This document shows, one piece after another, positions 1 through 64,000 of a stretch of DNA of 64,000 nucleotides (the first letter of the stretch is position 1; every line of letters starts with the position of its first letter). The position numbers were made by a program, and so were the translations under genes. Under the pieces are notes generated by a model, which was not told where the DNA came from, made no database searches, and worked only from the letters and a program-made list of their open reading frames with translations. Origin of the DNA: Methylophilales bacterium MBRSF5 (GTDB lineage Bacteria > Pseudomonadota > Gammaproteobacteria > Burkholderiales > Methylophilaceae); contig CP011001.1 of the NCBI GenBank assembly GCA_001044335.1, forward strand, positions 496,001 to 560,000, written 5' to 3'.

Positions 1-1196
1 TTGAAAGATCGCAGCCTGCTGATATTGTCACTCTTGGTGAGTCTCTTGAATCGAATTCAGAATTAAATACAGTTGGTGGCCTTGAGTATTTGGGCCTTCT
101 TGCTGAAAGCACACCTACGGCTGCAAACATTAGAGGATATGCGCAGATTATTAGAGAGCGATCAATCATGCGCAATCTGGTAGAAGTTGGTACGGATATC
201 GTTGATAATGCCTTATCTCCACAAGGAAGAGATGCTCAACAACTCCTAGACGAGTCTGAGTCAAAAATTTTCCAAATCGCTGAGGCTGGTAAAAATGATC
301 GTATCGGTTTTGCTGACATTAAAGAGTTATTACCTCAGGTAGCTGAAAGAATTGACCAGTTATTTCAAAGAGATAATCCATCCGATGTGACTGGAATCCC
401 TACTGGTTATAAGGATCTGGACATGATGACCTCAGGCTTGCAACCGGGCGACTTAATTATCATTGCAGGTCGTCCATCCATGGGTAAAACTTCTCTTGCT
501 TTGAACATGTGTGAATATGTCTCTGTTGACACTGGTTTGCCAACGGCGGTGTTTTCTATGGAAATGGCTTCAACACAACTTGTTTCCAGGTTAATTGGTT
601 CTGTGGGTAAGTTAAATCAACATAAGATGAGAACAGGTCAACTTGATGATAACGATTGGGAGAAATTATCCTATGCCCTTGGTCAATTAAACGAAGCACC
701 AATTTTTATTGATGAAGGTTCCGCCTTAAACCCATATGAAGTTCGAGCTCGAGCCAGAAGACTCCATAAACAGTGCGGCAGATTGGGTCTTATAGTGATT
801 GATTATCTGCAATTAATGGGCTCAGCTGGTTCGACTGAAAATAGAGCTACCGAGATATCTGAAATTTCACGATCCTTAAAAGCATTAGCTAAGGAACTCA
901 ACGTCCCAGTTATCGCTTTATCCCAATTGAACCGAAGTGTGGAGCAAAGACCTGACAAGCGACCGGTCATGTCAGATTTAAGAGAATCAGGCGCGATTGA
1001 GCAGGATGCAGATGTCATCATGTTTATCTATCGTGATGAAGTTTACAACCCAGAAACGCCGGACAAGGGAATAGCTGAAATTATTTTAGCTAAGCAAAGA
1101 AACGGTCCTGTTGGTAGGGTGAAATTAACATTTTTGGGTGAGTTTACGAAATTTGAAAATTATGCCAATCCTGTTGGTTATGAAATTCCAGAATAA
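1..1196 (+). CDS. dnaB: Replicative DNA helicase DnaB (5' end outside the window)
   Basis: The reading frame is open from base 3, so the gene starts before the window; the first residues seen (GGLEYLGLLAE) belong to the N-terminal DnaB domain. The RecA-like helicase domain follows, with Walker A GRPSMGKTSLALN, IVIDYLQLM, and LSQLNRSVEQRPDKRP. DnaB is the hexameric helicase that unwinds DNA at the replication fork. The C-terminal end looks complete. Its TAA stop shares one base with the alr start, so the two genes are probably cotranscribed. The order dnaB-alr-radA is common in betaproteobacteria. Confidence 0.97.
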   Translation, partial: ERSQPADIVTLGESLESNSELNTVGGLEYLGLLAESTPTAANIRGYAQIIRERSIMRNLVEVGTDIVDNALSPQGRDAQQLLDESESKIFQIAEAGKNDRIGFADIKELLPQVAERIDQLFQRDNPSDVTGIPTGYKDLDMMTSGLQPGDLIIIAGRPSMGKTSLALNMCEYVSVDTGLPTAVFSMEMASTQLVSRLIGSVGKLNQHKMRTGQLDDNDWEKLSYALGQLNEAPIFIDEGSALNPYEVRARARRLHKQCGRLGLIVIDYLQLMGSAGSTENRATEISEISRSLKALAKELNVPVIALSQLNRSVEQRPDKRPVMSDLRESGAIEQDADVIMFIYRDEVYNPETPDKGIAEIILAKQRNGPVGRVKLTFLGEFTKFENYANPVGYEIPE

Positions 1197-2269
1197 TGCG
1201 TCCCTTAAAAGCTCTAATTAATCTTGATAATGCGAAACATAATTTAAATTATGTAAGATCTCTAGCTCCCTCATCAAAGATTATGGCGACACTCAAAGCT
1301 AATGCATACGGACACGGCTTAACTCTTATGGCAGGAGCCTTTAATGAGGCAGATGCTTTTTCTGTACTTACCATTGATGATGCAATTGAGCTCAGAGAAG
1401 CTGGGTTTGATAAAAAAATATTGTTGCTAGAAGGTGCTTTTGATGAGGAAGACCTAAAGATTGCTGCGGCTTACCATTTTAATTTGGTGGTCCATAATGA
1501 CTATCAGTTGGCATTAATTAGACAGCTTCCTCATGACAAGCAGATTGATATTCATTTAAAAATTAATACCGGCATGAATCGACTTGGTTTTTCAATTAAT
1601 GCCATTAATAAAGTATATAAGCAACTAAAAAATGATGTCCGTATCAATGAAATTGTATTTATGAGTCATTTTGCAAATGCTGATAAAACTAACGGCACTG
1701 ATGGACAATATCAAGCAATTGAAAAACTTATGAATGACTTCAACGAGCCATTCTCTATTGCAAATTCTGCAGCTCTGATTTCAGACAATAAGACTCATGC
1801 AGACTGGGTGAGACCGGGCATTATGTTGTACGGTGCAACTCCATTTGATTTTTCACAAAAGATACCTGACTTAAAACCAGTTATGACTCTTCGTTCAGAG
1901 GTCATTTCTATTCAGGAAATCAAAAAAGGACAAGGTGTTGGTTATGGTGAAGAATTTATTGCTGACAAGGATATGAGGATAGCAACCGTGGCTTGTGGAT
2001 ATGCGGATGGTTATCCAAGACATGCGCCGACTGGAACACCTGTGGTGATTGATGGGATAAAAACTAAAACTGTGGGCAGGGTATCTATGGATATGCTTGC
2101 GGTTGATATTACTGATCTAGGAAATGTAAATTATGGATCTATAGTTGAGTTATGGGGAGAGCAGTTGAGTGTTGATGAGGTGGCTAATAATGCGAAAACA
2201 GTTGGCTATGAACTCTTGTGTGCAATCTCATCAGCATCAAGGGTACCAATTGATATAAATTATGGCTAA
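1196..2269 (+). CDS. alr: Alanine racemase
   Basis: A 357-residue PLP enzyme that makes D-alanine for peptidoglycan. The PLP lysine lies in MATLKANAYGHGL near residue 34. The C-terminal half carries GVGYGEEF, GYADGYPR and VGRVSMDMLAVDIT, all typical of fold-III alanine racemases. The length is normal for the family. It starts on the last base of the dnaB stop and overlaps the radA start by 8 bases, which indicates a translationally coupled dnaB-alr-radA unit. Confidence 0.96.
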   Translation: MRPLKALINLDNAKHNLNYVRSLAPSSKIMATLKANAYGHGLTLMAGAFNEADAFSVLTIDDAIELREAGFDKKILLLEGAFDEEDLKIAAAYHFNLVVHNDYQLALIRQLPHDKQIDIHLKINTGMNRLGFSINAINKVYKQLKNDVRINEIVFMSHFANADKTNGTDGQYQAIEKLMNDFNEPFSIANSAALISDNKTHADWVRPGIMLYGATPFDFSQKIPDLKPVMTLRSEVISIQEIKKGQGVGYGEEFIADKDMRIATVACGYADGYPRHAPTGTPVVIDGIKTKTVGRVSMDMLAVDITDLGNVNYGSIVELWGEQLSVDEVANNAKTVGYELLCAISSASRVPIDINYG

Positions 2270-3626
2270 ATCAAAGACTTTATACCAGTGCCAGCAATGT
2301 GGTGGTCATTCGTCAAAGTGGCAAGGCCAATGCCCACATTGTTTTGAGTGGAATTGTCTGGAAGAACAAGCAGTTCAGACATCAACATCACGTTTTAAGT
2401 CATTAAATAAAAAATCAAACTTAATTAATATCAATGAAGTAGAAATTAATGAGATATTTAGGCATCCAACCAACAATAGTGAGCTTGATCGAGTCTTAGG
2501 AGGAGGTCTTGTCCCTGGAGGTGTGACATTGATTGGTGGGGATCCAGGCATTGGAAAATCTACATTGTTGATTCAGGCTTTATCTTCTCTGACAAAAAAT
2601 CCAAATCAAGAAATTACTGCAATCTATATAACGGGTGAGGAATCTATTGAACAGGTTGCGATGCGAGCAAGAAGATTAGATTTAGAGGTCTCTGATCTTT
2701 TAGTGCTATCGGAAATAAATTTGGGCAATATTATTACCGTCATTGAAAAAGAGAAACCTAGTGTAGTAGTGATTGACTCTATACAAACCCTTTTCTCTGA
2801 TGAGCTTAACTCAGCTCCAGGATCAGTATCGCAGGTAAGGGAATGCGCTGCGCAATTGACACGGGTAGCTAAAGCAAATGATGTCAGCATGATCTTTGTA
2901 GGCCATGTGACTAAAGAAGGCTCTATAGCCGGTCCGCGAGTGCTTGAACATATAGTCGATACAGTCTTATATTTTGAAGGGGAGTCAAACTCCTCTTATC
3001 GCTTAGTAAGGTCAATTAAAAATAGATATGGCGCAGTCAATGAATTGGGTATTTATGCGATGACTGAAAAGGGTTTGAAAGAGATCTTAAACCCATCAGC
3101 TATATTTTTATCTGAGACCTCTTTTGATCAAGCAGGTTCAGTGGTTACGGTCATGCAAGAGGGAACCAGACCAATTCTAATCGAACTCCAGGCATTAGTT
3201 GATGAGTCAAAGCAATCTTCCCCTAAGAGACTATCTGTTGGCTTGGAGAATAATAGAATATCAATGATCTTAGCCGTCTTAAATAAACACCTGGGCTTAT
3301 CCTGTCATAGCCATGACGTTTTTTTAAATGCGGTAGGTGGGGTTAAGATTTCTGAACCCGGTGTTGACTTGGCTGTGTTGATCGCAATCGCTTCCTCATT
3401 GCAAGAAAAACAGGTCCACAGCAAAACCCTTATTTTTGGAGAGGTTGGCTTAGGGGGTGAAGTAAGGCCCGTTGTGCGAGGGCAGGAGCGAATTCAAGAA
3501 GCCATAAAATTAGGCTTTAAACGCATCATTTTGCCTAGAAAGAATCTACCTAAAAAGACCATTGATGATGTCGAATTAATCCCTGTTGATAATATCAAAA
3601 ATGCTTTAAATGCAGCTATAAAATAA
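2262..3626 (+). CDS. radA: DNA repair protein RadA
   Basis: 454 residues, the usual RadA length. An N-terminal C4 zinc finger (CQQCGG, then CPHC) is followed by a RecA-like ATPase with Walker A GGDPGIGKSTL, a KNRYG motif in the place of the RadA KNRFG signature, and a C-terminal Lon-protease-like domain (VGLENNRISMILAVL; GEVGLGGEVRPV). RadA promotes branch migration during recombinational repair. It is the last gene of the dnaB-alr-radA unit and faces hpnD across a short AT-rich palindrome. Confidence 0.96.
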   Translation: MAKSKTLYQCQQCGGHSSKWQGQCPHCFEWNCLEEQAVQTSTSRFKSLNKKSNLININEVEINEIFRHPTNNSELDRVLGGGLVPGGVTLIGGDPGIGKSTLLIQALSSLTKNPNQEITAIYITGEESIEQVAMRARRLDLEVSDLLVLSEINLGNIITVIEKEKPSVVVIDSIQTLFSDELNSAPGSVSQVRECAAQLTRVAKANDVSMIFVGHVTKEGSIAGPRVLEHIVDTVLYFEGESNSSYRLVRSIKNRYGAVNELGIYAMTEKGLKEILNPSAIFLSETSFDQAGSVVTVMQEGTRPILIELQALVDESKQSSPKRLSVGLENNRISMILAVLNKHLGLSCHSHDVFLNAVGGVKISEPGVDLAVLIAIASSLQEKQVHSKTLIFGEVGLGGEVRPVVRGQERIQEAIKLGFKRIILPRKNLPKKTIDDVELIPVDNIKNALNAAIK

Positions 3627-3651
3627 TAATAATTTAAATTAAATTATTATT
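3625..3651. terminator. AT-only palindrome between convergent radA and hpnD
   Basis: Thirteen bases at 3625-3637 are the exact reverse complement of 3639-3651, with one base between them. It fills the gap between two converging genes, which suits a bidirectional terminator. The stem contains only A-T pairs, so it would be weak and the call is tentative. Confidence 0.4.
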
Positions 3652-4494
3652 CTAAGTTATTATTTTTAAAATAGTTTTTAATATTATATAAAATTTTCTT
3701 ATTGGTGTGAGCTGAGTTCGCTCATTAAGAATATTGGCTAAATTACCTTCCTCAATCGATAGCAATAAATCATAGTAAATATAACCCATCATCATTCCAG
3801 GAAGTTGCCTGTTCTTATCTTCTTTTGGGAGCAGTGAAAAAGCCTTACTGTAAAATGATTTAGCTCGCAGAATTTGATATTCCATTAAATTAATAAGTTT
3901 TTTAGGGTCTGCATGGCCTTTAAAATCATTTTCATCAATCTTAAATTGTTTTAAGTCATTTAATGGAATATAAATTCTATTTCTTCGAATATCTTCACCC
4001 ACATCACGAATAATATTGGTTAGCTGCAATGCGATACCAAGGTTATGGGCATAATCTAGAGTTTTTTTGTTCTCGAACCCAAATATATGAGCCGCTAAGA
4101 TACCCACAACTGAGGCTGCTCGATAGGTATACAACTGGAGTTGCTTGAAATCCTCATATCGATTGAAATCTAGATCCATCTTCATCCCATCAATGATTTC
4201 TATAAAGTAATTTTGATTTAGATTATATTTACACACAGGCTCTAGCAGGGCTTTGGTTACAGGGTGTTGCGGATTGTCTTGGTATAAGTTGTTAATTTCG
4301 GAGTGCCACCAGTTTAATTTCGCTAAACCAACCTCGTACTCAATGCAATTATCAGCGATGTCATCTACCTCTCGGCAAAAGGCATATAAGGCAATGAGAG
4401 CCTTTTTCTTTTGGGGATTGAGAAAGATAAAGGGCAACGCGAAATTGGTTTTGCTCTCTTTAAGTTTGTTTTTGCAATATTGATCAGGTGTCAT
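3652..4494 (-). CDS. hpnD: Presqualene diphosphate synthase HpnD
   Basis: Squalene/phytoene-synthase fold enzyme, 280 residues from the chosen start. It has both Asp-rich diphosphate-binding motifs: REVDDIADN near residue 52 and LTNIIRDVGEDIRRNRIYIP further in. In bacteria HpnD condenses two farnesyl diphosphates to presqualene diphosphate. I start at 4494 (MTPDQYCKNKL), the typical HpnD N-terminus; the frame extends 12 codons further into hpnC. The ATGA overlap with the hpnC stop supports this start and translational coupling. HpnE, the usual third enzyme, is not in the window. Confidence 0.88.
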   Translation of the reverse strand: MTPDQYCKNKLKESKTNFALPFIFLNPQKKKALIALYAFCREVDDIADNCIEYEVGLAKLNWWHSEINNLYQDNPQHPVTKALLEPVCKYNLNQNYFIEIIDGMKMDLDFNRYEDFKQLQLYTYRAASVVGILAAHIFGFENKKTLDYAHNLGIALQLTNIIRDVGEDIRRNRIYIPLNDLKQFKIDENDFKGHADPKKLINLMEYQILRAKSFYSKAFSLLPKEDKNRQLPGMMMGYIYYDLLLSIEEGNLANILNERTQLTPIRKFYIILKTILKIIT

Positions 4495-5330
4495 CGAAGA
4501 AAAATTGCCTTTGTAAAAACAATAAACCAACTTATTGGGCCCATTTTTATGTTGAAAGGGTTTCCCCTTTTTTTGATTTTTCGACTAAGCATGATACCAG
4601 CTGATATTAATAATTTCATTTCTAACCTAAAACGCCAATTACCATAGTTAAAAATACCTTTTCCCAATACTAAGCGATTATTGATTTGATCGGTCCAATA
4701 ATTTTTAAAATTATGCCAATCTCCATGAAATTGACCTTTTTTAAGTGCTGAAACATCTATTTTGTATTGTTTGATCAATGATTCTGGAAGATAAACCCTA
4801 TCTTTATTAAGATCTTCCTGGATATCTTGAATCATGTCTATCATCGCAAAAGCAGAACAAATATGATTTGCATACTTATAGGTTTCTTTTGAATCAAGTT
4901 GGTTGACTTGAAGATATAACCTCCCAGCAGCATTTGCAGCATCTTCGTAATAATCAAATAACTCCTTTTCATTTTTGTATTTCTTTTTGGTTGTGTCCTG
5001 AAAAAAAGCATCGAGGAGTTGGTAGAAGTGTTGAATATTCAGTTTATAAGTTTTAATGAGGTGAAATAAGTCGACAAACAAAGGTTCGCTAGGCATTCTG
5101 TGTTTTTTTATCACATCTAACTGAGATTTTATTTTTTTAAGTTGATCTTGTTTTGCTTTTGCTGAAAGATTTTCGTCATCTGCAATATCGTCACCAATAC
5201 GAGCGAAAGCATAAATGGTAATAATGGCATTTTTATTTTCTTTAGGTAAAAGTTTAGCAATAGAAAAGTTTTCATAATGCTTTTTGATTACTCGATTATC
5301 TTTTAGACTTGTATAATTACTTGATCTCAT
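4491..5330 (-). CDS. hpnC: Hydroxysqualene synthase HpnC
   Basis: 279 residues of the squalene/phytoene synthase family. Motifs are FARIGDDIADDEN near residue 47 and MIDMIQDIQEDLNKDRVYLP near residue 160. The pair HpnC then HpnD on one strand is the usual arrangement for bacterial squalene synthesis, in which HpnC converts presqualene diphosphate to hydroxysqualene. The product could feed hopanoids or C30 carotenoids; neither pathway is otherwise visible here. It is divergent from mtnP with a 27-base gap. Confidence 0.85.
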   Translation of the reverse strand: MRSSNYTSLKDNRVIKKHYENFSIAKLLPKENKNAIITIYAFARIGDDIADDENLSAKAKQDQLKKIKSQLDVIKKHRMPSEPLFVDLFHLIKTYKLNIQHFYQLLDAFFQDTTKKKYKNEKELFDYYEDAANAAGRLYLQVNQLDSKETYKYANHICSAFAMIDMIQDIQEDLNKDRVYLPESLIKQYKIDVSALKKGQFHGDWHNFKNYWTDQINNRLVLGKGIFNYGNWRFRLEMKLLISAGIMLSRKIKKRGNPFNIKMGPISWFIVFTKAIFLR

Positions 5331-5357
5331 TTAATCATTATATAAGGATAAATTATT

Positions 5358-6104
5358 TTGCTAGCAATAATAGGTGGATCTGGGTTATGCAATATTGAGG
5401 GGCTTGAAATAATTCGTCGTGAAATTGTCAGAACCCCTTACGGCCAGCCATCGGAACCCTTGATTTTTGGTAATCTAGGTGGAAAAGAGGTTATTTTTCT
5501 AGCCAGACACGGTGCCAATCATACTTTAGCCCCTCACCATATTAACTATCGAGCAAATATTTGGGCCCTTCAATCTGTAGGTGTTAAATCTATTATCTCA
5601 ATTGCCTCAGTAGGGTCTATTGAAAAATCAATCAAGGTTGGAGACTTTGTTATACCTCATCAGATTATCGATTACACTTATGGAAGAAATAATACCTTCT
5701 TTGATGGAATAGATAATCCGGTGAAACACATTGATTTCACCTATCCCTATGACATGAGTTTAAGGGAAATTATTATTCAATCTGTTCAAAAATTAACATA
5801 CAACTTTGTAACCGAAGGGATGTATGCAGCAACCCAAGGCCCTCGATTGGAAACGGCAGCTGAAATTGATCGTTTTGAAAAAGATGGAGCAACGATTGTG
5901 GGGATGACGGCGATGCCAGAGGCAGTGTTGGCTCGTGAGTTAAATTTAAGCTATGTAGCAATCTGTCCAGTGGCAAATCATGCGGCTGGAAGGGGAGAAA
6001 GTGCTGAGGGAATCTCGTCTGCCATGCTCAATCATAGTTCGGAGCAGACCATTAAAAACACCATCGATATTCTTGTTCATCTTGTAAAAACATATGGCTA
6101 TTAG
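5358..6104 (+). CDS. mtnP: S-methyl-5'-thioadenosine (or thioinosine) phosphorylase
   Basis: 248 residues of the PNP/MTAP family, which phosphorolyses methylthioadenosine to recycle methionine and adenine. Visible signatures are IIGGSGL at the N-terminus, the phosphate-binding [25 protein letters not shown] and [13 protein letters not shown]. The start is TTG at 5358, preceded by AAGGAT eight bases upstream. Some bacterial relatives prefer methylthioinosine, and the sequence alone does not settle the substrate. The 3' end overlaps def by 11 bases. Confidence 0.88.
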
Positions 6105-6606
6105 AGATATTCTTAAAATGGGTAATCCTGAGTTACTCAAGGTAAGCGAGCCGGTAGACTTTGAAAAGGATGACCTTACAACTCTTATTGATGATATGAA
6201 AGAGACCATGAAAGCCAATGATGGAGCTGGCTTAGCTGCTCCTCAGATTGGTGTTTTTAAGCGCCTAGTCATCTTTGGGTTTGATACAAACGATCGTTAT
6301 CCAGAGGCAGACTCTGTACCATTTACCGTCCTCATTAATCCGATCATTACACCATTGTCAGATGAAAAAGAAAATGGCTGGGAGGGTTGTTTGTCTGTCC
6401 CTGGTCTTAGAGGAGTCGTGCCGAGGTTTACTTATATTAAGTATGAGGGGTATGATGCTGAGGGTAATAAAATTGAAAGGGAAGTGGAGGATTTTCATGC
6501 TCGTGTCGTACAGCATGAATGCGATCATTTAGATGGTATTTTATATCCAACGAAAATTGAGGATTATCGATACTTTGGTTTTCATGAAGAAATATTTAAA
6601 GATTAG
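6094..6606 (+). CDS. def: Peptide deformylase
   Basis: 170 residues with all three deformylase motifs in order: [19 protein letters not shown] and QHECDHLDG (metal-binding HExxH). It removes the N-formyl group from new polypeptides. It overlaps the mtnP 3' end by 11 bases, so both are probably on one transcript. It is the last core gene before tRNA-Ser and the mobile element. Confidence 0.96.
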
Positions 6607-6644
6607 TTTTGTAGATTTCAAACCTATGATAAAATCTGCACCAT

Positions 6645-6734
6645 GGAAGAGTGGCAGAGTGGTTTAATGCACCGGTCTTGAAAACCGACGTGGGTTCGCG
6701 CCCACCGTGAGTTCGAATCTCACCTCTTCCGCCA
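6645..6734 (+). tRNA. tRNA-Ser(UGA)
   Basis: A 90-base tRNA with CCA encoded. The acceptor arms GGAAGAG and CTCTTCC pair, the anticodon loop CTTGAAA gives UGA, a long variable arm (GTGGG...CCCAC) marks a class II tRNA, and the T arm contains GTTCGAAT. Its 3' end is the left attachment site of the 19-kb element. The gene remains intact after integration. Confidence 0.96.
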
Positions 6735-6763
6735 TTTTCTCCCATTAAAAATCAAAACAAATA
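6721..6763. repeat. attL (3' end of tRNA-Ser plus flank)
   Basis: These 43 bases match 25906-25948 except at one position (C at 6741 versus T at 25926). The first 14 bases are the last part of tRNA-Ser including CCA. This is the standard geometry for integrases that target tRNA 3' ends. Confidence 0.88.
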
Positions 6764-6824
6764 CCCCATAAATACTGCGTTTCATAGTTTTTACTTGTTG
6801 CGAAATATCTCTTATTTTGGCAAT

Positions 6825-6846
6825 AGGGAACAGTATAGGGAACAGT
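6825..6846 (+). promoter_or_regulatory. Paired AGGGAACAGT repeats near attL (candidate integrase arm sites)
   Basis: AGGGAACAGT occurs at 6825-6834 and 6837-6846, 12 bases apart. The same pair with the same spacing and orientation recurs near the right end at 25742-25763. Paired repeats close to both att sites are what arm-type integrase binding sites look like. The function is inferred. Confidence 0.5.
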
Positions 6847-6890
6847 TAGTTCACCAAAAACACCATTTTTTAACCAATATGGAGTAAGAA

Positions 6891-7112
6891 ATGGAAATAT
6901 CAAAACTACAATTTATTATCTTTTGTTTATGGGTTTATTCTCTTGGTCATGCAGATGAGAAGATTAGTAATTGGAGACTAATGATTCCTGACTTTGAATA
7001 TAGACATGCGTATCAAGAAGACATTAATAGTGATACTGTCACCATAGTTGATAAAGATGGAGAGATTACTATCTGTCAGGTGATGGAAAATGGTGTCATC
7101 GTGTGCCTATAA
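6891..7112 (+). CDS. Small secreted protein with two C-terminal cysteines
   Basis: 73 residues. An N-terminal hydrophobic segment (LQFIIFCLWVYSLGHA) looks like a signal peptide with cleavage after GHA. The mature part ends DKDGEITICQVMENGVIVCL. That tail resembles the end of another tiny secreted ORF at 63587-63742 (DDNGDVKKC..ENGTIVCM), so the two form a small family. An AGTAAG-type ribosome site precedes the ATG. The function is unknown. It is the first gene inside the left end of the element. Confidence 0.6.
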   Translation: MEISKLQFIIFCLWVYSLGHADEKISNWRLMIPDFEYRHAYQEDINSDTVTIVDKDGEITICQVMENGVIVCL

Positions 7113-7191
7113 TCCTCAAACTAGTAGTGATATGTTAATACTATAGTAATACAACCCTATATAAGTATATGATTGTTCAACCTCTAGGGGT

Positions 7192-7203
7192 TTCGTATAC
7201 GAA
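7192..7203. promoter_or_regulatory. 12-bp perfect palindrome TTCGTATACGAA
   Basis: A self-complementary 12-mer in the 404-bp gene-free stretch 7113-7516. It could be an operator for one of the element's regulators or part of a replication region. Only the symmetry is seen; the role is a guess. Confidence 0.35.
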
Positions 7204-7318
7204 TATAAGTCATTGATTTATATAGACTTTTTATCCTCTTGAAGAGTAGGGTAATTTATACCTTTTGCTTAAAATATGAGCAATTCTATTAACTCTAATT
7301 ACATCAAGGATTTAGGTT

Positions 7319-7480
7319 TTATCCACAAAATAATCCACTTATTTATCCTCAAGAAATGTGGAAAACTGACTTGATAAACTTGATTGTTTTTCAAAATAAC
7401 TACTTGATTCTGATTCCACTAGACACAAATCTTGATTGTTTTCTTCAATGTATGACTGAAGTAAGTGCTTGATTCTGATT
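7319..7480. other. Candidate replication origin: DnaA box plus CTTGAT repeats
   Basis: TTATCCACA at 7319-7327 is a perfect DnaA box. Downstream, CTTGAT occurs at 7370, 7379, 7403, 7431 and 7468. The copies form two pairs of longer repeats: CTTGATTGTTTT at 7379 and 7431, and CTTGATTCTGATT at 7403 and 7468. The stretch is AT-rich and gene-free, and lies in an element that encodes its own Rep. An origin is the best reading, but replication has not been shown. Confidence 0.45.
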
Positions 7481-7516
7481 GGACTGGACAACTGGTTGTA
7501 TGACACCAGATGTGAT

Positions 7517-7738
7517 TTAGAAGAGGTCGGTATCTAGATTAATACTGTTAAACATGTCTTCTGTTTGGTGTCTGGCTTCTACCCAGTTCTTTACGCTTGT
7601 TTGTGTCCAAAGGGTTGCTCGTTCATTTAAGCGTATGGGTCTGGGGAATAATCCACCCTTAACCATTAATGAGAGTTTCTCTTTACTAATCTTGAATGCA
7701 GCTGTTATTTGTTCGGCCGACAGGTATGTTTCTTTCAT
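7517..7738 (-). CDS. AlpA-family transcriptional regulator (left copy)
   Basis: 73 residues with the AlpA/MerR-like winged-helix layout: YLSAEQITAAFKISKEKLSLMVKGGLFPRPIRL then WTQTSVKNWVEAR. AlpA proteins act as excisionase-type regulators that switch on integrase genes in P4-like and satellite elements. A second copy lies at 23201-23392. They share only the fold pattern by eye. The candidate origin is just downstream of the stop. Confidence 0.7.
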   Translation of the reverse strand: MKETYLSAEQITAAFKISKEKLSLMVKGGLFPRPIRLNERATLWTQTSVKNWVEARHQTEDMFNSINLDTDLF

Positions 7739-7764
7739 TTGATAAATGTAACATAAATCAAAAG

Positions 7765-8130
7765 TTACACTACAAATTGTGCGATGCCGTCCTTGAAAGA
7801 AAAATCAATGTCACGATTCTCGGTAAATGTAATAAAGACATTTGATGGTTTTACCCCAACTGTCTCATGTAAATCTGCAACACATTTTTTATAAAATGCC
7901 TGTTTTGCTTTATCAGGTCTTCCTGCACGCATAACTAAATGCATCATGATTCTATCCTCATTACGACCTTGATATTGAAGACAATGAGAAGGTAATTCAT
8001 GCACAACTTGATAGCGGTCGTCTTCTGGAAAATTCATAGTCTCAATAACTGCATCGTTAATAGTGTCAGTTACTTTTTGAATGTATTCCTTGCTTTTACC
8101 TTCAAGGATATTAATAGTTACAAAAGGCAT
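7765..8130 (-). CDS. Tautomerase-family protein
   Basis: 121 residues. It begins MPFVTINILEGKSKEYIQ, so Pro-1, the catalytic base of the 4-oxalocrotonate tautomerase superfamily, is exposed after Met removal. The repeat pattern of a two-unit tautomerase (about 120 residues) fits. The physiological substrate cannot be read from the sequence. It is divergent from the metal operon at 8284, with one copy of the 53-bp direct repeat in between. Confidence 0.72.
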   Translation of the reverse strand: MPFVTINILEGKSKEYIQKVTDTINDAVIETMNFPEDDRYQVVHELPSHCLQYQGRNEDRIMMHLVMRAGRPDKAKQAFYKKCVADLHETVGVKPSNVFITFTENRDIDFSFKDGIAQFVV

Positions 8131-8163
8131 TTTTACTCCATATAAAAAGGAATGTAGATTCTA

Positions 8164-8216
8164 CCAAAAATTTGACTGTGACACCTAAATAATGTCCCAT
8201 ATGGGCGGGGGAGATA
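8164..8216. repeat. Module direct repeat 1, left copy
   Basis: 53 bases that recur at 10794-10847 with four substitutions and one inserted G. Both copies contain the 10-bp palindrome CCCATATGGG (8196-8205 here) followed by a G-run. The two copies flank the MerP/MerT-like and PsiE genes, so they mark the edges of a 2.6-kb cargo module. Confidence 0.8.
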
Positions 8217-8283
8217 AGTTAGTGTTTACAGAATATTTATTACTTATCGACACAAATTATTAAATAGATTATAGTATGTGAAT

Positions 8284-8607
8284 ATGAAGATATTTATGAC
8301 AGTATTTTTATTCTTGGCTTTATCAATTGGCTCTGTATTGCAGGCGAATGCTTTCGCAAGCCATCAATTTATGGATACACAAAGCAATGAAATGAGTCAT
8401 GATATGTCTGATTGCCATAAAGAAAAGTCAGACAAAAAAAAATATAGTGCAAAATGTTTCAGTTTTTGTAATGCCATGACCATTGCTAAAATGCTTACTA
8501 ACATTAATTCTCTACAAATAAATAATTCAAATATTCAATTAGATACTTATTTTTTAAAAAAATACAGTATCAAGCTTCCTAATCCAGAAAGACCACCCAT
8601 CTCCTAA
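8284..8607 (+). CDS. Small periplasmic Cys/His protein of the metal operon
   Basis: 107 residues. A signal peptide (MKIFMTVFLFLALSIGSV to about ANA) is followed by a His/Met/Cys-containing stretch (MSHDMSDCHKEKSDKK, CFSFCNAM). I start at ATG 8284; an in-frame GTG lies two codons upstream. The layout recalls small periplasmic proteins that precede metal-transport genes and is similar in plan to 12735-13091. No exact family was recognised. It is the first gene of a tight plus-strand operon with the beta-barrel, MerP-like and MerT-like genes. Confidence 0.6.
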   Translation: MKIFMTVFLFLALSIGSVLQANAFASHQFMDTQSNEMSHDMSDCHKEKSDKKKYSAKCFSFCNAMTIAKMLTNINSLQINNSNIQLDTYFLKKYSIKLPNPERPPIS

Positions 8608-8646
8608 AAGTTAACTTTTTAACTTTAATTATTTTAGGAGAAAAAT

Positions 8647-9294
8647 ATGAGATATCTACCTCTCATTCTATTTAGCATATTTTCAATTGAAATATATGCA
8701 GCGCCTATGAGCTATAAAGGCTCGGTTACTTCAATGAGCGATATCGGAAAACGATATACATCTTTGGAGAGTAGTTATGCTTACGATGTTAAAAACTCAA
8801 TTGGCGTGAAGCTTTTTCATATGGACAATAACAGTCGCATTAGAGATGCGTTTGAAATTAACCATATACATCGCTTATACCGCAAGAACGCGAAGCAGTC
8901 ACAAATGAACATTTGGTTGTTTGGCGGGGTTGGTTATATGGAGGGCTCTAATGAAAAGCTCAATGGCGATAATCATTTTGGTACTGCGTATGTAAGTCCA
9001 GGTATTCAATGGGATTACGAAACCAAGAGGGTGTACGCGCTAGCAAGTCATCAGCTGATACGAGGAGAGTCTGTTAATCACGACACAACTAAACTTAAAG
9101 CTGGGTTTTCATTTTACGAAACAGGATTTAATGAGACGCAGCCCTGGTTTATATTGGAAGCGTCAAATATTAACGGCATAACCCCAAAGGTTGAAATAAC
9201 ACCAACGATTCGTTTAATCAATAAAGCGTTTTATTTAGAGGCTGGAGTGTCCAATATGGGCAACCCAAAAGTTCATCTAATGTACACATTTTAA
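8647..9294 (+). CDS. Predicted outer-membrane beta-barrel protein
   Basis: 215 residues with a signal peptide (MRYLPLILFSIFSIEIYAAP). After it come alternating short strands rich in Tyr, Trp and Phe (SLESSYAYDVKNSIGVKLF, NIWLFGGVGYMEG) and a terminal aromatic residue (KVHLMYTF), the typical C-terminal signature of outer-membrane barrels. AGGAG precedes the start. It is the second gene of the metal operon, so it may move or sense a metal across the outer membrane. The specific role is inferred. Confidence 0.6.
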   Translation: MRYLPLILFSIFSIEIYAAPMSYKGSVTSMSDIGKRYTSLESSYAYDVKNSIGVKLFHMDNNSRIRDAFEINHIHRLYRKNAKQSQMNIWLFGGVGYMEGSNEKLNGDNHFGTAYVSPGIQWDYETKRVYALASHQLIRGESVNHDTTKLKAGFSFYETGFNETQPWFILEASNINGITPKVEITPTIRLINKAFYLEAGVSNMGNPKVHLMYTF

Positions 9295-9311
9295 ATTTTA
9301 AGGAAATTATT

Positions 9312-9623
9312 ATGAAAAAATTATTTTTATCATTGCTACTCATCAGCAGCAGTCTATTTGCATCAACTCAAAAGATAGAAGTGAATGGAATGGTATGTGC
9401 ATTTTGTGCACAGGGTATTGAAAAAAGCTTATCTAAATTCGAAACCACAAAAGATGTGTATGTAAATTTAGATGAGGGTTTTGTGATTTTAGAAAACAAA
9501 GCTGAAGCAGTCAGTGAAGACAAAATTAGAACGATTATCACTGACTCTGGATATGATGTAACTAAAATATCTTTAATCAATGAAACTGCTGATGAGGTAA
9601 GGAAAAAATATGAAAACAAATGA
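9312..9623 (+). CDS. Periplasmic MerP-like heavy-metal-binding protein
   Basis: 103 residues: signal peptide (FLSLLLISSSLFAS) then one HMA domain with metal motif NGMVCAFCAQGIEKSLSKF (CxxC). The fold predicts delivery of a soft metal ion to a membrane partner, as MerP does for MerT. It overlaps the following MerT-like gene by 14 bases, supporting a MerP-MerT-like pair. No merA or merR lies in this module, so the metal need not be mercury. Confidence 0.82.
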   Translation: MKKLFLSLLLISSSLFASTQKIEVNGMVCAFCAQGIEKSLSKFETTKDVYVNLDEGFVILENKAEAVSEDKIRTIITDSGYDVTKISLINETADEVRKKYENK

Positions 9624-10005
9624 TGAATTAAATGAGCTGGATAAGATTAAAAATATATCCATTCTGTCATTATTTACCAGCACAGGCACAATTTTATGTT
9701 GTGCCTTGCCCGCATTACTGGTGACTATTGGAGCGGGTGCTGCACTCAGTTCTGTGATTTCAGTGTTCCCGCAAATTGTTTGGGTGTCAAAGTACAAGGT
9801 TTATATCTTCACGGCAGCATTTATTCTAATAGTGCTTTCTGGGTATCTGCAGTGGTATGCAAGAAAGTTACCCTGTCCTAGTGATAAATTATTAGCTGCT
9901 AAATGTATGAGTGCCAGAAGGGTGTCTTTGGTGATTTACTTTGTATCGGTGGGGATATTGCTAATTGGATTTACTTTTGCGTTTGTAATCCCATATTTTT
10001 TATAG
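9610..10005 (+). CDS. MerT-like inner-membrane metal transporter
   Basis: 131 residues with about three membrane helices. The first helix carries a vicinal Cys pair (ILCCALPALLVTIGAGA), the hallmark of MerT-type transporters, and a second Cys set lies in the loop (KLPCPSD...AAKCM). It presumably accepts metal from the upstream MerP-like protein. It is the last gene of the four-gene operon and is followed 32 bases later by a strong terminator. Confidence 0.75.
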   Translation: MKTNDELNELDKIKNISILSLFTSTGTILCCALPALLVTIGAGAALSSVISVFPQIVWVSKYKVYIFTAAFILIVLSGYLQWYARKLPCPSDKLLAAKCMSARRVSLVIYFVSVGILLIGFTFAFVIPYFL

Positions 10006-10357
10006 ATATATTTAAGATTCATAACAAGCTTAATTAAACCACCTTCGGGTGGTTTTTTATACCCAACCACTACTTACGATTACCTGCAAAAATTTGTTTA
10101 GGGTATCCAAATATAAGGGGGTAGGGGTGGGGGATAACATACCCTTACAGACACTAAAATAATGCGTGTATGGTGCTTATGCAACGCCATGTCAATATGT
10201 TTTGTATACATTTAATCGTATTTCCTTTCCAATCGTCCCAATAATCTTTCTTTATCTCTAGGTTGTAGTAGTGTGTATTAAAAATAAGAATTTCTGTCGC
10301 TCGATTAAAATATTCTTTGCTATATAGTGTTTATGTGATGTGTTAAAATCGATAAAT
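10006..10357. other. 352-bp gene-free stretch with terminator and G-rich repeat
   Basis: It holds the terminator at 10038-10058 and a G-rich stretch at 10087-10136. That stretch loosely resembles module direct repeat 1 (shared CAAAAATTTG, then GGGG runs ending GGATA). Beyond that I see no supported gene; the short reading frames on both strands lack start signals. Confidence 0.5.
10038..10058 (+). terminator. Rho-independent terminator after the metal operon
   Basis: Stem ACCACC / GGTGGT with a TTCG tetraloop, followed directly by a T-run. The identical stem-loop-tail is used at 52966-52986 in the core chromosome. Confidence 0.9.
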
Positions 10358-10735
10358 ATGAAAGACCAGTTTAAAGATTCCATCATGTATGCTGAAAAGT
10401 TGTTATTGATTGTTGTTGCAATTGCAACTTGTTGTGCAGCAATTATTGAAATAAAAAGCATGATTTTGGAAATGCATGTCACGCTTGCTGACTTGTTATT
10501 ACTCTTTATCTATTCAGAAATTCTAGGAATGGTTGCCGTGTTTTGTAAAAGTCAAAGAATTCCAATATCTATTCCGATGTTTATTGCTATCACAGCGCTA
10601 TGCCGACTCATAATCCTAAAAGGCGATGGTTCAGACCCAACCAATATTCTTATTGAGGCAGGTGCAATTTTATTGATTGCTTTAGCAATTTTAATAATAA
10701 ATTATCGCCCCACCAATAAACTTCTTGATGAATGA
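10358..10735 (+). CDS. PsiE-family membrane protein
   Basis: 125 residues from ATG 10358 (an in-frame GTG lies six codons upstream). Four hydrophobic segments are visible: LLLIVVAIATCCAAIIEI, LADLLLLFIYSEILGMVAVF, IPMFIAITALCRLII and EAGAILLIALAILII. The pattern LLxLFxxSEILxM and the length match the phosphate-starvation-inducible PsiE family, whose role is poorly known. It is the last plus-strand gene of the module that ends at the direct repeat at 10794. Confidence 0.65.
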   Translation: MKDQFKDSIMYAEKLLLIVVAIATCCAAIIEIKSMILEMHVTLADLLLLFIYSEILGMVAVFCKSQRIPISIPMFIAITALCRLIILKGDGSDPTNILIEAGAILLIALAILIINYRPTNKLLDE

Positions 10736-10793
10736 TTTTTTGTATTTTAAATTTAACCAAATTTTCACACCTCCAAGAATCAAACAAAACTTT

Positions 10794-10847
10794 CCAAAAA
10801 TTTGAGTGTGACACCTAGATAATATCCCATATGGGTGGGGGGAGATA
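10794..10847. repeat. Module direct repeat 1, right copy
   Basis: 54 bases matching 8164-8216 with four substitutions and one extra G, same orientation. The palindrome CCCATATGGG is at 10826-10835. This copy lies between two converging genes, so it is unlikely to be a promoter. Confidence 0.8.
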
Positions 10848-10883
10848 TAGTGCCTTTTAGCAGAACGCATATGTTTTACATTC

Positions 10884-11396
10884 CTATGAATCATCTTGGA
10901 CAATCTTATTACCATCGGCATCTCTAGGTTGCGGTTCAATGAACTCAATAGTCGTGCCTTCCCAACCTTCTGCGTCCATCTGTTTTGCCTGTTCAGGTGT
11001 TACTCTCAAGGTCTTATATTCCTCATCTGTTACAGGTCTTCTGCCACCATCAGGTGTAGGTATTAAGTCCACATAATCTCTTCCATCAGAATCAGGTATG
11101 CCAGTAATAACTCTCAATGGTCTATTTACATTATGATTAATATTCCCATCAAGCGTATTCCCTTGAACAACCTTTCCATCAATCCTATCTAGAATGATTT
11201 CTGTAGCACGAAGGTCACCTTCTTCTGCTTTCTGAACTAATGATTCAACAACCTTAAGTGCCTTCTCATAGTCATTAGCACTAACCACCTCATTAATCAT
11301 GTGCTTGAACAGTTTGTTCTTCTCACGATTCTTACGACTAGAATGATTGTTACCTAGATTTGCCTTACTTAATGCTTCCTTATGCTTATCGTCCAT
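10884..11396 (-). CDS. DUF5681-like / small-terminase-like protein
   Basis: 170 residues. The N-terminal half reads NLGNNHSSRKNREKNKLFKH, then KALKVVESLVQKAEEGDLRA and TEIILDRIDGK. This is the pattern of DUF5681-type proteins, often found with phage packaging genes. The C-terminal half is acidic and Pro-rich with no motif I recognise. It overlaps the upstream 49-residue gene by 11 bases, so both belong to the minus-strand backbone operon that starts with rep. A packaging role is inferred from the family and the satellite-like context. Confidence 0.5.
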   Translation of the reverse strand: MDDKHKEALSKANLGNNHSSRKNREKNKLFKHMINEVVSANDYEKALKVVESLVQKAEEGDLRATEIILDRIDGKVVQGNTLDGNINHNVNRPLRVITGIPDSDGRDYVDLIPTPDGGRRPVTDEEYKTLRVTPEQAKQMDAEGWEGTTIEFIEPQPRDADGNKIVQDDS

Positions 11397-11535
11397 CTTT
11401 GTTTTCCTTATTAATCAGTTCATCAAAAATGCTTACAATCTTGTCGTTACTCTCATCAAGAAGACCAGTTGGTTTCTCTTTCTTCTTCTCATCAAGTAAT
11501 GACTTTAGGGTCTTATCAATGTCATAGTTCGCCAT
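11386..11535 (-). CDS. 49-residue backbone protein interrupted from its operon by the czc module
   Basis: The ATG is at 11535 (MANYDIDKTLKSLLDEKKK) and the TAA at 11388-11386. The product is small, charged and without a known motif. Its start region is repeated at 20729-20762, where it overlaps the stop of the 110-residue gene. Before insertion of the czc module the two genes would therefore have overlapped directly (ATGGCGAACTATGA). It overlaps the next gene by 11 bases. Confidence 0.6.
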   Translation of the reverse strand: MANYDIDKTLKSLLDEKKKEKPTGLLDESNDKIVSIFDELINKENKDGR

Positions 11536-11546
11536 TCTTTTTTGCC
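11513..11546. repeat. Module direct repeat 2, left copy (34 bp, perfect)
   Basis: All 34 bases are identical to 20729-20762, in the same orientation. The repeat contains the start codon region of the 49-residue gene and the stop of the 110-residue gene. The GC-rich czc module lies exactly between the copies. Confidence 0.93.
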
Positions 11547-11563
11547 AGCTCGCCAATCTTCAT
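11540..11563 (-). pseudogene. First eight codons of a second merR, cut at the module junction
   Basis: On the minus strand, ATG at 11563 opens MKIGELAK, the exact N-terminus of MerR regulators and of the intact merR at 20312. It then runs into direct repeat 2 and stops after KNGEL at 11522. The DNA differs from the intact merR start at several third positions, so it is a different gene. The junction lies in GGCAAA, present in both merR and the backbone gene. It is divergent from the CDF gene across a MerR operator, the usual layout. Confidence 0.75.
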
Positions 11564-11580
11564 TTATTTAATCTCTGTGC

Positions 11581-11611
11581 TTGACTCTATAGTGACTATA
11601 GAGTTTAAACT
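11581..11611 (+). promoter_or_regulatory. MerR-type promoter/operator of the CDF gene
   Basis: -35 TTGACT (11581-11586) and -10 TAAACT (11606-11611) are separated by 19 bases, the long spacer typical of MerR-activated promoters. The spacer region holds a perfect 21-bp inverted repeat at 11584-11604 (ACTCTATAGT, G, ACTATAGAGT), close to known CadR/PbrR/ZntR operators. It should be activated by the metal-bound MerR protein encoded at 20312-20743. Confidence 0.88.
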
Positions 11612-11640
11612 GCACAAACTGGATAGAACAAGGGTTTTTT

Positions 11641-12540
11641 ATGACAACCACATGCGGTGGCAATTGCCAAAGTGACGCGACGCAGAATACTCCCCAGACT
11701 GCCGAGGTACATGATGCTTCTCATGGCGGCTTTGTTAGTGAGTACCATGTACCCAAGATGGACTGTCCTTCAGAGGAAGGCATGATCCGTATGGCATTGG
11801 ACAGTGTGGAACCTAAAGTTACATTGGAATTCGATACTCCCAAGCGCAAGGTGCGTGTCTACCATGGTGATAACGCTGACCTTATTGAAAAAAGAATGCA
11901 ATCAGTCGGTCTGGGCGCGAGGCTTGAAAGCACAACGCCCGTCGCCAGCGAGTCCATCGTCCGTGCAAAGGCGTCCGCAAAGCAGGAGGCAGAAAGAGAA
12001 GCTGGTATTCTCAAGTGGCTACTGGCAATCAATGGCATCATGTTTGTCATTGAAATCACTGTCGGCTGGTGGGCGCAATCCACTGGTTTGATTGCGGACT
12101 CCCTGGATATGTTCGCTGATGCCGCCGTCTACGGCGTGGCGCTGTATGCCGTAGGGCACAGTGTGCGGATGAAGTTGCGTGCAGCCCATTTTTCCGGTTG
12201 GCTTCAGATCATTCTCGCCTTGGGCGCTTTGGGCGAGGTGGTAAGGCGATTGGTATTGGGTAGTGAACCGGTTTCCACTTTGATGATGAGCTTCGGGCTT
12301 GTTGCCTTGGCGGCCAATGTGACCTGTCTGCTGTTGATTGCCAAAAGCCGGGATAGCGGCGCCCATATGAAAGCCAGCTGGATTTTCTCCGCCAATGACG
12401 TGATTGCCAATCTAGGGGTGATCCTTGCCGGTGGATTGGTGGCCTGGACGGGCTCACGTTATCCAGACTTGGTGATTGGCCTTATCATCGGTTTGATTGT
12501 GTTGAATGGCGCGCGCCGCATCTTGCAACTTAAGTCCTGA
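11641..12540 (+). CDS. Cation diffusion facilitator with N-terminal metal-binding domain
   Basis: 299 residues. A short Cys-containing N-tail (TTTCGGNC) is followed by an HMA-like domain around residues 30-95 (YHVPKMDCPSEEGMIR). Then come the CDF membrane part, LIADSLDMFADAAVYGVALY and the second metal-site helix SWIFSANDVIANLGVIL. CDF proteins export divalent metals from the cytoplasm with proton exchange. It is preceded by a MerR-type promoter, so Cd/Zn/Pb is likely. GC-rich codons mark it as foreign to the host. Confidence 0.8.
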   Translation: MTTTCGGNCQSDATQNTPQTAEVHDASHGGFVSEYHVPKMDCPSEEGMIRMALDSVEPKVTLEFDTPKRKVRVYHGDNADLIEKRMQSVGLGARLESTTPVASESIVRAKASAKQEAEREAGILKWLLAINGIMFVIEITVGWWAQSTGLIADSLDMFADAAVYGVALYAVGHSVRMKLRAAHFSGWLQIILALGALGEVVRRLVLGSEPVSTLMMSFGLVALAANVTCLLLIAKSRDSGAHMKASWIFSANDVIANLGVILAGGLVAWTGSRYPDLVIGLIIGLIVLNGARRILQLKS

Positions 12541-12734
12541 GACACCGGGCACAATATGAACAACAAGCAATCGTCTTTTTTTGATAACTCGCCAATAAAA
12601 ATCCTCGACCTGGCTCGCTTTGATAAGCGGATAACAGGTAAACGAAAGGCGCTGGGACAATCGGGGATTGAATCCGTAATCAAGGGTGGACTGCTTCGCA
12701 GTTTATTCCATTTCATTGGGGTTATGTTCGGTTT

Positions 12735-13091
12735 ATGAGTCGAAAAGCACTGTCTTATCTGCTGTTACTCTTGATTGCACTGCAATCAGTGACAGCTATG
12801 GCTGACGTGCATCCCATTAATTATTCGGATACAGCCCCTTATTCCTCTGATTTCATCGATGGCTCATCATCGGGAGTACTGGATAGCTCGACCGCTACTG
12901 ATCCCACTGATCAGAATATGTCCACTGACTGCCTGTTTCATTGCCATCACCATGGCTGCCATTGCCATGTCTATTTATCCGGTAACCTGACTCACCCAAA
13001 CTTTTTGCATAAACATTCGTTGCATAACGACTCTCAAGCCCTCATTCCCGAGGCCCCATCCTCGTCGCTGTATCGCCCTCCAATCGCCTGA
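12735..13091 (+). CDS. Secreted His/Cys-rich protein preceding czcC
   Basis: 118 residues with a signal peptide (ALSYLLLLLIALQSVTAMA). The centre holds a dense metal-ligand cluster (CLFHCHHHGCHCHVYL). The position directly ahead of czcC and the small size recall CzcI-type periplasmic proteins of metal-efflux operons. The sequence itself was not matched to a named family. It probably buffers or senses Zn/Co/Cd in the periplasm. The 194 bp between it and the CDF gene hold no convincing gene. Confidence 0.6.
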   Translation: MSRKALSYLLLLLIALQSVTAMADVHPINYSDTAPYSSDFIDGSSSGVLDSSTATDPTDQNMSTDCLFHCHHHGCHCHVYLSGNLTHPNFLHKHSLHNDSQALIPEAPSSSLYRPPIA

Positions 13092-13172
13092 TTTTAACGA
13101 TTATGTTTTTTCTGTGTTACCGTTATCGTTGCAACGCGCGGTTTGAATTATCTTAAATAAAGGATCTACCAT

Positions 13173-14522
13173 ATGCTATCAATACTATCAATACGTACTG
13201 CGCCGGGTTCTGGCGCTTTGGGGCGGAGGAATATCAAAAGCCGATGTATTCTGTTCAGTTTATTATTTTTCATTTCTTCGTCGGGGCTTAGCGCCGAGCC
13301 TGGGGACTCAACGATCACGCTGACCAATGCGGTGCAGCGCTCCCTGTCACAAAACCCGTCTTTGAAAGTTTTTCCCTACCGCTACGCAGCCCTTCAAGGG
13401 CAGGCCGAAACAGCCGGGTTAAGACCGGCGTATGAGATGGGATTTGACGCTGAAAATGTCGGGGGCACTGGGGACTTCAGCGGCGCAGGTGGTGCTAAAC
13501 TCACCATTGCGCTGTCTTCGGTCATCGAAATGGGGGATAAGCGCGCGGCACGGCAAGGCGTAATCTCCCACAGTCGGTCGGTGCTCAATGCCAGCCGACA
13601 GGTGGAATCCTTGGCCTTATTGGGCGAAGTCACCCGCCGTTACGTCGATGTGCTAGCGGCACAGGAGCAGGTCACCATGGCTGGCGAGGCCGTCCAGTTG
13701 GCGAGCGAGAGCTTACGCATTGTGAAAAAGCGGGCTACGGCGGGAGCGACACCCGAGGCGGAAGTCAAACGGGCACAGGTCGCTGCCGAGCAAGCGAAGC
13801 TCGCTTTGCTTTCGGAGCAGCAACGGCTTGCTTATTTGAAAGTGTCGTTGTCTGCCCTGTGGGGGGTAACCTCACCGGACTTTGACAAAGTGGAAGGTGA
13901 TCTATTCCAGTTTGGCGAGGACGTGGCATTCGACCTGTTGTACGCCAAAGTTGAAAAAAATCCTGCGATAGAAGTATTCGCAGCAGAGTCCCGCCTCAAA
14001 GAAGCAGAAATACGCCTTGCTCAAACCCAATCCAGTGCCGATATCAGTTGGTTGGTGGGGGTTCGTCGCTTGCAGGAAACCGATGACACCGCGTTGGTAG
14101 CGGGTTTCAGCATGCCGTTGTTTTCCGGCAAGCGAAATGTCGGCGCCGTTTCGACCGCGTTGGCCGAAAAAAATCAGGTGTTGGCAGAGCGCGATGTAAT
14201 GCTGCTGGATCTACACACGCAACTGTTCCGGGCTTTTCACAACCGCAAACAAGCCATTGTCGCGGTAGAGGCACTGCGCACCGCCATCATTCCCGCCCTT
14301 GAGCAGGCCCTGGTAGAAACTCAGGCGGCCTATCAACGCGGTCGCTACGGGTATCTCGACTATGTCAGCGCGCGGCAGGAATTATTGAGCGCCAGGCGCA
14401 CCCAGATCGAAGCGGCCGCAGCCGCCTTAACCTATGGTGCAGAAATTGAGCAGCTAACAGCAGAGCCCTTGGCCTTGACACAGTATGGCGAAGACAACAC
14501 ATTTTCAGGAACCCCACAATGA
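13173..14522 (+). CDS. czcC: Outer-membrane factor of a heavy-metal RND efflux system (CzcC-like)
   Basis: 449 residues of the TolC/CzcC family. A signal-like hydrophobic segment (CILFSLLFFISSSGLSAEP) is preceded by about 30 extra residues, so the true start may be further in. The body has the paired helical repeats of outer-membrane factors (LLGEVTRRYVDVLAAQEQV; AYQRGRYGYLDYVSARQELL). It forms the exit duct for CzcBA. Its end overlaps czcB by 4 bases (ATGA). Confidence 0.87.
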   Translation: MLSILSIRTAPGSGALGRRNIKSRCILFSLLFFISSSGLSAEPGDSTITLTNAVQRSLSQNPSLKVFPYRYAALQGQAETAGLRPAYEMGFDAENVGGTGDFSGAGGAKLTIALSSVIEMGDKRAARQGVISHSRSVLNASRQVESLALLGEVTRRYVDVLAAQEQVTMAGEAVQLASESLRIVKKRATAGATPEAEVKRAQVAAEQAKLALLSEQQRLAYLKVSLSALWGVTSPDFDKVEGDLFQFGEDVAFDLLYAKVEKNPAIEVFAAESRLKEAEIRLAQTQSSADISWLVGVRRLQETDDTALVAGFSMPLFSGKRNVGAVSTALAEKNQVLAERDVMLLDLHTQLFRAFHNRKQAIVAVEALRTAIIPALEQALVETQAAYQRGRYGYLDYVSARQELLSARRTQIEAAAAALTYGAEIEQLTAEPLALTQYGEDNTFSGTPQ

Positions 14523-15460
14523 AATCAAATACCCAGTTAAAAAAATCATTTATCCGTCTAATTACGTGTTGCTTTGCGATCACCCTGTTGTCTGGACAAA
14601 CTTTCGCCGAGACGGGTCACGGAGAAGAGGAAGAGCACGGTGAAGAAGGCCACGTCGAGCTGACCCAGGAGCAGATAAAACATGCCGGCATTACGCTGGC
14701 AACCGTTACCTCGGGCACCATCCGCGATGTTTTGCCAGTATATGGCGTCGTCGCCACCAACGCAGAGCGTGTACAGTCGGTAACGGCACGCTTCGACGGC
14801 GTTATTCGGGAAGTTAAAAAAAGTGTTGGTGATCCGGTTCGCAAAGGCGAACCCCTGGTGACTGTGGAAGCGAATGAAAGTCTGAAAACCTATTCGATAG
14901 TATCCGCACTCAATGGTGCCGTTACCCAGCGGAATGCAAACGCTGGCGAGCACACTACGGATATCCCGTTGTTGGTAGTACAGGATTTCTCAACGGTTTG
15001 GGTGGAGCTGTCGGTTTTTCCCAAGGATGTTGCTCAGGTTGAATTAGGCCAGCGGGTTCGCATTCTCAGTCTCGATTCGACCCATATCGCAGAGGGAAAA
15101 ATCATCTATATTGCGCCGCTTGGCCAAACTGGTAATCAGGCCATTATGGCGCGCGCTTTGATCGACAACCCGAATGGCATTTGGAAACCCGGTCTCTTTG
15201 TCAACGCGCAAATCACCCGCGCCGAAATAGCCGCTCCAATGGTGATCCGCAACGAAGCCTTGCAAATCGTCGAGGATAACCCTGTCGTTTTTGTTAGGGG
15301 TGAGGAAGGTTTTGAAGCACGTACAGTGACTTTGGGGCGAACCGACGGTGAGCTAACCGAAGTGGTGGCAGGTCTGTCCGCAGATGAAGTGTATGTCAGC
15401 AAAAACAGTTTTATTTTGAAAGCGGAATTGGGTAAAGGGGAGGTTGGCGATGATCATTAA
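14519..15460 (+). CDS. czcB: Periplasmic adaptor of the heavy-metal RND efflux system (CzcB-like)
   Basis: 313 residues: signal peptide (LITCCFAITLLSGQTFAE), an acidic/His patch (GHGEEEEHGEEGHVE) that can bind metal, then the barrel-sandwich and beta-barrel regions of membrane fusion proteins (VGDPVRKGEPLVTVEAN; GAVTQRNANAGEHTT). It bridges CzcA to CzcC. It is shorter than long CzcB forms (about 400-500), lacking a large C-terminal domain. It overlaps czcC by 4 bases. Confidence 0.88.
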   Translation: MKSNTQLKKSFIRLITCCFAITLLSGQTFAETGHGEEEEHGEEGHVELTQEQIKHAGITLATVTSGTIRDVLPVYGVVATNAERVQSVTARFDGVIREVKKSVGDPVRKGEPLVTVEANESLKTYSIVSALNGAVTQRNANAGEHTTDIPLLVVQDFSTVWVELSVFPKDVAQVELGQRVRILSLDSTHIAEGKIIYIAPLGQTGNQAIMARALIDNPNGIWKPGLFVNAQITRAEIAAPMVIRNEALQIVEDNPVVFVRGEEGFEARTVTLGRTDGELTEVVAGLSADEVYVSKNSFILKAELGKGEVGDDH

Positions 15461-15531
15461 TAGCTCCCTGAAAGACATTCTGGATTCCATCGGCCGGAGC
15501 AGCATTCTATCGCCGCTCAACGAAGGAGTGT

Positions 15532-18500
15532 GTGATGATCGATAAACTCATTCAATTTTCCATCGCACGCCGCTGGCTGGTGATGTTTCTGGTGCTGGTA
15601 ACGGGCGCCCTGGGTGTCTGGAACTATCAGCAGCTACCCATTGACGCGGTACCCGATATCACCAATGTCCAGGTGCAAATCAATACAGAAGCCCCAGGCT
15701 ACTCACCGCTGGAAGTGGAGCAACGCATTACCTACCTGGTAGAACTGGCGATCACGGGGTTGCCCTATGTTGAGAGTACCCGTTCGATATCACGCTATGC
15801 CCTGTCTCAGGTGACCGTGGTGTTTGAAAAAGGCACGGACATTTACTTTGCCCGCAATCTTATCAACGAGCGCTTGCAGCAGGCGAAAAGCGAGATGCCT
15901 TCGGGAATCGATCCGGCGATGGGACCCGTTGCCACAGGCCTCGGTGAAATCTTTCACTATGCGGTGCATGCGAAACCGGGCGCCTTGATGGAAAATGGTG
16001 AGCCGTATGATGCGACGGCCTTACGCACCTTGCAGGATTGGGTGATACGTCCGCAATTGCGCCTGGTTCCAGGTGTTACCGAAGTCAATACCATTGGCGG
16101 CTTTGAAAAGCAGTTCCACGTCACCCCGGAACCGTCAAAACTGCTGGCCTACCAGCTCAGCTTCGATGATCTGGTGGCGGCATTGGAGAAAAACAACGCC
16201 AACATCGGTGCCGGATATATCGAAAAAAATGGCGAACAATACCTGATTCGTGCCCCCGGACAGGTAGCTGACATCCCGGCGATCGAAAAAATCATCGTCG
16301 CCCGTCGTGACGGCCTACCCATAACCGTGGCTGACGTGGCCGAGGTGGGATTCGGCAAGGAATTGCGCACCGGTGCTGCGACGCTCGATGGCGAGGAGAC
16401 GGTCTTGGGTACCGCCATCATGCTACTGGGCGGCAACAGCCGGACGGTTTCCCAAGCGGTGTCGGCCAAGTTGCTGGAGATCAACAAAACACTGCCCGAA
16501 GGCGTGGTTGCAGAGCCGGTTTATAACCGTACAGTACTGGTCGATAAAACCATTTCCACGGTACAGACCAACCTGGTCGAAGGCGCGATTTTGGTTGTCG
16601 TCGTGCTCCTGGTCATGCTCGGCAATGTCCGGGCGGCCTTACTCACCGCAATGGTGATCCCTTTGTCAATGTTGATGTTGATGACAGGCATGGTGCAAAC
16701 CAAGGTCAGTGCCAATCTGATGAGTTTGGGCGCACTCGATTTTGGCTTGATTGTGGATGGCGCGGTGATCATTGTCGAAAACTGCATTTTGCGCCTAGCC
16801 GGGCGGCAACACCATCTTGGGCGTACCTTAAAACTGGACGAACGATTTCAAACGGTGTTTGCGGCCACCCGTGAGGTATTTACACCGAGTTTGATCAGTG
16901 TATTGGTAGTGATTCTGGTGAACTTACCCATCCTGGCGTTAACCGGCGTGGAAGGCAAAATGTTTACGCCCATGGCCATGGCGGTGATCATGGCCTTGCT
17001 GTCTGCATTGGTGCTGTCACTCACCTTTGTGCCTGCGGCCGTGGCGTTGTTTATGACGGGCCATATTGAGGAAAAAGACAATTTTATTGTTCGCCACTCC
17101 AAGCGGTTTTACCCCTCGGTATTGGTGTGGGCACTTAAGTTTCGCGTACTCGTATTATCTGCGGCTCTGATCTTTGTGGTTTTGGTTGGCGCACTGGCCA
17201 CACGGATGGGGACGGAATTTATCCCGAATCTGGATGAGGGAGATATTGCCATTCAGGCGCTACGAATACCGGGTACCAGTCTCACTCAATCCCTTGATAT
17301 GCAGTTTCAACTGGAAAAAGCGGTGCTGGAAATCCCGGAAGTTAAAACCTACTTCTCGCGCGTCGGGACAGCCGAAGTTGCCAGTGACCCCATGGGGCCG
17401 AACATTTCCGATGGTTATGTCATGCTCAAGGATCACAGTGAATGGCCTGACCCTGACAAAACCAAAGCGCAGTTGCTGGAGGAAATCGGTGACAAGTTAT
17501 CATTATTGCCGGGTAATGCCTTCGAGATCAGTCAGCCGATCCAGCTGCGTTTTAACGAGTTAATATCGGGTGTGCGTTCCGATCTCGGTATCAAGGTGTT
17601 TGGCGACGATTTGTCGCAACTGCTTAAATCGGGCGGCGAAATCGCGGCGGTATTGAACGGCATTGAGGGCGCCGAAGGGGTTAAGGTCGAGCAGGTGTCT
17701 GGGTTACCTATTCTATCCATTAATGCGGATCGTTCAGCCATGTATCGTTATGGTTTGAATGTCGCCGATGTGCAGGACGTAGTCGCCGCCGCCACGGGTG
17801 GTGAGGAAGCCGGCCTGATCTTTGAGGGCGATCAACGGTTCTCGATAGTGGTGCGGGTAGCCGAGCGCGTCAGGGGTGACTTGCGCGCGTTGGAGCGTTT
17901 GCCGATACCGCTGCCAGACGGTGGCTACGTGCCACTACGGGAAGTGGCGAGTCTCACGCTTGCGCCTGGACCGAATCAGATCTCTCGTGAAAACGGCAAG
18001 CGGCGACTGGTGGTCAGCGCCAATGTTCGCGGTCGCGATTTGGGTGGCTTTGTGGCTGAAGTTCAAGGCAAAGTGGCGCAACAAGTGAAATTGCCACCTG
18101 GTTATTGGCTGGAATACGGCGGCACGTTTGAGCAACTGCAATCAGCCTCTCAGCGTTTAAGCCTGTTAGTCCCCGTCACTTTGGTGATGATTTTTGCATT
18201 GCTGATGATGACCTTTGGTTCGGCAAAAGATGCGGCATTGGTCTTTAGTGGCGTACCGCTGGCGCTGACCGGTGGCGTTATCGCCTTGTGGTTAAGAGAT
18301 ATTCCCCTCTCGATCACAGCCGGCGTTGGGTTTATTACCTTATGCGGGGTTTCTGTACTGACGGGGGTCATGATGGTGTCGGCCTTTCGAGATGAGCTCA
18401 ATCGGGGTGAATCCGTCGAGCAGGCGATTCAGGGTGGCGCCATGTTGAGATTGCGGCCGATTTTGATGGTCGCTTTAGTGGCTGCATTAGGCTTCTTGCC

Positions 18501-18675
18501 GATGGCACTTAACACCAGTACTGGGGCCGAAGTCCAAAGACCACTGGCCACGGTCGTCATCGGCGGCATTATCTCATCCACGTTACTCACGCTACTGGTG
18601 CTTCCCGGCTTGTATCGACTGGCCTGGAGAAAGCCAAAAGAGATTGATGACAACGGCGATCCGATCACTCAGTAA
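15532..18675 (+). CDS. czcA: Heavy-metal RND efflux pump (CzcA-like)
   Basis: 1047 residues, full length for the HME-RND class. The first helix region (LVMFLVLVTGALGVW) is followed by the HME signature helix LGALDFGLIVDGAVIIVEN, whose two Asp and Glu are the proton/metal relay. The second half has the matching helices (ITLCGVSVLTGVMMVSAF). It drives proton-dependent export of divalent ions such as Zn, Co or Cd; exact specificity is not set by what I can see. AAGGAG precedes the ATG. It is GC-rich. Confidence 0.93.
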   Translation: MMIDKLIQFSIARRWLVMFLVLVTGALGVWNYQQLPIDAVPDITNVQVQINTEAPGYSPLEVEQRITYLVELAITGLPYVESTRSISRYALSQVTVVFEKGTDIYFARNLINERLQQAKSEMPSGIDPAMGPVATGLGEIFHYAVHAKPGALMENGEPYDATALRTLQDWVIRPQLRLVPGVTEVNTIGGFEKQFHVTPEPSKLLAYQLSFDDLVAALEKNNANIGAGYIEKNGEQYLIRAPGQVADIPAIEKIIVARRDGLPITVADVAEVGFGKELRTGAATLDGEETVLGTAIMLLGGNSRTVSQAVSAKLLEINKTLPEGVVAEPVYNRTVLVDKTISTVQTNLVEGAILVVVVLLVMLGNVRAALLTAMVIPLSMLMLMTGMVQTKVSANLMSLGALDFGLIVDGAVIIVENCILRLAGRQHHLGRTLKLDERFQTVFAATREVFTPSLISVLVVILVNLPILALTGVEGKMFTPMAMAVIMALLSALVLSLTFVPAAVALFMTGHIEEKDNFIVRHSKRFYPSVLVWALKFRVLVLSAALIFVVLVGALATRMGTEFIPNLDEGDIAIQALRIPGTSLTQSLDMQFQLEKAVLEIPEVKTYFSRVGTAEVASDPMGPNISDGYVMLKDHSEWPDPDKTKAQLLEEIGDKLSLLPGNAFEISQPIQLRFNELISGVRSDLGIKVFGDDLSQLLKSGGEIAAVLNGIEGAEGVKVEQVSGLPILSINADRSAMYRYGLNVADVQDVVAAATGGEEAGLIFEGDQRFSIVVRVAERVRGDLRALERLPIPLPDGGYVPLREVASLTLAPGPNQISRENGKRRLVVSANVRGRDLGGFVAEVQGKVAQQVKLPPGYWLEYGGTFEQLQSASQRLSLLVPVTLVMIFALLMMTFGSAKDAALVFSGVPLALTGGVIALWLRDIPLSITAGVGFITLCGVSVLTGVMMVSAFRDELNRGESVEQAIQGGAMLRLRPILMVALVAALGFLPMALNTSTGAEVQRPLATVVIGGIISSTLLTLLVLPGLYRLAWRKPKEIDDNGDPITQ

Positions 18676-18687
18676 TAAATACCCGCA

Positions 18688-18719
18688 GGATCGCGGCAGG
18701 TAACCTCTTGCCGCGATCC
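18688..18719 (+). other. Strong hairpin after czcA
   Basis: An 11-bp perfect GC-rich stem (GGATCGCGGCA with TGCCGCGATCC) around a 10-base loop. No T-run follows, so it is more likely a transcript 3'-end stabiliser or a repeat element than a simple terminator. Confidence 0.6.
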
Positions 18720-18758
18720 ATCCAACAGCAATAACGACACTTTTTTTGGAGTATTTAC

Positions 18759-20045
18759 ATGAAAAAAATTACCGCTTTTATTCACCATGTTCGATCCGCC
18801 GAGGCACAGCGAAGCCGTGCGCCCATTCAAAGGCTGGCCGATATTGTTTCGGGATGGTTTGTGCCTGCAGTGATAGTTGTCGCCGTGATCGCTTTTATTG
18901 CATGGCTCATATTTGGCCCTGTACCCGCCTTTAGTTATGGCCTTATTGCGGCTGTTAGTGTCCTGATTATCGCCTGCCCCTGCGCCTTGGGACTGGCCAC
19001 GCCGATGTCGATTATGGTTGGCGTTGGTAAGGGGGCGCAGGCAGGCGTGCTGATTAAGAACGCCGAGGCGCTGGAACGCATGGAAAAGGTTGATACGCTG
19101 GTGATTGATAAAACCGGAACGTTGACCGAGGGTAAGCCGACTGTGACAAAAATCGTTGCTGCTGAAGGTTTTAGTGAGGATGAATTGTTGTTATTGGCCG
19201 CGTCTCTGGAACAGGGCAGCGAACACCCGCTGGCCCATGCCATAGTTGTTGCTGCGCAGGAGAAAAGACTGGACTTAGCGGCGGCAGAGGATTTTGACTC
19301 GCCAACCGGCAAAGGCGTGATCGGCAAAATCAATGGCCGGGCTGTGGCGCTCGGCAATGTCATATTAATGGAAGAACAATCCATTAATGTGTCGTCTTTA
19401 TCGGCGCAGGCCGATGAACTGCGAAGCGATGGCGCAACGGTGATTTTTATAGCCGTGGGGGGCAAACCCGCTGGATTGCTGGCGATTGCCGATCCGATCA
19501 AGGAAACCACTCCGGAGGCTATCAAGACCCTGCACGCGCAGGGCCTCCGTATTGTCATGCTGACCGGCGATAACCGCCGCACGGCAGAGGCCGTGGCCAA
19601 GACACTTGGAATTGAAGAAATCGAAGCAGAAATCCTGCCTGAAGATAAAAGCCGCATCGTCAAAAAACTGCGTGAGGAAGGGAAAATCGTTGCTATGGCC
19701 GGGGACGGCACTAACGATGCTCCGGCTCTGGCCGCCGCCGATGTCGGCATAGCCATGGGCACCGGCACCGATGTGGCCATGGAAAGCGCGGGCGTAACAT
19801 TGCTCAAAGGCGATCTCACCGGCATTGTCCGCGCCCGTAAGCTCTCCGTGGCCACCATGCGCAATATACGGCAAAACCTGTTCTTCGCCTTTGTCTATAA
19901 TGCAGCAGGTGTACCAATCGCAGCTGGCATTCTCTTCCCAGTCTTTGGCATTTTGTTATCTCCGATTATAGCAGCAGCAGCCATGTCGCTCTCTTCGGTC
20001 AGCGTTATTGCAAATGCTTTAAGACTTAAAATACTGCATGTTTAA
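18759..20045 (+). pseudogene. N-terminally truncated copper-type P-type ATPase
   Basis: 428 residues where CopA-type pumps have 700-850. It keeps [12 protein letters not shown], the phosphorylation motif [36 protein letters not shown] and the Cu-type end signatures ([14 protein letters not shown]). It lacks the HMA domain, the first four helices and the TGE actuator domain, so it cannot complete the pump cycle as known. The first 14 residues ([14 protein letters not shown]) do not look like CopA and may come from another gene. An intact ribosome site (TTGGAG) suggests it is still translated. Confidence 0.8.
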
Positions 20046-20091
20046 AAAATATATTGGTTAACCTCTTCTTGTCTCCGTCGAACCAGTCCTT

Positions 20092-20241
20092 TCAGCTTAC
20101 GACCCCCAGCCCAAACCCAGCGCATGAATTGCTCAGGTACTTCGGCTCAGCTTGAACATCACTTTTTCTTTGCGATTCAGGTTGCTCTGACTTGCCTTGA
20201 CTGGGGTTACAACCGCAACAGGTCTTTGAGTCTACAGACAT
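20092..20241 (-). pseudogene. 49-codon N-terminal remnant of a MerR-controlled metal gene
   Basis: The minus-strand ATG at 20241 reads MSVDSKTCCGCNPSQGK, a Cys-rich start like those of metal efflux ATPases and the CDF at 11641, and stops at 20092. The preceding DNA is a MerR-type promoter on the same strand (20271-20301), so a regulated efflux gene once stood here. After about 30 residues no known domain follows. It is best read as a deletion scar, though a short metal-binding peptide is possible. Confidence 0.5.
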
Positions 20242-20270
20242 AAATGGCTCTTGTTTACAGGATAAAAGAT

Positions 20271-20301
20271 AGTGTAAACTCTATAGTAACTATAGCTTCA
20301 A
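20271..20301 (-). promoter_or_regulatory. MerR-type promoter/operator reading away from merR
   Basis: Read on the minus strand: -35 TTGAAG (20301-20296), a 19-base spacer and -10 TACACT (20276-20271). The inverted repeat at 20278-20298 (ACTCTATAGT, A, ACTATAGcTt) matches the operator at 11584-11604 at most positions. It lies between merR and the remnant at 20241, the classical divergent layout. Confidence 0.8.
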
Positions 20302-20311
20302 GGGTGGAGTG

Positions 20312-20743
20312 ATGAAAATTGGTGAACTGGCAAAGCGCAGTGGCTGCTCAGTGCAGACCATTCGGTACTATGAGAAGGAAGGGCTTATATCGGCCCAATC
20401 ACGTACTGAGGGTAATTTTCGCCTTTACGATAAGCAGACACTTGAAAAACTCCTGTTTATAAGGCATTGCCGCTCTCTGGGTTTAACCTTGAAAGAAATC
20501 AAACAGCTCATCCTGCTTCAAAGCACACCAGAATCCGATTGCGAGGAAGTCAACGACATAATCAATACCCATCTTCACCTTGTGGAATCGAGTATTGAAG
20601 AGCTGAAAAAACTTCATAACGATTTGAGTGCCTTGAGACATCGATGCACGACCCCAAAAACGGTCGGCCAATGTGGAATCTTAGAACGCCTAGTCGAAAA
20701 CACTTCAAGCAAGAGTGGTTCCAAAGTTTTATCAATGTCATAG
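20312..20743 (+). CDS. Cd/Pb-responsive MerR-family regulator
   Basis: 143 residues from ATG 20312. The winged helix is at residues 1-70 (MKIGELAKRSGCSVQTIRYY, then NFRLY), followed by a dimerisation helix. Cys77, Cys112 and Cys121 match the three-Cys metal site of CadR/PbrR-type proteins. It should activate the promoter at 11581 and the one at 20271. Its last codons (SMS, TAG) lie inside direct repeat 2, so its native C-terminus may have been replaced at insertion. Confidence 0.85.
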   Translation: MKIGELAKRSGCSVQTIRYYEKEGLISAQSRTEGNFRLYDKQTLEKLLFIRHCRSLGLTLKEIKQLILLQSTPESDCEEVNDIINTHLHLVESSIEELKKLHNDLSALRHRCTTPKTVGQCGILERLVENTSSKSGSKVLSMS

Positions 20744-20762
20744 TTCGCCATTCTTTTTTGCC
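20729..20762. repeat. Module direct repeat 2, right copy (34 bp, perfect)
   Basis: Identical to 11513-11546. It contains the 3' end of merR on the plus strand and the 3' end of the 110-residue backbone gene on the minus strand. Confidence 0.93.
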
Positions 20763-21070
20763 CTTTCTAAATCAATAGAACCTCTAGGTTTAGGCATATC
20801 ATTAATGCTCTTTATCATCTTCTCAACCTGTTCCTTTGAGATTGATTGTTGCTTATCGTAGTCTTTAATATCAACCCTTATATCACCACCATTTGCATAG
20901 CGTTCTTTAAGTTCTTGAAGTTCTTCTTCCTTGCGTTTAATGATTCCTTCTGCCGTATCCTTACGCATCATGAATCGTAGTCTATGGTTAATGTAATCTT
21001 TCACACCACGCAATTCTTCAATAGTTTCCATCTCGTCTATTTGTGGTTTCCATAATGCTTCTTTTGCCAT
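20738..21070 (-). CDS. Backbone protein of unknown function, coiled-coil
   Basis: 110 residues, highly charged, with a likely coiled coil (KRKEEELQELKERY) after INHRLRFMMRKDTAEGI. I do not recognise the family. It lies downstream of rep on the same strand. Its stop overlapped the start of the 49-residue gene before the czc module split them; the repeat restores both ends, so it remains complete. Confidence 0.6.
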   Translation of the reverse strand: MAKEALWKPQIDEMETIEELRGVKDYINHRLRFMMRKDTAEGIIKRKEEELQELKERYANGGDIRVDIKDYDKQQSISKEQVEKMIKSINDMPKPRGSIDLERAKKNGEL

Positions 21071-21171
21071 AAGTTCTTTTCCTTTATCTAAAAGTTATCA
21101 ATACACAAGTTCACACAAAACATACACAATGTGTTTCCTTGTGGTTCTCTATATCTATCCACAAACACACA

Positions 21172-21187
21172 ACACCCTTTAGGGTGT
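21172..21187. terminator. Small hairpin between rep and the next backbone gene
   Basis: ACACCC and GGGTGT pair around a TTTA loop, in the 140-bp gap downstream of rep. There is no clear T-run on the minus strand, so attenuation rather than full termination is possible. A near-match to a DnaA box (CTATCCACA) lies just upstream at 21155-21163. Confidence 0.35.
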
Positions 21188-21210
21188 GTGAGTTGTGGTA
21201 GAAGAGTTCG

Positions 21211-23166
21211 TTAATACTTAATGTGGTATTTATCATTCTCAATTAACCAAATCCTGTTGGTTCTTCCATCACGATTACCTGTATCTAAAACCATGCCACG
21301 ATACTTTTCAGCAGTTCTTAATGTAGAGATACATCGTTTAACTATCTCCCTCGCTCTTGGTTTATTTGTTCCTTCAACCCATTGGGTCGTTACATCTTTC
21401 ACAACTGTTTCATAGTCATCTTCATGGTCGTTGTAAGCATCAAGTCTTTTTACTAATAGGGCATAGATTTGCTTATTGTTTTCACCATCAATCTTGACCT
21501 CATATGAATCTTTTTTAACTGAAGTGTAGGTAGGAATAACTACTGCGGTATTGGCATTCTCATCGTTGTAGTATTGTTTATCTAACTCAACTGTCTCTAG
21601 TTTGTAACCAACATTGTGTCCGTCTTTTGCATTCTTAATCTTTTCAAACTTAAGAGAATGGTTATCACTATGCTTCTCAATGCTATAAATAAGGTCTGCA
21701 CCTGCATGTAATGCACTACCACCTCGCATACCTTTACCTTTATCTTTTCCGTTATGGTGGATATTGATTACCAAAGAGTTGGTTGCTTGAGATATTCTTT
21801 CTGACTGGATAATTGCCATACCCATCTTGCCATTAGCATTCTCTTCCTCACCGCCACATATCTTGTTAAATGTATCTAGAAAGATAACTCCATCTTTAAA
21901 TCCATCTAACTGTAATGCTTCTATGAATTGATTTACTGATGCTTCTGAAGTGATATTAAGACTTGCACCTTCACCACCCAGTCTGAACTTATTAGATAAG
22001 TCTTCTTGCGTATATCCATGATATTCCGCCCACCCATCTACTCGCATAGCAACACCACGATAGTCTTCAAAGGCACAATATCTAACTGGCACATTCTTCT
22101 TAATATCAAATCCCAACCATTGAGATTTAAAGCATAGACATAGTGCTAAATCTACTGAAGCAAATGTTTTACCTGCCTGACTAGACCCATAAATAAACAT
22201 AACTCCCTTTGATGTGAGGTGCTGACTAACCAACCATTCAATAGGTGGCATTTGCATTAACTCTTTGTAGGTTCTGAACCCAAATGGATTATCTTTAGGT
22301 GGTGTTGGTAGTGGATTATCTTGATAATGAGTTCTCCAAATACTATCAACTGATTTCTTTACTTGAGATAACTCTAGAGGTGGTTTACATCTTTCATCAT
22401 TAAGAACTAATGCTTTTGCAAGAACCTGTTCTTTACTTAATCCTTGATTCACTAGAGTGCCAACGATGCTAGTAATGGCATTATCTCGTCCACCCTCTAA
22501 AATGCTGTCAGAAGTGCTTAAAATCGCTTGTGAGGGCATGTCCTGACCTGTATACACATCGTTACTACTGACATATTCGTCTTCGTAGTTTTTTGGGGTA
22601 TCAGGTTTTAAAGGCACACCCCCCAAGTATTCAATTACCGCATAATCTTTTCGTTCTGGGTGACAGGTTGGTAAGTAATAGAATTGGCATGGGTTCTTGA
22701 ATGCTTTATCTAAATGACCACTATTGTTAATCATATGAAGGGAAGGGCATAAGTCCATAAACTTCCTTCCTACATACTCAAGATGTATCTTCTCAATAGG
22801 ATTGGCAAAGGGAATGATTATCCTATAGCAATACCTCTTATCAGTTGGGTCATGACTATAGGTAGTGTTAATTACTGCTTCTATACCAGTATTCCTAATG
22901 TCCTTCTTTAACTGCTCAAAGACATCAAGGTAGTATTTATCTATATCAAACACTAGGGCAGATACGGACATGACATTGTCATTCTTTCTATACCCATTAG
23001 ATATATCTGCAAAGACCACACCTGCAACTGAATCCTTAAACTCGGTAATAGCAAAACCTATTTCTGCATATTCTTTGATGGTCATTACTTTGGTGCGACC
23101 TTCGGTATATTTGGCATCATCTACCCTTACCATCGGTAGTTCAAATACTTTCATTTTTGTATCCAT
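21211..23166 (-). CDS. Primase-helicase (RepA-type) replication protein of the element
   Basis: 651 residues. The N-terminal part has ALVFDIDKY near residue 74 and TTYSHD...CYRIIIPF near residue 105, like primase-polymerase domains with a DxD motif. A RecA-type helicase follows: Walker A IYGSSQAGKTFAS near residue 325, Walker B GVIFLDTFNK near residue 430, and the RepA signature VINIHHNGKDKGKGMRGGSA. Such proteins start replication of satellites and plasmids. It sits directly downstream of alpA. The start at 23166 lies just outside an M-rich alternative. Confidence 0.8.
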   Translation of the reverse strand: MDTKMKVFELPMVRVDDAKYTEGRTKVMTIKEYAEIGFAITEFKDSVAGVVFADISNGYRKNDNVMSVSALVFDIDKYYLDVFEQLKKDIRNTGIEAVINTTYSHDPTDKRYCYRIIIPFANPIEKIHLEYVGRKFMDLCPSLHMINNSGHLDKAFKNPCQFYYLPTCHPERKDYAVIEYLGGVPLKPDTPKNYEDEYVSSNDVYTGQDMPSQAILSTSDSILEGGRDNAITSIVGTLVNQGLSKEQVLAKALVLNDERCKPPLELSQVKKSVDSIWRTHYQDNPLPTPPKDNPFGFRTYKELMQMPPIEWLVSQHLTSKGVMFIYGSSQAGKTFASVDLALCLCFKSQWLGFDIKKNVPVRYCAFEDYRGVAMRVDGWAEYHGYTQEDLSNKFRLGGEGASLNITSEASVNQFIEALQLDGFKDGVIFLDTFNKICGGEEENANGKMGMAIIQSERISQATNSLVINIHHNGKDKGKGMRGGSALHAGADLIYSIEKHSDNHSLKFEKIKNAKDGHNVGYKLETVELDKQYYNDENANTAVVIPTYTSVKKDSYEVKIDGENNKQIYALLVKRLDAYNDHEDDYETVVKDVTTQWVEGTNKPRAREIVKRCISTLRTAEKYRGMVLDTGNRDGRTNRIWLIENDKYHIKY

Positions 23167-23200
23167 TATTGAGTTAATTTAAGAGAGAAAAGGGTGCTAA

Positions 23201-23392
23201 TTAACTGTCCATTTTCTTCGTTGATTGCTCATCAACCCACTTAAGAATATCTTCCGATTTCCAAGCAGTTACACCTTGAGAAATCTTGATGCTTTGAGGG
23301 AATTTTCCCTCTTTCATAAGACCCCAAATGGTGCTTTTTCCCATGCTTAATATTTCAGATAACTCATTAATTCTGTAATAAAGTTTTTCCAT
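23201..23392 (-). CDS. AlpA-family regulator (right copy)
   Basis: 63 residues: YRINELSEILSMGKSTIWGLMKEGKFPQSIKIS then WKSEDILKWVDEQ, the AlpA layout of a helix-turn-helix followed by a conserved FP and a Trp. AlpA proteins control integrase expression and excision. It is 34 bases ahead of rep on the same strand, an arrangement typical of P4-like and PICI-type satellites. Confidence 0.85.
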   Translation of the reverse strand: MEKLYYRINELSEILSMGKSTIWGLMKEGKFPQSIKISQGVTAWKSEDILKWVDEQSTKKMDS

Positions 23393-23496
23393 GTTTTGTT
23401 TCCTTCTTTCTATTTATTATCAATTAATTAAAAACAAGACTTAAAGTAAATTGCACTTCTTTAAATCAATTGTTTACTCGTTCTTCCACATACTGT

Positions 23497-23543
23497 TTGG
23501 TATAATGTTCTTACCGAATCCGATGGGACATTAACGAGTGTCC
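23497..23543 (+). promoter_or_regulatory. Extended -10 promoter and inverted repeat upstream of the 268-residue gene
   Basis: TGGTATAAT (TATAAT at 23501-23506) is an extended -10 box with no good -35. It is followed by GGACA and TGTCC as an inverted repeat spaced by eight bases, at about 23527-23543. This fits a regulated promoter for the gene at 23624. Confidence 0.45.
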
Positions 23544-23623
23544 ATACATACATTTAATCATGGAAATTTAGGGTTCAATGGGGAACAGAAACGCACTATC
23601 TAATCCCTATTTTTGAGGAAGAT

Positions 23624-24430
23624 ATGGATAGAAAAAGAACTCAAGATGAGATAGATTTAATACCAACCTTCTTTGGTTGTATGCACCTCTATTCATGGCA
23701 AGAATGTCACGATAATTTGAAGTTTAATTTCGGTAAGATGAAGAAACTTCTAGGTATCCTTCAAAGAACTATTGAGAATCTAAAAAGACATGGCACAAGT
23801 CAGAATGTTGAAGTCGTAGAATTCATAAAAAAGAATCCAACTCTTTACCAAACATTAGTTTATAGAGTGACACTTGGTCAGATACAAGTTGGGGGTGGTG
23901 CATTTGATGGTGAGAATGTTAGAACCGCTATGGAAATCTTTACGCATCAATATAAAGCAAACCCACCAATCATAGACCCAATCATCTTAAAGGCACTTAA
24001 TGATGCTTTTACTGAATACCTAGACCCAAAGAATAAGAAGACACTAGACCATATCTTTAAACAGAAAGATTACAAGCAAGAATACCACGACCCTTTTACT
24101 GTTCCTGATGATATTAGAAAGTTTGCTCATAAACTTATTGAGACTAAAGGTATAACCAAGAAGGATTGTGCAGAACTGATGGGGGAAGGTGGTTATGATT
24201 ACTGGAACGACAACTTTGAGAAATACAAATGGATTATTCTTAATGACTACCTATTTGAGAAGTGTATTCTAGGTAAAGCACCAACTGCACCTATACCAAC
24301 CTATAGAAAGAATATAACGAGGTTTTGGAACAAGATTGTTCTTCCTGAAAGATGTGAATATGTTGAATCATTAGTGGTAGACAATAGGGATAAAGAAGTA
24401 ATTAAGAGAACACTACAGGACTTACGCTAG
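23624..24430 (+). CDS. Element protein of unknown function
   Basis: 268 residues, soluble, rich in charged and aromatic residues (FFGCMHLYSWQECHDNLKF; LMGEGGYDYWNDNFEKYKW). I recognise no family. It is the only plus-strand gene of the backbone and lies alone between alpA and the integrase, with its own extended -10 promoter. Its end overlaps the integrase stop by 9 bases. In satellites this position often holds interference or defence genes, but nothing in the sequence shows that here. Confidence 0.65.
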   Translation: MDRKRTQDEIDLIPTFFGCMHLYSWQECHDNLKFNFGKMKKLLGILQRTIENLKRHGTSQNVEVVEFIKKNPTLYQTLVYRVTLGQIQVGGGAFDGENVRTAMEIFTHQYKANPPIIDPIILKALNDAFTEYLDPKNKKTLDHIFKQKDYKQEYHDPFTVPDDIRKFAHKLIETKGITKKDCAELMGEGGYDYWNDNFEKYKWIILNDYLFEKCILGKAPTAPIPTYRKNITRFWNKIVLPERCEYVESLVVDNRDKEVIKRTLQDLR

Positions 24431-25726
24431 TTCTTCCTTACCAATATTCATAATATCTAGATACTCTTTCTCTTTCTTATCCATTTCAGACACCATGTAT
24501 TCAACTATGGGGAATCTTTCTGCTAACCAATCATAGTCTGCCATATAAGACCTCTCAACCTTATCTGCTATGTCATGATGGAGTTGTGCTTCAATCGCAA
24601 GACTATTAAAAAGATGAGACTTTTCACATGTAGTCTTTAGAACAGTCCTTGCACCATGTGCAGTTGCGTAACTAAAACCTAACATCTCTCTAATAAGTTT
24701 TCTAGGACGATTAAAGTCCATATGACCACCATCTCTAGCATGAAAGATATAGTCATCTTTGGTAAGACCTGATGCAGTTTTAAGAGCGTTTAAAGCATCT
24801 ACCACCATGTCAGGAAGAGGGGTGACAAATGGTTCTTTTCTCTTCATAAACTCCGATGGTATTGATAATGTTTTCTTTGCTTTGTTATACCAAGACCATC
24901 TTGCATTCAATAGTGAAGCAACTCGTAATCCAGTTGTTGTTATGACCATTAAGGCAACTCTATCTTCCATATTATCTAGTGTCTTAACACCATGCCAATA
25001 TCTACCAAAGTCTTCTTCTATAACCGATGAATGCTTAACTGGTTTCTTCATCTTCTTAAATATCTTGTTACTGCGTATCCTATCTATAGCGTTGTCTCCG
25101 TCCCAATGAAGTTCATCTATGGCATAGGTATACATGATGTTTAACAAGGTCTTTGCAAGGTTTGTCGTAGTTGTTCTGTTGTATCTCTTGGTATCGGTCT
25201 TACCACTTACTAACTTAACTGGGTCAGACTTAATCTTCTTCAGTATTGCTAATAATTCAGTATGGGTTGTATTGGTAATAGACTTGGTCTTTAGATATTT
25301 CTCTAGATAGTTCTTCCAAATACCTCTATAACGCTTGATATGAGGTTCTGACCACACCTTGTCAGTCATTGTTGTGTTGTATTCAATCACATCTTCAATA
25401 AGGGTAGAGAACTTATACATATCATCAGATACCTTAAGGTTCTCATTCTTTTGGGCATTGAAGTGGTCTCTAGGGTCAATGCCTTTTTGGACACACCTTT
25501 TACATATGGTTATTAGGTTTCTTGCTTCCTCAAGACTAATGGTAGGGTATGAACCTATGCCACGCTTAATGGTTCTATCCCCAAGCATACCTCTAAAGAA
25601 CCAGTCTTTTTGATTACCTTCTCTTACACGAAGATAGAAGTTAGTCCCATGTCCATCGCTATGCCAATCCTCTAATTTTCCTTTAGATAACTTGACCTTC
25701 CTAACGAATGTATCTGTAAGTTTCAT
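24422..25726 (-). CDS. Tyrosine recombinase (P4-like integrase)
   Basis: 434 residues. The N-terminal DUF4102-like arm-binding domain (DWHSDGHGTNFYLRVREG; GIGSYPTISLEEAR) is followed by a SAM-like core and a catalytic domain with Arg in TTTGLRVASLL, HGARTVLKT (H-x-x-R), HHDIADKVERSY and the nucleophile Tyr in SYMADY. It inserts and excises the element at the tRNA-Ser 3' end. The gene lies 180 bp inside attR, with paired AGGGAACAGT repeats in between. Confidence 0.93.
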   Translation of the reverse strand: MKLTDTFVRKVKLSKGKLEDWHSDGHGTNFYLRVREGNQKDWFFRGMLGDRTIKRGIGSYPTISLEEARNLITICKRCVQKGIDPRDHFNAQKNENLKVSDDMYKFSTLIEDVIEYNTTMTDKVWSEPHIKRYRGIWKNYLEKYLKTKSITNTTHTELLAILKKIKSDPVKLVSGKTDTKRYNRTTTTNLAKTLLNIMYTYAIDELHWDGDNAIDRIRSNKIFKKMKKPVKHSSVIEEDFGRYWHGVKTLDNMEDRVALMVITTTGLRVASLLNARWSWYNKAKKTLSIPSEFMKRKEPFVTPLPDMVVDALNALKTASGLTKDDYIFHARDGGHMDFNRPRKLIREMLGFSYATAHGARTVLKTTCEKSHLFNSLAIEAQLHHDIADKVERSYMADYDWLAERFPIVEYMVSEMDKKEKEYLDIMNIGKEELA

Positions 25727-25741
25727 ATCCTAATCTCCAGT

Positions 25742-25763
25742 AGGGAACAGTTTAGGGAACAGT
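25742..25763 (+). promoter_or_regulatory. Paired AGGGAACAGT repeats near attR (candidate integrase arm sites)
   Basis: AGGGAACAGT at 25742-25751 and 25754-25763, with the same spacing and orientation as the pair at 6825-6846. The pair also overlaps the region upstream of the integrase start, so the integrase may repress itself by binding here. Confidence 0.5.
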
Positions 25764-25905
25764 TAATACATAGATTCTAGCAAATAACATTGGACACATC
25801 AAGACAGGTTTAATATACTGCTTGTTGATATTACTGGTGTTTAAGGTGTAATTATGAGATTAGTGAGGATTAACTTGGACAGGTATGTAGGTAAAGTGAG
25901 TCGGA

Positions 25906-25948
25906 CACCTCTTCCGCCATTTTCTTCCATTAAAAATCAAAACAAATA
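25906..25948. repeat. attR
   Basis: A copy of 6721-6763 with one mismatch. Only the last 14 bases of tRNA-Ser are present, so this is an attachment site and not a second tRNA. Core genes resume 56 bases later. Confidence 0.88.
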
Positions 25949-26003
25949 TTCTGAAACTTTTCTTCTGACAGCTATCTAAAATCTTTAACTAATAGATATT
26001 CTC

Positions 26004-27134
26004 ATGCCCATTAAAGTAATTATTTTCGTTTTAAGCTTGCAGATGTCATTTGCAATAGCTGATCAAAAAATAAGTAATTACAAAAAGTATTCTAAAACTA
26101 ATTCAGATTATAAATTACAAAAACTTGATGTTTCCTTTGAGCACCCCTGGGGTATAACCTCACTTAATAATGAAGAGATGATCATTTCAGAAAAAGGGGG
26201 CGGTTTATTTAAATTCAATAAAAAAAATGCTGGCAAAACCCAAATTAATCATAATATCCAACACGTTGAATACAAACCTGGAGGTAAACAGGGAGGTCTG
26301 TTGGACGTTTATTTCAATCCAAATGACGAATATTTATATTTTACCTACAGCTATGATCATGATGGTAAATTTTCAAGTTCAGCGATTGCAAAGGGCAAAT
26401 TTCAGGCTAATGAAATTACAGATTTTCAAAATCTTTTGATTGCCACACCAAAGTTAAAAGAAAATAGGCACTATGGATCACGCATTGTGATTAAAGATGA
26501 CAATCTATATGCTGGTTTTGGGGAGCGAGGTGGCGAGATGATTGCACAAGATCCGAAAACCCATCCAGGCAGTATCATTCGAATTAAAACGGATGGATCA
26601 GTTCCAAATGATAACCCACATTTTAAATCTCATCCTGATTGGCTACCTGAAATTTATTCTATCGGTGTAAGAAATCCACAAGGAATTACTTTAACACCAG
26701 AAAATGATGTTTTATTTTCGAGTCACGGTCCTAAAGGGGGTGATCATATTGCGATTGCTCAGCCTGGAGCAAATTTTGGCTGGAAACATATATCATGGGG
26801 TGGGAGCGAATATACGGGTATCAAGATTGGTAAATCACCATTCGATGATCAATTCACTTCAACGAAACTGAACTGGGTACCTTCGATGGCCATAAGCAGT
26901 GTACAATTTTATTTTGGACAAACCTTTCCCGAATGGCAAGGTGATTTAATTGTTTGTTCACTTAATGGGGAAAGTCTCATTCGATTGGATTTTGAAGAAG
27001 GAGACATTGTTGGTGAGGAAGTTATCCTGGGTGGTGATATAGGCCGCATCCGTGATTTTGAGATCGATCAAGATGGCGATATCTATTTAATTACTGATCA
27101 AAGAAAATCACCAGTTTGGAAATTAACACGTTAA
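26004..27134 (+). CDS. Secreted PQQ-dependent sugar dehydrogenase-like protein
   Basis: 376 residues: signal peptide (IIFVLSLQMSFAIA) then a six-bladed propeller of the glucose/sorbosone dehydrogenase type. Visible motifs are HPWGITSL, GGLLDVYFNP, YGSRIVI, SIGVRNPQGITL, SHGPKGGDHIA and GANFGWKHISWG. Relatives oxidise aldoses with PQQ in the periplasm, though many are uncharacterised. It is followed 15 bases later by an SMP-30-like gene. It is the first gene right of the element. Confidence 0.78.
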   Translation: MPIKVIIFVLSLQMSFAIADQKISNYKKYSKTNSDYKLQKLDVSFEHPWGITSLNNEEMIISEKGGGLFKFNKKNAGKTQINHNIQHVEYKPGGKQGGLLDVYFNPNDEYLYFTYSYDHDGKFSSSAIAKGKFQANEITDFQNLLIATPKLKENRHYGSRIVIKDDNLYAGFGERGGEMIAQDPKTHPGSIIRIKTDGSVPNDNPHFKSHPDWLPEIYSIGVRNPQGITLTPENDVLFSSHGPKGGDHIAIAQPGANFGWKHISWGGSEYTGIKIGKSPFDDQFTSTKLNWVPSMAISSVQFYFGQTFPEWQGDLIVCSLNGESLIRLDFEEGDIVGEEVILGGDIGRIRDFEIDQDGDIYLITDQRKSPVWKLTR

Positions 27135-27149
27135 TTATTAGGAATGATT

Positions 27150-27968
27150 ATGAGATTACTTTGGATTTTATTAAGTTTAAGTTTGTTATCTAGTTCAGTA
27201 TTTGCTGATGTTGTCATCGAGGGTTTCAAAATGCCTGAGTCAGTTGCTCAAGACAAAAACGGTAATATTTATGTCTCAGAAATAGGCGAAAGAGATGTTG
27301 ATAAAGACGGGAAAATTACAATGATTGATAAAAGTGGAAATTTAACAACAATCGTTGATGACTTATATGATCCGAAAGGATTGGTATTGTTTGATAACAA
27401 AATTTACGTGACTGATCGGGATGTGGTTGTTGAGGTAGATATTGAAAATAAAACGTCTGCTGTTTATGCAGGAACAATGCAATTTCCAAGAAGTCCGGTC
27501 TTTTTGAATGATATTGATGTGGATGATAAGGGAAATTTATACGTCTCTGATTCAGGTGATTTTAAGAGCACTGGTCAGATCTTTATAATTAAGACCACGG
27601 GTGAAATAGAAACTATATTTGAGGATGAGAGAAATTTAATTAAAGCTCCCAACGGCCTTCTTCTGGATGAAAACACACTTTATGTTTTGGACTGGGCTGG
27701 TGAGTTTTTTGAGGCTGATTTAAATAAAAAATCTTTCAAGAAAATAGCTGAGGGTTTTAATGGCGGTGATGGAATTGCAAAAGTAAAAGATACCTTCTTT
27801 TTAAGTAGTTGGTTAGAAGGTAAGCTTTATAAGCTAATATCTGGTAAAGCTGAACTGATAAATGACAAGTTTGAAGCAGCAGCCGATATAAGTTTAAGTC
27901 AAGATAACAAAAAAGTTTACATCCCTGATATGAAAGCGGGCACACTAACAATTCTTGATGTGAATTAG
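27150..27968 (+). CDS. Secreted SMP-30/NHL-type beta-propeller protein
   Basis: 272 residues from ATG 27150, which has AGGA six bases upstream; an in-frame ATG is two codons earlier. A signal peptide (LLWILLSLSLLSSSVFA) precedes repeated propeller units (MPESVAQDKNGNIYVSEIG; FLNDIDVDDKGNLYVSDSG; APNGLLLDENTLYVLDWAG). The SMP-30/gluconolactonase-like layout suggests a lactonase or sugar-acid partner of the upstream dehydrogenase-like protein. That link is inference from adjacency. Confidence 0.7.
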   Translation: MRLLWILLSLSLLSSSVFADVVIEGFKMPESVAQDKNGNIYVSEIGERDVDKDGKITMIDKSGNLTTIVDDLYDPKGLVLFDNKIYVTDRDVVVEVDIENKTSAVYAGTMQFPRSPVFLNDIDVDDKGNLYVSDSGDFKSTGQIFIIKTTGEIETIFEDERNLIKAPNGLLLDENTLYVLDWAGEFFEADLNKKSFKKIAEGFNGGDGIAKVKDTFFLSSWLEGKLYKLISGKAELINDKFEAAADISLSQDNKKVYIPDMKAGTLTILDVN

Positions 27969-28799
27969 TTAGTTTTTGTGCTTATAAACTCGGCCTTTAT
28001 TTCGATTTTTATTTCCTTTATAAAAACCTGGCTGTTCGATCATCCTTAAATATTTTTGATGTTCGGTAAATTCATTAGTTGAATAATGTTCTTCAATCAT
28101 GTCGTTGGTAATGTAGGTCGGAACAATCACCTCATCCCCAGGATTCCAATTTGCTGGCGTTGACACTTTATGTTTATCTGCGACTTGAAGGGCTTCAACA
28201 GTCCTGAGAATTTCATAAAAGTTTCTTCCGACGTGCATCGGGTAGGTGAGGATGGTCTGTACTTTTTTATCAGGTGAAATAATGAACACAGATCGAATGG
28301 TGGCTTTATGTTTAATTCCAAAGGCACTTTCATTAGGGTTGGCATTCGGGTGAATCATATCAAATATTTTTGCAATCTCCATTGAGGTGTCGGCGATGAT
28401 TGGATAATCCACATCAGGACGTCTTTTAAACACATCGGTAAAATTGTCCAAAGATTTTTCAAGTGAAAACTCTGTTTTAATCTTGTCTTTATAAGCATTG
28501 ACATGTGGGATCCATTCCTTGTGGTCCTCTAGTGAGTCGACACTAAGACCAATAAGTTTGACATTCTTATCAGCAAATTCCGGTTGAAGAAAAGCAGCGT
28601 AAGCGAGCTCAGTTGTGCAGACCGGTGTAAAGTCTCCTGGGTGAGAAAATAATACCACCCAGCTATCTTTAGACCATTTGTAAAAATTAAGATCACCTTT
28701 CGTTGTGCTGGCATCAAAGTCAGGAGTCATATCCCCAATTTGTAATGCATGACCGATACAATTAAATAAGATTAAAAAGGAAATGAGAAAATATTTCAT
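27969..28799 (-). CDS. Exported 1-Cys peroxiredoxin (Prx6 type)
   Basis: 276 residues. A signal peptide (YFLISFLILFNCIGHA) precedes the peroxiredoxin domain with active site HPGDFTPVCTTELAY. The domain has the long C-terminal part of Prx6-class enzymes (HVGRNFYEILRTVEALQ; NWNPGDEVIVP) and ends in a basic tail (GNKNRNKGRVYKHKN). It would reduce peroxides in the periplasm; most relatives are cytosolic, so the signal peptide is notable. It shares an ATGA overlap with the upstream small membrane protein. Confidence 0.85.
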   Translation of the reverse strand: MKYFLISFLILFNCIGHALQIGDMTPDFDASTTKGDLNFYKWSKDSWVVLFSHPGDFTPVCTTELAYAAFLQPEFADKNVKLIGLSVDSLEDHKEWIPHVNAYKDKIKTEFSLEKSLDNFTDVFKRRPDVDYPIIADTSMEIAKIFDMIHPNANPNESAFGIKHKATIRSVFIISPDKKVQTILTYPMHVGRNFYEILRTVEALQVADKHKVSTPANWNPGDEVIVPTYITNDMIEEHYSTNEFTEHQKYLRMIEQPGFYKGNKNRNKGRVYKHKN

Positions 28800-28999
28800 T
28801 TTGATCTTCTTTCTTGTTCTGATTCTTTAATTAACTTTTGGACAATTTTCTGACTTACAAAAGGAAATAACGATGGAATTAATGCATGGATAATTGAAGT
28901 AATTCCAGCATAAATTAGAAAGAAACCAGCCCTAAAAGCAAACATAAAATGTTTCCAGTACGATTTTCCAGCTTCTGTTAAATGTTTTCTAAATAACAT
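28796..28999 (-). CDS. Small DUF6356-like membrane protein
   Basis: 67 residues with the pattern HLTEAGKSYWKHFMFAFRAG, IIHALIPSLFPF and a charged tail. This resembles the DUF6356 family of small membrane proteins (E-S-Y-x-x-H and H-A-x-x-P). The function is unknown. It is cotranscribed with the peroxiredoxin through a 4-base overlap. Confidence 0.6.
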   Translation of the reverse strand: MLFRKHLTEAGKSYWKHFMFAFRAGFFLIYAGITSIIHALIPSLFPFVSQKIVQKLIKESEQERRSK

Positions 29000-29045
29000 A
29001 TGATTCCAACTATAATGTATTGAAAATCATTTGAATAGTTTTTTT

Positions 29046-29372
29046 ATGTTGTTTAATAGACCTAAACTCATCATAACCACATTACCCAAAAATAAATGTA
29101 AGCTTTTTATTGGTGAGTTACTTAATCAAAGATTGATTGCATGCGCTAACATCATTGATAATGTTCAGTCGATGTATTGGTGGAAAAATAAAATTACTAC
29201 AGACTCTGAAACAATAGTGATGATGAAAACCACAAAAAAGAAAATCAAAGGAATAAAAAATTTTTTTTTATTAAATCACCCATATGAGACACCCGAGTTA
29301 ATTGTGCTTAATGTACATGCAGAGCAAAAATATTTAGAATGGATGATAAAGGAGACAGATAATAATGGATAA
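29046..29372 (+). CDS. cutA: CutA-like divalent-cation tolerance protein
   Basis: 108 residues from ATG 29046; an in-frame TTG is five codons upstream. The CutA1 trimer motifs are present: LLNQRLIACANII, VQSMYWWKNKI, ETIVMMKTTKKK and HPYETPELIVLNV. CutA1 is a conserved small protein linked to metal tolerance, although its exact role is debated. It overlaps the next small gene by 8 bases. Confidence 0.85.
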   Translation: MLFNRPKLIITTLPKNKCKLFIGELLNQRLIACANIIDNVQSMYWWKNKITTDSETIVMMKTTKKKIKGIKNFFLLNHPYETPELIVLNVHAEQKYLEWMIKETDNNG

Positions 29373-29523
29373 ATATTTTATCGACTACCCACAAGAAAGA
29401 ATTGAGGAGGGCGTGAATAATTATCAGTGTCAATTTTGTAAAGTGTCCACTCTAACCATTAACGGATTACTGGAAAATCATTTACCTGATTGTGAATACA
29501 GAAAACAAAAGGAATCAAATTAG
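29365..29523 (+). CDS. 52-residue zinc-finger-like microprotein
   Basis: ATG 29365 to TAG 29523. It contains CQFCKVSTLTINGLLENHLPDC, a CxxC-x12-H-x4-C arrangement like a single zinc finger. It overlaps the cutA end by 8 bases, and its stop overlaps the GTG start of the next gene, so it is part of a three-gene unit. The tight coupling and Cys/His spacing are good evidence that it is real despite its length. The function is unknown. Confidence 0.6.
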   Translation: MDKYFIDYPQERIEEGVNNYQCQFCKVSTLTINGLLENHLPDCEYRKQKESN

Positions 29524-29762
29524 TGAGTAATGATAATTTAATCAAGGCTCTCGAGTTTGCAATTAATGATGAATGGGATGCGTCTCACAAAATTGTACAA
29601 GAGATGCATTCAAATCATTCGAATTGGATCCATGCAGTCCTTCATAAAATTGAGGGAGATGAGTCTAACAGTCGTTATTGGTATGCTCAAACGGATCATG
29701 AATATGATGAATATCAAGACCCGTTAGATGAATTAAGAGCAATACAGTCTGAGCTTACTTAG
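29523..29762 (+). CDS. Small conserved-looking protein of unknown function
   Basis: 79 residues from GTG 29523, which overlaps the previous stop (TAGTG) and has AAAGGA upstream. Motif [20 protein letters not shown] matches a pattern I know from small hypothetical proteins of many proteobacteria (LH-x-x-EGD-x-SN-x-x-YWY). No function is established. Its 3' end overlaps the prpD stop by 8 bases on the opposite strand. Confidence 0.65.
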
Positions 29763-31215
29763 TGTATAGATCGACATATTCATTTACTGGTGTTTTTTGA
29801 AGTAAATCAATATCTAAATTAAGATTCATAATTTTCTCAGACTGAGTATCATCAAATTCACGCTTCAGGTTAATCTCAAATTTTTTAATCAATTCAGGAA
29901 TCCCTTCGCTTCGTCGTCGTCGATGCCCAATCGGATATTCAACCGCGACCTGTTCAGAAGATGAGCCATCTTTGTAAAAAATTTGTACTGCGTTGGCAAT
30001 CGATCTTTTATCGGGATTAAGATAATCTTTGGTATATTCTGGTTTCTCAATGCAGGTCATTTTTTCTCGAAGTGCATCCACTCGTGGATCATTCGCTACC
30101 TCGTCCTCATAATCTTGCGCGGTAAGATTGCCTTTGAGTAAACCGATTGCAGTCATGTACTGTATGCAGTGATCACGATCGGCAGGGTTATTTAGCGGAC
30201 CTGTTTTATCGATAATCCTGATCGCTGATTCATGCGTAGTAATTTCAATTCGATCAATATTATCTATCTTCTCTAAAGTATCTATTAAGTCAATATTATT
30301 CGGATGTAACGTTAGGGCGCATTCCACGGCGGTTTGTGCATGAAACTCAGCTGGAAAAGATATTTTAAAGAGTACATTTTCCATTACATAGGAACCGTAT
30401 GCCTGAGTAAATTCAAAAGGTTTGCCTTTAAACAGCACATCATAAAAACCCCATGTTTTAGCACTAAGTGCGGATGGGTATCCCATTTCACCCTTCATTA
30501 CCATTAATGCTAATCGCACAGCACGGCTGGTCGCATCACCCGCAGCCCATGATTTTCGGGAACCTGTATTAGGTGCGTGGCGGTAGGTTCTCAGACTTTG
30601 CCCATCTAACCATGCATTTGAAACAGCATCAATGATTTGCTCATATGTGGCTCCCAGCATCTTTGCAACAACCGCTGTTGAGGCTACTTTGACTAAAAGC
30701 ACATGATCTAAACCGACTCGATTAAAACTATTCTCAAGAGCGATCACTCCTTGAATTTCATGGGCTTTGACCATGGCGATGAGCACATCTTTCATAAGGA
30801 GAGGGGGCTGTCCCTCCGCAATCCTTGTTCTTGATAGCCAATCTGCAACTGCCAAAATACTTCCCAAGTTATCTGATGGATGACCCCATTCAGCAGCCAG
30901 CCAAGTGTCATTGAAATCTAACCATCGAATCATGGCGCCAATATTAAATGCAGCATTGATGGGATCTAATTGATAATTAGTTCCTGGAACTTTCGCACCA
31001 TTGGGAACAATGGTTCCTGGAACAATCGGCCCTAAAAGTTTTGTGCATGCTGAGTAACTCAGTGCTTCTAAACCACATCCTAATGTATCCATTAAGCAAT
31101 ATCTTGCGGTATCTATAGCCTCATCGCTGTTAATTTCATACTCATTTGCATACTTTGCTATATCTACGATGACCTGATCGGGCTCAGGTCTTACATTAGA
31201 AATGTGAGAAGACAT
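29755..31215 (-). CDS. prpD: 2-methylcitrate dehydratase (MmgE/PrpD family)
   Basis: 486 residues, normal for PrpD. It dehydrates 2-methylcitrate to 2-methyl-cis-aconitate. Recognisable stretches are [51 protein letters not shown] and [16 protein letters not shown]. It is the last gene of the minus-strand operon after prpB and prpC, 14 bases behind prpC. No acnD or prpF is present, so an aconitase elsewhere must hydrate the product. Confidence 0.93.
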
Positions 31216-31229
31216 TTTTTTACCTTTCT

Positions 31230-32375
31230 TTATCTTTGATTTATTGGTGTGTACGGTCTGTTCTCTGGGCCGGTATATTCCGCATTTGGTCTGATAATTT
31301 TATTATCAATCCTTTGTTCGATAACATGAGCTGCCCAACCTGTTGTTCTTGAGATTACAAAAATTGGAGTAAACATAGAAGTTGGGATACCCATTAGGTG
31401 GTAGCTTGATGCGCTGTACCAGTCTAAATTGGGGAACATTTTCTTCTCATTCCACATTACTTTCTCAATTCTTTCTGAGATGTTAAATAAATTCATATCC
31501 CCAGCATCTTCTGATAATGCCCTTGAAACAGATTTGATACTTTCATTTCTTGGGTCACCAATAGTGTAAACAGGGTGTCCAAAACCAATGATGATTTCTT
31601 TCCTTGCCATGCGTTCACGGATATCATTTTCAGCATCATCAGCATCTTTGTAGCGTGCAATAATTTCCATCGCTGCTTCATTAGCGCCACCATGTTTCGG
31701 TCCACGAAGTGCGCCAATAGCCCCTGTGATCGCTGAATACATATCGGACAGGGTTCCTGCAATGACACGAGAGGTAAAAGTGGATGCATTAAATTCATGC
31801 TCTGCATATAATACAAGTGAAGTATTCATTGCCTTTTCATGAAGCTCTGATGGGGCTTTGCCATGCAATAAGTATAGAAAATGTCCTGCTATGGAATCCA
31901 TCTCGGAGTCACAATCTATTTTTTTTCCATTGTGAGAAAAATGGTACCAGTAGATCAACATTGAACCAAAACAAGAAATGAGGCGATCAGCAATATTTTT
32001 TGTATTCTCAATATCACGATCTTCGCCTTCCTGTTCAATTGTTCCTAGGACAGAGCATCCTGTTCTCATCACGTCCATTGGGTGTGCATTTTTTGGAAGT
32101 TGCTCCAACGCAATCTTGACAGCATCTGGAATATCTCGAAGAGCCCTAAGTTTATCTTTATATGCTGCTAATTGATCAGAATTCGGCAATTCACCGTGAA
32201 TCAATAGATAAGCCACTTCCTCAAAATTAGAATATTTTGCTAGATCTAAAATGTCGTAACCACGATAATGCAGGTCATTTCCTGTGTGTCCAACAGTGCA
32301 AACTGCTGTTGTTCCAGCATTTACACCTGCAAGGGCAACTCCTTTTTTTACTTTTTTTTCGGCAACATTATTCAT
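31230..32375 (-). CDS. prpC: 2-methylcitrate synthase
   Basis: 381 residues. The citrate-synthase catalytic residues are visible: His in [17 protein letters not shown], His in [15 protein letters not shown], and Asp in [16 protein letters not shown]. The length and the [15 protein letters not shown] motif are those of methylcitrate synthases. It condenses propionyl-CoA with oxaloacetate, and may also take acetyl-CoA. It stands between prpB and prpD with short gaps. Confidence 0.92.
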
Positions 32376-32392
32376 AAATCCTCCCTCGTAAT

Positions 32393-33265
32393 CTATTTTT
32401 CCTGTTCAAAAAGCTCGTCTAATTTTTTTTCGTACGCATGGTAATTGAGAAACTCATACAATTCATTTCTGGTCTGCATCAGTTCAATTACATTTTGTTG
32501 TGTTCCATTTTTTCGTATTGATTCATAAACGGATAAGGCCGCTTTATTCATAGCTCGGAACGCACTTAATGGATATAAGACAAGACTGACGTCAGCGCCA
32601 GCCAATTCCTCTCTAGTAAAAAGAGGGGTAGACCCAAACTCTGTAATATTTGCCAGAACAGGGACTTTGACTGCATTAGAAAACTCCTGATACATGGACA
32701 ATTCTGTCATGGCCTCAGGAAAGATCATGTCTGCACCAGCTTCGACACAAGCACATGCCCGATCAATTGCGCTTGATAAACCCTCAACTGCTAAGGCATC
32801 GGTTCGAGCCATAATGACAAAGTCTGGATCTGTTTTAGCATCAACTGCCGCCTTGATTCGATCAACCATCTCCTGTTGAGAAACAATGGCTTTATTTGGG
32901 CGGTGACCACATCGTTTTGCTTGTACTTGGTCTTCAATGTGCACAGCTGCCGCACCTGCCTTAATCGTCGACTTAATTGTTCGAGATATATTTAATGCAC
33001 CACCAAACCCTGTATCAATATCAACAAGCAAGGGGGTATCAGTTACATCAGTAATCCTTCTGATGTCTATTAATATATCTTCCAAGGTTGATATACCTAA
33101 GTCAGGAATCCCTAAGGAACCAGCCGCAACACCTCCACCGGAAAGATATAAGGCCTTATACCCAGTTTGAGTGGCAAGGAGAGCATGGTACGCATTAATC
33201 GCACCAATTACTTGTAGAGGTTTTTCTTTGGCAAGGGCATCTCTAAATTTTTTACCGGCAGACAT
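32393..33265 (-). CDS. prpB: 2-methylisocitrate lyase
   Basis: 290 residues from ATG 33265. It has the lyase signature KRCGHRPNK, the N-terminal [20 protein letters not shown] and DTGFGGALN. It cleaves 2-methylisocitrate to pyruvate and succinate. The succinate can enter SDH encoded on the other strand of the same block. It follows the 329-residue CitE-like gene by 12 bases in one operon. Confidence 0.93.
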
Positions 33266-33277
33266 CAAATAACCTTT

Positions 33278-34267
33278 CTATGAAAAAAATCTCTGGTCAG
33301 CTTCTTTAGGAATGTCTTGACCTGTTTGTTTTGCAGCTTGAAGTATTTCCCAAAAGTACCGATAAGTGGCTCGATCATGCAGCTCACCTTTAAATTGTAT
33401 CGGCCCCCAGTCTGCATCCTGGGCGAGTATCAATATTTCAGCCCCATCTTGAATTTCATTAAAATTTGGTTTCATCGCATCGACAATTGCTGTGATCTGC
33501 GTTGGATAGATACTCCACATTCTCATAAAACCAAACTCATCACGTGCTCTTTTCGCATCAGAGAACGTGGTCTCGGTATTTTTTAAATCCAATGTGACGT
33601 TATGTGCAGGCACTACGCCATTGGCTATTGCTGCGGCAACCACCTCGCTTTTAGCTCTTGCTAGTAATTTATGATCAAATTGACCTGGGCTTCGCATTGC
33701 GGATGCAGGTATAGCACCATGGTGACCACTGACAAAATCCATAAGGCCAAAATCTAACACTTGAAGCCAAGGAAGTTTTGCAATGTTTTGCACGTCAGCG
33801 AGAGCTCCATGGGTCTCAATAAGCACGTGAATTGGAATTTCACGATTAATATTATTCTCTTTAGCCACCTTTTGAATGTAAGCAATCATTTCTTTTGGCT
33901 GTTCGGCATTGGTAGATTTCGGAATCGTAATATAACTGAGAATGTTTCCTGCACCAGCAACGAGGATATCCACATCTTTTTTCCAATGTGGATGAGTGTA
34001 GTCATGAATCCTTGAACCAGCCATCTTAAACTTATTAGCTTCAGAATTGAGGATACGCACAATCATCTCAGCGTGTTCCTGCTCCTGGCCAGCTGCAGCT
34101 CCATCCTCGCAGTCACAGGTAATATTAAAAATAGGACCTAATGTTTCTTGCAAACCGAGTGCCTTAGTAATTAATTTTTCACTGCCTGCAAAGTGTTCAC
34201 ACACAGGAATCATTGGAAAAGGTTTTTCACCTGTAAATAATGCTTCGTTAGGATGAGTTAAAGCCAT
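33278..34267 (-). CDS. HpcH/HpaI (CitE-superfamily) lyase of unknown substrate
   Basis: 329 residues. CitE-superfamily features are ITCDCEDGAAAGQE, the metal Glu in HVLIETHGALADV and LDFGLMDFVSGHHGAIPASA; an N-terminal PVCEHFAGSEKL and a C-terminal MWSIYPTQITAIV complete the fold. This subtype sits in TCA-type gene clusters of other betaproteobacteria as a CoA-ester lyase without firm function. A malyl-CoA or methylmalyl-CoA substrate is possible. It lies between prpB and the mesaconyl-CoA hydratase. Confidence 0.75.
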   Translation of the reverse strand: MALTHPNEALFTGEKPFPMIPVCEHFAGSEKLITKALGLQETLGPIFNITCDCEDGAAAGQEQEHAEMIVRILNSEANKFKMAGSRIHDYTHPHWKKDVDILVAGAGNILSYITIPKSTNAEQPKEMIAYIQKVAKENNINREIPIHVLIETHGALADVQNIAKLPWLQVLDFGLMDFVSGHHGAIPASAMRSPGQFDHKLLARAKSEVVAAAIANGVVPAHNVTLDLKNTETTFSDAKRARDEFGFMRMWSIYPTQITAIVDAMKPNFNEIQDGAEILILAQDADWGPIQFKGELHDRATYRYFWEILQAAKQTGQDIPKEADQRFFS

Positions 34268-34269
34268 AA

Positions 34270-35331
34270 TTATTTCCTTTTTGGAATTACTACAAAATAA
34301 TCAATATCAAGAACTATGCTTGGATCGTAAATTTTTTTCCCATTTTTCTCACTGGTAATATTTTCAATAAGAGCACTAGGTGTATTTTTTATGCCCAATT
34401 GTCGTAACCTTAAAATTCCAGCACCTGAAAAATTGTCATGCTCAAATTTATCGATAATTTCTGTTCTTGTGTAAATGGTATCTCCAGCAAATGTTGGATT
34501 TGAATGAACACCTGAATTTACACCCACCACCTGCAGAGCATTTTCTAGACTTTCAAATGATAATGACCGGCATAATGAGATGATGTGTCCTCCATAAATT
34601 AAACGTCTTTTGAATGGGGTAGATTTCATCATGTGAGCATCAAAGTGCAGCTTTGCATTATTCTGATAGAGTTTCGTTGCCAGGGTATGGTCTGTTTCAT
34701 CAATGGTCATTCCAGAAGAATGATTTATGACCTGACCAATGTCATAGTCCTCAAATAACAAATCTGATCCGGTATCTATAGGATTGAAATCCGCATATGA
34801 GACATCATGGCGATGAATCTCAGATAAATCTGAAATCTCTGGTAAATCATTTGGGATGAGTTCGTTTATTTTTGAGTCATTATTTCTTTTTGGAACCATT
34901 ACCCAGCGAATCCAGGATAGTATTTCTTCATTGTCCTGATTAAATGTTGTTGACCTCACATAAACTACACCCGTCGACTTATTTGAATTTTCTTTTACGC
35001 CAATAACTTGAGACTCTGAGCGAATAGTATCTCCAACATAAGCATTCCTCTTAAACTGAATATTTGCATAGCCTAGATTAGCTACCGCATTTAGAGAGAT
35101 ATCATTTACTGTTCGACCAAATGCGACATGGAAAAGTAATATATCGTCGACTGGGGCGGCACTTAAACCAATATTATTTGCAGTTATAATGGAGCAGTGC
35201 AAAGGATTGCGGTTACCTACAAGAGCAAGGTACAACGACACATCTCCGTCAGAAATGGTTCTGGGAATAGCGTGCTGAAATACCTGGTTAGGTGAAAAAT
35301 CCTCTAAAAAATTTCCTTGATGTTGGCTCAT
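34270..35331 (-). CDS. mch: Mesaconyl-CoA hydratase-like double-hotdog enzyme (MaoC family)
   Basis: 353 residues. The N-terminal half reads GNFLEDFSPNQVFQHAIPRT, then NRNPLHC, LLFHVAFGRTVNDISLNAVA and STGVVYVRSTTFNQ. This closely follows the Rhodobacter-type mesaconyl-CoA hydratase as I remember it. The C-terminal hotdog has LHFDAHMMKSTPFKRRLIYGG. The enzyme interconverts mesaconyl-CoA and beta-methylmalyl-CoA. It overlaps the upstream citE-like gene by 4 bases, a likely partner lyase. The exact substrate is inferred from the family. Confidence 0.78.
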   Translation of the reverse strand: MSQHQGNFLEDFSPNQVFQHAIPRTISDGDVSLYLALVGNRNPLHCSIITANNIGLSAAPVDDILLFHVAFGRTVNDISLNAVANLGYANIQFKRNAYVGDTIRSESQVIGVKENSNKSTGVVYVRSTTFNQDNEEILSWIRWVMVPKRNNDSKINELIPNDLPEISDLSEIHRHDVSYADFNPIDTGSDLLFEDYDIGQVINHSSGMTIDETDHTLATKLYQNNAKLHFDAHMMKSTPFKRRLIYGGHIISLCRSLSFESLENALQVVGVNSGVHSNPTFAGDTIYTRTEIIDKFEHDNFSGAGILRLRQLGIKNTPSALIENITSEKNGKKIYDPSIVLDIDYFVVIPKRK

Positions 35332-36209
35332 ATATTATTTTCCAATTCTTCCATCATTTCATACTGCACCAGTAATCTTTTTGCAGCGGTAACATGGTGG
35401 TGCTCTACTAATTTGTCATCGACCACAACCGTTCCTCTTCCTGAAGCGTTCGCTTCTGCGAGTCCACTAATGATGGCTTTGGCCTGTTCAATTTCAGCAG
35501 GCTTCGGTGTGTAAGCATCATTGGCGTAAGCCAACTGATCTGGGTGGACTAAGGATTTTCCATCAAAACCCATATCTCTACCCATGCGGCAGGCGTACTC
35601 GAAGGAAGCAGTATCTTTAAGATTACTATGAATACCATCAATCACTGATAAGCCATAGGCGCGTGCTGCCAAAATGACCAATGATAGACTGGTGGTGAGT
35701 GCAATTCGATCTTGCGTGGTCCTAGCATACATTTGGGATATGAGGTCTGATGTTGCTAAGACCATACAAATAATCCGATCTGATGCACTTGCAATTTCTT
35801 TTGCATTTAAAACAGCCAAAGGACTTTCAATCATCACCATGACTGAAATATCTTGACCTCCACATCGATCTAACTCGGCAATACAATTGATGATATCTTC
35901 TTTTGATTCAATATTTGGAAACAATATTGCATCGGGTTGAAGGGGGGCAACTGCTTTAATGTCATCCAAACCCCAGGGTGAGTCAAAATCATTAACACGA
36001 ACGACAACCTCCCTTTTGCCATAACCTCTTTCTTGGAGCATCTCAATCACGTTATCTCTTGATTGGATTTTAGCATCCAGCAGGATAGGGTCGCCGAGAT
36101 CCAAAATAATTGTATCTGCTCTTAATTCCTTTGCTTTTTCTAGATACCTTTTATTGCATCCAGGTACATACAACATCGAACGTCTGGGTTTGTAAGTATT
36201 TGTATTCAT
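35328..36209 (-). CDS. CitE-like CoA-ester lyase (methylmalyl/citramalyl-CoA lyase candidate)
   Basis: 293 residues, citE/Mcl type: RRSMLYVPGCNKRYLEKA, MIESPLAVLNAKEI with the metal Glu, the LATSDL Asp, and FDGKSLVHPDQLAYANDAYTP. The usual LDLEDAV motif reads LDLGDPI, so the Glu is replaced by Gly. It is the first gene of the minus-strand operon and is coupled to mch, which suggests cleavage of beta-methylmalyl-CoA to glyoxylate and propionyl-CoA, or citramalyl-CoA to pyruvate and acetyl-CoA. Confidence 0.75.
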   Translation of the reverse strand: MNTNTYKPRRSMLYVPGCNKRYLEKAKELRADTIILDLGDPILLDAKIQSRDNVIEMLQERGYGKREVVVRVNDFDSPWGLDDIKAVAPLQPDAILFPNIESKEDIINCIAELDRCGGQDISVMVMIESPLAVLNAKEIASASDRIICMVLATSDLISQMYARTTQDRIALTTSLSLVILAARAYGLSVIDGIHSNLKDTASFEYACRMGRDMGFDGKSLVHPDQLAYANDAYTPKPAEIEQAKAIISGLAEANASGRGTVVVDDKLVEHHHVTAAKRLLVQYEMMEELENNI

Positions 36210-36439
36210 CGCATCAATGTGAATAAATTATTAATTACTACCACATTCTAAATAATAAAAAAAATATGTCAATATTATTTTTAGTCTTATATATGTTTAT
36301 ATCTATATTTTTTTTAGTTTTTATATATATAATAATAAAATCAATAACTTAGTAAAATATATTTTTTTTTAATTTCTTGTTGCTTTTTTATTTAGTCTTA
36401 TATAAGATATACATAAGTTAAATTTTATTTTTGTTGAGT
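36210..36439. promoter_or_regulatory. Divergent control region of the citE-prp and gntR-sdh operons
   Basis: A 230-bp AT-rich gap between two divergent operons. TAGTCTTATATA occurs at 36282-36293 and again at 36393-36404. The second copy belongs to a perfect 12-bp palindrome, TCTTATATAAGA, at 36396-36407. Symmetric repeats next to the gntR gene are the expected form of GntR operators, so one regulator could control both directions. Confidence 0.6.
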
Positions 36440-37150
36440 ATGAACATACCTTTATATGTACAGGTTAAACAAAGAATCACGGAAGAGTTAGTTTCTGGTA
36501 AGTGGAGAGCAGGGGATATGATTCCAAGTGAGATTGAATTGGCGAATGATTTTAAAGTCAGTCAAGGAACCGTTCGAAAAGCCATTGATGCACTTTCAAA
36601 TGAGAAAATTTTAGTTCGTCGCCAAGGAAAAGGGACCTATGTAACTACACATGATGAAGAGCAGATCCAATTACGATTTCTAAGATTAACATCAACCAAA
36701 GGCCATAAAGAAAAACTGGAAAGTGAATTATTTTCTTTTAAGAAAATTCGATCTTCTAGCTATGTGGCTAAACAATTAAACCTTGCCCCAGGATCACCTG
36801 TATTTCAGATCAAGAGACTACTTACATTTGACAAAAAACCCCTTATCCTCGATGAAATTTATATTTCATCATCTGCTTTTAAGGGATTAAACGAGGAGAT
36901 GATCAATCAAAAAAAAGGGTCCCTATATCGACTTTATGAGTCACGCTACGGGGTTCAAATGCTTAAGGCCAATGAAAAAATTAAGGCGGTAGCCGCAGGA
37001 AGTGAAGTTTCTAAATTATTAAGCATTCCAAAAAAAACACCATTATTAAGCATTGAGAGGCTCTCATATACCTATGGTGAGAAGCCTGTTGAGTGGAGGT
37101 TGGGATTGTGTCTTACCGAAAATTATCATTATCAGACGGAGCTCGAATAA
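36440..37150 (+). CDS. GntR-family (HutC/UTRA) transcriptional regulator
   Basis: 236 residues from ATG 36440 (an in-frame TTG lies three codons upstream). The N-terminal winged helix reads QRITEELVSGKWRAGDMIPS, ELANDFKVSQGTVRKAIDAL and RRQGKGTYV. The C-terminal UTRA ligand domain includes PGSPVFQIKRLL and PLLSIERLSYTYGEKPVEW. UTRA domains bind small metabolites, here perhaps a methylcitrate or TCA acid. It sits between two divergent operons, both likely targets. Confidence 0.87.
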   Translation: MNIPLYVQVKQRITEELVSGKWRAGDMIPSEIELANDFKVSQGTVRKAIDALSNEKILVRRQGKGTYVTTHDEEQIQLRFLRLTSTKGHKEKLESELFSFKKIRSSSYVAKQLNLAPGSPVFQIKRLLTFDKKPLILDEIYISSSAFKGLNEEMINQKKGSLYRLYESRYGVQMLKANEKIKAVAAGSEVSKLLSIPKKTPLLSIERLSYTYGEKPVEWRLGLCLTENYHYQTELE

Positions 37151-37151
37151 T

Positions 37152-38357
37152 ATGTCTTTAAAAGATGAAGCGCTAAATTATCACGAGCATCCAAGGCCTG
37201 GAAAAATTGAGATCACTTCAATGAAGCAGTGTGACACAGCCTATGACTTATCTCTCGCTTATTCACCAGGAGTGGCAGAGCCAGTCAGAGCCATTCAAAA
37301 CGATAAAGACAATGCCTATCGTTATACCAACAAGGGTAATTTGGTTGCGGTTATTTCTAATGGAACTGCTGTTTTAGGTCTTGGAGATACGGGCGCGCTT
37401 GCCAGTAAGCCTGTCATGGAAGGCAAGGGCATCCTCTTTAAAAAATTTGCCGATATAGATGTATACGATATTGAGATCGATTTATCTGATCCTGATCAAT
37501 TTATAGAAACTGTTGCTGCGATATCACCTACCTTTGGTGGAATTAATCTTGAAGACATCAAGGCTCCAGAATGTTTCTATATTGAAGATGAATTAAAAAA
37601 ACGCCTTAATATTCCTGTGTTTCATGACGATCAACATGGTACAGCAGTCATTGTAGCGGCGGGATTACAAAATGCATTAGAAATAGTTAATAAAAAAATT
37701 GATGACATTAAGGTGGTATTTCTTGGTGCTGGCGCTGCTGGGTTATCTTGTGCTCGTTTAATTAGGCATTTGGGGGTAGAGGAAATCCATCTCGTCGATC
37801 GAAAAGGGGTGCTAAATAAATCAAGAGATGATGCCAATATCTATAATAAAGAATTTTTAAGTGACACCTCAGCAACTACACTAGAAGAAATTATTGAAGA
37901 TGCGGATGTATTTATTGGATTATCTGGTGCCAATTTACTTCCAAAAGAATACTTATTAAAAATGAAAAGAGATCCAATTGTTTTTGCTCTAGCTAATCCT
38001 GAACCTGAAATCACTCCAGATGAAGCTAGGTCTGTAAGAGATGATGTCATCATGGCAACGGGTAGATCAGATTATGCAAATCAAGTAAACAATTTACTGG
38101 GTTTCCCTTTTTTATTTAGAGGGGCTTTAGATGCAAGAGCGCCACAGATTACAATGAATATGATGTTAGCAGCATCTGAAGGATTGGCTAAATTAACGAA
38201 AGAAGAGGCTCCACAGTCAGTGTTAGATGCCTATCAAGTGAAGGAATTAAAATTTGGACCTGATTACATTATCCCTAAACCATTTGATCCAAGATTAAAG
38301 GAATATGTAGCAGAAAATGTTCGCCTGGCGGCTTTAAAGGAATTTCATGGAAAATAG
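37152..38357 (+). CDS. Malic enzyme (short form without phosphotransacetylase domain)
   Basis: 401 residues from ATG 37152; the open frame reaches upstream into gntR. Motifs are [58 protein letters not shown] and the nucleotide site [13 protein letters not shown]. It decarboxylates malate to pyruvate with NAD or NADP. The gene lacks the C-terminal PTA-like half of MaeB. It starts two bases after gntR and overlaps sdhC by 11 bases, so it is in one operon with SDH. Confidence 0.92.
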
Positions 38358-38721
38358 AAATCCAAAAAATTTAAATCTATTTACCATTCGATTTCCTGTG
38401 CCTGCTATGGTTTCGATTTTGCACCGGGTGAGCGGTGTTGTTTTGTTTGTGTTGATGCCATTGTTAACAATATCGCTCTACTGGTCATTAAAAAATGAAA
38501 ATATCTTTAACTGGGTTCTTTTCTTATTTGATTCGACGTTATTTAAGTTAATCAAGTGCCTTATGTTATGGGGCATTATTCACCATTTGATCGCTGGCAC
38601 AAGACACCTCCTGCTTGATTTGCATTTTGGTGTTGATCTGATTATTGCGCGGATGACCAGTAAGATTGTTTTGGTGGTGAGTTTCCTTCTGACATTTATT
38701 GCAGGAATTTGGTTATGGTAA
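38347..38721 (+). CDS. sdhC: Succinate dehydrogenase cytochrome b subunit
   Basis: 124 residues with three membrane helices. The quinone-site motif SILHRVSGVVLF and the heme-ligand region HHLIAGTRHLLLDLHFG identify SdhC. It anchors SdhAB to the inner membrane. It overlaps both the malic enzyme end and the sdhD start. Confidence 0.92.
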   Translation: MENRNPKNLNLFTIRFPVPAMVSILHRVSGVVLFVLMPLLTISLYWSLKNENIFNWVLFLFDSTLFKLIKCLMLWGIIHHLIAGTRHLLLDLHFGVDLIIARMTSKIVLVVSFLLTFIAGIWLW

Positions 38722-39062
38722 AAAATCCCTTTTTCAACTTGTTTGGCGGAATGACACAGTGGCTTTACCAAAGATTCTCGGCATTTTGTTTATATTTTTT
38801 TATTGGCTATCTTATTTTTAATTGGGTCCAAATTGATCATTTGGATTATCAAGCCTGGAAAAATTTTTTCCAATCAGTCATTCATCGATCAATTATCAGT
38901 GTTTTATTTTTAATTACATTTTTTCATGGCTGGATAGGAGTTCAGCATGTGATTGATGATTACATTAAAAATAAATGGATGAATCAGGCCATATATTTAA
39001 TTTTACTTTTTAGTATGGTGGTACAGATTATTTTTTTATTTTTATTTCTTTTGGATATTTAA
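38715..39062 (+). CDS. sdhD: Succinate dehydrogenase membrane anchor
   Basis: 115 residues from ATG 38715, which overlaps the sdhC stop. Three helices are visible; the central one with FFHGWIGVQHVIDDYI holds the heme His and the conserved Asp/Tyr of SdhD. It lies directly before sdhA with a 3-base gap. An upstream in-frame TTG would add two residues. Confidence 0.9.
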   Translation: MVKNPFFNLFGGMTQWLYQRFSAFCLYFFIGYLIFNWVQIDHLDYQAWKNFFQSVIHRSIISVLFLITFFHGWIGVQHVIDDYIKNKWMNQAIYLILLFSMVVQIIFLFLFLLDI

Positions 39063-39065
39063 CAG

Positions 39066-40817
39066 ATGCAGCATTTTAAATTTGATGTCTTAGTTGTTGG
39101 TGCCGGTGGGGCAGGTTTAAGAAGTGCTCTGCAGCTTTCAGATGCAGGACTAAATGTTGCTGTGTTATCAAAAGTTTTTCCGACACGTTCTCATACTGTC
39201 GCAGCTCAGGGAGGAGTAGCTGCAGCACTTGGGAATGTGACGGAAGATAAATGGATCTGGCACATGTATGACACGATTAAGGGCTCAGATTACTTGGGTG
39301 ATCAGGATGCAATTGAATATATGTGCAAAAATGCAGCCGATGCCATCTATGAATTAGAACATTACGGTATGCCATTTGACCGAAACTCAGATGGCAAAAT
39401 CTATCAACGACCATTCGGTGGAATGACTAAAAATTTTGGTGAGTCAGACATATCACGCACCTGTGCCGTTGCTGATCGCACTGGACACGCGATGTTGCAT
39501 ACGCTTTATCAAAGAAATGTAAAGAATAACACTCAGTTTTTCATTGAATGGAGCACATTAGACCTGATTAAGACAAAGGATGATGAGGTACTAGGGGTCA
39601 TTGCGTATGAGATGGCCACGGGCCAGTTAGCCATCTTTCAGGCCAAAAAAACAATCTTTGCCACTGGCGGTGCGGGCAGGATATTTGAGGCAAGCACCAA
39701 TGCCTATATCAATACAGGGGACGGATTAGGTATGGCTGCTCGAGCAAACATTCCTCTGGAGGACATGGAATTTTGGCAGTTTCATCCAACTGGGATTGCG
39801 GGAGCTGGAGTGTTGGTGACAGAAGGTTGTCGTGGCGAAGGCGGTTATCTTGAAAATTCCGACGGCGAGCGTTTTATGGAACGATACGCGCCAAATGCTA
39901 AAGATCTTGCGGGCCGTGATGTTGTATCTAGAGCAATCGCGACAGAGATAAAAAATGGCAAGGGTGTCGGAAAAAATAAAAATGCTGTTTATTTACAACT
40001 TGCCCATCTCGGAGAAGATAAAATTAATGAGAAATTGCCCGGCATACGTGAGATCGCAATTAAATTTGCTAATGCCGATCCAATCAAAGATCCTATTCCT
40101 GTTGTGCCTACTGTACATTATATGATGGGTGGTATTCCAACAAATTTACATGGTCAGGTTAGAAAAAATGATTCTGGCGATCAAGTTAAAAATTTTTATG
40201 CCGTCGGTGAATGTGCATGCGTTTCTGTTCATGGCGCTAATCGATTAGGCTCAAATTCACTCCTTGATCTAATTGTATTTGGCAGGGCTGCAGGGCTGCA
40301 TGTGATTGATTCCATTGATCAAAAAGCAAAATATCCAGACATTCCTAAAGAAGCTATTGAATTTACACAGCAAAGAGTGGCATCCTTGAATACACAAAGC
40401 AAAGGTTCTGAAAATATAGTCCAGCTAGGAAATGATTTGCGCTCAACAATGCAACAGCATTGTGGCGTATTTAGATTTCCTGAGTTATTAAAAGAAGGGG
40501 TGAAAAAAATTCATGACATTGCAGAACGTTCCGAAAGGTTACAAATTGCAGACAACAGCAATATCTTCAATACAGCAAGAATTGACGCTCTAGAATTAAA
40601 AAATCTTATTGAAGTTGCTAAAGCCACGATTGAATCTGCTCATGCTCGTGAGGAAAGTCGAGGTGCTCACTGTCGGTCTGATTTTGAAGATAGAAATGAT
40701 GAGCAATGGTTAAAACATACCTTGTACTACTCACAAACCAATACCATTGGTTATCGTCCGGTCAATTTAAAACCATTAACAGTGGAATCTTTCCCACTTA
40801 AAAAAAGGGTGTATTAA
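39066..40817 (+). CDS. sdhA: Succinate dehydrogenase flavoprotein
   Basis: 583 residues. N-terminal dinucleotide site [15 protein letters not shown], covalent-FAD His in [11 protein letters not shown], active-site stretch [20 protein letters not shown], and [14 protein letters not shown]. It oxidises succinate to fumarate, including that released by PrpB. The order sdhCDAB-sdhE is canonical. Confidence 0.97.
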
Positions 40818-40819
40818 TT

Positions 40820-41557
40820 ATGAAGTTTTCAGTATATCGATTTGACCCAGAGGTTGATAAAAAACCTTACATGAAAAAATATGAGGTTGATTTAGATGAT
40901 GGTGATCAGATGCTATTAGATGCTTTGATGAAGATAAAACAACAAGATGAAACCTTGACATTAAGAAAATCGTGTCGCGAAGGTGTCTGTGGATCTGACG
41001 GGATGAATATTAATGGAAAGAATGGTTTAGCCTGTGTTACCAAATTAAAGGATTTGAAAGAGCCAGTAGTGATTCGCCCGATGCCAGGACTTCCTGTGAT
41101 CAAAGATTTAATTGTGGATATGGATCAATTTTTCAAAAACTATCATGATGTGAAGCCATATTTCATTAACAATGAAGAGGCCCCTAAAACTGAAAGACTT
41201 CAATCTCCTGAAGATCGTAAAAAGCTAGATGGATTATACGAATGTATTTTGTGTGGTGCGTGTACCACCTCCTGCCCATCTTTCTGGTGGGGACCAGATA
41301 AATTTATGGGACCTGCAGCATTACTGCAATCCTATCGATTCTTAGCGGATTCTCGAGATCAAGGTGGCGAGGAGCGTTTAGAATTTTTAGATCATGAAGA
41401 CCGTTTGTTTCGTTGCCATAACATTATGAATTGCGCTGATGTTTGCCCTAAAGGATTAAGTCCCGCAAAAGCAATATCTGGCATTAAGGAATTGCAGTTT
41501 AAAAGAAAAAAATCATCTGTGAAGAAAATATTTTCACTTAAAAAGGAGTCTTCGTGA
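40820..41557 (+). CDS. sdhB: Succinate dehydrogenase iron-sulfur subunit
   Basis: 245 residues. All three cluster motifs are present: CREGVCGSDGMNINGKNGLA (2Fe-2S), CILCGACTTSCP (4Fe-4S) and CHNIMNCADVCPKGL (3Fe-4S and last 4Fe-4S Cys). It passes electrons from SdhA to the membrane anchors. It overlaps sdhE by 4 bases. Confidence 0.97.
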   Translation: MKFSVYRFDPEVDKKPYMKKYEVDLDDGDQMLLDALMKIKQQDETLTLRKSCREGVCGSDGMNINGKNGLACVTKLKDLKEPVVIRPMPGLPVIKDLIVDMDQFFKNYHDVKPYFINNEEAPKTERLQSPEDRKKLDGLYECILCGACTTSCPSFWWGPDKFMGPAALLQSYRFLADSRDQGGEERLEFLDHEDRLFRCHNIMNCADVCPKGLSPAKAISGIKELQFKRKKSSVKKIFSLKKESS

Positions 41558-41772
41558 ACATTGATCATGTTATTCGATATAAAAGCAGAAGAGGCTTGCT
41601 AGAGCTTGATCTTGTGTTGGGAGATTTTTATCAAAACGAATATGAGTCGTTGTCGTTAGTTGAGAAGAACGCTTTATTAAAAATATTAAAAAAACAAGAC
41701 AATGATCTATGGAATATTTTATCTACACGAAATTTAAGAGAGTTGATCAAAGAAGAGGTGAGTGATGATTAA
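41554..41772 (+). CDS. sdhE: SDH assembly factor SdhE
   Basis: 72 residues with the RGLLELDLVLGDFY motif of the SdhE/YgfY family, which helps attach FAD covalently to SdhA. It starts inside the sdhB end (ATGA-type overlap; GTG at 41554) and overlaps the next gene by 8 bases. Confidence 0.9.
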   Translation: MNIDHVIRYKSRRGLLELDLVLGDFYQNEYESLSLVEKNALLKILKKQDNDLWNILSTRNLRELIKEEVSDD

Positions 41773-42889
41773 TGAAAAAAATATCTCAAAAATAGAGTCA
41801 GATTTATTTGGCGGGTTTTGGCCTGGAATTCAGCTGTATTACCCTCCTGTGAAATATTCACCCTCTAATAGTACTTACGAGGATTTAGAGGCTGCGTCAG
41901 CAAGGTTTAAGAAACACGCTCACCAAACCATTGCTCACACTCTAATTTTTGATTTGGAAGATGGATGTAGTAAAAAAGAATTAAGTCGAGAGCTATTAAA
42001 ATTAGAGCTAGGTGGTTTAAGAAAATCCAGACCGGATGTGCAAATTGCTATCAGAATCAATCCATTCAGAACAACGGAGTTTGAAAAAGATATTACTTTA
42101 TTAAAAGTGGTGTCTGATTATGTTGACGTCGTCATGCTGGCTAAAGCAGGTGAAGCCTATGGCTCTGCTGAGGTGAGAGATTTATCAAGCATTCTCTTAG
42201 ACCTTAATCCAAAAATCACGATTCAGCCAATTATTGAACATCCAAGATCGTTAAAAATCGTTCCTGACTTAATGTCCTATAACACGGTAAAACATGTGGT
42301 GTTTGGTATTCACGATTTTTCCAAAGCCATGGGCATCAATATTACGCCTACCAATTGGATTGAGGAGCTGACTTATTTTTTAAATCAAATTATGTTTGAA
42401 GCTCGAATCGCCGGTAAAGGGGTTATTGGAGGAGTCGAAACTTTAATTGGTGAACATATCATGCCAGAAAAATTTATTGAGCCACATGATGTTCGCCGCT
42501 GGTTAGATTTGCACGGTGATGACGAGTCACGCATCGTTTATCGTCACGCAGTGACTGAAGCAGAAAAAGGATTGACAGGAAAACAGGTGATTCATCCAGG
42601 ACACATTCATCTATGTAAAGTAGCATACACCCCATCCCCAACAGAAATTAATCTGAGAATAAGAGTATTAAAAGCTGCGATTGAAGCGGATGCATTGCTT
42701 GGTGGTGCAATTAAATTTGAGGGGGAAATGCTTGATCCTCCGATGTTTGGTAAAGCATTGCAGACACTCTTAAGAGCGCATGCTCTCAGAGCCTTAAATC
42801 AAGAAGATACAGATTTTGCGATTAGTGTTTTGAATAAATTACCAGCTCAAGTCATTCGTGAAAACTGGCCTTATGGAGCAATACTATAA
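41765..42889 (+). CDS. Third HpcH/HpaI (CitE-superfamily) protein
   Basis: 374 residues from ATG 41765 (a GTG precedes it). CitE-fold motifs are TLIFDLEDGCSKKEL, IAIRINPFR, IQPIIEHPRSLKIV with the metal Glu, VFGIHDFSKAMG and KQVIHPGHIHLCKVAYTP. It is a longer, different subtype from the two CitE-like proteins of the opposite operon. Position between sdhE and an acyl-CoA synthetase suggests a CoA-ester lyase or thioesterase. The substrate is unknown. Confidence 0.7.
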   Translation: MINEKNISKIESDLFGGFWPGIQLYYPPVKYSPSNSTYEDLEAASARFKKHAHQTIAHTLIFDLEDGCSKKELSRELLKLELGGLRKSRPDVQIAIRINPFRTTEFEKDITLLKVVSDYVDVVMLAKAGEAYGSAEVRDLSSILLDLNPKITIQPIIEHPRSLKIVPDLMSYNTVKHVVFGIHDFSKAMGINITPTNWIEELTYFLNQIMFEARIAGKGVIGGVETLIGEHIMPEKFIEPHDVRRWLDLHGDDESRIVYRHAVTEAEKGLTGKQVIHPGHIHLCKVAYTPSPTEINLRIRVLKAAIEADALLGGAIKFEGEMLDPPMFGKALQTLLRAHALRALNQEDTDFAISVLNKLPAQVIRENWPYGAIL

Positions 42890-44508
42890 TGATTCAAAAG
42901 TTTGAGTGGGAATGGAATGTTCCTGAGGAAATAAATATTGGTCAACTATGTTCGTCTATTCATCTTGGAACAGAATTTGAAAATAAATTGGCCATGATTG
43001 TTGAGAATGATGAGCTTGGCACTGACCAAATTAGTTTCAAAGAATTGGCCATAAAAACGGATCGGTTTGCTCAATGTCTGATCAATTTAGGTTTACAAAG
43101 TGAAGACAGAGTTCTTATTCGTCTACCAAATTCTCTTGAATACCCCATCTCTTTTTTAGGCGCCATGAAGGCCGGATATGTTTCCGTACCTACTTCAACT
43201 TTATTAACAGCAGAAGAGGTTGTTTACTTAGCTAATGATTCTCAAGCCACCGCTTTGGTCACGGACAAATCCATGTGGAAATCGTTACAGGGGCATAATC
43301 TTCCTCCACAACTGAAATACATTTTCTTGACAGGGGTTGGGGATATTGAAAAGTCAGAAAAATTTCATATTTTTGATATGCAACAAGAAATCGAAAAGAT
43401 AAAAAAAATTGATTTTTCTGTAAACACCAAGGCGAATGACCCGGCATACCTAGTCTATACTTCAGGGACTACAGGCTATCCAAAGGGAGTTTTACATGCC
43501 CATCGAGCTATTATTGGGAGAAAGCCTGCATCACAATATTGGTTTGACTTTGAAGGCCAAGATGATCGTATTGTTCACTCAGGGAAATTTAATTGGACAT
43601 ATGTTTTGGGGTCTGGGTTGATGGATCCACTCCATCTAGGAAAAACTATCGTGGTGTTTGAAGGAAAAAATCATGCAGACACATGGATGAAGTTGATCAA
43701 AAAACACAGTGCCACAATTTTTATTGGAGTCCCAACGATTTATCGACAGATCTTACAAAAGACTGACTTTAAGGCTGAAGATGTTCCGTCATTAAGGTAT
43801 TGTATGAGCGCCGGTGAGCATTTATCTGATGAGGTGCTAAATCAATGGAGAGACAGATTTAACCAAGATATTTTTGAAGCGGTAGGTATGTCCGAATTTT
43901 CATATTATCTTTCTGAGAATAAATACAACCCCATCCGTCCAGGCTCAGCAGGCTTTCCTCAACCAGGACATGATATTAAATTAATAAATCCTGACACCTT
44001 AGAAGAGGTTAAAACAGGGGAAGAGGGGATGATATGTGTTCCTGATAGTGACCCAGGTTTATTTTTAAGGTATTGGAATTTACCCGAAGAAACAGATAAG
44101 CATTTACATAGCGGTTGGTTCTTTACAGGCGATTATGCGAAATATGATGAGGATGGCTATATTTGGTTTTTAGGAAGAAAAGACGACATCATTAAAAGCT
44201 TTGGTTACCGTGTGTCTCCATATGAAATTGAGCGTGTATTTAAATCTCATCCTGATGTGGCTGATTGTGCAGCGATTGGGGAAGAAATTGAAAAAGATAA
44301 ATTATTAGTAGTGACTTATATTCTGCCACATGAAGGCAAACAGCCAGATCCTAATGAGCTTCTTAAGTTTGGACAAAATCATTTAGCCGCTTACAAGGCT
44401 CCAAAAACCATTTACATTGCCCATGAATTTCCTAAAACTAAAAATGGTAAAATATTAAGAAAAAATATTGATAAATCTATTGCAGTCTCTCAATCAACGG
44501 TTCGCTAA
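42889..44508 (+). CDS. Acyl-CoA synthetase (AMP-forming)
   Basis: 539 residues. The P-loop YTSGTTGYPKGVLHAHR, FEAVGMSEFSYYLS, GWFFTGDYAKYDEDGYIWFLGRKDD and the catalytic Lys in KTKNGKILRKNI define the family. The layout is nearest to benzoate- or short-chain acyl-CoA ligases. In this operon it could activate propionate, mesaconate or another C3-C5 acid for the CoA-dependent enzymes nearby; that is inferred. It shares one base with the previous stop. Confidence 0.85.
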   Translation: MIQKFEWEWNVPEEINIGQLCSSIHLGTEFENKLAMIVENDELGTDQISFKELAIKTDRFAQCLINLGLQSEDRVLIRLPNSLEYPISFLGAMKAGYVSVPTSTLLTAEEVVYLANDSQATALVTDKSMWKSLQGHNLPPQLKYIFLTGVGDIEKSEKFHIFDMQQEIEKIKKIDFSVNTKANDPAYLVYTSGTTGYPKGVLHAHRAIIGRKPASQYWFDFEGQDDRIVHSGKFNWTYVLGSGLMDPLHLGKTIVVFEGKNHADTWMKLIKKHSATIFIGVPTIYRQILQKTDFKAEDVPSLRYCMSAGEHLSDEVLNQWRDRFNQDIFEAVGMSEFSYYLSENKYNPIRPGSAGFPQPGHDIKLINPDTLEEVKTGEEGMICVPDSDPGLFLRYWNLPEETDKHLHSGWFFTGDYAKYDEDGYIWFLGRKDDIIKSFGYRVSPYEIERVFKSHPDVADCAAIGEEIEKDKLLVVTYILPHEGKQPDPNELLKFGQNHLAAYKAPKTIYIAHEFPKTKNGKILRKNIDKSIAVSQSTVR

Positions 44509-44511
44509 ACT

Positions 44512-45999
44512 ATGATTAAAAACCAAGATATTATTTCTAGCGTCAGTGACGCGCTGCAGTACATATCCTATTATCACTCCGAAGATTTCATTCAAGCGAT
44601 GACTGCAGCATACCAGAAGGAAGAATCAAAACCAGCTAAAGATGCCATGTTGCAAATATTAACGAGTTCAAAATTATCAGCTTTAGGCAAGAGACCTCTG
44701 TGTCAAGACACGGGTATTGTAACTATTTTTGTTGAGGTCGGCATGGATGTGGAATTTGAGGGTGACCAGACAATCGATGATTTAATTAATCAAGGTGTTG
44801 CCGAGGCTTATTTAAATCCTGAAAATCCCCTAAGAGCTTCAATTGTTGAGGATCCATTAGGGTTAAGGAAAAATACGAAGAATAATACACCTGCTGTGAT
44901 TCATACTCGACTGGTTAAAGGTCGCTCGATAGACTTTAAGATTGCAGCCAAGGGAGGAGGGTCAGAGAATAAAGCGCATTTAAAAATGATGAATCCATCT
45001 GATGATCTGGTGGGTTACATTCTTGATCTCATTCCTACTTTAGGTGCTGGCTGGTGTCCACCAGGTGTTCTTGGAATAGGTGTTGGCGGCACTGCGGAAA
45101 AAGCTGTGATTATGGCGAAAGAGTCTTTAATGGAATCCATTGATATCCAAGAGTTAATAGATAAAGGCGCCAAATCAAGGGTGGATGAATTACGACTTGA
45201 ATTGTATGAAAAAATTAATCAGCTTGGAATTGGGGCTCAAGGCCTAGGTGGTATCACCACTGTTTTGGATGTAAAAATTAATGATTTTCCAACGCATGCG
45301 GCATCGCTTCCGGTTGCTATTATTCCAAATTGTGCGGCCACAAGACACATTCACTTTAAGCTCGATGGAAATGGTCCTGCTGAGTTTGTTCCTCCCAAGT
45401 TAGACTTTTATCCAAAAGAAGAATGGCAAGCAAATGAGAATGCGATTGCAGTTGATCTTGATTCATTAACAAAAGAGCGGATGAGTCAATTTAAAGCAGG
45501 CGACACTTTATTGCTGAGTGGAAAAATTCTTACCGCTAGAGATGCCGCACATAAACGGATTGAGTCTATGATTGCTAATGGTGAACAGCTTCCAGTGGAT
45601 TTAAAAAATAGAGTGATCTATTATGTTGGCCCAGTTGATCCCATTCAAGATGAGGCAGTCGGACCAGCAGGTCCCACAACGGCAACCAGGATGGATAAAT
45701 TTACTGAATCTATTCTTAATCAAGAGGTGATCGGTATGATTGGCAAAGCCGAAAGAGGTCAGCAGACGATTGAGATGATTAAGAAAAATAAAGCGATTTA
45801 TATGATTGCGGTTGGTGGCGCAGCATTTCTAGTTTCCAAAGCTATTAAGAAAGCACAAAAAATAGCTTTTGAAGAACTTGGTATGGAGGCTATTTATGAA
45901 TTTGAGGTCAAAGATATGCCTGTTACTGTAGCTGTCGATCAAGAAGGAAATTCAATTCATACGAGCGGCCCCAAACAATGGAGAATCATTTCTAAATAA
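44512..45999 (+). CDS. Class I fumarase (possible mesaconase)
   Basis: 495 residues of the iron-sulfur fumarase class. N-terminal LCQDTGIVTIFVEVGM and KAAKGGGSENKAHLKM-like parts hold the cluster and substrate residues, and VGPAGPTTATRMDKF marks the C-terminal domain. It hydrates fumarate to malate. Some class I fumarases also hydrate mesaconate, which would fit the mesaconyl-CoA hydratase in this block; this is only a possibility. It is the last gene of the gntR-sdh operon. Confidence 0.9.
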   Translation: MIKNQDIISSVSDALQYISYYHSEDFIQAMTAAYQKEESKPAKDAMLQILTSSKLSALGKRPLCQDTGIVTIFVEVGMDVEFEGDQTIDDLINQGVAEAYLNPENPLRASIVEDPLGLRKNTKNNTPAVIHTRLVKGRSIDFKIAAKGGGSENKAHLKMMNPSDDLVGYILDLIPTLGAGWCPPGVLGIGVGGTAEKAVIMAKESLMESIDIQELIDKGAKSRVDELRLELYEKINQLGIGAQGLGGITTVLDVKINDFPTHAASLPVAIIPNCAATRHIHFKLDGNGPAEFVPPKLDFYPKEEWQANENAIAVDLDSLTKERMSQFKAGDTLLLSGKILTARDAAHKRIESMIANGEQLPVDLKNRVIYYVGPVDPIQDEAVGPAGPTTATRMDKFTESILNQEVIGMIGKAERGQQTIEMIKKNKAIYMIAVGGAAFLVSKAIKKAQKIAFEELGMEAIYEFEVKDMPVTVAVDQEGNSIHTSGPKQWRIISK

Positions 46000-46005
46000 G
46001 TTATG

Positions 46006-46266
46006 TTACTTTGGCTTGTATTGATTGCTCGCATACGCATTAGAAGTCAAAAATCCACGTTTTTTTTGGTGCTTTAAACCAATCTCTTTAACTCTTTTTC
46101 TCCATAAGACGTAAGAAGATCGTTTGAGATTTTTTTGCATGAGACGCATGACTTCATTTTCAGTTAAGCCATATTGTTTAAAAATAGCATCAAATGGAGT
46201 TCTATCTTCCCAGGCCATTTCGATAAGTCGGGAAAGATCTTCTTGATTCATTGTTGATTTAGTCAT
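46006..46266 (-). CDS. DUF2805/TIGR03643-like small protein
   Basis: 86 residues. The pattern MAWEDRTPFDAIFKQYGLTENEVMRLM, then SSYVLWRKRVKE, matches the small DUF2805 (TIGR03643) family often found beside the CFA-synthase-like operon in proteobacteria. It looks like a helix-turn-helix, but no function is established. It overlaps the DUF6134-like gene by 8 bases and is the last gene of that operon. Confidence 0.75.
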   Translation of the reverse strand: MTKSTMNQEDLSRLIEMAWEDRTPFDAIFKQYGLTENEVMRLMQKNLKRSSYVLWRKRVKEIGLKHQKKRGFLTSNAYASNQYKPK

Positions 46267-46894
46267 TCAGTATATAGGTGATGACGTTATCATCTTTTAA
46301 ATAAGATTTAAGTTTAATCCATTTTTTGGATTTTTGTTCGTACCAAAGTTCGATGTGAAATTTTTCATCCTGATCATTAATGGCACGAAGGGTGTATTTA
46401 TTGGCTAAAAATGTATTTGTTTTGGTCTTCACTTCTTCGTCTTCATCTTTTATGAATGTTAATTTAAAAATTTCACCATCTTGAGGATTGATGGCAAGAT
46501 TCTGTTCTGTAAATTGTATGTCCCAATACCGAAAGGTTTGTGAGCATGCAGGGTGATTGTAATCTTTATCATTTACCTTAATTTTGAAAAATGCAGAGTC
46601 CGCAAGGCTTGATAATTCAAAAAAATCGGCACCATCTTGAGTTTCGCTTTCTAATTGAATTAGACAATTATCTTTATATACTTCTGTTGCTGTGTGACGG
46701 TACTTATAGGCCGGTATAAACCATAACTTCACGTCGAATTGAGCTTTATTACTAATTGTATCGTTTTGTACATTAAATTCATGAAAACCAATATCCTTGT
46801 CATTTAATTGAACTTGGAAATTTATTTGTTCAGCATAGATGCTACAGCACAATAGCATCATAGAAAAAAAACTTATGACTCTTTGGGTAACCAT
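46259..46894 (-). CDS. Exported DUF6134-like protein
   Basis: 211 residues with a signal peptide (VISFFSMMLLCCSIYAE). The mature part is beta-rich: FQVQLNDKDIGFHEFNVQND, then a CxxxFRYWDI-like segment and a final KLKSYLKDDNVITYIL. This resembles the DUF6134 family of periplasmic proteins, of unknown function. It overlaps the DUF1295 gene by 22 bases and belongs to the five-gene lipid-linked operon. Confidence 0.6.
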   Translation of the reverse strand: MVTQRVISFFSMMLLCCSIYAEQINFQVQLNDKDIGFHEFNVQNDTISNKAQFDVKLWFIPAYKYRHTATEVYKDNCLIQLESETQDGADFFELSSLADSAFFKIKVNDKDYNHPACSQTFRYWDIQFTEQNLAINPQDGEIFKLTFIKDEDEEVKTKTNTFLANKYTLRAINDQDEKFHIELWYEQKSKKWIKLKSYLKDDNVITYILND

Positions 46895-47640
46895 GGCAGG
46901 ATTGAATTAGTGGATTGAATGTATTTTTTATATTTTGGTTTACGATTAATAATGGTTTCTTCCATTAAACCTGCTCCAGAAAACTTAAAGAGGAAGTAGG
47001 TCATTAAAAGGGGAGAGATGATGATAAAAATATGTCCAAATTGAATCGCATTAACAAAAATACCCCATGTGATTAACAATTCACCAAAATAATTAGGATG
47101 TCTCGAGTATCTCCATAAGCCTGAATTACACACCTCGCCTGACGCGTTGGTTTTTTTGAATTTATACAGTTGGTAATCAGCTATGGTCTCATAAAGTATG
47201 CCAATAGCTATCATGAGGTAACTCAGTGGCATCAGAAAACTCCACCCTTGCTCATCAATGGGATTGAATATGTAATACAGTGGATAAGAAATAATTAGTG
47301 CTAAAACAGCCTGAAAGATAAAGATAATAAATAAGCTTTTCAAGGGAAAATGAGGCGAATAATTACGGCGTATATCTTGATAACGCGAATCTTCAGGTTT
47401 ATTTGCATTTCTGATACATAAATAAGCGGACAGTCGCACCGCCCAGATAACAAGCAAGACATAGATCATCCACTGGTTATCAGAAATGCTATTAGTTTGG
47501 GCAAAACAGGCAATGTTGATGATAAAGAATAGGCTCCACATGGAGTCAACAATATTGACATTAGTTTTTACGAAGGAATAAATCCATCCAACCAAACCAA
47601 ACAACAAAGAAAAAAGTAATGCGTCTAAATAAACGTTCAT
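46873..47640 (-). CDS. DUF1295 membrane protein (steroid-reductase / methyltransferase-like)
   Basis: 255 residues with about six helices. The C-terminal signature YSRHPNYFGELLITWGIFV is that of DUF1295 proteins and isoprenylcysteine methyltransferase/steroid reductase relatives. Such enzymes reduce or methylate lipid-like substrates in the membrane. Its neighbours suggest modification of unsaturated fatty acids or a related lipid. Confidence 0.85.
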   Translation of the reverse strand: MNVYLDALLFSLLFGLVGWIYSFVKTNVNIVDSMWSLFFIINIACFAQTNSISDNQWMIYVLLVIWAVRLSAYLCIRNANKPEDSRYQDIRRNYSPHFPLKSLFIIFIFQAVLALIISYPLYYIFNPIDEQGWSFLMPLSYLMIAIGILYETIADYQLYKFKKTNASGEVCNSGLWRYSRHPNYFGELLITWGIFVNAIQFGHIFIIISPLLMTYFLFKFSGAGLMEETIINRKPKYKKYIQSTNSILPWLPKES

Positions 47641-48138
47641 TTATTTGCCTTTTGCATAAAATTTAAACAAAACTGGAGTTACTACAGCCCAGCACAAAGC
47701 TAAAATATATAGGGTGTATTCATGACTCAGAGTAATTGCTCCAAGTTTTTCGCCAGCAAGATAAGCAAGAGGTCCACCTATCAGACCAAAAAAGATTTGA
47801 AGTGCAGGTTTATTTTGCAACCAAGCAAGTGAATGATTAATGGTTAAAGCAAAAGATATCCATAAACCAATAATCCAAATAGGTGAATAAAAATCAATAA
47901 AAACAATATGATATATAATAAAATTAAAGTATTTTAGAAGTCCATCATGAATGAATCCAATTATGATCGCTAAAACAATCAGGACGCAGTCTGCAAATAA
48001 TTTTTTACCGTGGAGATATTGGAGTGTTAATAAACAAAAACCCACCAGTGCGCCATATAACGAGTCATGAGCAGCTGAGAGAATAAAGATAAACCAGATA
48101 CTCTGAAACAGAACAAAGTTAATCAGCTTATGTTTCAT
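47641..48138 (-). CDS. DUF2878 membrane protein
   Basis: 165 residues, five or six hydrophobic segments (FVLFQSIWFIFILSAAHDS; IWIIGLWISFALTINHSLAW; GGPLAYLAGEKLGAI). The GGPLAYxAGxKLGA motif is typical of DUF2878, a family almost always found with CFA-synthase-like genes. It overlaps the CFA gene by 4 bases and adjoins DUF1295 directly. Confidence 0.82.
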   Translation of the reverse strand: MKHKLINFVLFQSIWFIFILSAAHDSLYGALVGFCLLTLQYLHGKKLFADCVLIVLAIIIGFIHDGLLKYFNFIIYHIVFIDFYSPIWIIGLWISFALTINHSLAWLQNKPALQIFFGLIGGPLAYLAGEKLGAITLSHEYTLYILALCWAVVTPVLFKFYAKGK

Positions 48139-49163
48139 TTAGAAAAAAGGTAATGAGCAACCATCCATTCTTGACCATGGTCGTAATTCCAAAGTTCCTC
48201 ACAGGCCATAAAAAATATTCTCCACCTTTGTAGCCAAAGTTCTGCTTGATCAGACCCATAACAGTCTTTGAAGATATTTATGATTTCTTTTTTATTTTTA
48301 TCTGTATTATTCAGCCACTCTCTAGCTGTTTTGGCGTAATGTGTTCCATCCCAAAGCCATTGTTGTTCTATCTTAAGGGAGCTTTGAAAGTAAAGGGGTA
48401 GATCAATTGACGGCATCATACCCCCTGAAAAAAAATATTTGCTCATCCAGTCATTGCTATCTTTAACCTGGAACAAATAAGGTGCACTTTTATGCACAAA
48501 GATATGTTTAAAGAATTTGCCGTCTTTTTTTAGCCAATTTGAAATTTTTTCATATAACGCAGCAAAGTTTCTCATGTGCTCAAACATTTCAACGGATATA
48601 ATTCGGTCAAACTTTAATTTTGTATCGAACTCTGTCATGTTGCAGGTAATAATTTTTACATTAGTCAGCTTTCTTTGTTTGGCCTGGCTCTCAATATATT
48701 TGCGTTGTGAGTGGGAGTTAGAAACGGCTGTAATTTTAGATTTAGGATATTTTTTTGCCATCCATAAGGTTAACGAACCCCATCCACATCCTAACTCAAG
48801 AATACTTTGGCCATTTTTTAACTCCGCATGTTCACAAGTCTTTTTCAGAGCTAATTGTTCGGCGTCGTTTAAAGTTTTTGTCGAGTTGTTCCAATAACAT
48901 GAGCTGTATTTTTTATTTATACCCAGTGAATAATGATAAAAATCTGCCGGTACCTCGTAATGTTGATCATTTGCTAAATTAGTGTCTACCGCAATAGGGG
49001 AGCGATTCATTTCATTTACAAATTTTATTTTGTGTTTTTGGAGATTTTCTGGGCTATCAGAACAAATTTCGGTTAAACGATCTTTTAATAGGCTTCTAAT
49101 TCCAATTCTTATTAACCAGTCCGGCACTAAATTTTTTTCAGCAAGTTTTAAAGCAAATGACAT
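48135..49163 (-). CDS. Cyclopropane-fatty-acid-synthase-like methyltransferase
   Basis: 342 residues. The SAM-binding motif is LELGCGWGSLTLWMAKKYP, preceded by NDQHYEVPADFYHYSLG (substrate and bicarbonate region) and followed by ISVEMFEHMRN and YFFSGGMMPSIDLP. It adds a methylene or methyl group to unsaturated fatty acyl chains in phospholipids. It is the first gene of the five-gene minus-strand operon. The subfamily paired with DUF2878/DUF1295 may make a product other than a simple cyclopropane. Confidence 0.85.
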   Translation of the reverse strand: MSFALKLAEKNLVPDWLIRIGIRSLLKDRLTEICSDSPENLQKHKIKFVNEMNRSPIAVDTNLANDQHYEVPADFYHYSLGINKKYSSCYWNNSTKTLNDAEQLALKKTCEHAELKNGQSILELGCGWGSLTLWMAKKYPKSKITAVSNSHSQRKYIESQAKQRKLTNVKIITCNMTEFDTKLKFDRIISVEMFEHMRNFAALYEKISNWLKKDGKFFKHIFVHKSAPYLFQVKDSNDWMSKYFFSGGMMPSIDLPLYFQSSLKIEQQWLWDGTHYAKTAREWLNNTDKNKKEIINIFKDCYGSDQAELWLQRWRIFFMACEELWNYDHGQEWMVAHYLFSK

Positions 49164-49264
49164 ATGAGTATTCTTGGTAAATTGTTAGATATATTCATCA
49201 TAATGAAAATAATTTTTTTGTGTGCGATTGATTATAAAAAGATTAATTTTTTTCTAAATTTAAA

Positions 49265-49347
49265 GAGGTCCAGGAGAGATGTAGGGCCTCAGAGATTCAA
49301 CAGTATGTGGATACCGTCACTTTTTGCCAACCTGCTTGTGGCAAAAA
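49265..49347. ncRNA. Structured intergenic segment of unknown role
   Basis: Two inverted repeats lie close together in the 300-bp gap between the CFA operon and the panB-like gene. GAGGTCC pairs with GGGCCTC at about 49265-49290. A 9-bp stem at 49321-49347 (TTTTTGCCA with TGGCAAAAA) follows. It could be the leader of either divergent gene or a small RNA. No known riboswitch consensus was recognised. Confidence 0.3.
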
Positions 49348-49464
49348 ACCATTAAATCTTTAAGGTTATTATATCTTAAAAAAACCATTCATAGTATATG
49401 GTTATCTATCATCTAGTGAAATATTCAGTTAGTATGAATATTGGATTTTAGAAAGGACTGCGAT

Positions 49465-50268
49465 ATGAGTGTTTTGGAATCTTTTAAAAAATTAAAAGCA
49501 GATGGTCAGAAAATTGTTGTTGTTACGTCATATGAGTACTGGAGCGCAAAAATTCTCAATGACACAGACATTAACGGGATTCTGATTGGTGATGACCTGT
49601 CTATGGTGATTCATGGCAATGAAAATACCATTAACTGTGATGTCGAGACTATCGCCATGCATACCCGGGCGGTAAAGAAGGGCGCAAAAGATAAATTTCT
49701 GATTGCTGCCATGCCATTTATGAGCACCAGAAAGGGTTTGTATGACGCCTTAGATAATGTCGAAATCTTAATGAAAGCAGGTGCTAATGCGCTCAAGATT
49801 GAGGGTGTGGATGGCAACGAGGAGCTCTACGCTCATTTGTCTGAATCAGGCATACCTACGATAGGTCATATTGGCCTCACCCCAACGCATCATAATGCGA
49901 TTGGTGGATTTAAACCTCAAGGCAAGACAAAAGAAAGTGAATTAAAAATTATCGAAGAAGCAAAAACACTTGAAGAGCTTGGATGCATCGCTATTGTTTT
50001 GGAAGCTGTGCCGCGACATGTTGGAGCGGTTGTTCGAGACGCTGTGGCGATTCCTGTGGTGGGTGTTGGCGCCGGCCTGGACGTAGACGGTCAAGCACTG
50101 GTGCTTCCAGATATGTTAGGTTTTTGTACTGACTTCAAACCAAGGTTTGTGAGAACCTATCTGAATGGTGCAGAGCTCATTACCAAAGCAGTTAATCAAT
50201 TTGCAGCAGATGTCCATTCCGGAGCATTTCCTTCCGAAGCTGAGACGTACCCGCCTGCTAAAAAATAA
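49465..50268 (+). CDS. PanB-like ketopantoate hydroxymethyltransferase homologue with altered metal site
   Basis: 267 residues from ATG 49465, preceded by AAAGGA; the frame opens 8 codons earlier. The PanB fold is clear: GILIGDDLSMVIHG (first metal Asp), ALKIEGVDG (Lys and metal Glu), GHIGLTPTHHNAIGG and IVLEAVPRHVG (catalytic Glu). The second metal Asp, normally in ADLPF, is Ala here (IAAMPFM). It may still make ketopantoate for CoA or have another role. A hairpin follows the stop. Confidence 0.75.
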   Translation: MSVLESFKKLKADGQKIVVVTSYEYWSAKILNDTDINGILIGDDLSMVIHGNENTINCDVETIAMHTRAVKKGAKDKFLIAAMPFMSTRKGLYDALDNVEILMKAGANALKIEGVDGNEELYAHLSESGIPTIGHIGLTPTHHNAIGGFKPQGKTKESELKIIEEAKTLEELGCIAIVLEAVPRHVGAVVRDAVAIPVVGVGAGLDVDGQALVLPDMLGFCTDFKPRFVRTYLNGAELITKAVNQFAADVHSGAFPSEAETYPPAKK

Positions 50269-50274
50269 ATAATT

Positions 50275-50296
50275 CAGGGAGCATTTTTGCTCCCTG
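50275..50296. terminator. Hairpin after the panB-like gene
   Basis: CAGGGAGCA pairs with TGCTCCCTG around a TTTT loop, 7 bases after the stop and 13 bases before the converging fau-like gene ends. No strong T-run follows. It probably terminates both strands. Confidence 0.65.
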
Positions 50297-50308
50297 CAAT
50301 CTAAAAAA

Positions 50309-50887
50309 TTAATTATCTTTTTTAAAGCAATAAGTCGTTTGTGGCGTCACACAATGAGTTAGGGGAATATCATAATTATCGATATCCTCTAAAATTTCAC
50401 AAGGCTCAAAAAAACTCACCCCAACTCTCTTTACCTCATTATTTAAAGATGAAAAAAGACGGTCATAAAATCCTCTGCCAAATCCAACTCGATGTCCCAT
50501 TGCATCAAAAGCCAAAAGCGGTGTGATCACTAAATCAATATCGCTATCATTAGCCCATATGGGATTAATCGGCTCTGGAATATTGTTTTTTGTGAGTGCT
50601 GTTTTAGTACTCGGTTCAAATTTGGCATTTTTTAACATATTGTTTGAGAAGTCAGTGACGGGAATAACGACATCGATATGATTTTTCCAGCAATATTCTA
50701 TGATGGGCTTGGTATTAATCTCGCTTTTTTGATTAATAGTTAAGAAGCAATGAATGCAGGTTGGCTTAAATTTTTTAATTAACTCATTTAGGTTGCGGAT
50801 AATTTGAGACGAATCTTCTTCAAATCTTAAAGAAGATAATTCTTGACGTTTTTTTTGATATATTTTTCTTGCCGTTTCTTTTTTCAA
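50309..50887 (-). CDS. 5-formyltetrahydrofolate cyclo-ligase
   Basis: 192 residues. The family signature LVITPLLAFDAMGHRVGFGR, then GFYDR, holds the ATP and folate residues, and the N-terminus (KKETARKIYQKKRQELSS) is typical. It converts 5-formyl-THF to 5,10-methenyl-THF, relevant to one-carbon metabolism. The name ygfA or fau is used for this family. It stands alone on the minus strand. Confidence 0.9.
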   Translation of the reverse strand: MKKETARKIYQKKRQELSSLRFEEDSSQIIRNLNELIKKFKPTCIHCFLTINQKSEINTKPIIEYCWKNHIDVVIPVTDFSNNMLKNAKFEPSTKTALTKNNIPEPINPIWANDSDIDLVITPLLAFDAMGHRVGFGRGFYDRLFSSLNNEVKRVGVSFFEPCEILEDIDNYDIPLTHCVTPQTTYCFKKDN

Positions 50888-50948
50888 TTAAAACCTTCTT
50901 AAATTAATTGTATTGCTTGATATTACCATCCAAGATATGTCATTTTAG

Positions 50949-51218
50949 TTATATTAACCCTATGCAAGTCTTTAGATATTGATGACATTTCTTAATACTT
51001 TTTGATGAAGATGCTTGTTTTAAATGGTCTTCTACAATCTTGTTTGAATAGGCGCCAAATTTTAAAAAATTTAATGCTTGCTGTGATTGATATCGACAAT
51101 CATTAATTTCAACTGTATCCAAACCTTTGTGTATGGCCTCACGAGCATTAAATAAAAAATCCATCGAAAAAGCTATGATCGAAAATAACAAACAAAATAC
51201 AGAAATGATTTTAGTCAT
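50949..51218 (-). CDS. Small exported or membrane-anchored protein
   Basis: 89 residues. An N-terminal hydrophobic segment (IISVFCLLFSIIAFSMDFLF) is followed by a charged helical part with three Cys (NDCRYQSQQALNFLKFG; KKCHQYLKTC). I recognise no family. It is divergent from the cytochrome c gene, with a 77-bp gap. Confidence 0.5.
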   Translation of the reverse strand: MTKIISVFCLLFSIIAFSMDFLFNAREAIHKGLDTVEINDCRYQSQQALNFLKFGAYSNKIVEDHLKQASSSKSIKKCHQYLKTCIGLI

Positions 51219-51295
51219 AAAATCCAGGAATATTTTTCTAACAATTTATGTTATTCCATGATAATGTGAAATAGAAGTTTTGTAAGGAATTAAAT

Positions 51296-51625
51296 ATGAT
51301 CAATAAAAGTTTTTTTGTACTAAAGTTAATAACTTTATCTTGTGCTTTATCTTTATCCAGTTATGCAGGTGACGCGGCGATTGGTGAAAAAAAGTTCAAG
51401 GAGAAGAATTGTGTAACCTGCCATGGTCCTAAGGGTATGGGACTTGCAAGTTACCCAAGGATCGGTGGAAAAGAAATTAGCTATCTTACAAAAAGATTAG
51501 AAACTTATCGTGCAGGAAGGAAAGTAGGTTCTAATTCTGATTTGATGATTATGAATGCAAAAAAATTATCTGATGAAGATATCGCGGACTTAACTGCTTA
51601 TTTATCTGAGCAAAATTTTGATTAA
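51296..51625 (+). CDS. Periplasmic class I cytochrome c
   Basis: 109 residues: signal peptide (LITLSCALSLSSYAG), heme site CVTCHG and later YPRIGGKEISYL and MIMNAKKLSDEDIADLTAYL, with the Met ligand in the MIM segment. The pattern is of cytochrome c-553/c-551-like carriers. It lies 24 bases before a PQQ-type sugar dehydrogenase, for which it may be the electron acceptor (inferred from adjacency). AAGGAA precedes the start. Confidence 0.88.
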   Translation: MINKSFFVLKLITLSCALSLSSYAGDAAIGEKKFKEKNCVTCHGPKGMGLASYPRIGGKEISYLTKRLETYRAGRKVGSNSDLMIMNAKKLSDEDIADLTAYLSEQNFD

Positions 51626-51649
51626 GTTAATTTTTAAGGAGAGATTGTA

Positions 51650-52939
51650 ATGCGTAATAAAATTAAATGGCTTTCAAAGTCTTTAATTGTTGGTTTATCA
51701 GCTTTATCTGTAAGTGCCTTCGCAGACGATACACCTAAAATTAAAGTAGAACAGGTCCATAAAGATTTAAAGAACCCGTGGGATATGGCATTTCTTGATA
51801 ATGACACCATGTTTTTTACTGAAAAATGTGATGGCTTATCTGTTGCCACGAAAGATGGGGTGAACAAATTATATGGTATGAAAGGTAGCAAAGGATACCC
51901 ATCTGCAGGCGAGGATCTATTTTGCGAAGGTCAAGCCGGAATGCTTGGTTTAGCGATTGATCCAAATTTCAAAAAAAATAGAATGATTTATGTCGCATCT
52001 GCATCCAATAAGCATCATGGAGATGGTTGTAAGGACAATAAAGATGTTTGCAATGGCAACATTGTTATGAGATTTAAAGTCAGTGAGGATTTTAAGTCGG
52101 TTTCTGAGCGAAATGACATCATTACGGACATTCAATATAAGCCATTTGAATCTGATCATCCTTTTGGTGGCCCTGGTGCACACAATGGAGCAAGACTCAG
52201 ATTTGATAAACAAGGTGCGTTATGGGTAACAGGCGGTGATCGACATAAGGGCGACTGTCCTCAATCACCGACTTTAATCTGCGGTAAGGTTTTAAGGGTT
52301 GATACTGATGGTAATGCCTGGAAAGGAAATAAACCTCCAAAAGGTTTTGATAAGAGAATTTATACTTATGGACATCGTAGCGTGCAAGGTATCGCTTTCC
52401 ATCCTAAGAAAAATCAAGTGTTTACCGCGGAACATGGTCCTTGGCACAATGATGAAATTACTTTGCTTGAAAATGGTAAAAACGGAGGCTGGGATCCAGC
52501 ACCAAATGTAGGTGGTCGAGGTGATTGTCCTGATGATTACTGTGGTTATATGCCAAATCAAAAAGAAGGTATGGATCCTGCAGTCAGGGGTGCATTTACA
52601 CCAATGAGTGATACTCGCTTCAAAGACTTAATGTATCCAACATGGAACAACATGGGACTATCTCAAGGAACAGGCTCTGCTGCATTCTTAACCGGAAAAC
52701 AGTGGGGTAAATGGGAAAATAGGCTCGTTGTTGGTGTTATGGGTATTGCTTTTGGAGATACGCCAGCCGGGGCTAGGATTGACGTCATTGATCTGACAGA
52801 TGATGGCAAAGCTATCCGTGGTGTAATTACCATGCCTATGGGCTTTAGCGAAAGATTTAGAGGCTTAACTATGGGTCCGGATGGAGCGTTATATGCTGCG
52901 GTTGATGAAGGCAAGATTTATAAAATCACTGCGGAGTAA
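51650..52939 (+). CDS. Secreted PQQ-dependent sugar dehydrogenase-like protein (second copy)
   Basis: 429 residues with a signal peptide (LSKSLIVGLSALSVSAFAD). The propeller has LKNPWDMAFL, GQAGMLGLAIDPNF, GGPGAHNGARLRFD, YGHRSVQGIAFHP, TAEHGPWHNDEITL and NGGWDPAPNVGG. These match soluble glucose-dehydrogenase-type proteins, with His in AEHGP as the general base and PQQ-contact positions in RSVQG. It pairs with the cytochrome c upstream and ends in a strong terminator. It is a different subtype from the protein at 26004. Confidence 0.82.
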   Translation: MRNKIKWLSKSLIVGLSALSVSAFADDTPKIKVEQVHKDLKNPWDMAFLDNDTMFFTEKCDGLSVATKDGVNKLYGMKGSKGYPSAGEDLFCEGQAGMLGLAIDPNFKKNRMIYVASASNKHHGDGCKDNKDVCNGNIVMRFKVSEDFKSVSERNDIITDIQYKPFESDHPFGGPGAHNGARLRFDKQGALWVTGGDRHKGDCPQSPTLICGKVLRVDTDGNAWKGNKPPKGFDKRIYTYGHRSVQGIAFHPKKNQVFTAEHGPWHNDEITLLENGKNGGWDPAPNVGGRGDCPDDYCGYMPNQKEGMDPAVRGAFTPMSDTRFKDLMYPTWNNMGLSQGTGSAAFLTGKQWGKWENRLVVGVMGIAFGDTPAGARIDVIDLTDDGKAIRGVITMPMGFSERFRGLTMGPDGALYAAVDEGKIYKITAE

Positions 52940-52965
52940 ACTTAGGCAAGAAATTTATTTAAAAG

Positions 52966-52986
52966 ACCACCTTCGGGTGGTTTTTT
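52966..52986 (+). terminator. Rho-independent terminator after the sugar dehydrogenase
   Basis: ACCACC / GGTGGT stem with a TTCG loop and a T-run, 26 bases after the stop. It is the same sequence as the terminator at 10038-10058. Confidence 0.92.
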
Positions 52987-53031
52987 ATTATTTAAAATAA
53001 AGTAATTTTTTTTCACTTGAATTTAATTGAT

Positions 53032-53107
53032 TGGCGTCCCCAAGGGGATTCGAACCCCTGTTGCCGCCGTGAAAGGGCAGTGTCCTAGGCCTCTAGACGA
53101 TGGGGAC
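53032..53107 (-). tRNA. tRNA-Glu(UUC)
   Basis: 76 bases on the minus strand including CCA. The acceptor arm GTCCCCA pairs with TGGGGAC, the anticodon loop CTTTCAC gives UUC, and the T arm has GTTCGAATC. The 5' base is at 53107. Confidence 0.96.
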
Positions 53108-53181
53108 ATCATTTAGAAGTCGGTATTCTACTATAAACTATTATGTTGTGCCAATATTTTATTAAGTTTAAACATTTTAAT

Positions 53182-54699
53182 TTAAGCTAATTTGTCATCG
53201 GCAATATGATATTTTGGATCTTCCAGCAGGTTCACTTCAACCATGTCTTTAGCGGTATCTAAAATTTCTAAACATTCAGGACTCAAATGCACTAAGTGAA
53301 GTTTTTTACCTACTTTCTTATACTTATTAGCAATGTTATCGATTGCCATAATTGCGGAGTGATCAACCACCTTTGAGTTATTAAAATCTATGATCACATC
53401 TTTCGGGTCATTCTTATGGTCAAATAGGTCTTGAAAATTTTGAACAGAGGCAAAGAAAAGCGTGCCACTTAATTCATAAATCTTCCATCCTTTTTTATTT
53501 GTTTTTTCTTTTACATTAATTTTTTTTGCATGATCCCAAGCAAAAAATAGAGCTGAGACAATCACACCTACAATTACCGCAATAGCCAAGTCAGCAATAA
53601 TGGTGATACCACCAACTAGAAGGCCGACAATAATATCCTCTTTCGGTACTTTGCCAAACAGCCTTAGACTTCCCCATTCAAATGTTTTTTCAGCCACGAC
53701 AAACATTACCCCAATTAAAGCAGCTAGAGGAATCATTTCAATCCAGTCAGATAAAAAAAGAATAAAAGAAGCTAAAAAAACAGCCGTTGCGATGCCAGAT
53801 AATCTTTTCAGGGCACCATTGTTAATGTTGATCATGCTTTGACCAATCATGGCGCAACCGCCCATGCCGCCAAAAAAGCCGGTGAGAATATTCGCTGCAC
53901 CTTGAGCCATAGACTCTCGATTCGGTCTCCCACGCGTTTCTGTCATGTCATCAATCAGATTTAATGTGAGCAGGGTTTCAATTAAACCAATCGCGGCCAA
54001 AAGTAGGGCATAAGGAGTGATGATTCGAAAAGTCTCAAAATTATAATCTAAGACAGGGATCTGAAAGATCGGAAGATTGCCGCCAATGGCTCCAAGATCG
54101 GCCACGGTTTTGGTGTCAAGATTAAAAAATATGGTGATAAATGAAACAATACCGATTGCTCCCAGAGGTGCTGGGGTAATTTTTGTCACTTTTGGAATTA
54201 CATAGATTAATAACGCTGTTAATAACGTTAGTCCCACCATAGTATAAAGAGCAGCGCCACTCATCCATTGACTGGTTCCAGACTCATCAGTTATCTTAAA
54301 ATGATTAAATTGAGCAAGAAAAATCACAATTGCTAATCCGTTTACAAACCCTAACATCACTGGATAGGGGACCATGCGAATAAATTTACCTAAACGAAAT
54401 AAAGCAAAGACCAGCTGAAAAAGGCCCATTAAAATAACAGTAGCAAATAAATACTCAACCCCATGATTGACTACTAAACCGACCATTACTACAGCCAACG
54501 CCCCTGTGGCTCCAGAAATCATTCCTGGACGTCCACCAAAAACTGAGGTAATTAAGCACACGATAATGGCTGCATAAAGTCCGGTCAAAGGTGACACATG
54601 AGCGATGAGGGCAAATGCGATTGCCTCAGGAACCATGGCCAGCGCCACTGTGAGCCCACTTAAGAGATTAGTTTTGATTTCATTCACTGTATATTGCAT
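53182..54699 (-). CDS. SulP-family inorganic anion transporter with STAS domain
   Basis: 505 residues. About 11 helices, starting with NLLSGLTVALAMVPEAIAFA (the SulP motif), then GGMGGCAMIGQSMININNGA near the centre, followed by a C-terminal STAS domain (VIIDFNNSKVVDHSAIMAID). SulP proteins take up sulfate, bicarbonate or related anions; which one is not clear. It stands alone. Confidence 0.9.
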   Translation of the reverse strand: MQYTVNEIKTNLLSGLTVALAMVPEAIAFALIAHVSPLTGLYAAIIVCLITSVFGGRPGMISGATGALAVVMVGLVVNHGVEYLFATVILMGLFQLVFALFRLGKFIRMVPYPVMLGFVNGLAIVIFLAQFNHFKITDESGTSQWMSGAALYTMVGLTLLTALLIYVIPKVTKITPAPLGAIGIVSFITIFFNLDTKTVADLGAIGGNLPIFQIPVLDYNFETFRIITPYALLLAAIGLIETLLTLNLIDDMTETRGRPNRESMAQGAANILTGFFGGMGGCAMIGQSMININNGALKRLSGIATAVFLASFILFLSDWIEMIPLAALIGVMFVVAEKTFEWGSLRLFGKVPKEDIIVGLLVGGITIIADLAIAVIVGVIVSALFFAWDHAKKINVKEKTNKKGWKIYELSGTLFFASVQNFQDLFDHKNDPKDVIIDFNNSKVVDHSAIMAIDNIANKYKKVGKKLHLVHLSPECLEILDTAKDMVEVNLLEDPKYHIADDKLA

Positions 54700-54796
54700 A
54701 GGGATCTTTGTTGACTATTTTAGGAGATTTGATTCTACACTGTTGAGTTGAAATTTACGGCTTGATTTTGATATTTATATGGATAACATAAAGAGC

Positions 54797-54922
54797 ATGA
54801 AAAAAAATCTTAAATACGGACTAATAGCCTTTGTCGTAATTTACGTAGCTTTAGTATTTCTAAATCCAGTGATGTGTCAAAAATTCTTTGGAGAAGGCAG
54901 TCAAATCTGCCAACTCAGTTAG
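54797..54922 (+). CDS. 41-residue membrane peptide
   Basis: ATG 54797 to TAG 54922. One helix (YGLIAFVVIYVALVFLN) and a Cys-containing tail (PVMCQKFFGEGSQICQLS). It has AAAGAG upstream and is divergent from sulP. It resembles in plan the small protein at 55603 (helix then two Cys). The function is unknown, and it may be a false ORF. Confidence 0.4.
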   Translation: MKKNLKYGLIAFVVIYVALVFLNPVMCQKFFGEGSQICQLS

Positions 54923-54937
54923 AATTTGTAAAGTCAT

Positions 54938-55453
54938 TTAGGCGCGTTTAATTTCAATCAGGCTTGGCGTCACTTGAGCATGAAGATTTTTTAAGAATTC
55001 AAGCGTGTCTTCCGGAAAATCAATTTTTTCAAAGTAGCGACTGACTAATGGGCAAATGGGGTTGGTGTCACTCGTATTACTAAATTTATCAATGACCTTA
55101 GTAACTTGACCCTCATCGTTAGCTTCAAATATATTTTGTTGAGACCACATTTCATTATCCGTACTCTTAATGTCATAACCAATAAATTTGGTTTGGTCCT
55201 CTAAAACATAGGCAGCAGCGCGACCAAATGCGGTTAACTTGAGTTGGTCTGCTAAATAGTTAACAAAATAAACTTCTAAATCATCGGTAATACCCTTACC
55301 GCCATTGACTTCGTGGAACATGCCGGTAAACAATAAAAATTGCGTATCTTTATTGCAAAAGGTCAGTACCTTATTGACCGCCTGATGCTCCATCACAGTT
55401 TGATTGAAGTTTTTGGGAAAGTGATCTTTGAGATAGTTAAAGTCTGAAGCCAT
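54938..55453 (-). CDS. Hypothetical protein, no recognised family
   Basis: 171 residues, soluble and acidic, with no signal peptide. Notable stretches are FLLFTGMFHEVNGGKGITDD, FGRAAAYVLEDQTKFIGYDI and CPLVSRYFEKI. I do not recognise it. The upstream gap to 55603 holds no other gene. Confidence 0.65.
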   Translation of the reverse strand: MASDFNYLKDHFPKNFNQTVMEHQAVNKVLTFCNKDTQFLLFTGMFHEVNGGKGITDDLEVYFVNYLADQLKLTAFGRAAAYVLEDQTKFIGYDIKSTDNEMWSQQNIFEANDEGQVTKVIDKFSNTSDTNPICPLVSRYFEKIDFPEDTLEFLKNLHAQVTPSLIEIKRA

Positions 55454-55602
55454 ATAAAACTCTTTTTAATAAATTTTTTTTATGGACCGTATTGTGCCAT
55501 AGAAGTTTAATGATTACATGTATATGACATTTTTTTATTTAAAGGTTTTACCTGCTTAAGTATTTTGTATAATATGTTGTCAAACTTTTTGAAGAAGCTG
55601 AG

Positions 55603-55824
55603 GTGAATGTGAAAAGATTGTTAATTCGAGTAAGTATTTTGCTAATGGTCATTATCTGGTTAGCTATTAATTATAAAATCATCTCAACAATCTACTGTAA
55701 TTACTTTTGCGAAGCACCTCAAAAAGAAGTAGAAGAGGGTGAGATTGATTATGAATCCATGTCGCCTGAAGAGCTGCAAAAAGCTTTTGAAAAACTTCAA
55801 CAAGAAAGAGCGAATGAAAATTAG
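55603..55824 (+). CDS. Small single-helix membrane protein
   Basis: 73 residues from GTG 55603 (a second GTG at 55609 is possible, with GAGGTG upstream). One helix (ISILLMVIIWLAINYKI) is followed by two Cys (YCNYFCEA) and an acidic tail (SPEELQKAFEKLQQER). It overlaps the next gene by 11 bases. TATAAT at about 55568 could be its -10 box. No known function. Confidence 0.55.
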   Translation: MNVKRLLIRVSILLMVIIWLAINYKIISTIYCNYFCEAPQKEVEEGEIDYESMSPEELQKAFEKLQQERANEN

Positions 55825-56182
55825 CCTTCGGCTGCTTTTAATGCTTTTACCTTTCCCAGTTTATGCCGAAATGATGATGGATGACTTTAATGCCTTCATC
55901 AATCACTGTCTTGATGGTGAATTTATTCAATCAAATTATTGTCCTGATATTGAGATCGTTAATTCCCAAGTGTGCAAAGGAATGGCTATTCATATGTTAC
56001 CTATTAATGATCGAGCAAAGGGGCAACAGCAGTCACTCGAATTAGAGAAAAAATATGACTCAGCCAAAGTGTTGGAATCAATTAACAAGAGCCAAGATAA
56101 TATGGATGACTTTTGTGACGAATATCAGGTTGAATATAAGAAGCAAAACGAACAAAATTTATCACAGTTAAAAGGTAACTGA
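55814..56182 (+). CDS. Small exported protein
   Basis: 122 residues from ATG 55814 (the longer frame starting at 55739 lies inside the previous gene and has no ribosome site). A signal peptide (ISLRLLLMLLPFPVYAE) precedes a mature part with four Cys (FINHCLDGEF, NYCPDIEIVNSQVCKGMAIH, FCDEYQVEY). The function is unknown. It is coupled to both neighbours. Confidence 0.6.
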   Translation: MKISLRLLLMLLPFPVYAEMMMDDFNAFINHCLDGEFIQSNYCPDIEIVNSQVCKGMAIHMLPINDRAKGQQQSLELEKKYDSAKVLESINKSQDNMDDFCDEYQVEYKKQNEQNLSQLKGN

Positions 56183-56183
56183 A

Positions 56184-56474
56184 ATGAAAAAAATTATTAC
56201 TGAAATTAAAAATAGTCAAACCACATGGAGAAAATCATTTTATGCAGCATTGGTGATTGCTGTGGTACTTTTCTTTTTCACGGATCGTTTTATGGCAGAA
56301 TTTTGGATAGCCATGTTAGCTGCCTTTAATTTCCTTATCTTACTAAACATCCCAAAAATCACCTTTTTTGTTGATGAATCACGAAAAGAGGGCAAATATT
56401 TCACTATCATTTTCCTGGTCATGATGTTCATGGTGAACTATTTTGGTCTGGTTTTTATTTCTGAGATAAGTTAA
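56184..56474 (+). CDS. Small integral membrane protein
   Basis: 96 residues with three hydrophobic segments (FYAALVIAVVLFFFTD, FWIAMLAAFNFLILLNI, YFTIIFLVMMFMVNYFGLVF). It follows the previous gene by one base. The three genes 55603-56474 form one small operon with no recognised families. Confidence 0.55.
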   Translation: MKKIITEIKNSQTTWRKSFYAALVIAVVLFFFTDRFMAEFWIAMLAAFNFLILLNIPKITFFVDESRKEGKYFTIIFLVMMFMVNYFGLVFISEIS

Positions 56475-56516
56475 TTTAACGTACTTTTAATAACTTTTAA
56501 TAGATTTTAACGACAT

Positions 56517-57521
56517 TTAGATACCCCATCGAAGACTTGCGGTATGTACTGGTGTATCCCAATGGTTTTTGATGTGGTCATTTAATATACACAACGTCAC
56601 TGAGGCGCCCTCCATATCGAGGGCGGTTGTGTAATTTCCCACTAATGATCTCACTACATTTAATTGGTAACCAGTCAGAATTTCACATGCATTCTCATAT
56701 ATCAGATACAACTCTGAGAGCGGGGTCCCACCAAAACCATTGACAATCATTAGAAGCTCTGTGTTTTTTGGAAGGGCTAGATTTTTACCTTTAAAATCTT
56801 CAATAATGGCCTCGATCATGTCTTTCACAATTGATTGCGCAGGTCTGATTTGTTCTCGTCTTCGGCCAGGCTCACCATGAATACCAACACCGAATTCAAT
56901 CTGGTCATCCTCAATATCAAAAGTGGGCTTACCAGCCTCTGGAATAGTACAACTCGATAAGGCAACACCGATTGAAGAACATCGCTGGTTAACTTCATTC
57001 CCCAAATCCACGCACGATTTTAAATCACCTCCATTTTCAGCGAGACTGCCTACAATTTTCTCAACAATGACCGTCCCTGCCACACCTCTTTTCCCGGTGG
57101 TGTAACTCGAATCAATCACCGCAGCATCATCATTCACCAATATCGAGGCATTCTCATATGATGTCATTTCAGCGGCCATTTCAAAATTCATGACATCACC
57201 TGAATAATTTTTAACGACAAATAAGGCTCCTTTATTAGGTTTACAAAAATCTACAGCTGCCATCATTTGATCAGGAGTAGGGGATGTAAACATGTGCCCT
57301 GGACAGGCAGCATCCAACATGCCATGACCAATGAATCCAGCATGTAATGGCTCATGACCAGAGCCTCCTCCAGAAACTAAAATCACCTTATCGGAATTGA
57401 TAGATTTTCTGGTAACAAAAGTGGGGTCAAAGTGAACTTGTAATAAATTTTGATGGGCTTTATCTAAACCGGATAAACTTTCTTTGAGAAAGTTTTCTGG
57501 GTTGTTGAGAAATTTTTTCAT
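56517..57521 (-). CDS. dhaK: Dihydroxyacetone kinase subunit DhaK
   Basis: 334 residues. The substrate loop GGGSGHEPLHAGFIGHGMLD, the TGKRGVAGTV region and the covalent-substrate His in FGVGIHGEPGRRRE are all present. DhaK binds dihydroxyacetone as a hemiaminal for phosphorylation by DhaL. It follows dhaL by 6 bases. No DhaM is in the window. Confidence 0.92.
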   Translation of the reverse strand: MKKFLNNPENFLKESLSGLDKAHQNLLQVHFDPTFVTRKSINSDKVILVSGGGSGHEPLHAGFIGHGMLDAACPGHMFTSPTPDQMMAAVDFCKPNKGALFVVKNYSGDVMNFEMAAEMTSYENASILVNDDAAVIDSSYTTGKRGVAGTVIVEKIVGSLAENGGDLKSCVDLGNEVNQRCSSIGVALSSCTIPEAGKPTFDIEDDQIEFGVGIHGEPGRRREQIRPAQSIVKDMIEAIIEDFKGKNLALPKNTELLMIVNGFGGTPLSELYLIYENACEILTGYQLNVVRSLVGNYTTALDMEGASVTLCILNDHIKNHWDTPVHTASLRWGI

Positions 57522-57527
57522 TGGTAT

Positions 57528-58145
57528 TTACTCTCCTTGAATGTGCTGACAAACAGCACTGATCATTACCTGACAACTTTTTGCCCCTGGATCTATATGT
57601 CCCAGAGCACGCTCACCCAAACCAGATGATCTTCCTTTGGAAGGTAGCATGTCTTTTGTATTATGGGCACAATCGATCGCAAACTGGTTTATGTCTGAGG
57701 CGATTTCTTGAGCGCTCATGTGTGAAGATGCTAGTTTTTGAAACTTTGAGGCAACAGGTATTAACACATCGAGCATTGTTTTCTGACCAACATCAGACTT
57801 GCCCCTTTGTTTTATCCCATCAACTGCCTTGGAAAAAGCTTCAGCGATAATATGTAGGGATGGATTGCTGTCAGGGACGTGTTTACCCATTTCCAAAAAA
57901 AAAGTCGCAAATAAAGGTCCAGAGGCGCCGCCCACGGTCGATAACACTTTCATGCCGATCATCTTAAATTGTTCATTCACAGTCATTGTCGATAACTGAT
58001 CGGTTATTGAGTGTAGGGCGGTAATACCCCTTTTTAGGTTAATAAAGTGATCTCCATCACCAATCGCCCGATCTAATCCCTCAATTTCAGATTCATTTTG
58101 ATTGATCGCCTGATCTATTAATACAATGTACTTTAAAATCTCCAT
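57528..58145 (-). CDS. dhaL: Dihydroxyacetone kinase subunit DhaL
   Basis: 205 residues from ATG 58145; an in-frame TTG at 58175 would add ten. The nucleotide site reads DRAIGDGDHFINLKRG (three Asp ligands; the usual GDGDHG has Phe for Gly), followed by VGGASGPLFATFFLEMG and GKSDVGQKTMLDVL. It phosphorylates the DhaK-bound substrate. With no DhaM, it could use ATP directly, as DhaKL-type kinases do. Confidence 0.88.
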   Translation of the reverse strand: MEILKYIVLIDQAINQNESEIEGLDRAIGDGDHFINLKRGITALHSITDQLSTMTVNEQFKMIGMKVLSTVGGASGPLFATFFLEMGKHVPDSNPSLHIIAEAFSKAVDGIKQRGKSDVGQKTMLDVLIPVASKFQKLASSHMSAQEIASDINQFAIDCAHNTKDMLPSKGRSSGLGERALGHIDPGAKSCQVMISAVCQHIQGE

Positions 58146-58262
58146 GAGCACGCTTAAAAATTTAACTTTCTTCAATGATCTTATATCAATTTCCTGAAGT
58201 CAATTGACTATAAAAAAAAGACAAATTAATATAATTTATAAATAGTAATTTTAGGTTTTATT

Positions 58263-59087
58263 GTGAAAAAATTATTGGTGATATTTTTAATAGGCTTGAT
58301 TGCTATAGCAGGACTACTCTTTTTTTTAAAAGACAATCTAGATGAAATTGTCCGAGAAATTATTGTGACATCTGTTTCAGATGCTACAGATACCAATGTC
58401 AGTCTAGCTCAGGTTAAACTAAATTTAAAAGAGGGCGTCGGTGTTCTTAATAATTATCAACAAGGTAATCCCGAAGGGTTTCAAACTAAATACGCTTTTC
58501 GTTTTGACCAGGCTGAACTAGAAATTGATGTGGGTACTATTTTAGATGACGTGGTGATCATTGAAAGAGTATTTATCAATCATGCAGATATCGTGTATGA
58601 GTTTAATGATGGAAAAACTAACTTTGTTGAGCTAAAGAAAAATATAGATAAAAAAACAAAGAAAAAAAACAGTGATCAAAAAAATAACCCGGTTGTTGAT
58701 CAAAAGAAAAACTTAAGTCAATCAAAAACACAACAAAGTAAAAAGATTATTATTCGCTCCTTTGAGATGATCAATACTGAAGTTGAGGCGGTGATGCCAT
58801 TTGCCTCCAGTCAAACCTTATCTGTCCAGCTGCCAAATATTAAATTAAGTAACATTGGGGCAAAAGAGAACGGGTTGCTGGCAGACGAGTTAGTGAAGGT
58901 ATTCCTTGATGCTATGGAAAAAGATTTAAAGAGAGCTGTTAATTTTAAAAATTTAGTGAATGATCTTGAAAAAGACCTAAAAAAACAAATTGATCGAGAA
59001 GCAGAAAAGGCCATTAAAAAAATTGAGTCTGAGCTTGGCGAAATTGAAAACATTAAAGAATTAAAAAAACTAAAAGATTTGTTTTAG
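58263..59087 (+). CDS. AsmA-like protein, C-terminal coiled coil
   Basis: 274 residues from GTG 58263. One N-terminal helix (LLVIFLIGLIAIAGLLFFL) is followed by an AsmA-like beta region (SVSDATDTNVSLAQVKLNLK; AELEIDVGTILDDVVIIERV), a Lys-rich linker and a long charged helix (DLEKDLKKQIDREAEKAIK). AsmA-type proteins handle lipids between membranes. It converges on the PatB-like gene with a 4-base overlap. Confidence 0.6.
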   Translation: MKKLLVIFLIGLIAIAGLLFFLKDNLDEIVREIIVTSVSDATDTNVSLAQVKLNLKEGVGVLNNYQQGNPEGFQTKYAFRFDQAELEIDVGTILDDVVIIERVFINHADIVYEFNDGKTNFVELKKNIDKKTKKKNSDQKNNPVVDQKKNLSQSKTQQSKKIIIRSFEMINTEVEAVMPFASSQTLSVQLPNIKLSNIGAKENGLLADELVKVFLDAMEKDLKRAVNFKNLVNDLEKDLKKQIDREAEKAIKKIESELGEIENIKELKKLKDLF

Positions 59088-60223
59088 TCTTGAAGGCTAT
59101 CAATTGCGGCATGCATCCTGTCTAAAGCTTCTCTGAGTCCTGATTTGGGTGTGGCGATATTAATTCTTACGTGATTATCTTGCTGGAACATCGATCCAGG
59201 CTGTAATGCAAGACCGTGCTCTAAGAATAACTGTGCCGGATCTTCAATCTCTAATTGACTACAATCAATCCACGCTAAATAGCTGGCTTCCATTGTGTAC
59301 ATCTGTAATGGTTGCATCTGTTTAATATCATTTTTTAACATTAACTTATTGCTCTCAAGGTATTGAATAAGTTCTTGTCGCCACGGTTCTCCATGACGAA
59401 GAGCAGCTTGAGTACTTATATAGCTAATAATTTGGGGATCAGGAATCAAAGTGCCGATTTGTGCTTGTATCTTCTTTCTTATCTCTTTATTCTTGCAAAT
59501 CATCCAAGCTAATCCAAGTCCTGGAATATTGAACACTTTGTTCAAGGACATTAATGTGACGGATTGGTCTGCAATCTCCTCAGATAAGCTCGCGATGGGG
59601 ATGTGCTGAATCCCATCATGAATCATATTGCAATGAATCTCATCTGAGCAGATCACAATGTTGTTGTTCACACAAAAGGCAGCAATTTCACTGAGTTCAG
59701 CCTTTGTGTATACTGACCCTCCTGGGTTGTGGGGATTACAGAATAACAATAGGCGCGTGTTACTCTTTTGGTAATGCTTAAGCCCCTCAGCACTAAGAAT
59801 GAGCCGATGATAGTAATTATCTAACGGTACAGCAGAATAATCTCTATGAGAAAAAGATGCCGCCTGCAAGATATGGTGGTACACCGGCTGCAGTGTTAAT
59901 ACATGATCATCAGCCTGTGTTAGTTGTTGGGCAATTGAATACAAGCTGGAAACCAAGCTAGGGGTAAATACAATCCATTCAGACTCAATAGTCCAGTCAA
60001 ACTGATCTTTAATGTATTGTGTTATTTCTTCTTTGAGTTGATATGGCGCATGGGTGTACCCAAAAACTTTATGATCGAGTCTTTTTGTTATGGCATCAAT
60101 GATACACTGAGGGGTTTCATAGTCCATATCTGCAACCCAAAGAGGGATAATGTCTTTGTTATACTTATCCCAGCGGACGGAATCGGTGTTAAAACGAGAA
60201 ATAACATTATCAAATTGGTTCAT
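59084..60223 (-). CDS. PatB/MalY-type PLP C-S lyase
   Basis: 379 residues, aminotransferase fold. N-terminal NTDSVRWDKYNKDIIPLWVA and DMDYETP are the MalY/PatB signature. FCNPHNPGGSVYTKAEL, CSDEIHCNM and the PLP Lys in MSLNKVFNIPGLGLAW follow. It likely cleaves cystathionine or a related thioether; aminotransferase activity cannot be excluded. Its ATG at 60223 is the first gene of the divergent pair with the MsrB fusion. Confidence 0.87.
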   Translation of the reverse strand: MNQFDNVISRFNTDSVRWDKYNKDIIPLWVADMDYETPQCIIDAITKRLDHKVFGYTHAPYQLKEEITQYIKDQFDWTIESEWIVFTPSLVSSLYSIAQQLTQADDHVLTLQPVYHHILQAASFSHRDYSAVPLDNYYHRLILSAEGLKHYQKSNTRLLLFCNPHNPGGSVYTKAELSEIAAFCVNNNIVICSDEIHCNMIHDGIQHIPIASLSEEIADQSVTLMSLNKVFNIPGLGLAWMICKNKEIRKKIQAQIGTLIPDPQIISYISTQAALRHGEPWRQELIQYLESNKLMLKNDIKQMQPLQMYTMEASYLAWIDCSQLEIEDPAQLFLEHGLALQPGSMFQQDNHVRINIATPKSGLREALDRMHAAIDSLQD

Positions 60224-60390
60224 GCTTACAAGAGTACGTGAAATAATTTTTTTTTCAATAAATATATATTTTATTATCTACTTTAATTAATTTTTATAAA
60301 TATATGATTATAAAAAGTTTTTATTTAATATTGAACATTACATGATGAAGTTAATCTATAAAAATTATCGACAATAATACTTTATTAATA

Positions 60391-61101
60391 ATGAAAAATT
60401 ACTTAGTAACCCCCATATTTTTTATCTTTTTATTGAGCATCACTTCTTTGTTAGAGGCAAGAAAAATGAAGCAAGAACATTTATCACCAGAAATCATTCA
60501 AGAATTACAAATAGTTGTTTATGAGGCAGAAGATTGCTCATCCTGTCAGTTATTTAAGAAGGATGTGACTCAAGTCTGGCAGTCTGAAGTGAAACTCGTC
60601 GAAACGTACGTTTTTAATGATGGCTCGGTCCAGCTGAATGAACCAGTGATAGTAACCCCAACAATAGTAATGACCAAAAATCATAAAGAAATTGCTCGAT
60701 ATACAGGTTATGATGGTGATAAAAAGCGATTCTGGGAATGGGTGAGCTTACAGACTATGACCCCTGAACAAAGAAAAATTGCTTTTGAAAATGGTACTGA
60801 ATACCCATTTACCGGTTCATTGTTGGATAACAAAGAGCCAGGTTACTACGTAGATCCGCTCACCGGAGCCAAATTATTCAGAAGTGATACGAAATTTGAC
60901 AGCGGAACAGGATGGCCTAGCTTCTTTGATCCCATTCCAGGAGCATTATCATTCCATGACGATGGCATGAGGGTTGAGGTGCTCAGTGCAAGTTCTGGGA
61001 TCCATTTAGGACATGTATTTAATGATGGGCCACCACCCACAGGCAAGAGATACTGTATTAATAGTGCGGTATTAAGATTTGTGCCCGATTCTGAGGATTA
61101 A
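60391..61101 (+). CDS. Exported thioredoxin-like / methionine sulfoxide reductase B fusion
   Basis: 236 residues: signal peptide (LVTPIFFIFLLSITSLLEA), a thioredoxin-like domain with EAEDCSSCQLF around residue 50, then an MsrB domain from about 125 (NGTEYPFTGSLLDNKEPG, GTGWPSFFDP, HLGHVFNDGP and catalytic Cys in RYCINSAVLRF). The CxxC zinc pairs of many MsrB proteins are absent (YVDPLTGAKLF; GTGWPSF). It would repair R-methionine sulfoxide in the periplasm, perhaps recycled by its own thioredoxin domain. Confidence 0.85.
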   Translation: MKNYLVTPIFFIFLLSITSLLEARKMKQEHLSPEIIQELQIVVYEAEDCSSCQLFKKDVTQVWQSEVKLVETYVFNDGSVQLNEPVIVTPTIVMTKNHKEIARYTGYDGDKKRFWEWVSLQTMTPEQRKIAFENGTEYPFTGSLLDNKEPGYYVDPLTGAKLFRSDTKFDSGTGWPSFFDPIPGALSFHDDGMRVEVLSASSGIHLGHVFNDGPPPTGKRYCINSAVLRFVPDSED

Positions 61102-61158
61102 CACTTTATGAAGCTTTGTGTTAGATTGTCATCTGATTAATCTATCGTACAGCTTTTA

Positions 61159-62418
61159 ATGACAAATAAAACCAATTCTAAAACGACTGTTTTATTGGCT
61201 AGCCTTGCTGGCACAACTATTGAATTTTTTGATTTTTATATCTATGCCAATGCGGCAATCTTGGTTTTTCCGTATCTTTTTTTTCCAGAATCCAGCCCGA
61301 CCACACAAATGCTACAGTCATTAGCGACCTTTGCGGTTGCATTTTTTGCAAGGCCTCTTGGTTCAGCATTTTTTGGCCATTTTGGCGATAAAATTGGCCG
61401 CAAGGCTACATTAGTTGCTGCTTTGCTTACCATGGGTTTATCGACCGTTATGATTGGTTTGCTCCCAAGTTATCAATCTGTGGGTATTTTGGCGCCAATA
61501 CTGCTTGTTCTATGCAGATTTGGGCAAGGTTTTGGCTTGGGCGGTGAATGGGGCGGGGCAGTCTTATTGGCTGTGGAGAATTCACCAAAGGGACAACGTG
61601 CATGGTTTGGTATGTTTCCTCAATTAGGAGCACCATTGGGCTTATTAATGTCTGGCGGGATCTTTTTGATCTTAACTGAAATGTTAACCAAGGAAGATTT
61701 TCTTAACTTTGGCTGGCGAATTCCATTTATTGCCAGTGCATTATTAATCGCAATTGGTTTATATATTAGGTTAAAAATCTCTGAAACTCCAGAATTTATA
61801 AAAGCTAGCCAAAATAAAAAACTGCATCAAAATGTACCCATAGCAAAAATATTTAGAGAGCAAAAATTACCTTTATTCCTTGCAGCCTTTACTGGGATAG
61901 CCACCTTTGGAATCTTTTATCTAATGACTGTATTCATTGCAGGCTGGTCAATTCAGCATCTCAATTTCACTGATGAGGAATTTCTTATCATTCAGCTCTA
62001 CTCGATACTCTTCTTCGCAGGGATGATTCCATTGTCAGCTTATTTTGCAGATAAGCTGACCCCAAGAAAGATGATGGTTGTTACCTCATTTTTTATTATT
62101 GTATTTGGTCTATTCTTAGAAGAGGTGATCAGTATTCATTCCATAGGCGTAATGATGACCTTATTTATTGGCATGGCATTAATGGGACTCACCTATGGCC
62201 CCTTAGGCACCATGTTGTCCAATGTCTTTCCAACTGAGGTGAGGTATACCGGTGCCTCGCTGTCATTTAATTTGTCCGGTATTTTAGGAGCCTCATTTGC
62301 TCCATTTATTGCTCTGTGGCTTGCTAATAATTTTGGATTTGATTATGTGGGTTATTATCTTTCTTTAATGGGGCTCTTATCTCTCATAGCGGCCCATTAT
62401 TCAAAAGAGAAATCTTGA
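61159..62418 (+). CDS. MFS transporter (metabolite:H+ symporter family)
   Basis: 419 residues with 12 helices. The MHS signature GTTIEFFDFYIYANAA and GHFGDKIGRKATLV near residue 75, plus RFGQGFGLGGEWGGAVLLAV, place it among metabolite/H+ symporters for organic acids or osmolytes such as proline/betaine. The substrate is unknown. It follows the Msr gene by 57 bases. Confidence 0.88.
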   Translation: MTNKTNSKTTVLLASLAGTTIEFFDFYIYANAAILVFPYLFFPESSPTTQMLQSLATFAVAFFARPLGSAFFGHFGDKIGRKATLVAALLTMGLSTVMIGLLPSYQSVGILAPILLVLCRFGQGFGLGGEWGGAVLLAVENSPKGQRAWFGMFPQLGAPLGLLMSGGIFLILTEMLTKEDFLNFGWRIPFIASALLIAIGLYIRLKISETPEFIKASQNKKLHQNVPIAKIFREQKLPLFLAAFTGIATFGIFYLMTVFIAGWSIQHLNFTDEEFLIIQLYSILFFAGMIPLSAYFADKLTPRKMMVVTSFFIIVFGLFLEEVISIHSIGVMMTLFIGMALMGLTYGPLGTMLSNVFPTEVRYTGASLSFNLSGILGASFAPFIALWLANNFGFDYVGYYLSLMGLLSLIAAHYSKEKS

Positions 62419-62504
62419 GTCGACAAACCACCAATTATTTGGAAGAATAGGCAACTTTTTAAGCATTCATTAATCTTTAATAGCATTCAATTTAGGATAT
62501 ACAC

Positions 62505-63056
62505 ATGTCGGAAGATTTTGATTTTTTTGATGACGAAGATGAAAATCTGGAAAAGCACGGTATCGTGATTAAGGCTTCTGCCGAGGAAATTTGGCACAGG
62601 GGCTCAGTCAGTTACTGGGATTTTTTCACAAAGGAAGTTAATGGTGAATTAATTTATCGCGTGGTTATACCTAAAGGCTCACCCTTGCAAATCTATTTGG
62701 CCAAAACCTATCCTGAGATTGAAGCTTTTCAGCTTACTGAAGATGAGATCCTTGAATCCAATGTTGGGGCTGAGGATTTAATATGTAAACTGAATTCAAT
62801 TGGATATGATGTGGTGGAGATTCCCGCCGAATATTACGACATCATGCCGACCACTACAAAAATCTCGTGGAGTGACAGCAAGGGCAATGAGAAGCTGATC
62901 GAGGGTTGGAAGTATAACAAGTTAATTAAAGAGGAATACAAGGGTCAGTATGCGACATCGAAAGCCATTACCTGGAAAGAAAGAAGCGCGAAAGAGACCG
63001 AAATGGAAAACATTCTTTTGAAACAAGCTAGGAACACTGATAGACGTTTAAATTAA
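62505..63056 (+). CDS. Hypothetical acidic protein
   Basis: 183 residues. An acidic head (SEDFDFFDDEDENLEKHG) is followed by a mixed domain (KASAEEIWHRGSVSYWDFFT; WSDSKGNEKLIEGWKYNKL) and a charged tail. No signal peptide or membrane helix, and no family recognised. It starts after a short promoter-like gap. Confidence 0.65.
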   Translation: MSEDFDFFDDEDENLEKHGIVIKASAEEIWHRGSVSYWDFFTKEVNGELIYRVVIPKGSPLQIYLAKTYPEIEAFQLTEDEILESNVGAEDLICKLNSIGYDVVEIPAEYYDIMPTTTKISWSDSKGNEKLIEGWKYNKLIKEEYKGQYATSKAITWKERSAKETEMENILLKQARNTDRRLN

Positions 63057-63057
63057 T

Positions 63058-63351
63058 CTAAAGATTAAAAAGAGTTACATCCACTCCCTCAGATACCAGC
63101 AGTCCTCTCTTCCTTTCACAATTAACAACCCCTAAATAATTTCCTACACCTCCTGTGACAGGTATAACACGATGGCATGGAATATCAATGGGGTAGGGGT
63201 TATGTTTGCACGCACTTGCCACAGCCCGGTAAGCATTTGGGTGACCTATCGATACGGCTATTTCTTTATAAGTTCTCACCTGACCCTTTGGAATGTTCAT
63301 AATTGCATCCCAAACTTTTTCCTGAAAAAATGTTCCTTTGAGCTCTAACAT
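63058..63351 (-). CDS. MGMT-type DNA-binding/alkyltransferase domain protein
   Basis: 97 residues equal to the C-terminal domain of methylguanine-DNA methyltransferases: FFQEKVWDAIMNIPKGQVRT, RAVASACKHNPYPIDIPCHR and VIPVTGGVGNYLG, with the acceptor Cys in PCHRV. It lacks the N-terminal domain of Ogt/Ada. It could remove O6-alkyl groups from DNA. Single-domain homologues are common. Confidence 0.88.
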   Translation of the reverse strand: MLELKGTFFQEKVWDAIMNIPKGQVRTYKEIAVSIGHPNAYRAVASACKHNPYPIDIPCHRVIPVTGGVGNYLGVVNCERKRGLLVSEGVDVTLFNL

Positions 63352-63530
63352 TGTATTTGAGAATAAATGATAAAAATCAGCAAGAAGAAGTTTCCTAAAA
63401 CTAAGACAGGGATGATCAATGACACTAAATCGGCATCTTTTCTTTTAATTGAAAAATAAATAAAGGAAACAATATATAAGGAGGCAACTAGCCACCCATT
63501 CCATACATCTATAAGGCATTCATAATTCAA
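63345..63530 (-). CDS. Small two-helix membrane protein
   Basis: 61 residues with two hydrophobic segments (GWLVASLYIVSFIYF and LVSLIIPVLVLGNFFLLIFIIY). It overlaps the start of the MGMT-like gene by 7 bases, which supports coexpression. No family recognised. Confidence 0.5.
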   Translation of the reverse strand: MNYECLIDVWNGWLVASLYIVSFIYFSIKRKDADLVSLIIPVLVLGNFFLLIFIIYSQIQC

Positions 63531-63586
63531 TTTTTAATATTATCAAACAAAGAGGCACTTTTTATTTTATTCTTTATCATAAGGTC

Positions 63587-63742
63587 ATGATGAAGTTACA
63601 AATATTTTTAAAAACACTTATTATTTCAGGTCTTATCTTGATCCATGCCAGTTTTGCTGAAGAGACAATTGAAATCACTGACGACAATGGCGATGTAAAA
63701 AAATGCACTCGCTTTGAAAACGGCACCATTGTTTGCATGTAA
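63587..63742 (+). CDS. 51-residue secreted protein related to 6891-7112
   Basis: ATG 63587 to TAA 63742. A signal peptide (FLKTLIISGLILIHASFA) is followed by EETIEITDDNGDVKKC and FENGTIVCM. The tail matches the end of the small secreted protein at 6891-7112 in spacing of its two Cys and ENGxIVC. The second Met (63590) is an alternative start. The function is unknown. Confidence 0.6.
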   Translation: MMKLQIFLKTLIISGLILIHASFAEETIEITDDNGDVKKCTRFENGTIVCM

Positions 63743-63744
63743 CT

Positions 63745-63924
63745 ATGGAATCAGATTTTGCTCGAATTTTAGGCCTTTTTTTAATCTTACTAATGGTTGG
63801 TTTTTATTACCGCGAAGCATTAAAAAGTATTTTTAATACCCCGAAAGAATCATTCATTTTAGCTTTACCTATTTGTCTGCTTGGAATCCTTTTTTATTTC
63901 TTTTTTAAATCTAAAGGCTTTTAA
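63745..63924 (+). CDS. Small two-helix membrane protein
   Basis: 59 residues from ATG 63745, two bases after the previous stop. Two helices (ILGLFLILLMVGFYYREAL and FILALPICLLGILFYFFF) with a short Lys tail. It is probably cotranscribed with the secreted 51-residue protein. No known function. Confidence 0.55.
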   Translation: MESDFARILGLFLILLMVGFYYREALKSIFNTPKESFILALPICLLGILFYFFFKSKGF

Positions 63925-64000
63925 GAATCTGGATCAATGTCATCAAACCATTCCTGATTTTCTTTTTGTTGCGCAATCCATTTTTCGATGACAGCGTAAC
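63921..64000 (-). CDS. C-terminal end of an unknown gene (5' end outside the window)
   Basis: On the minus strand, an open frame enters from the right edge and reads YAVIEKWIAQQKENQEWFDD then IDPDS before TAA at 63923-63921. The acidic end looks like a real protein C-terminus. It overlaps the plus-strand small gene stop by 4 bases. Too short to name. Confidence 0.5.
   Translation of the reverse strand, partial: YAVIEKWIAQQKENQEWFDDIDPDS

Follow-up and report, generated by a model that had tools for sequence, protein, structure and literature searches.

How did a 9.2-kb block of czc genes come to lie between two perfect direct repeats of 34 bp, within a run of overlapping genes that is left complete on both sides? 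This question is raised by a locus of Methylophilales bacterium MBRSF5 (the window hereafter is the whole 64-kb stretch of DNA that was analysed). The answer favoured here is that the module is quite likely the product of illegitimate recombination guided by microhomology, without a transposase or a site-specific recombinase.

The duplicated 34-mer and the rebuilt gene junction

The module is framed by the following features:
11513..11546, no strand, left 34-mer copy: target 11513-11535 (23) and target/donor 11536-11546 (11)
20729..20762, no strand, right 34-mer copy, contiguous with the 110-residue gene
20738..21070, minus strand, 110-residue backbone gene
11386..11535, minus strand, 49-residue backbone gene
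10884..11396, minus strand, 170-residue backbone gene, overlapping the 49-residue gene

The two copies of the 34-mer are identical, as an earlier note on this DNA had claimed, and are the only ones in the window. Exact identity extends 0 further bases on either side, no exact direct repeat longer than 34 bp was found in the 64 kb, and the chance expectation for exact 34-mer pairs in a stretch of this length is 3e-11. When the genome (1,352,814 b, a single contig) was searched with 234 b centred on the left copy, three hits reached E <= 0.001: the query's own locus, the right copy at 97% over 37 nt, and, in inverted orientation, an operator-like repeat at 20271-20302 of the window. The 34-mer is not dispersed in the genome and is coding sequence of two overlapping genes.

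Reconstructing the single-copy junction restored the 110-residue gene (ending in KKNGEL*) and the 49-residue gene (MANYDIDKTL...) in different frames, with a 14-nt overlap of ATGGCGAACTATGA, which bears out the claim that the repeat holds the stop of the former and the start of the latter. The 49-residue gene in turn overlaps the 170-residue gene by 11 nt, so the three genes once formed one overlapping run. The right copy has all 34 target bases and adjoins the 110-residue gene, and both host genes are complete at the flanks, just as the earlier note had stated. A reading of the 170-residue gene as a terminase small subunit was dropped, as Pfam and PHROG gave no supporting match.

A Shewanella plasmid relative and the left joint

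The left joint and the segment to its right comprise:
11536..11546, no strand, 11-bp microhomology TCTTTTTTGCC at the left joint: 110-residue gene end (target) and cadR codons (donor)
11522..11563, minus strand, 13-codon in-frame fusion MKIGELAKKNGEL* of the donor cadR start and the 110-residue gene end
11580..11611, plus strand, putative MerR/CadR-type operator-promoter, inverted partner at 20271-20302 (88%)
11547..18802, plus strand, czc segment: CDF, hypothetical, TolC, CzcB, CzcA, P-II gene start (95.5% to the ANA-3 plasmid, 93.4% to G1154)

Window positions 11536-18802 matched the conjugative plasmid of Shewanella sp. ANA-3 (NC_008573.1) in one alignment at 95.5% identity, with local identities of up to 100% per 400 bp. 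A second genome (G1154) aligned at 93.4% over exactly this interval, and a third relative, S. baltica pSBP1, matched 12679-18802 at 92.6% with the same right end point; the left part of pSBP1 is interrupted by an IS, which places the left joint outside its coverage. Identity to the donors is mosaic along the segment, CzcA stands 0.3 synonymous changes per site away from ANA-3, and a near search of E. coli genomes gave no match.

In both donors that cover the left joint, homology starts at 11536 within an intact cadR: of the 34-mer, ANA-3 and G1154 contain no more than the final 11 bases (TCTTTTTTGCC), and the 23 bases to the left are cadR coding sequence. Since the last 11 bases also occur in the donor, only the first 23 need be duplicated target, and the 34-mer thus reads as 23 bp of duplicated target plus 11 bp of donor/target microhomology, rather than as the one 34-bp duplication described earlier. 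With 11 of the 34 bases, lying within an intact cadR, these donors do not have the 34-mer as a module-borne att site, which also speaks against insertion of a circular module at a matching site, as hinted earlier.

The 11-bp identity is perfect in both covering donors; 6 of 2,000,000 random island/plasmid joints reached at least 11 bp. The T6 run within it counts against the microhomology reading. In the cadR' fusion formed here, the stop still overlaps the start of the 49-residue gene. This gene and the 170-residue gene, separated from their upstream gene, would now follow the donor cadR promoter, and the in-frame cadR' mini-gene would preserve their translational coupling.

The inner joint and the right-hand part of the module

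Further to the right, the module contains:
18798..18802, no strand, second joint: P-II gene start in frame with the C-terminal half of a P-type ATPase
18803..20045, plus strand, P-type ATPase C-terminal part, best relative found at 77% DNA identity
20092..20241, minus strand, 49-aa ORF behind the operator-like repeat 20271-20302, no Pfam family
20309..20743, plus strand, second CadR/PbrR-type regulator, last four residues and stop within the right 34-mer

Within the module, DNA is joined illegitimately a second time at about 18798-18802, giving a P-II'/ATPase' fusion ORF of 428 aa that starts at 18759. Identity at this joint is at most about 5 bp, a figure that is blurred since the relative is only 77% identical. 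The ATPase part does not come from ANA-3's own P-type ATPase, which matched it in two stretches (130 b at 73.8%, 239 b at 65.7%), and the CadR part, compared with 72,556 plasmid records, reached only 69.7-75.9% on no more than 25% of its length among the matches listed. The right-hand part of the module is read as having a source other than that of the czc segment. Microhomology is accordingly shown at the left joint only, the right joint lying outside the donor matches, which counts against the favoured reading; the sequence there, against which donor identity would be read, is TTATCAATG...

Recombinase, transposon-end, and att-site tests

The module yielded no transposase or recombinase: Pfam matches above the cut-off belonged to efflux, P-type ATPase/hydrolase, and MerR families, the NCBIfam families agreed, and one weak Pfam match below the cut-off linked CzcB with a phage cement domain. 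At a length of at least 150 aa, the size range in which the gene search was full (shorter frames were searched in part), there were nine frames from stop to stop, each a known module gene or antisense to the ATPase. These results uphold the earlier claim that the module contains neither kind of enzyme. Transposase-type ends, which the earlier note had named as evidence against its own reading, were looked for and not found: a search within 40 nt of the module ends gave no inverted repeats (best 9/12, without a null run). The signature of repeat and ends fits the earlier suggestion of a mechanism other than ordinary transposition.

The 34-mer showed little dyad symmetry and no likeness to dif, all 1000 shuffles scoring equal or better against a dif consensus. 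Its likeness to the core of the island's att site (see below) was weak, with 11 matches, a value equalled by 9% of 3000 random backbone 34-mers.

The outer tRNA-Ser island and the search for relatives

The czc module lies within a 19.2-kb island at a tRNA-Ser gene, with its own integrase and att repeats:
6721..6763, no strand, outer attL, 43-nt direct repeat, 3' end of tRNA-Ser(TGA) 6645-6734
25906..25948, no strand, outer attR, 98% to attL, single-copy attB in G001
24422..25726, minus strand, island tyrosine integrase
23201..23392, minus strand, AlpA-type regulator/excisionase
21211..23166, minus strand, RepA/primase-helicase type protein (AAA_25 and PriCT_1)

This outer island (6721-25948) was overlooked by the earlier note. 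It shows the repeated tRNA 3' end, the adjacent integrase, and the empty attB, present as a single copy in a relative (G001), by which tRNA islands are recognised. A second cargo block is flanked by copies of a 48-nt repeat (8164/10794, 92%). Near matches to the island occurred in 463 phage records, the 10 listed matching tRNA-Ser genes.

The 110-residue gene had no relatives in 186 other genomes of the family or in phages (E <= 0.1), and a scan of IMG/VR by peptide pattern, sensitive to close relatives only, gave no match; the pattern MANYDIDKT occurred in 0 viral and 0 genome contigs. The 170-residue gene had one weak match among 398 further genomes in the order, one weak phage match, and none by pattern scan of IMG/VR. 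The primase had only distant relatives, in 13 other family genomes, and none by pattern scan of IMG/VR or genome contigs; the island integrase likewise had no IMG/VR match by pattern scan. Integrases of 53-54% identity in two genomes (G094 and G081) pointed to sister islands, one of which (L092) has 1.86 kb between 74-nt repeats where the other (L093) has one copy. This case was not counted as the same process, the 74-nt repeat being a dispersed tRNA-Lys-derived sequence of which a 20-nt part had already been reported. Among the genomes and phages searched, none had the island without the module, so the single-copy empty site is one reconstructed from the flanks, a further point against the favoured reading.

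Origin of the module

As the alignments show, Shewanella-plasmid-like DNA meets the island at 11 bp that are identical in the 110-residue gene end and the cadR start; past the module, island sequence is taken up again 34 bases back from the exit point, so that 23-34 target bases stand twice and both backbone genes survive. The module probably entered by accidental DNA joining and not as a jumping gene. I consider template switching the most likely sub-route; it takes about half of the confidence placed in microhomology-guided joining. Here, a 3' end of the replicating island, or a break end, would anneal to incoming plasmid DNA at the 11-mer and be extended through czc, at least one more switch would follow from the P-II gene to the ATPase, and the return to the island would be 34 bases upstream of the exit. 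Alternatively, a fragment end-joined between two staggered or sister ends with fill-in would give the same product; template switching, sister-end joining, and staggered-break capture would all fit the same data.

Rather unlikely is a multi-step history, in which the joint arose in another island copy, or through more than one event (capture, amplification, trimming), and homologous recombination in the flanks then brought the complete module into the present island. At least two sources contributed to the mosaic module, which has an internal fusion and could have been assembled over several older events; the mosaic donor identity points the same way, as does the rarity of the backbone genes (no other genome found with the 110-residue gene, distant primases in 13 family genomes). 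However, the same illegitimate joint would still be needed earlier, which moves the event and does not replace the mechanism. Site-specific recombination between a circular 9.2-kb molecule with a 34-mer att site and a single 34-mer in the island is improbable, although identical direct repeats, similar in length to dif or lox-type sites, stand at both ends and a recombinase acting in trans, be it XerCD or an integrase, possibly the island's own, needs no gene in the module. IMEX elements use XerCD. The weak likeness to the att core would favour this route, but the two donors have cadR coding sequence left of the 11-mer, and the 34-mer is undispersed two-gene coding sequence with neither dif likeness nor much dyad symmetry.

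The donor evidence argues against a module-borne 34-bp att site and likewise against plain plasmid integration and transposition. One crossover in the 11-mer predicts 11-bp repeats and donor cadR to the left of the right copy, and was ruled out by the 23 target bases that stand left of the right 11-mer. Transposition in trans with an unusually long target duplication is very improbable: two elements of one family, IS1549 and IS1634, are known to make direct repeats of 8 to 514 bp where 5-6 bp are usual (PMC2266710), and an IS1634-type element is present on a related Shewanella plasmid, but the module ends lack inverted repeats and no transposase was found inside, the left end falls within donor cadR without an annotated element boundary in ANA-3, and donor and target would not be expected to share 11 bp. 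The near identity to DNA of a distant genus may suggest an artefact of assembly or contamination, which is hardly credible given a single-contig genome (99.99% complete, 0.01% contaminated), a precise in-frame fusion, a right-hand part from another source, and the synonymous divergence of CzcA.

Many genomic islands hold gene blocks without transposase or integrase, and their route of entry is usually guessed; in the present case target, donor, and one joint are all legible at base level, and a small-genome lineage shares DNA of up to full local identity with a Shewanella plasmid. A perfect long flanking repeat is not necessarily a recombinase site or a classical target duplication, and part of it can be donor/target microhomology that becomes visible once the donor is known. 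At the level of sequence, insertion into an overlapping operon can spare both genes and their stop/start coupling. A broader and unlikely proposal, which I make tentatively, is that tRNA islands of streamlined marine methylotrophs load cargo while replicating, by copying incoming conjugative plasmid strands. If true, switching in at microhomology and back behind the exit would produce long target repeats, and the cargo block between the 48-nt repeats could be an older product of the same copying route.

Comparison with known systems

The ANA-3 plasmid cluster shares the order cadR-CDF-hypothetical-TolC-CzcB-CzcA-P-II and 95.5% identity over 7.3 kb, whereas in the module cadR is cut to nine codons, P-II is a start only, fused to the ATPase part, and another, different CadR has been gained at the right. 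The outer island resembles the fGIs of Methylophilaceae (Ca. Methylopumilus, OM43) in its tRNA-gene site, integrase, att repeats, and metal-related cargo, fGI-2 having czcD; those fGIs are at tRNA-Ser(gga)/tRNA-Arg, tRNA-Lys, and tRNA-Met, while the present island is at tRNA-Ser(TGA), and the fGI section of PMC10872708 contains no insertion resembling the czc one (PMC10872708).

Homology-facilitated illegitimate recombination (HFIR), known from competent bacteria and conjugation, likewise joins foreign DNA at short microhomology without a dedicated enzyme. According to PMC3240628, illegitimate joints mostly show 3-10 bp of microhomology, against 11 bp at the left joint here, 3/4 HFIR joints in an E. 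coli conjugation study were without homology, and its authors see HFIR as largely restricted to competent species. Target DNA is usually deleted in HFIR products (PMC3240628), whereas here the genes are complete, target bases are duplicated, and no long anchoring homology was seen, the right-hand end lying outside the donor matches. In these respects the precedent weighs against the favoured reading. For E. coli, polymerase template switching has been proposed to explain RecA-independent recombination of homologous DNAs after conjugal transfer (PMC5350276).

Microhomology-mediated template switching also goes by the names MMBIR and FoSTeS-type templated insertion. The present case has one well-read joint and an insert of 9.2 kb, and it resembles template switching in its microhomology joint, its multi-template mosaic, and its short duplication by re-entry behind the exit.

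The czc module is bracketed by two copies of a 34-mer

The direct repeats that the earlier note had reported at 11513-11546 and 20729-20762 were confirmed without a mismatch (34 of 34 bases), with exact identity extending 0 bases beyond them on either side. The 34-mer is the longest exact direct repeat of the window (chance expectation 3e-11), and a similarity search (E <= 0.001) found no further copy in the 1,352,814-base genome. When the flanks are joined on a single 34-mer, the 110-residue backbone gene reads through to its stop codon and shares 14 nt with the 49-residue gene, which reads from its ATG; this corroborates the earlier proposal that insertion leaves both host genes whole. The 49-residue gene in turn overlaps the 170-residue gene by 11 nt, so the target was a run of three overlapping genes, split behind the first. 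No natural empty site, that is, the island without the module, was found in the genomes searched, which counts against the mechanism favoured below.

The module lies within a tRNA-Ser island

The module is placed within a larger island of 19.2 kb, for which the following features are relevant:

6645-6734, tRNA-Ser(TGA)
18759-20045, chimeric ORF of the first P-II-like codons and a P-type ATPase without its N-terminal half
20309-20743, second CadR

A 43-nt repeat formed with the 3' end of the tRNA has copies at 6721 and 25906 (98% identical), TAGGGAACAGT pairs lie near both ends of the island, and a tyrosine integrase, an AlpA-type protein and a RepA/primase are encoded at its far end. Judged by sequence, the island is a true insertion, because at the same tRNA-Ser the relative G001 shows attB as a single copy. 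G+C in 500-base windows was 0.47-0.57 over 11.5-20 kb and 0.43 at 20.0-20.5 kb, with surroundings at 0.30-0.41.

Behind this tRNA, three relatives' loci (L095, L096 and L097) carry different sequence, about 0.3 to 5 kb long, including an autotransporter-like and a CobW-like gene in L097 (assigned by eye), and the site looks like a hotspot. Two sister islands there, L092 (6802-8737) and L093 (8226-8356), differ by 1.86 kb, which in L092 sits between 74-nt repeats (95%) and in L093 is replaced by a single copy. This repeat is tRNA-Lys-derived and occurs in several, mostly same-direction copies in genomes of genus g15; sister islands bear its tRNA-Lys 20-mer known from Ca. Methylopumilus, a 20-nt part that the available text of PMC10872708 gives as the mark of fGI-2.

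The other cargo block of the island (a small gene at 10340 besides CopZ/MerT-like genes at 8278-10005) is bracketed by a 48-nt direct repeat (92% identical, 8164-8211 and 10794-10841) with two clear copies in the genome and a 60% likeness at 10086; this block may be an earlier long-repeat insertion. One copy of an exact repeat of ~23 nt (10038-10060) coincides in part with a terminator-like hairpin that follows the MerT-like gene; the other (52966-52988) lies a short way behind the 3' end of tRNA-Glu (53032-53107, minus strand).

Donor of the czc segment

Among 3,830 PLSDB records matching 11400-19300, by tally only one contains at least 80% of this stretch in one place: the Shewanella sp. ANA-3 conjugative plasmid, 95.5% identical and aligned unbroken over 11536-18802. 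The next-best plasmid, S. baltica pSBP1, covered 12679-18802 at 92.6% identity, its left part being broken by an IS256-type element, while G1154, a genome of the same class, covered 11536-18802 at 93.4%. The strongest other matches reached 67% over 1.6 kb in the family (shorter pieces <=83%; sample of 187 genomes) and 71% over 3.1 kb in the class (274 genomes).

Identity to ANA-3 was 98.5-100% over 12.3-16.3 kb and 87-95% over 16.3-18.7 kb (per 400 bases). Internal stops were absent from the CDF, hypothetical, TolC, CzcB and CzcA genes, and synonymous divergence ranged from 0.003 (TolC, 9 of 10 changes non-synonymous) to 0.30 (CzcA, ratio 0.05). From these patterns I infer a recent, mosaic acquisition from a pool that feeds Shewanella plasmids. 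Over about 1.2 kb (14301-15500) the window, ANA-3 and G1154 are 99.5-100% identical, with neighbouring bins at 90-95% against G1154; this peak points to recent recombination within the donor pool.

The joints

Homology to both covering donors begins inside cadR, at 11536; the cadR start codon is 28 nt away, and the donor cadR runs on intact leftward of 11536. Hence donor and target share TCTTTTTTGCC, the closing 11 bases of the 34-mer. The earlier reading of one 34-bp duplication is not supported: duplicated target is required for the first 23 bases alone, which are target only. At least 11 shared bases arose in 6 of 2,000,000 random joints of island backbone and plasmid; the 11-mer contains a T6 run that eases pairing, which counts against a microhomology reading. 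The joint is in frame: behind the nine first codons of cadR the frame continues through the final codons of the 110-residue gene (MKIGELAKKNGEL and stop), and the TGA of the fusion shares bases with the ATG that opens the 49-residue gene, just as the stop of the 110-residue gene does. Since an operator-like repeat upstream of the fusion is retained, the cadR promoter may now drive the genes downstream.

At the inner joint (~18798-18802) the sequence departs from the P-II gene after 18802, 44 bases from the start of that gene, and continues without a frame change in the C-terminal half of the ATPase (best relative found 77% identical, 18798-20008). The right 34-mer encodes the last four residues and the stop of the second CadR. 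Its protein was 60-80% identical to one of 3,084 plasmid records and <60% to the others (55.4% in the best-covered record), its DNA matched at 69.7-75.9% over 10-25% of the query in the matches listed, and no close donor of this right-hand part was among them. Microhomology could be read well at the left joint alone, which counts against the mechanism favoured below.

Mechanism of insertion

Transposition, which the earlier note had doubted, was set aside: end tests and family searches returned neither ends nor enzyme at the module, the inverted-end and dyad tests being scored without a null. A module-borne 34-bp att site is incompatible with the donors found; the att-core likeness of the 34-mer, equalled by 9% of 3000 random 34-mers, is weak, not nil. 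A crossover in the 11-mer predicts donor cadR to the left of the right copy, where 23 target bases stand instead.

With these set aside, illegitimate joining remains and is the probable class: joining to donor DNA would have been guided by the 11-bp identity at one end, with re-entry into the target 34 bases short of the point where it had been left. About half of this confidence falls on template switching during island replication, a tentative choice by itself, in which one scheme would cover both repeat and mosaic insert. Alternatively, a fragment caught between either sister ends or staggered ones, followed by fill-in, would give the same product.

Comparison with known systems

The islands of Methylophilaceae and small insertions bordered by xerC are described in the available text of PMC10872708; the czc insertion is not among them. 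Titles and abstract openings among the matches listed showed nothing that looked like a report of it under OM43 islands or metal efflux, bacterial microhomology or template switching, illegitimate recombination in transformation, tycheposon-like cargo, long-repeat IS elements or ANA-3 czc; given the subscription papers beyond this coverage, a missing report is no proof of absence.

According to the accessible part of PMC3240628, illegitimate joints mostly carry 3-10 bp of microhomology, usually with target deletion. Homology-facilitated illegitimate recombination (HFIR) was rare when that study assayed conjugation in E. coli, and three of four HFIR joints lacked homology. HFIR usually deletes the target; the target here is duplicated, which counts against the favoured mechanism. 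A duplication PCR product in 56 of 60 clones was ascribed there to circular molecules entering by a single crossover; such crossovers need homology, and the Shewanella-type donor has none here. Template switching between homologous DNAs is supported, in the accessible part of PMC5350276, as a way to recombine without RecA once DNA has been transferred by conjugation.
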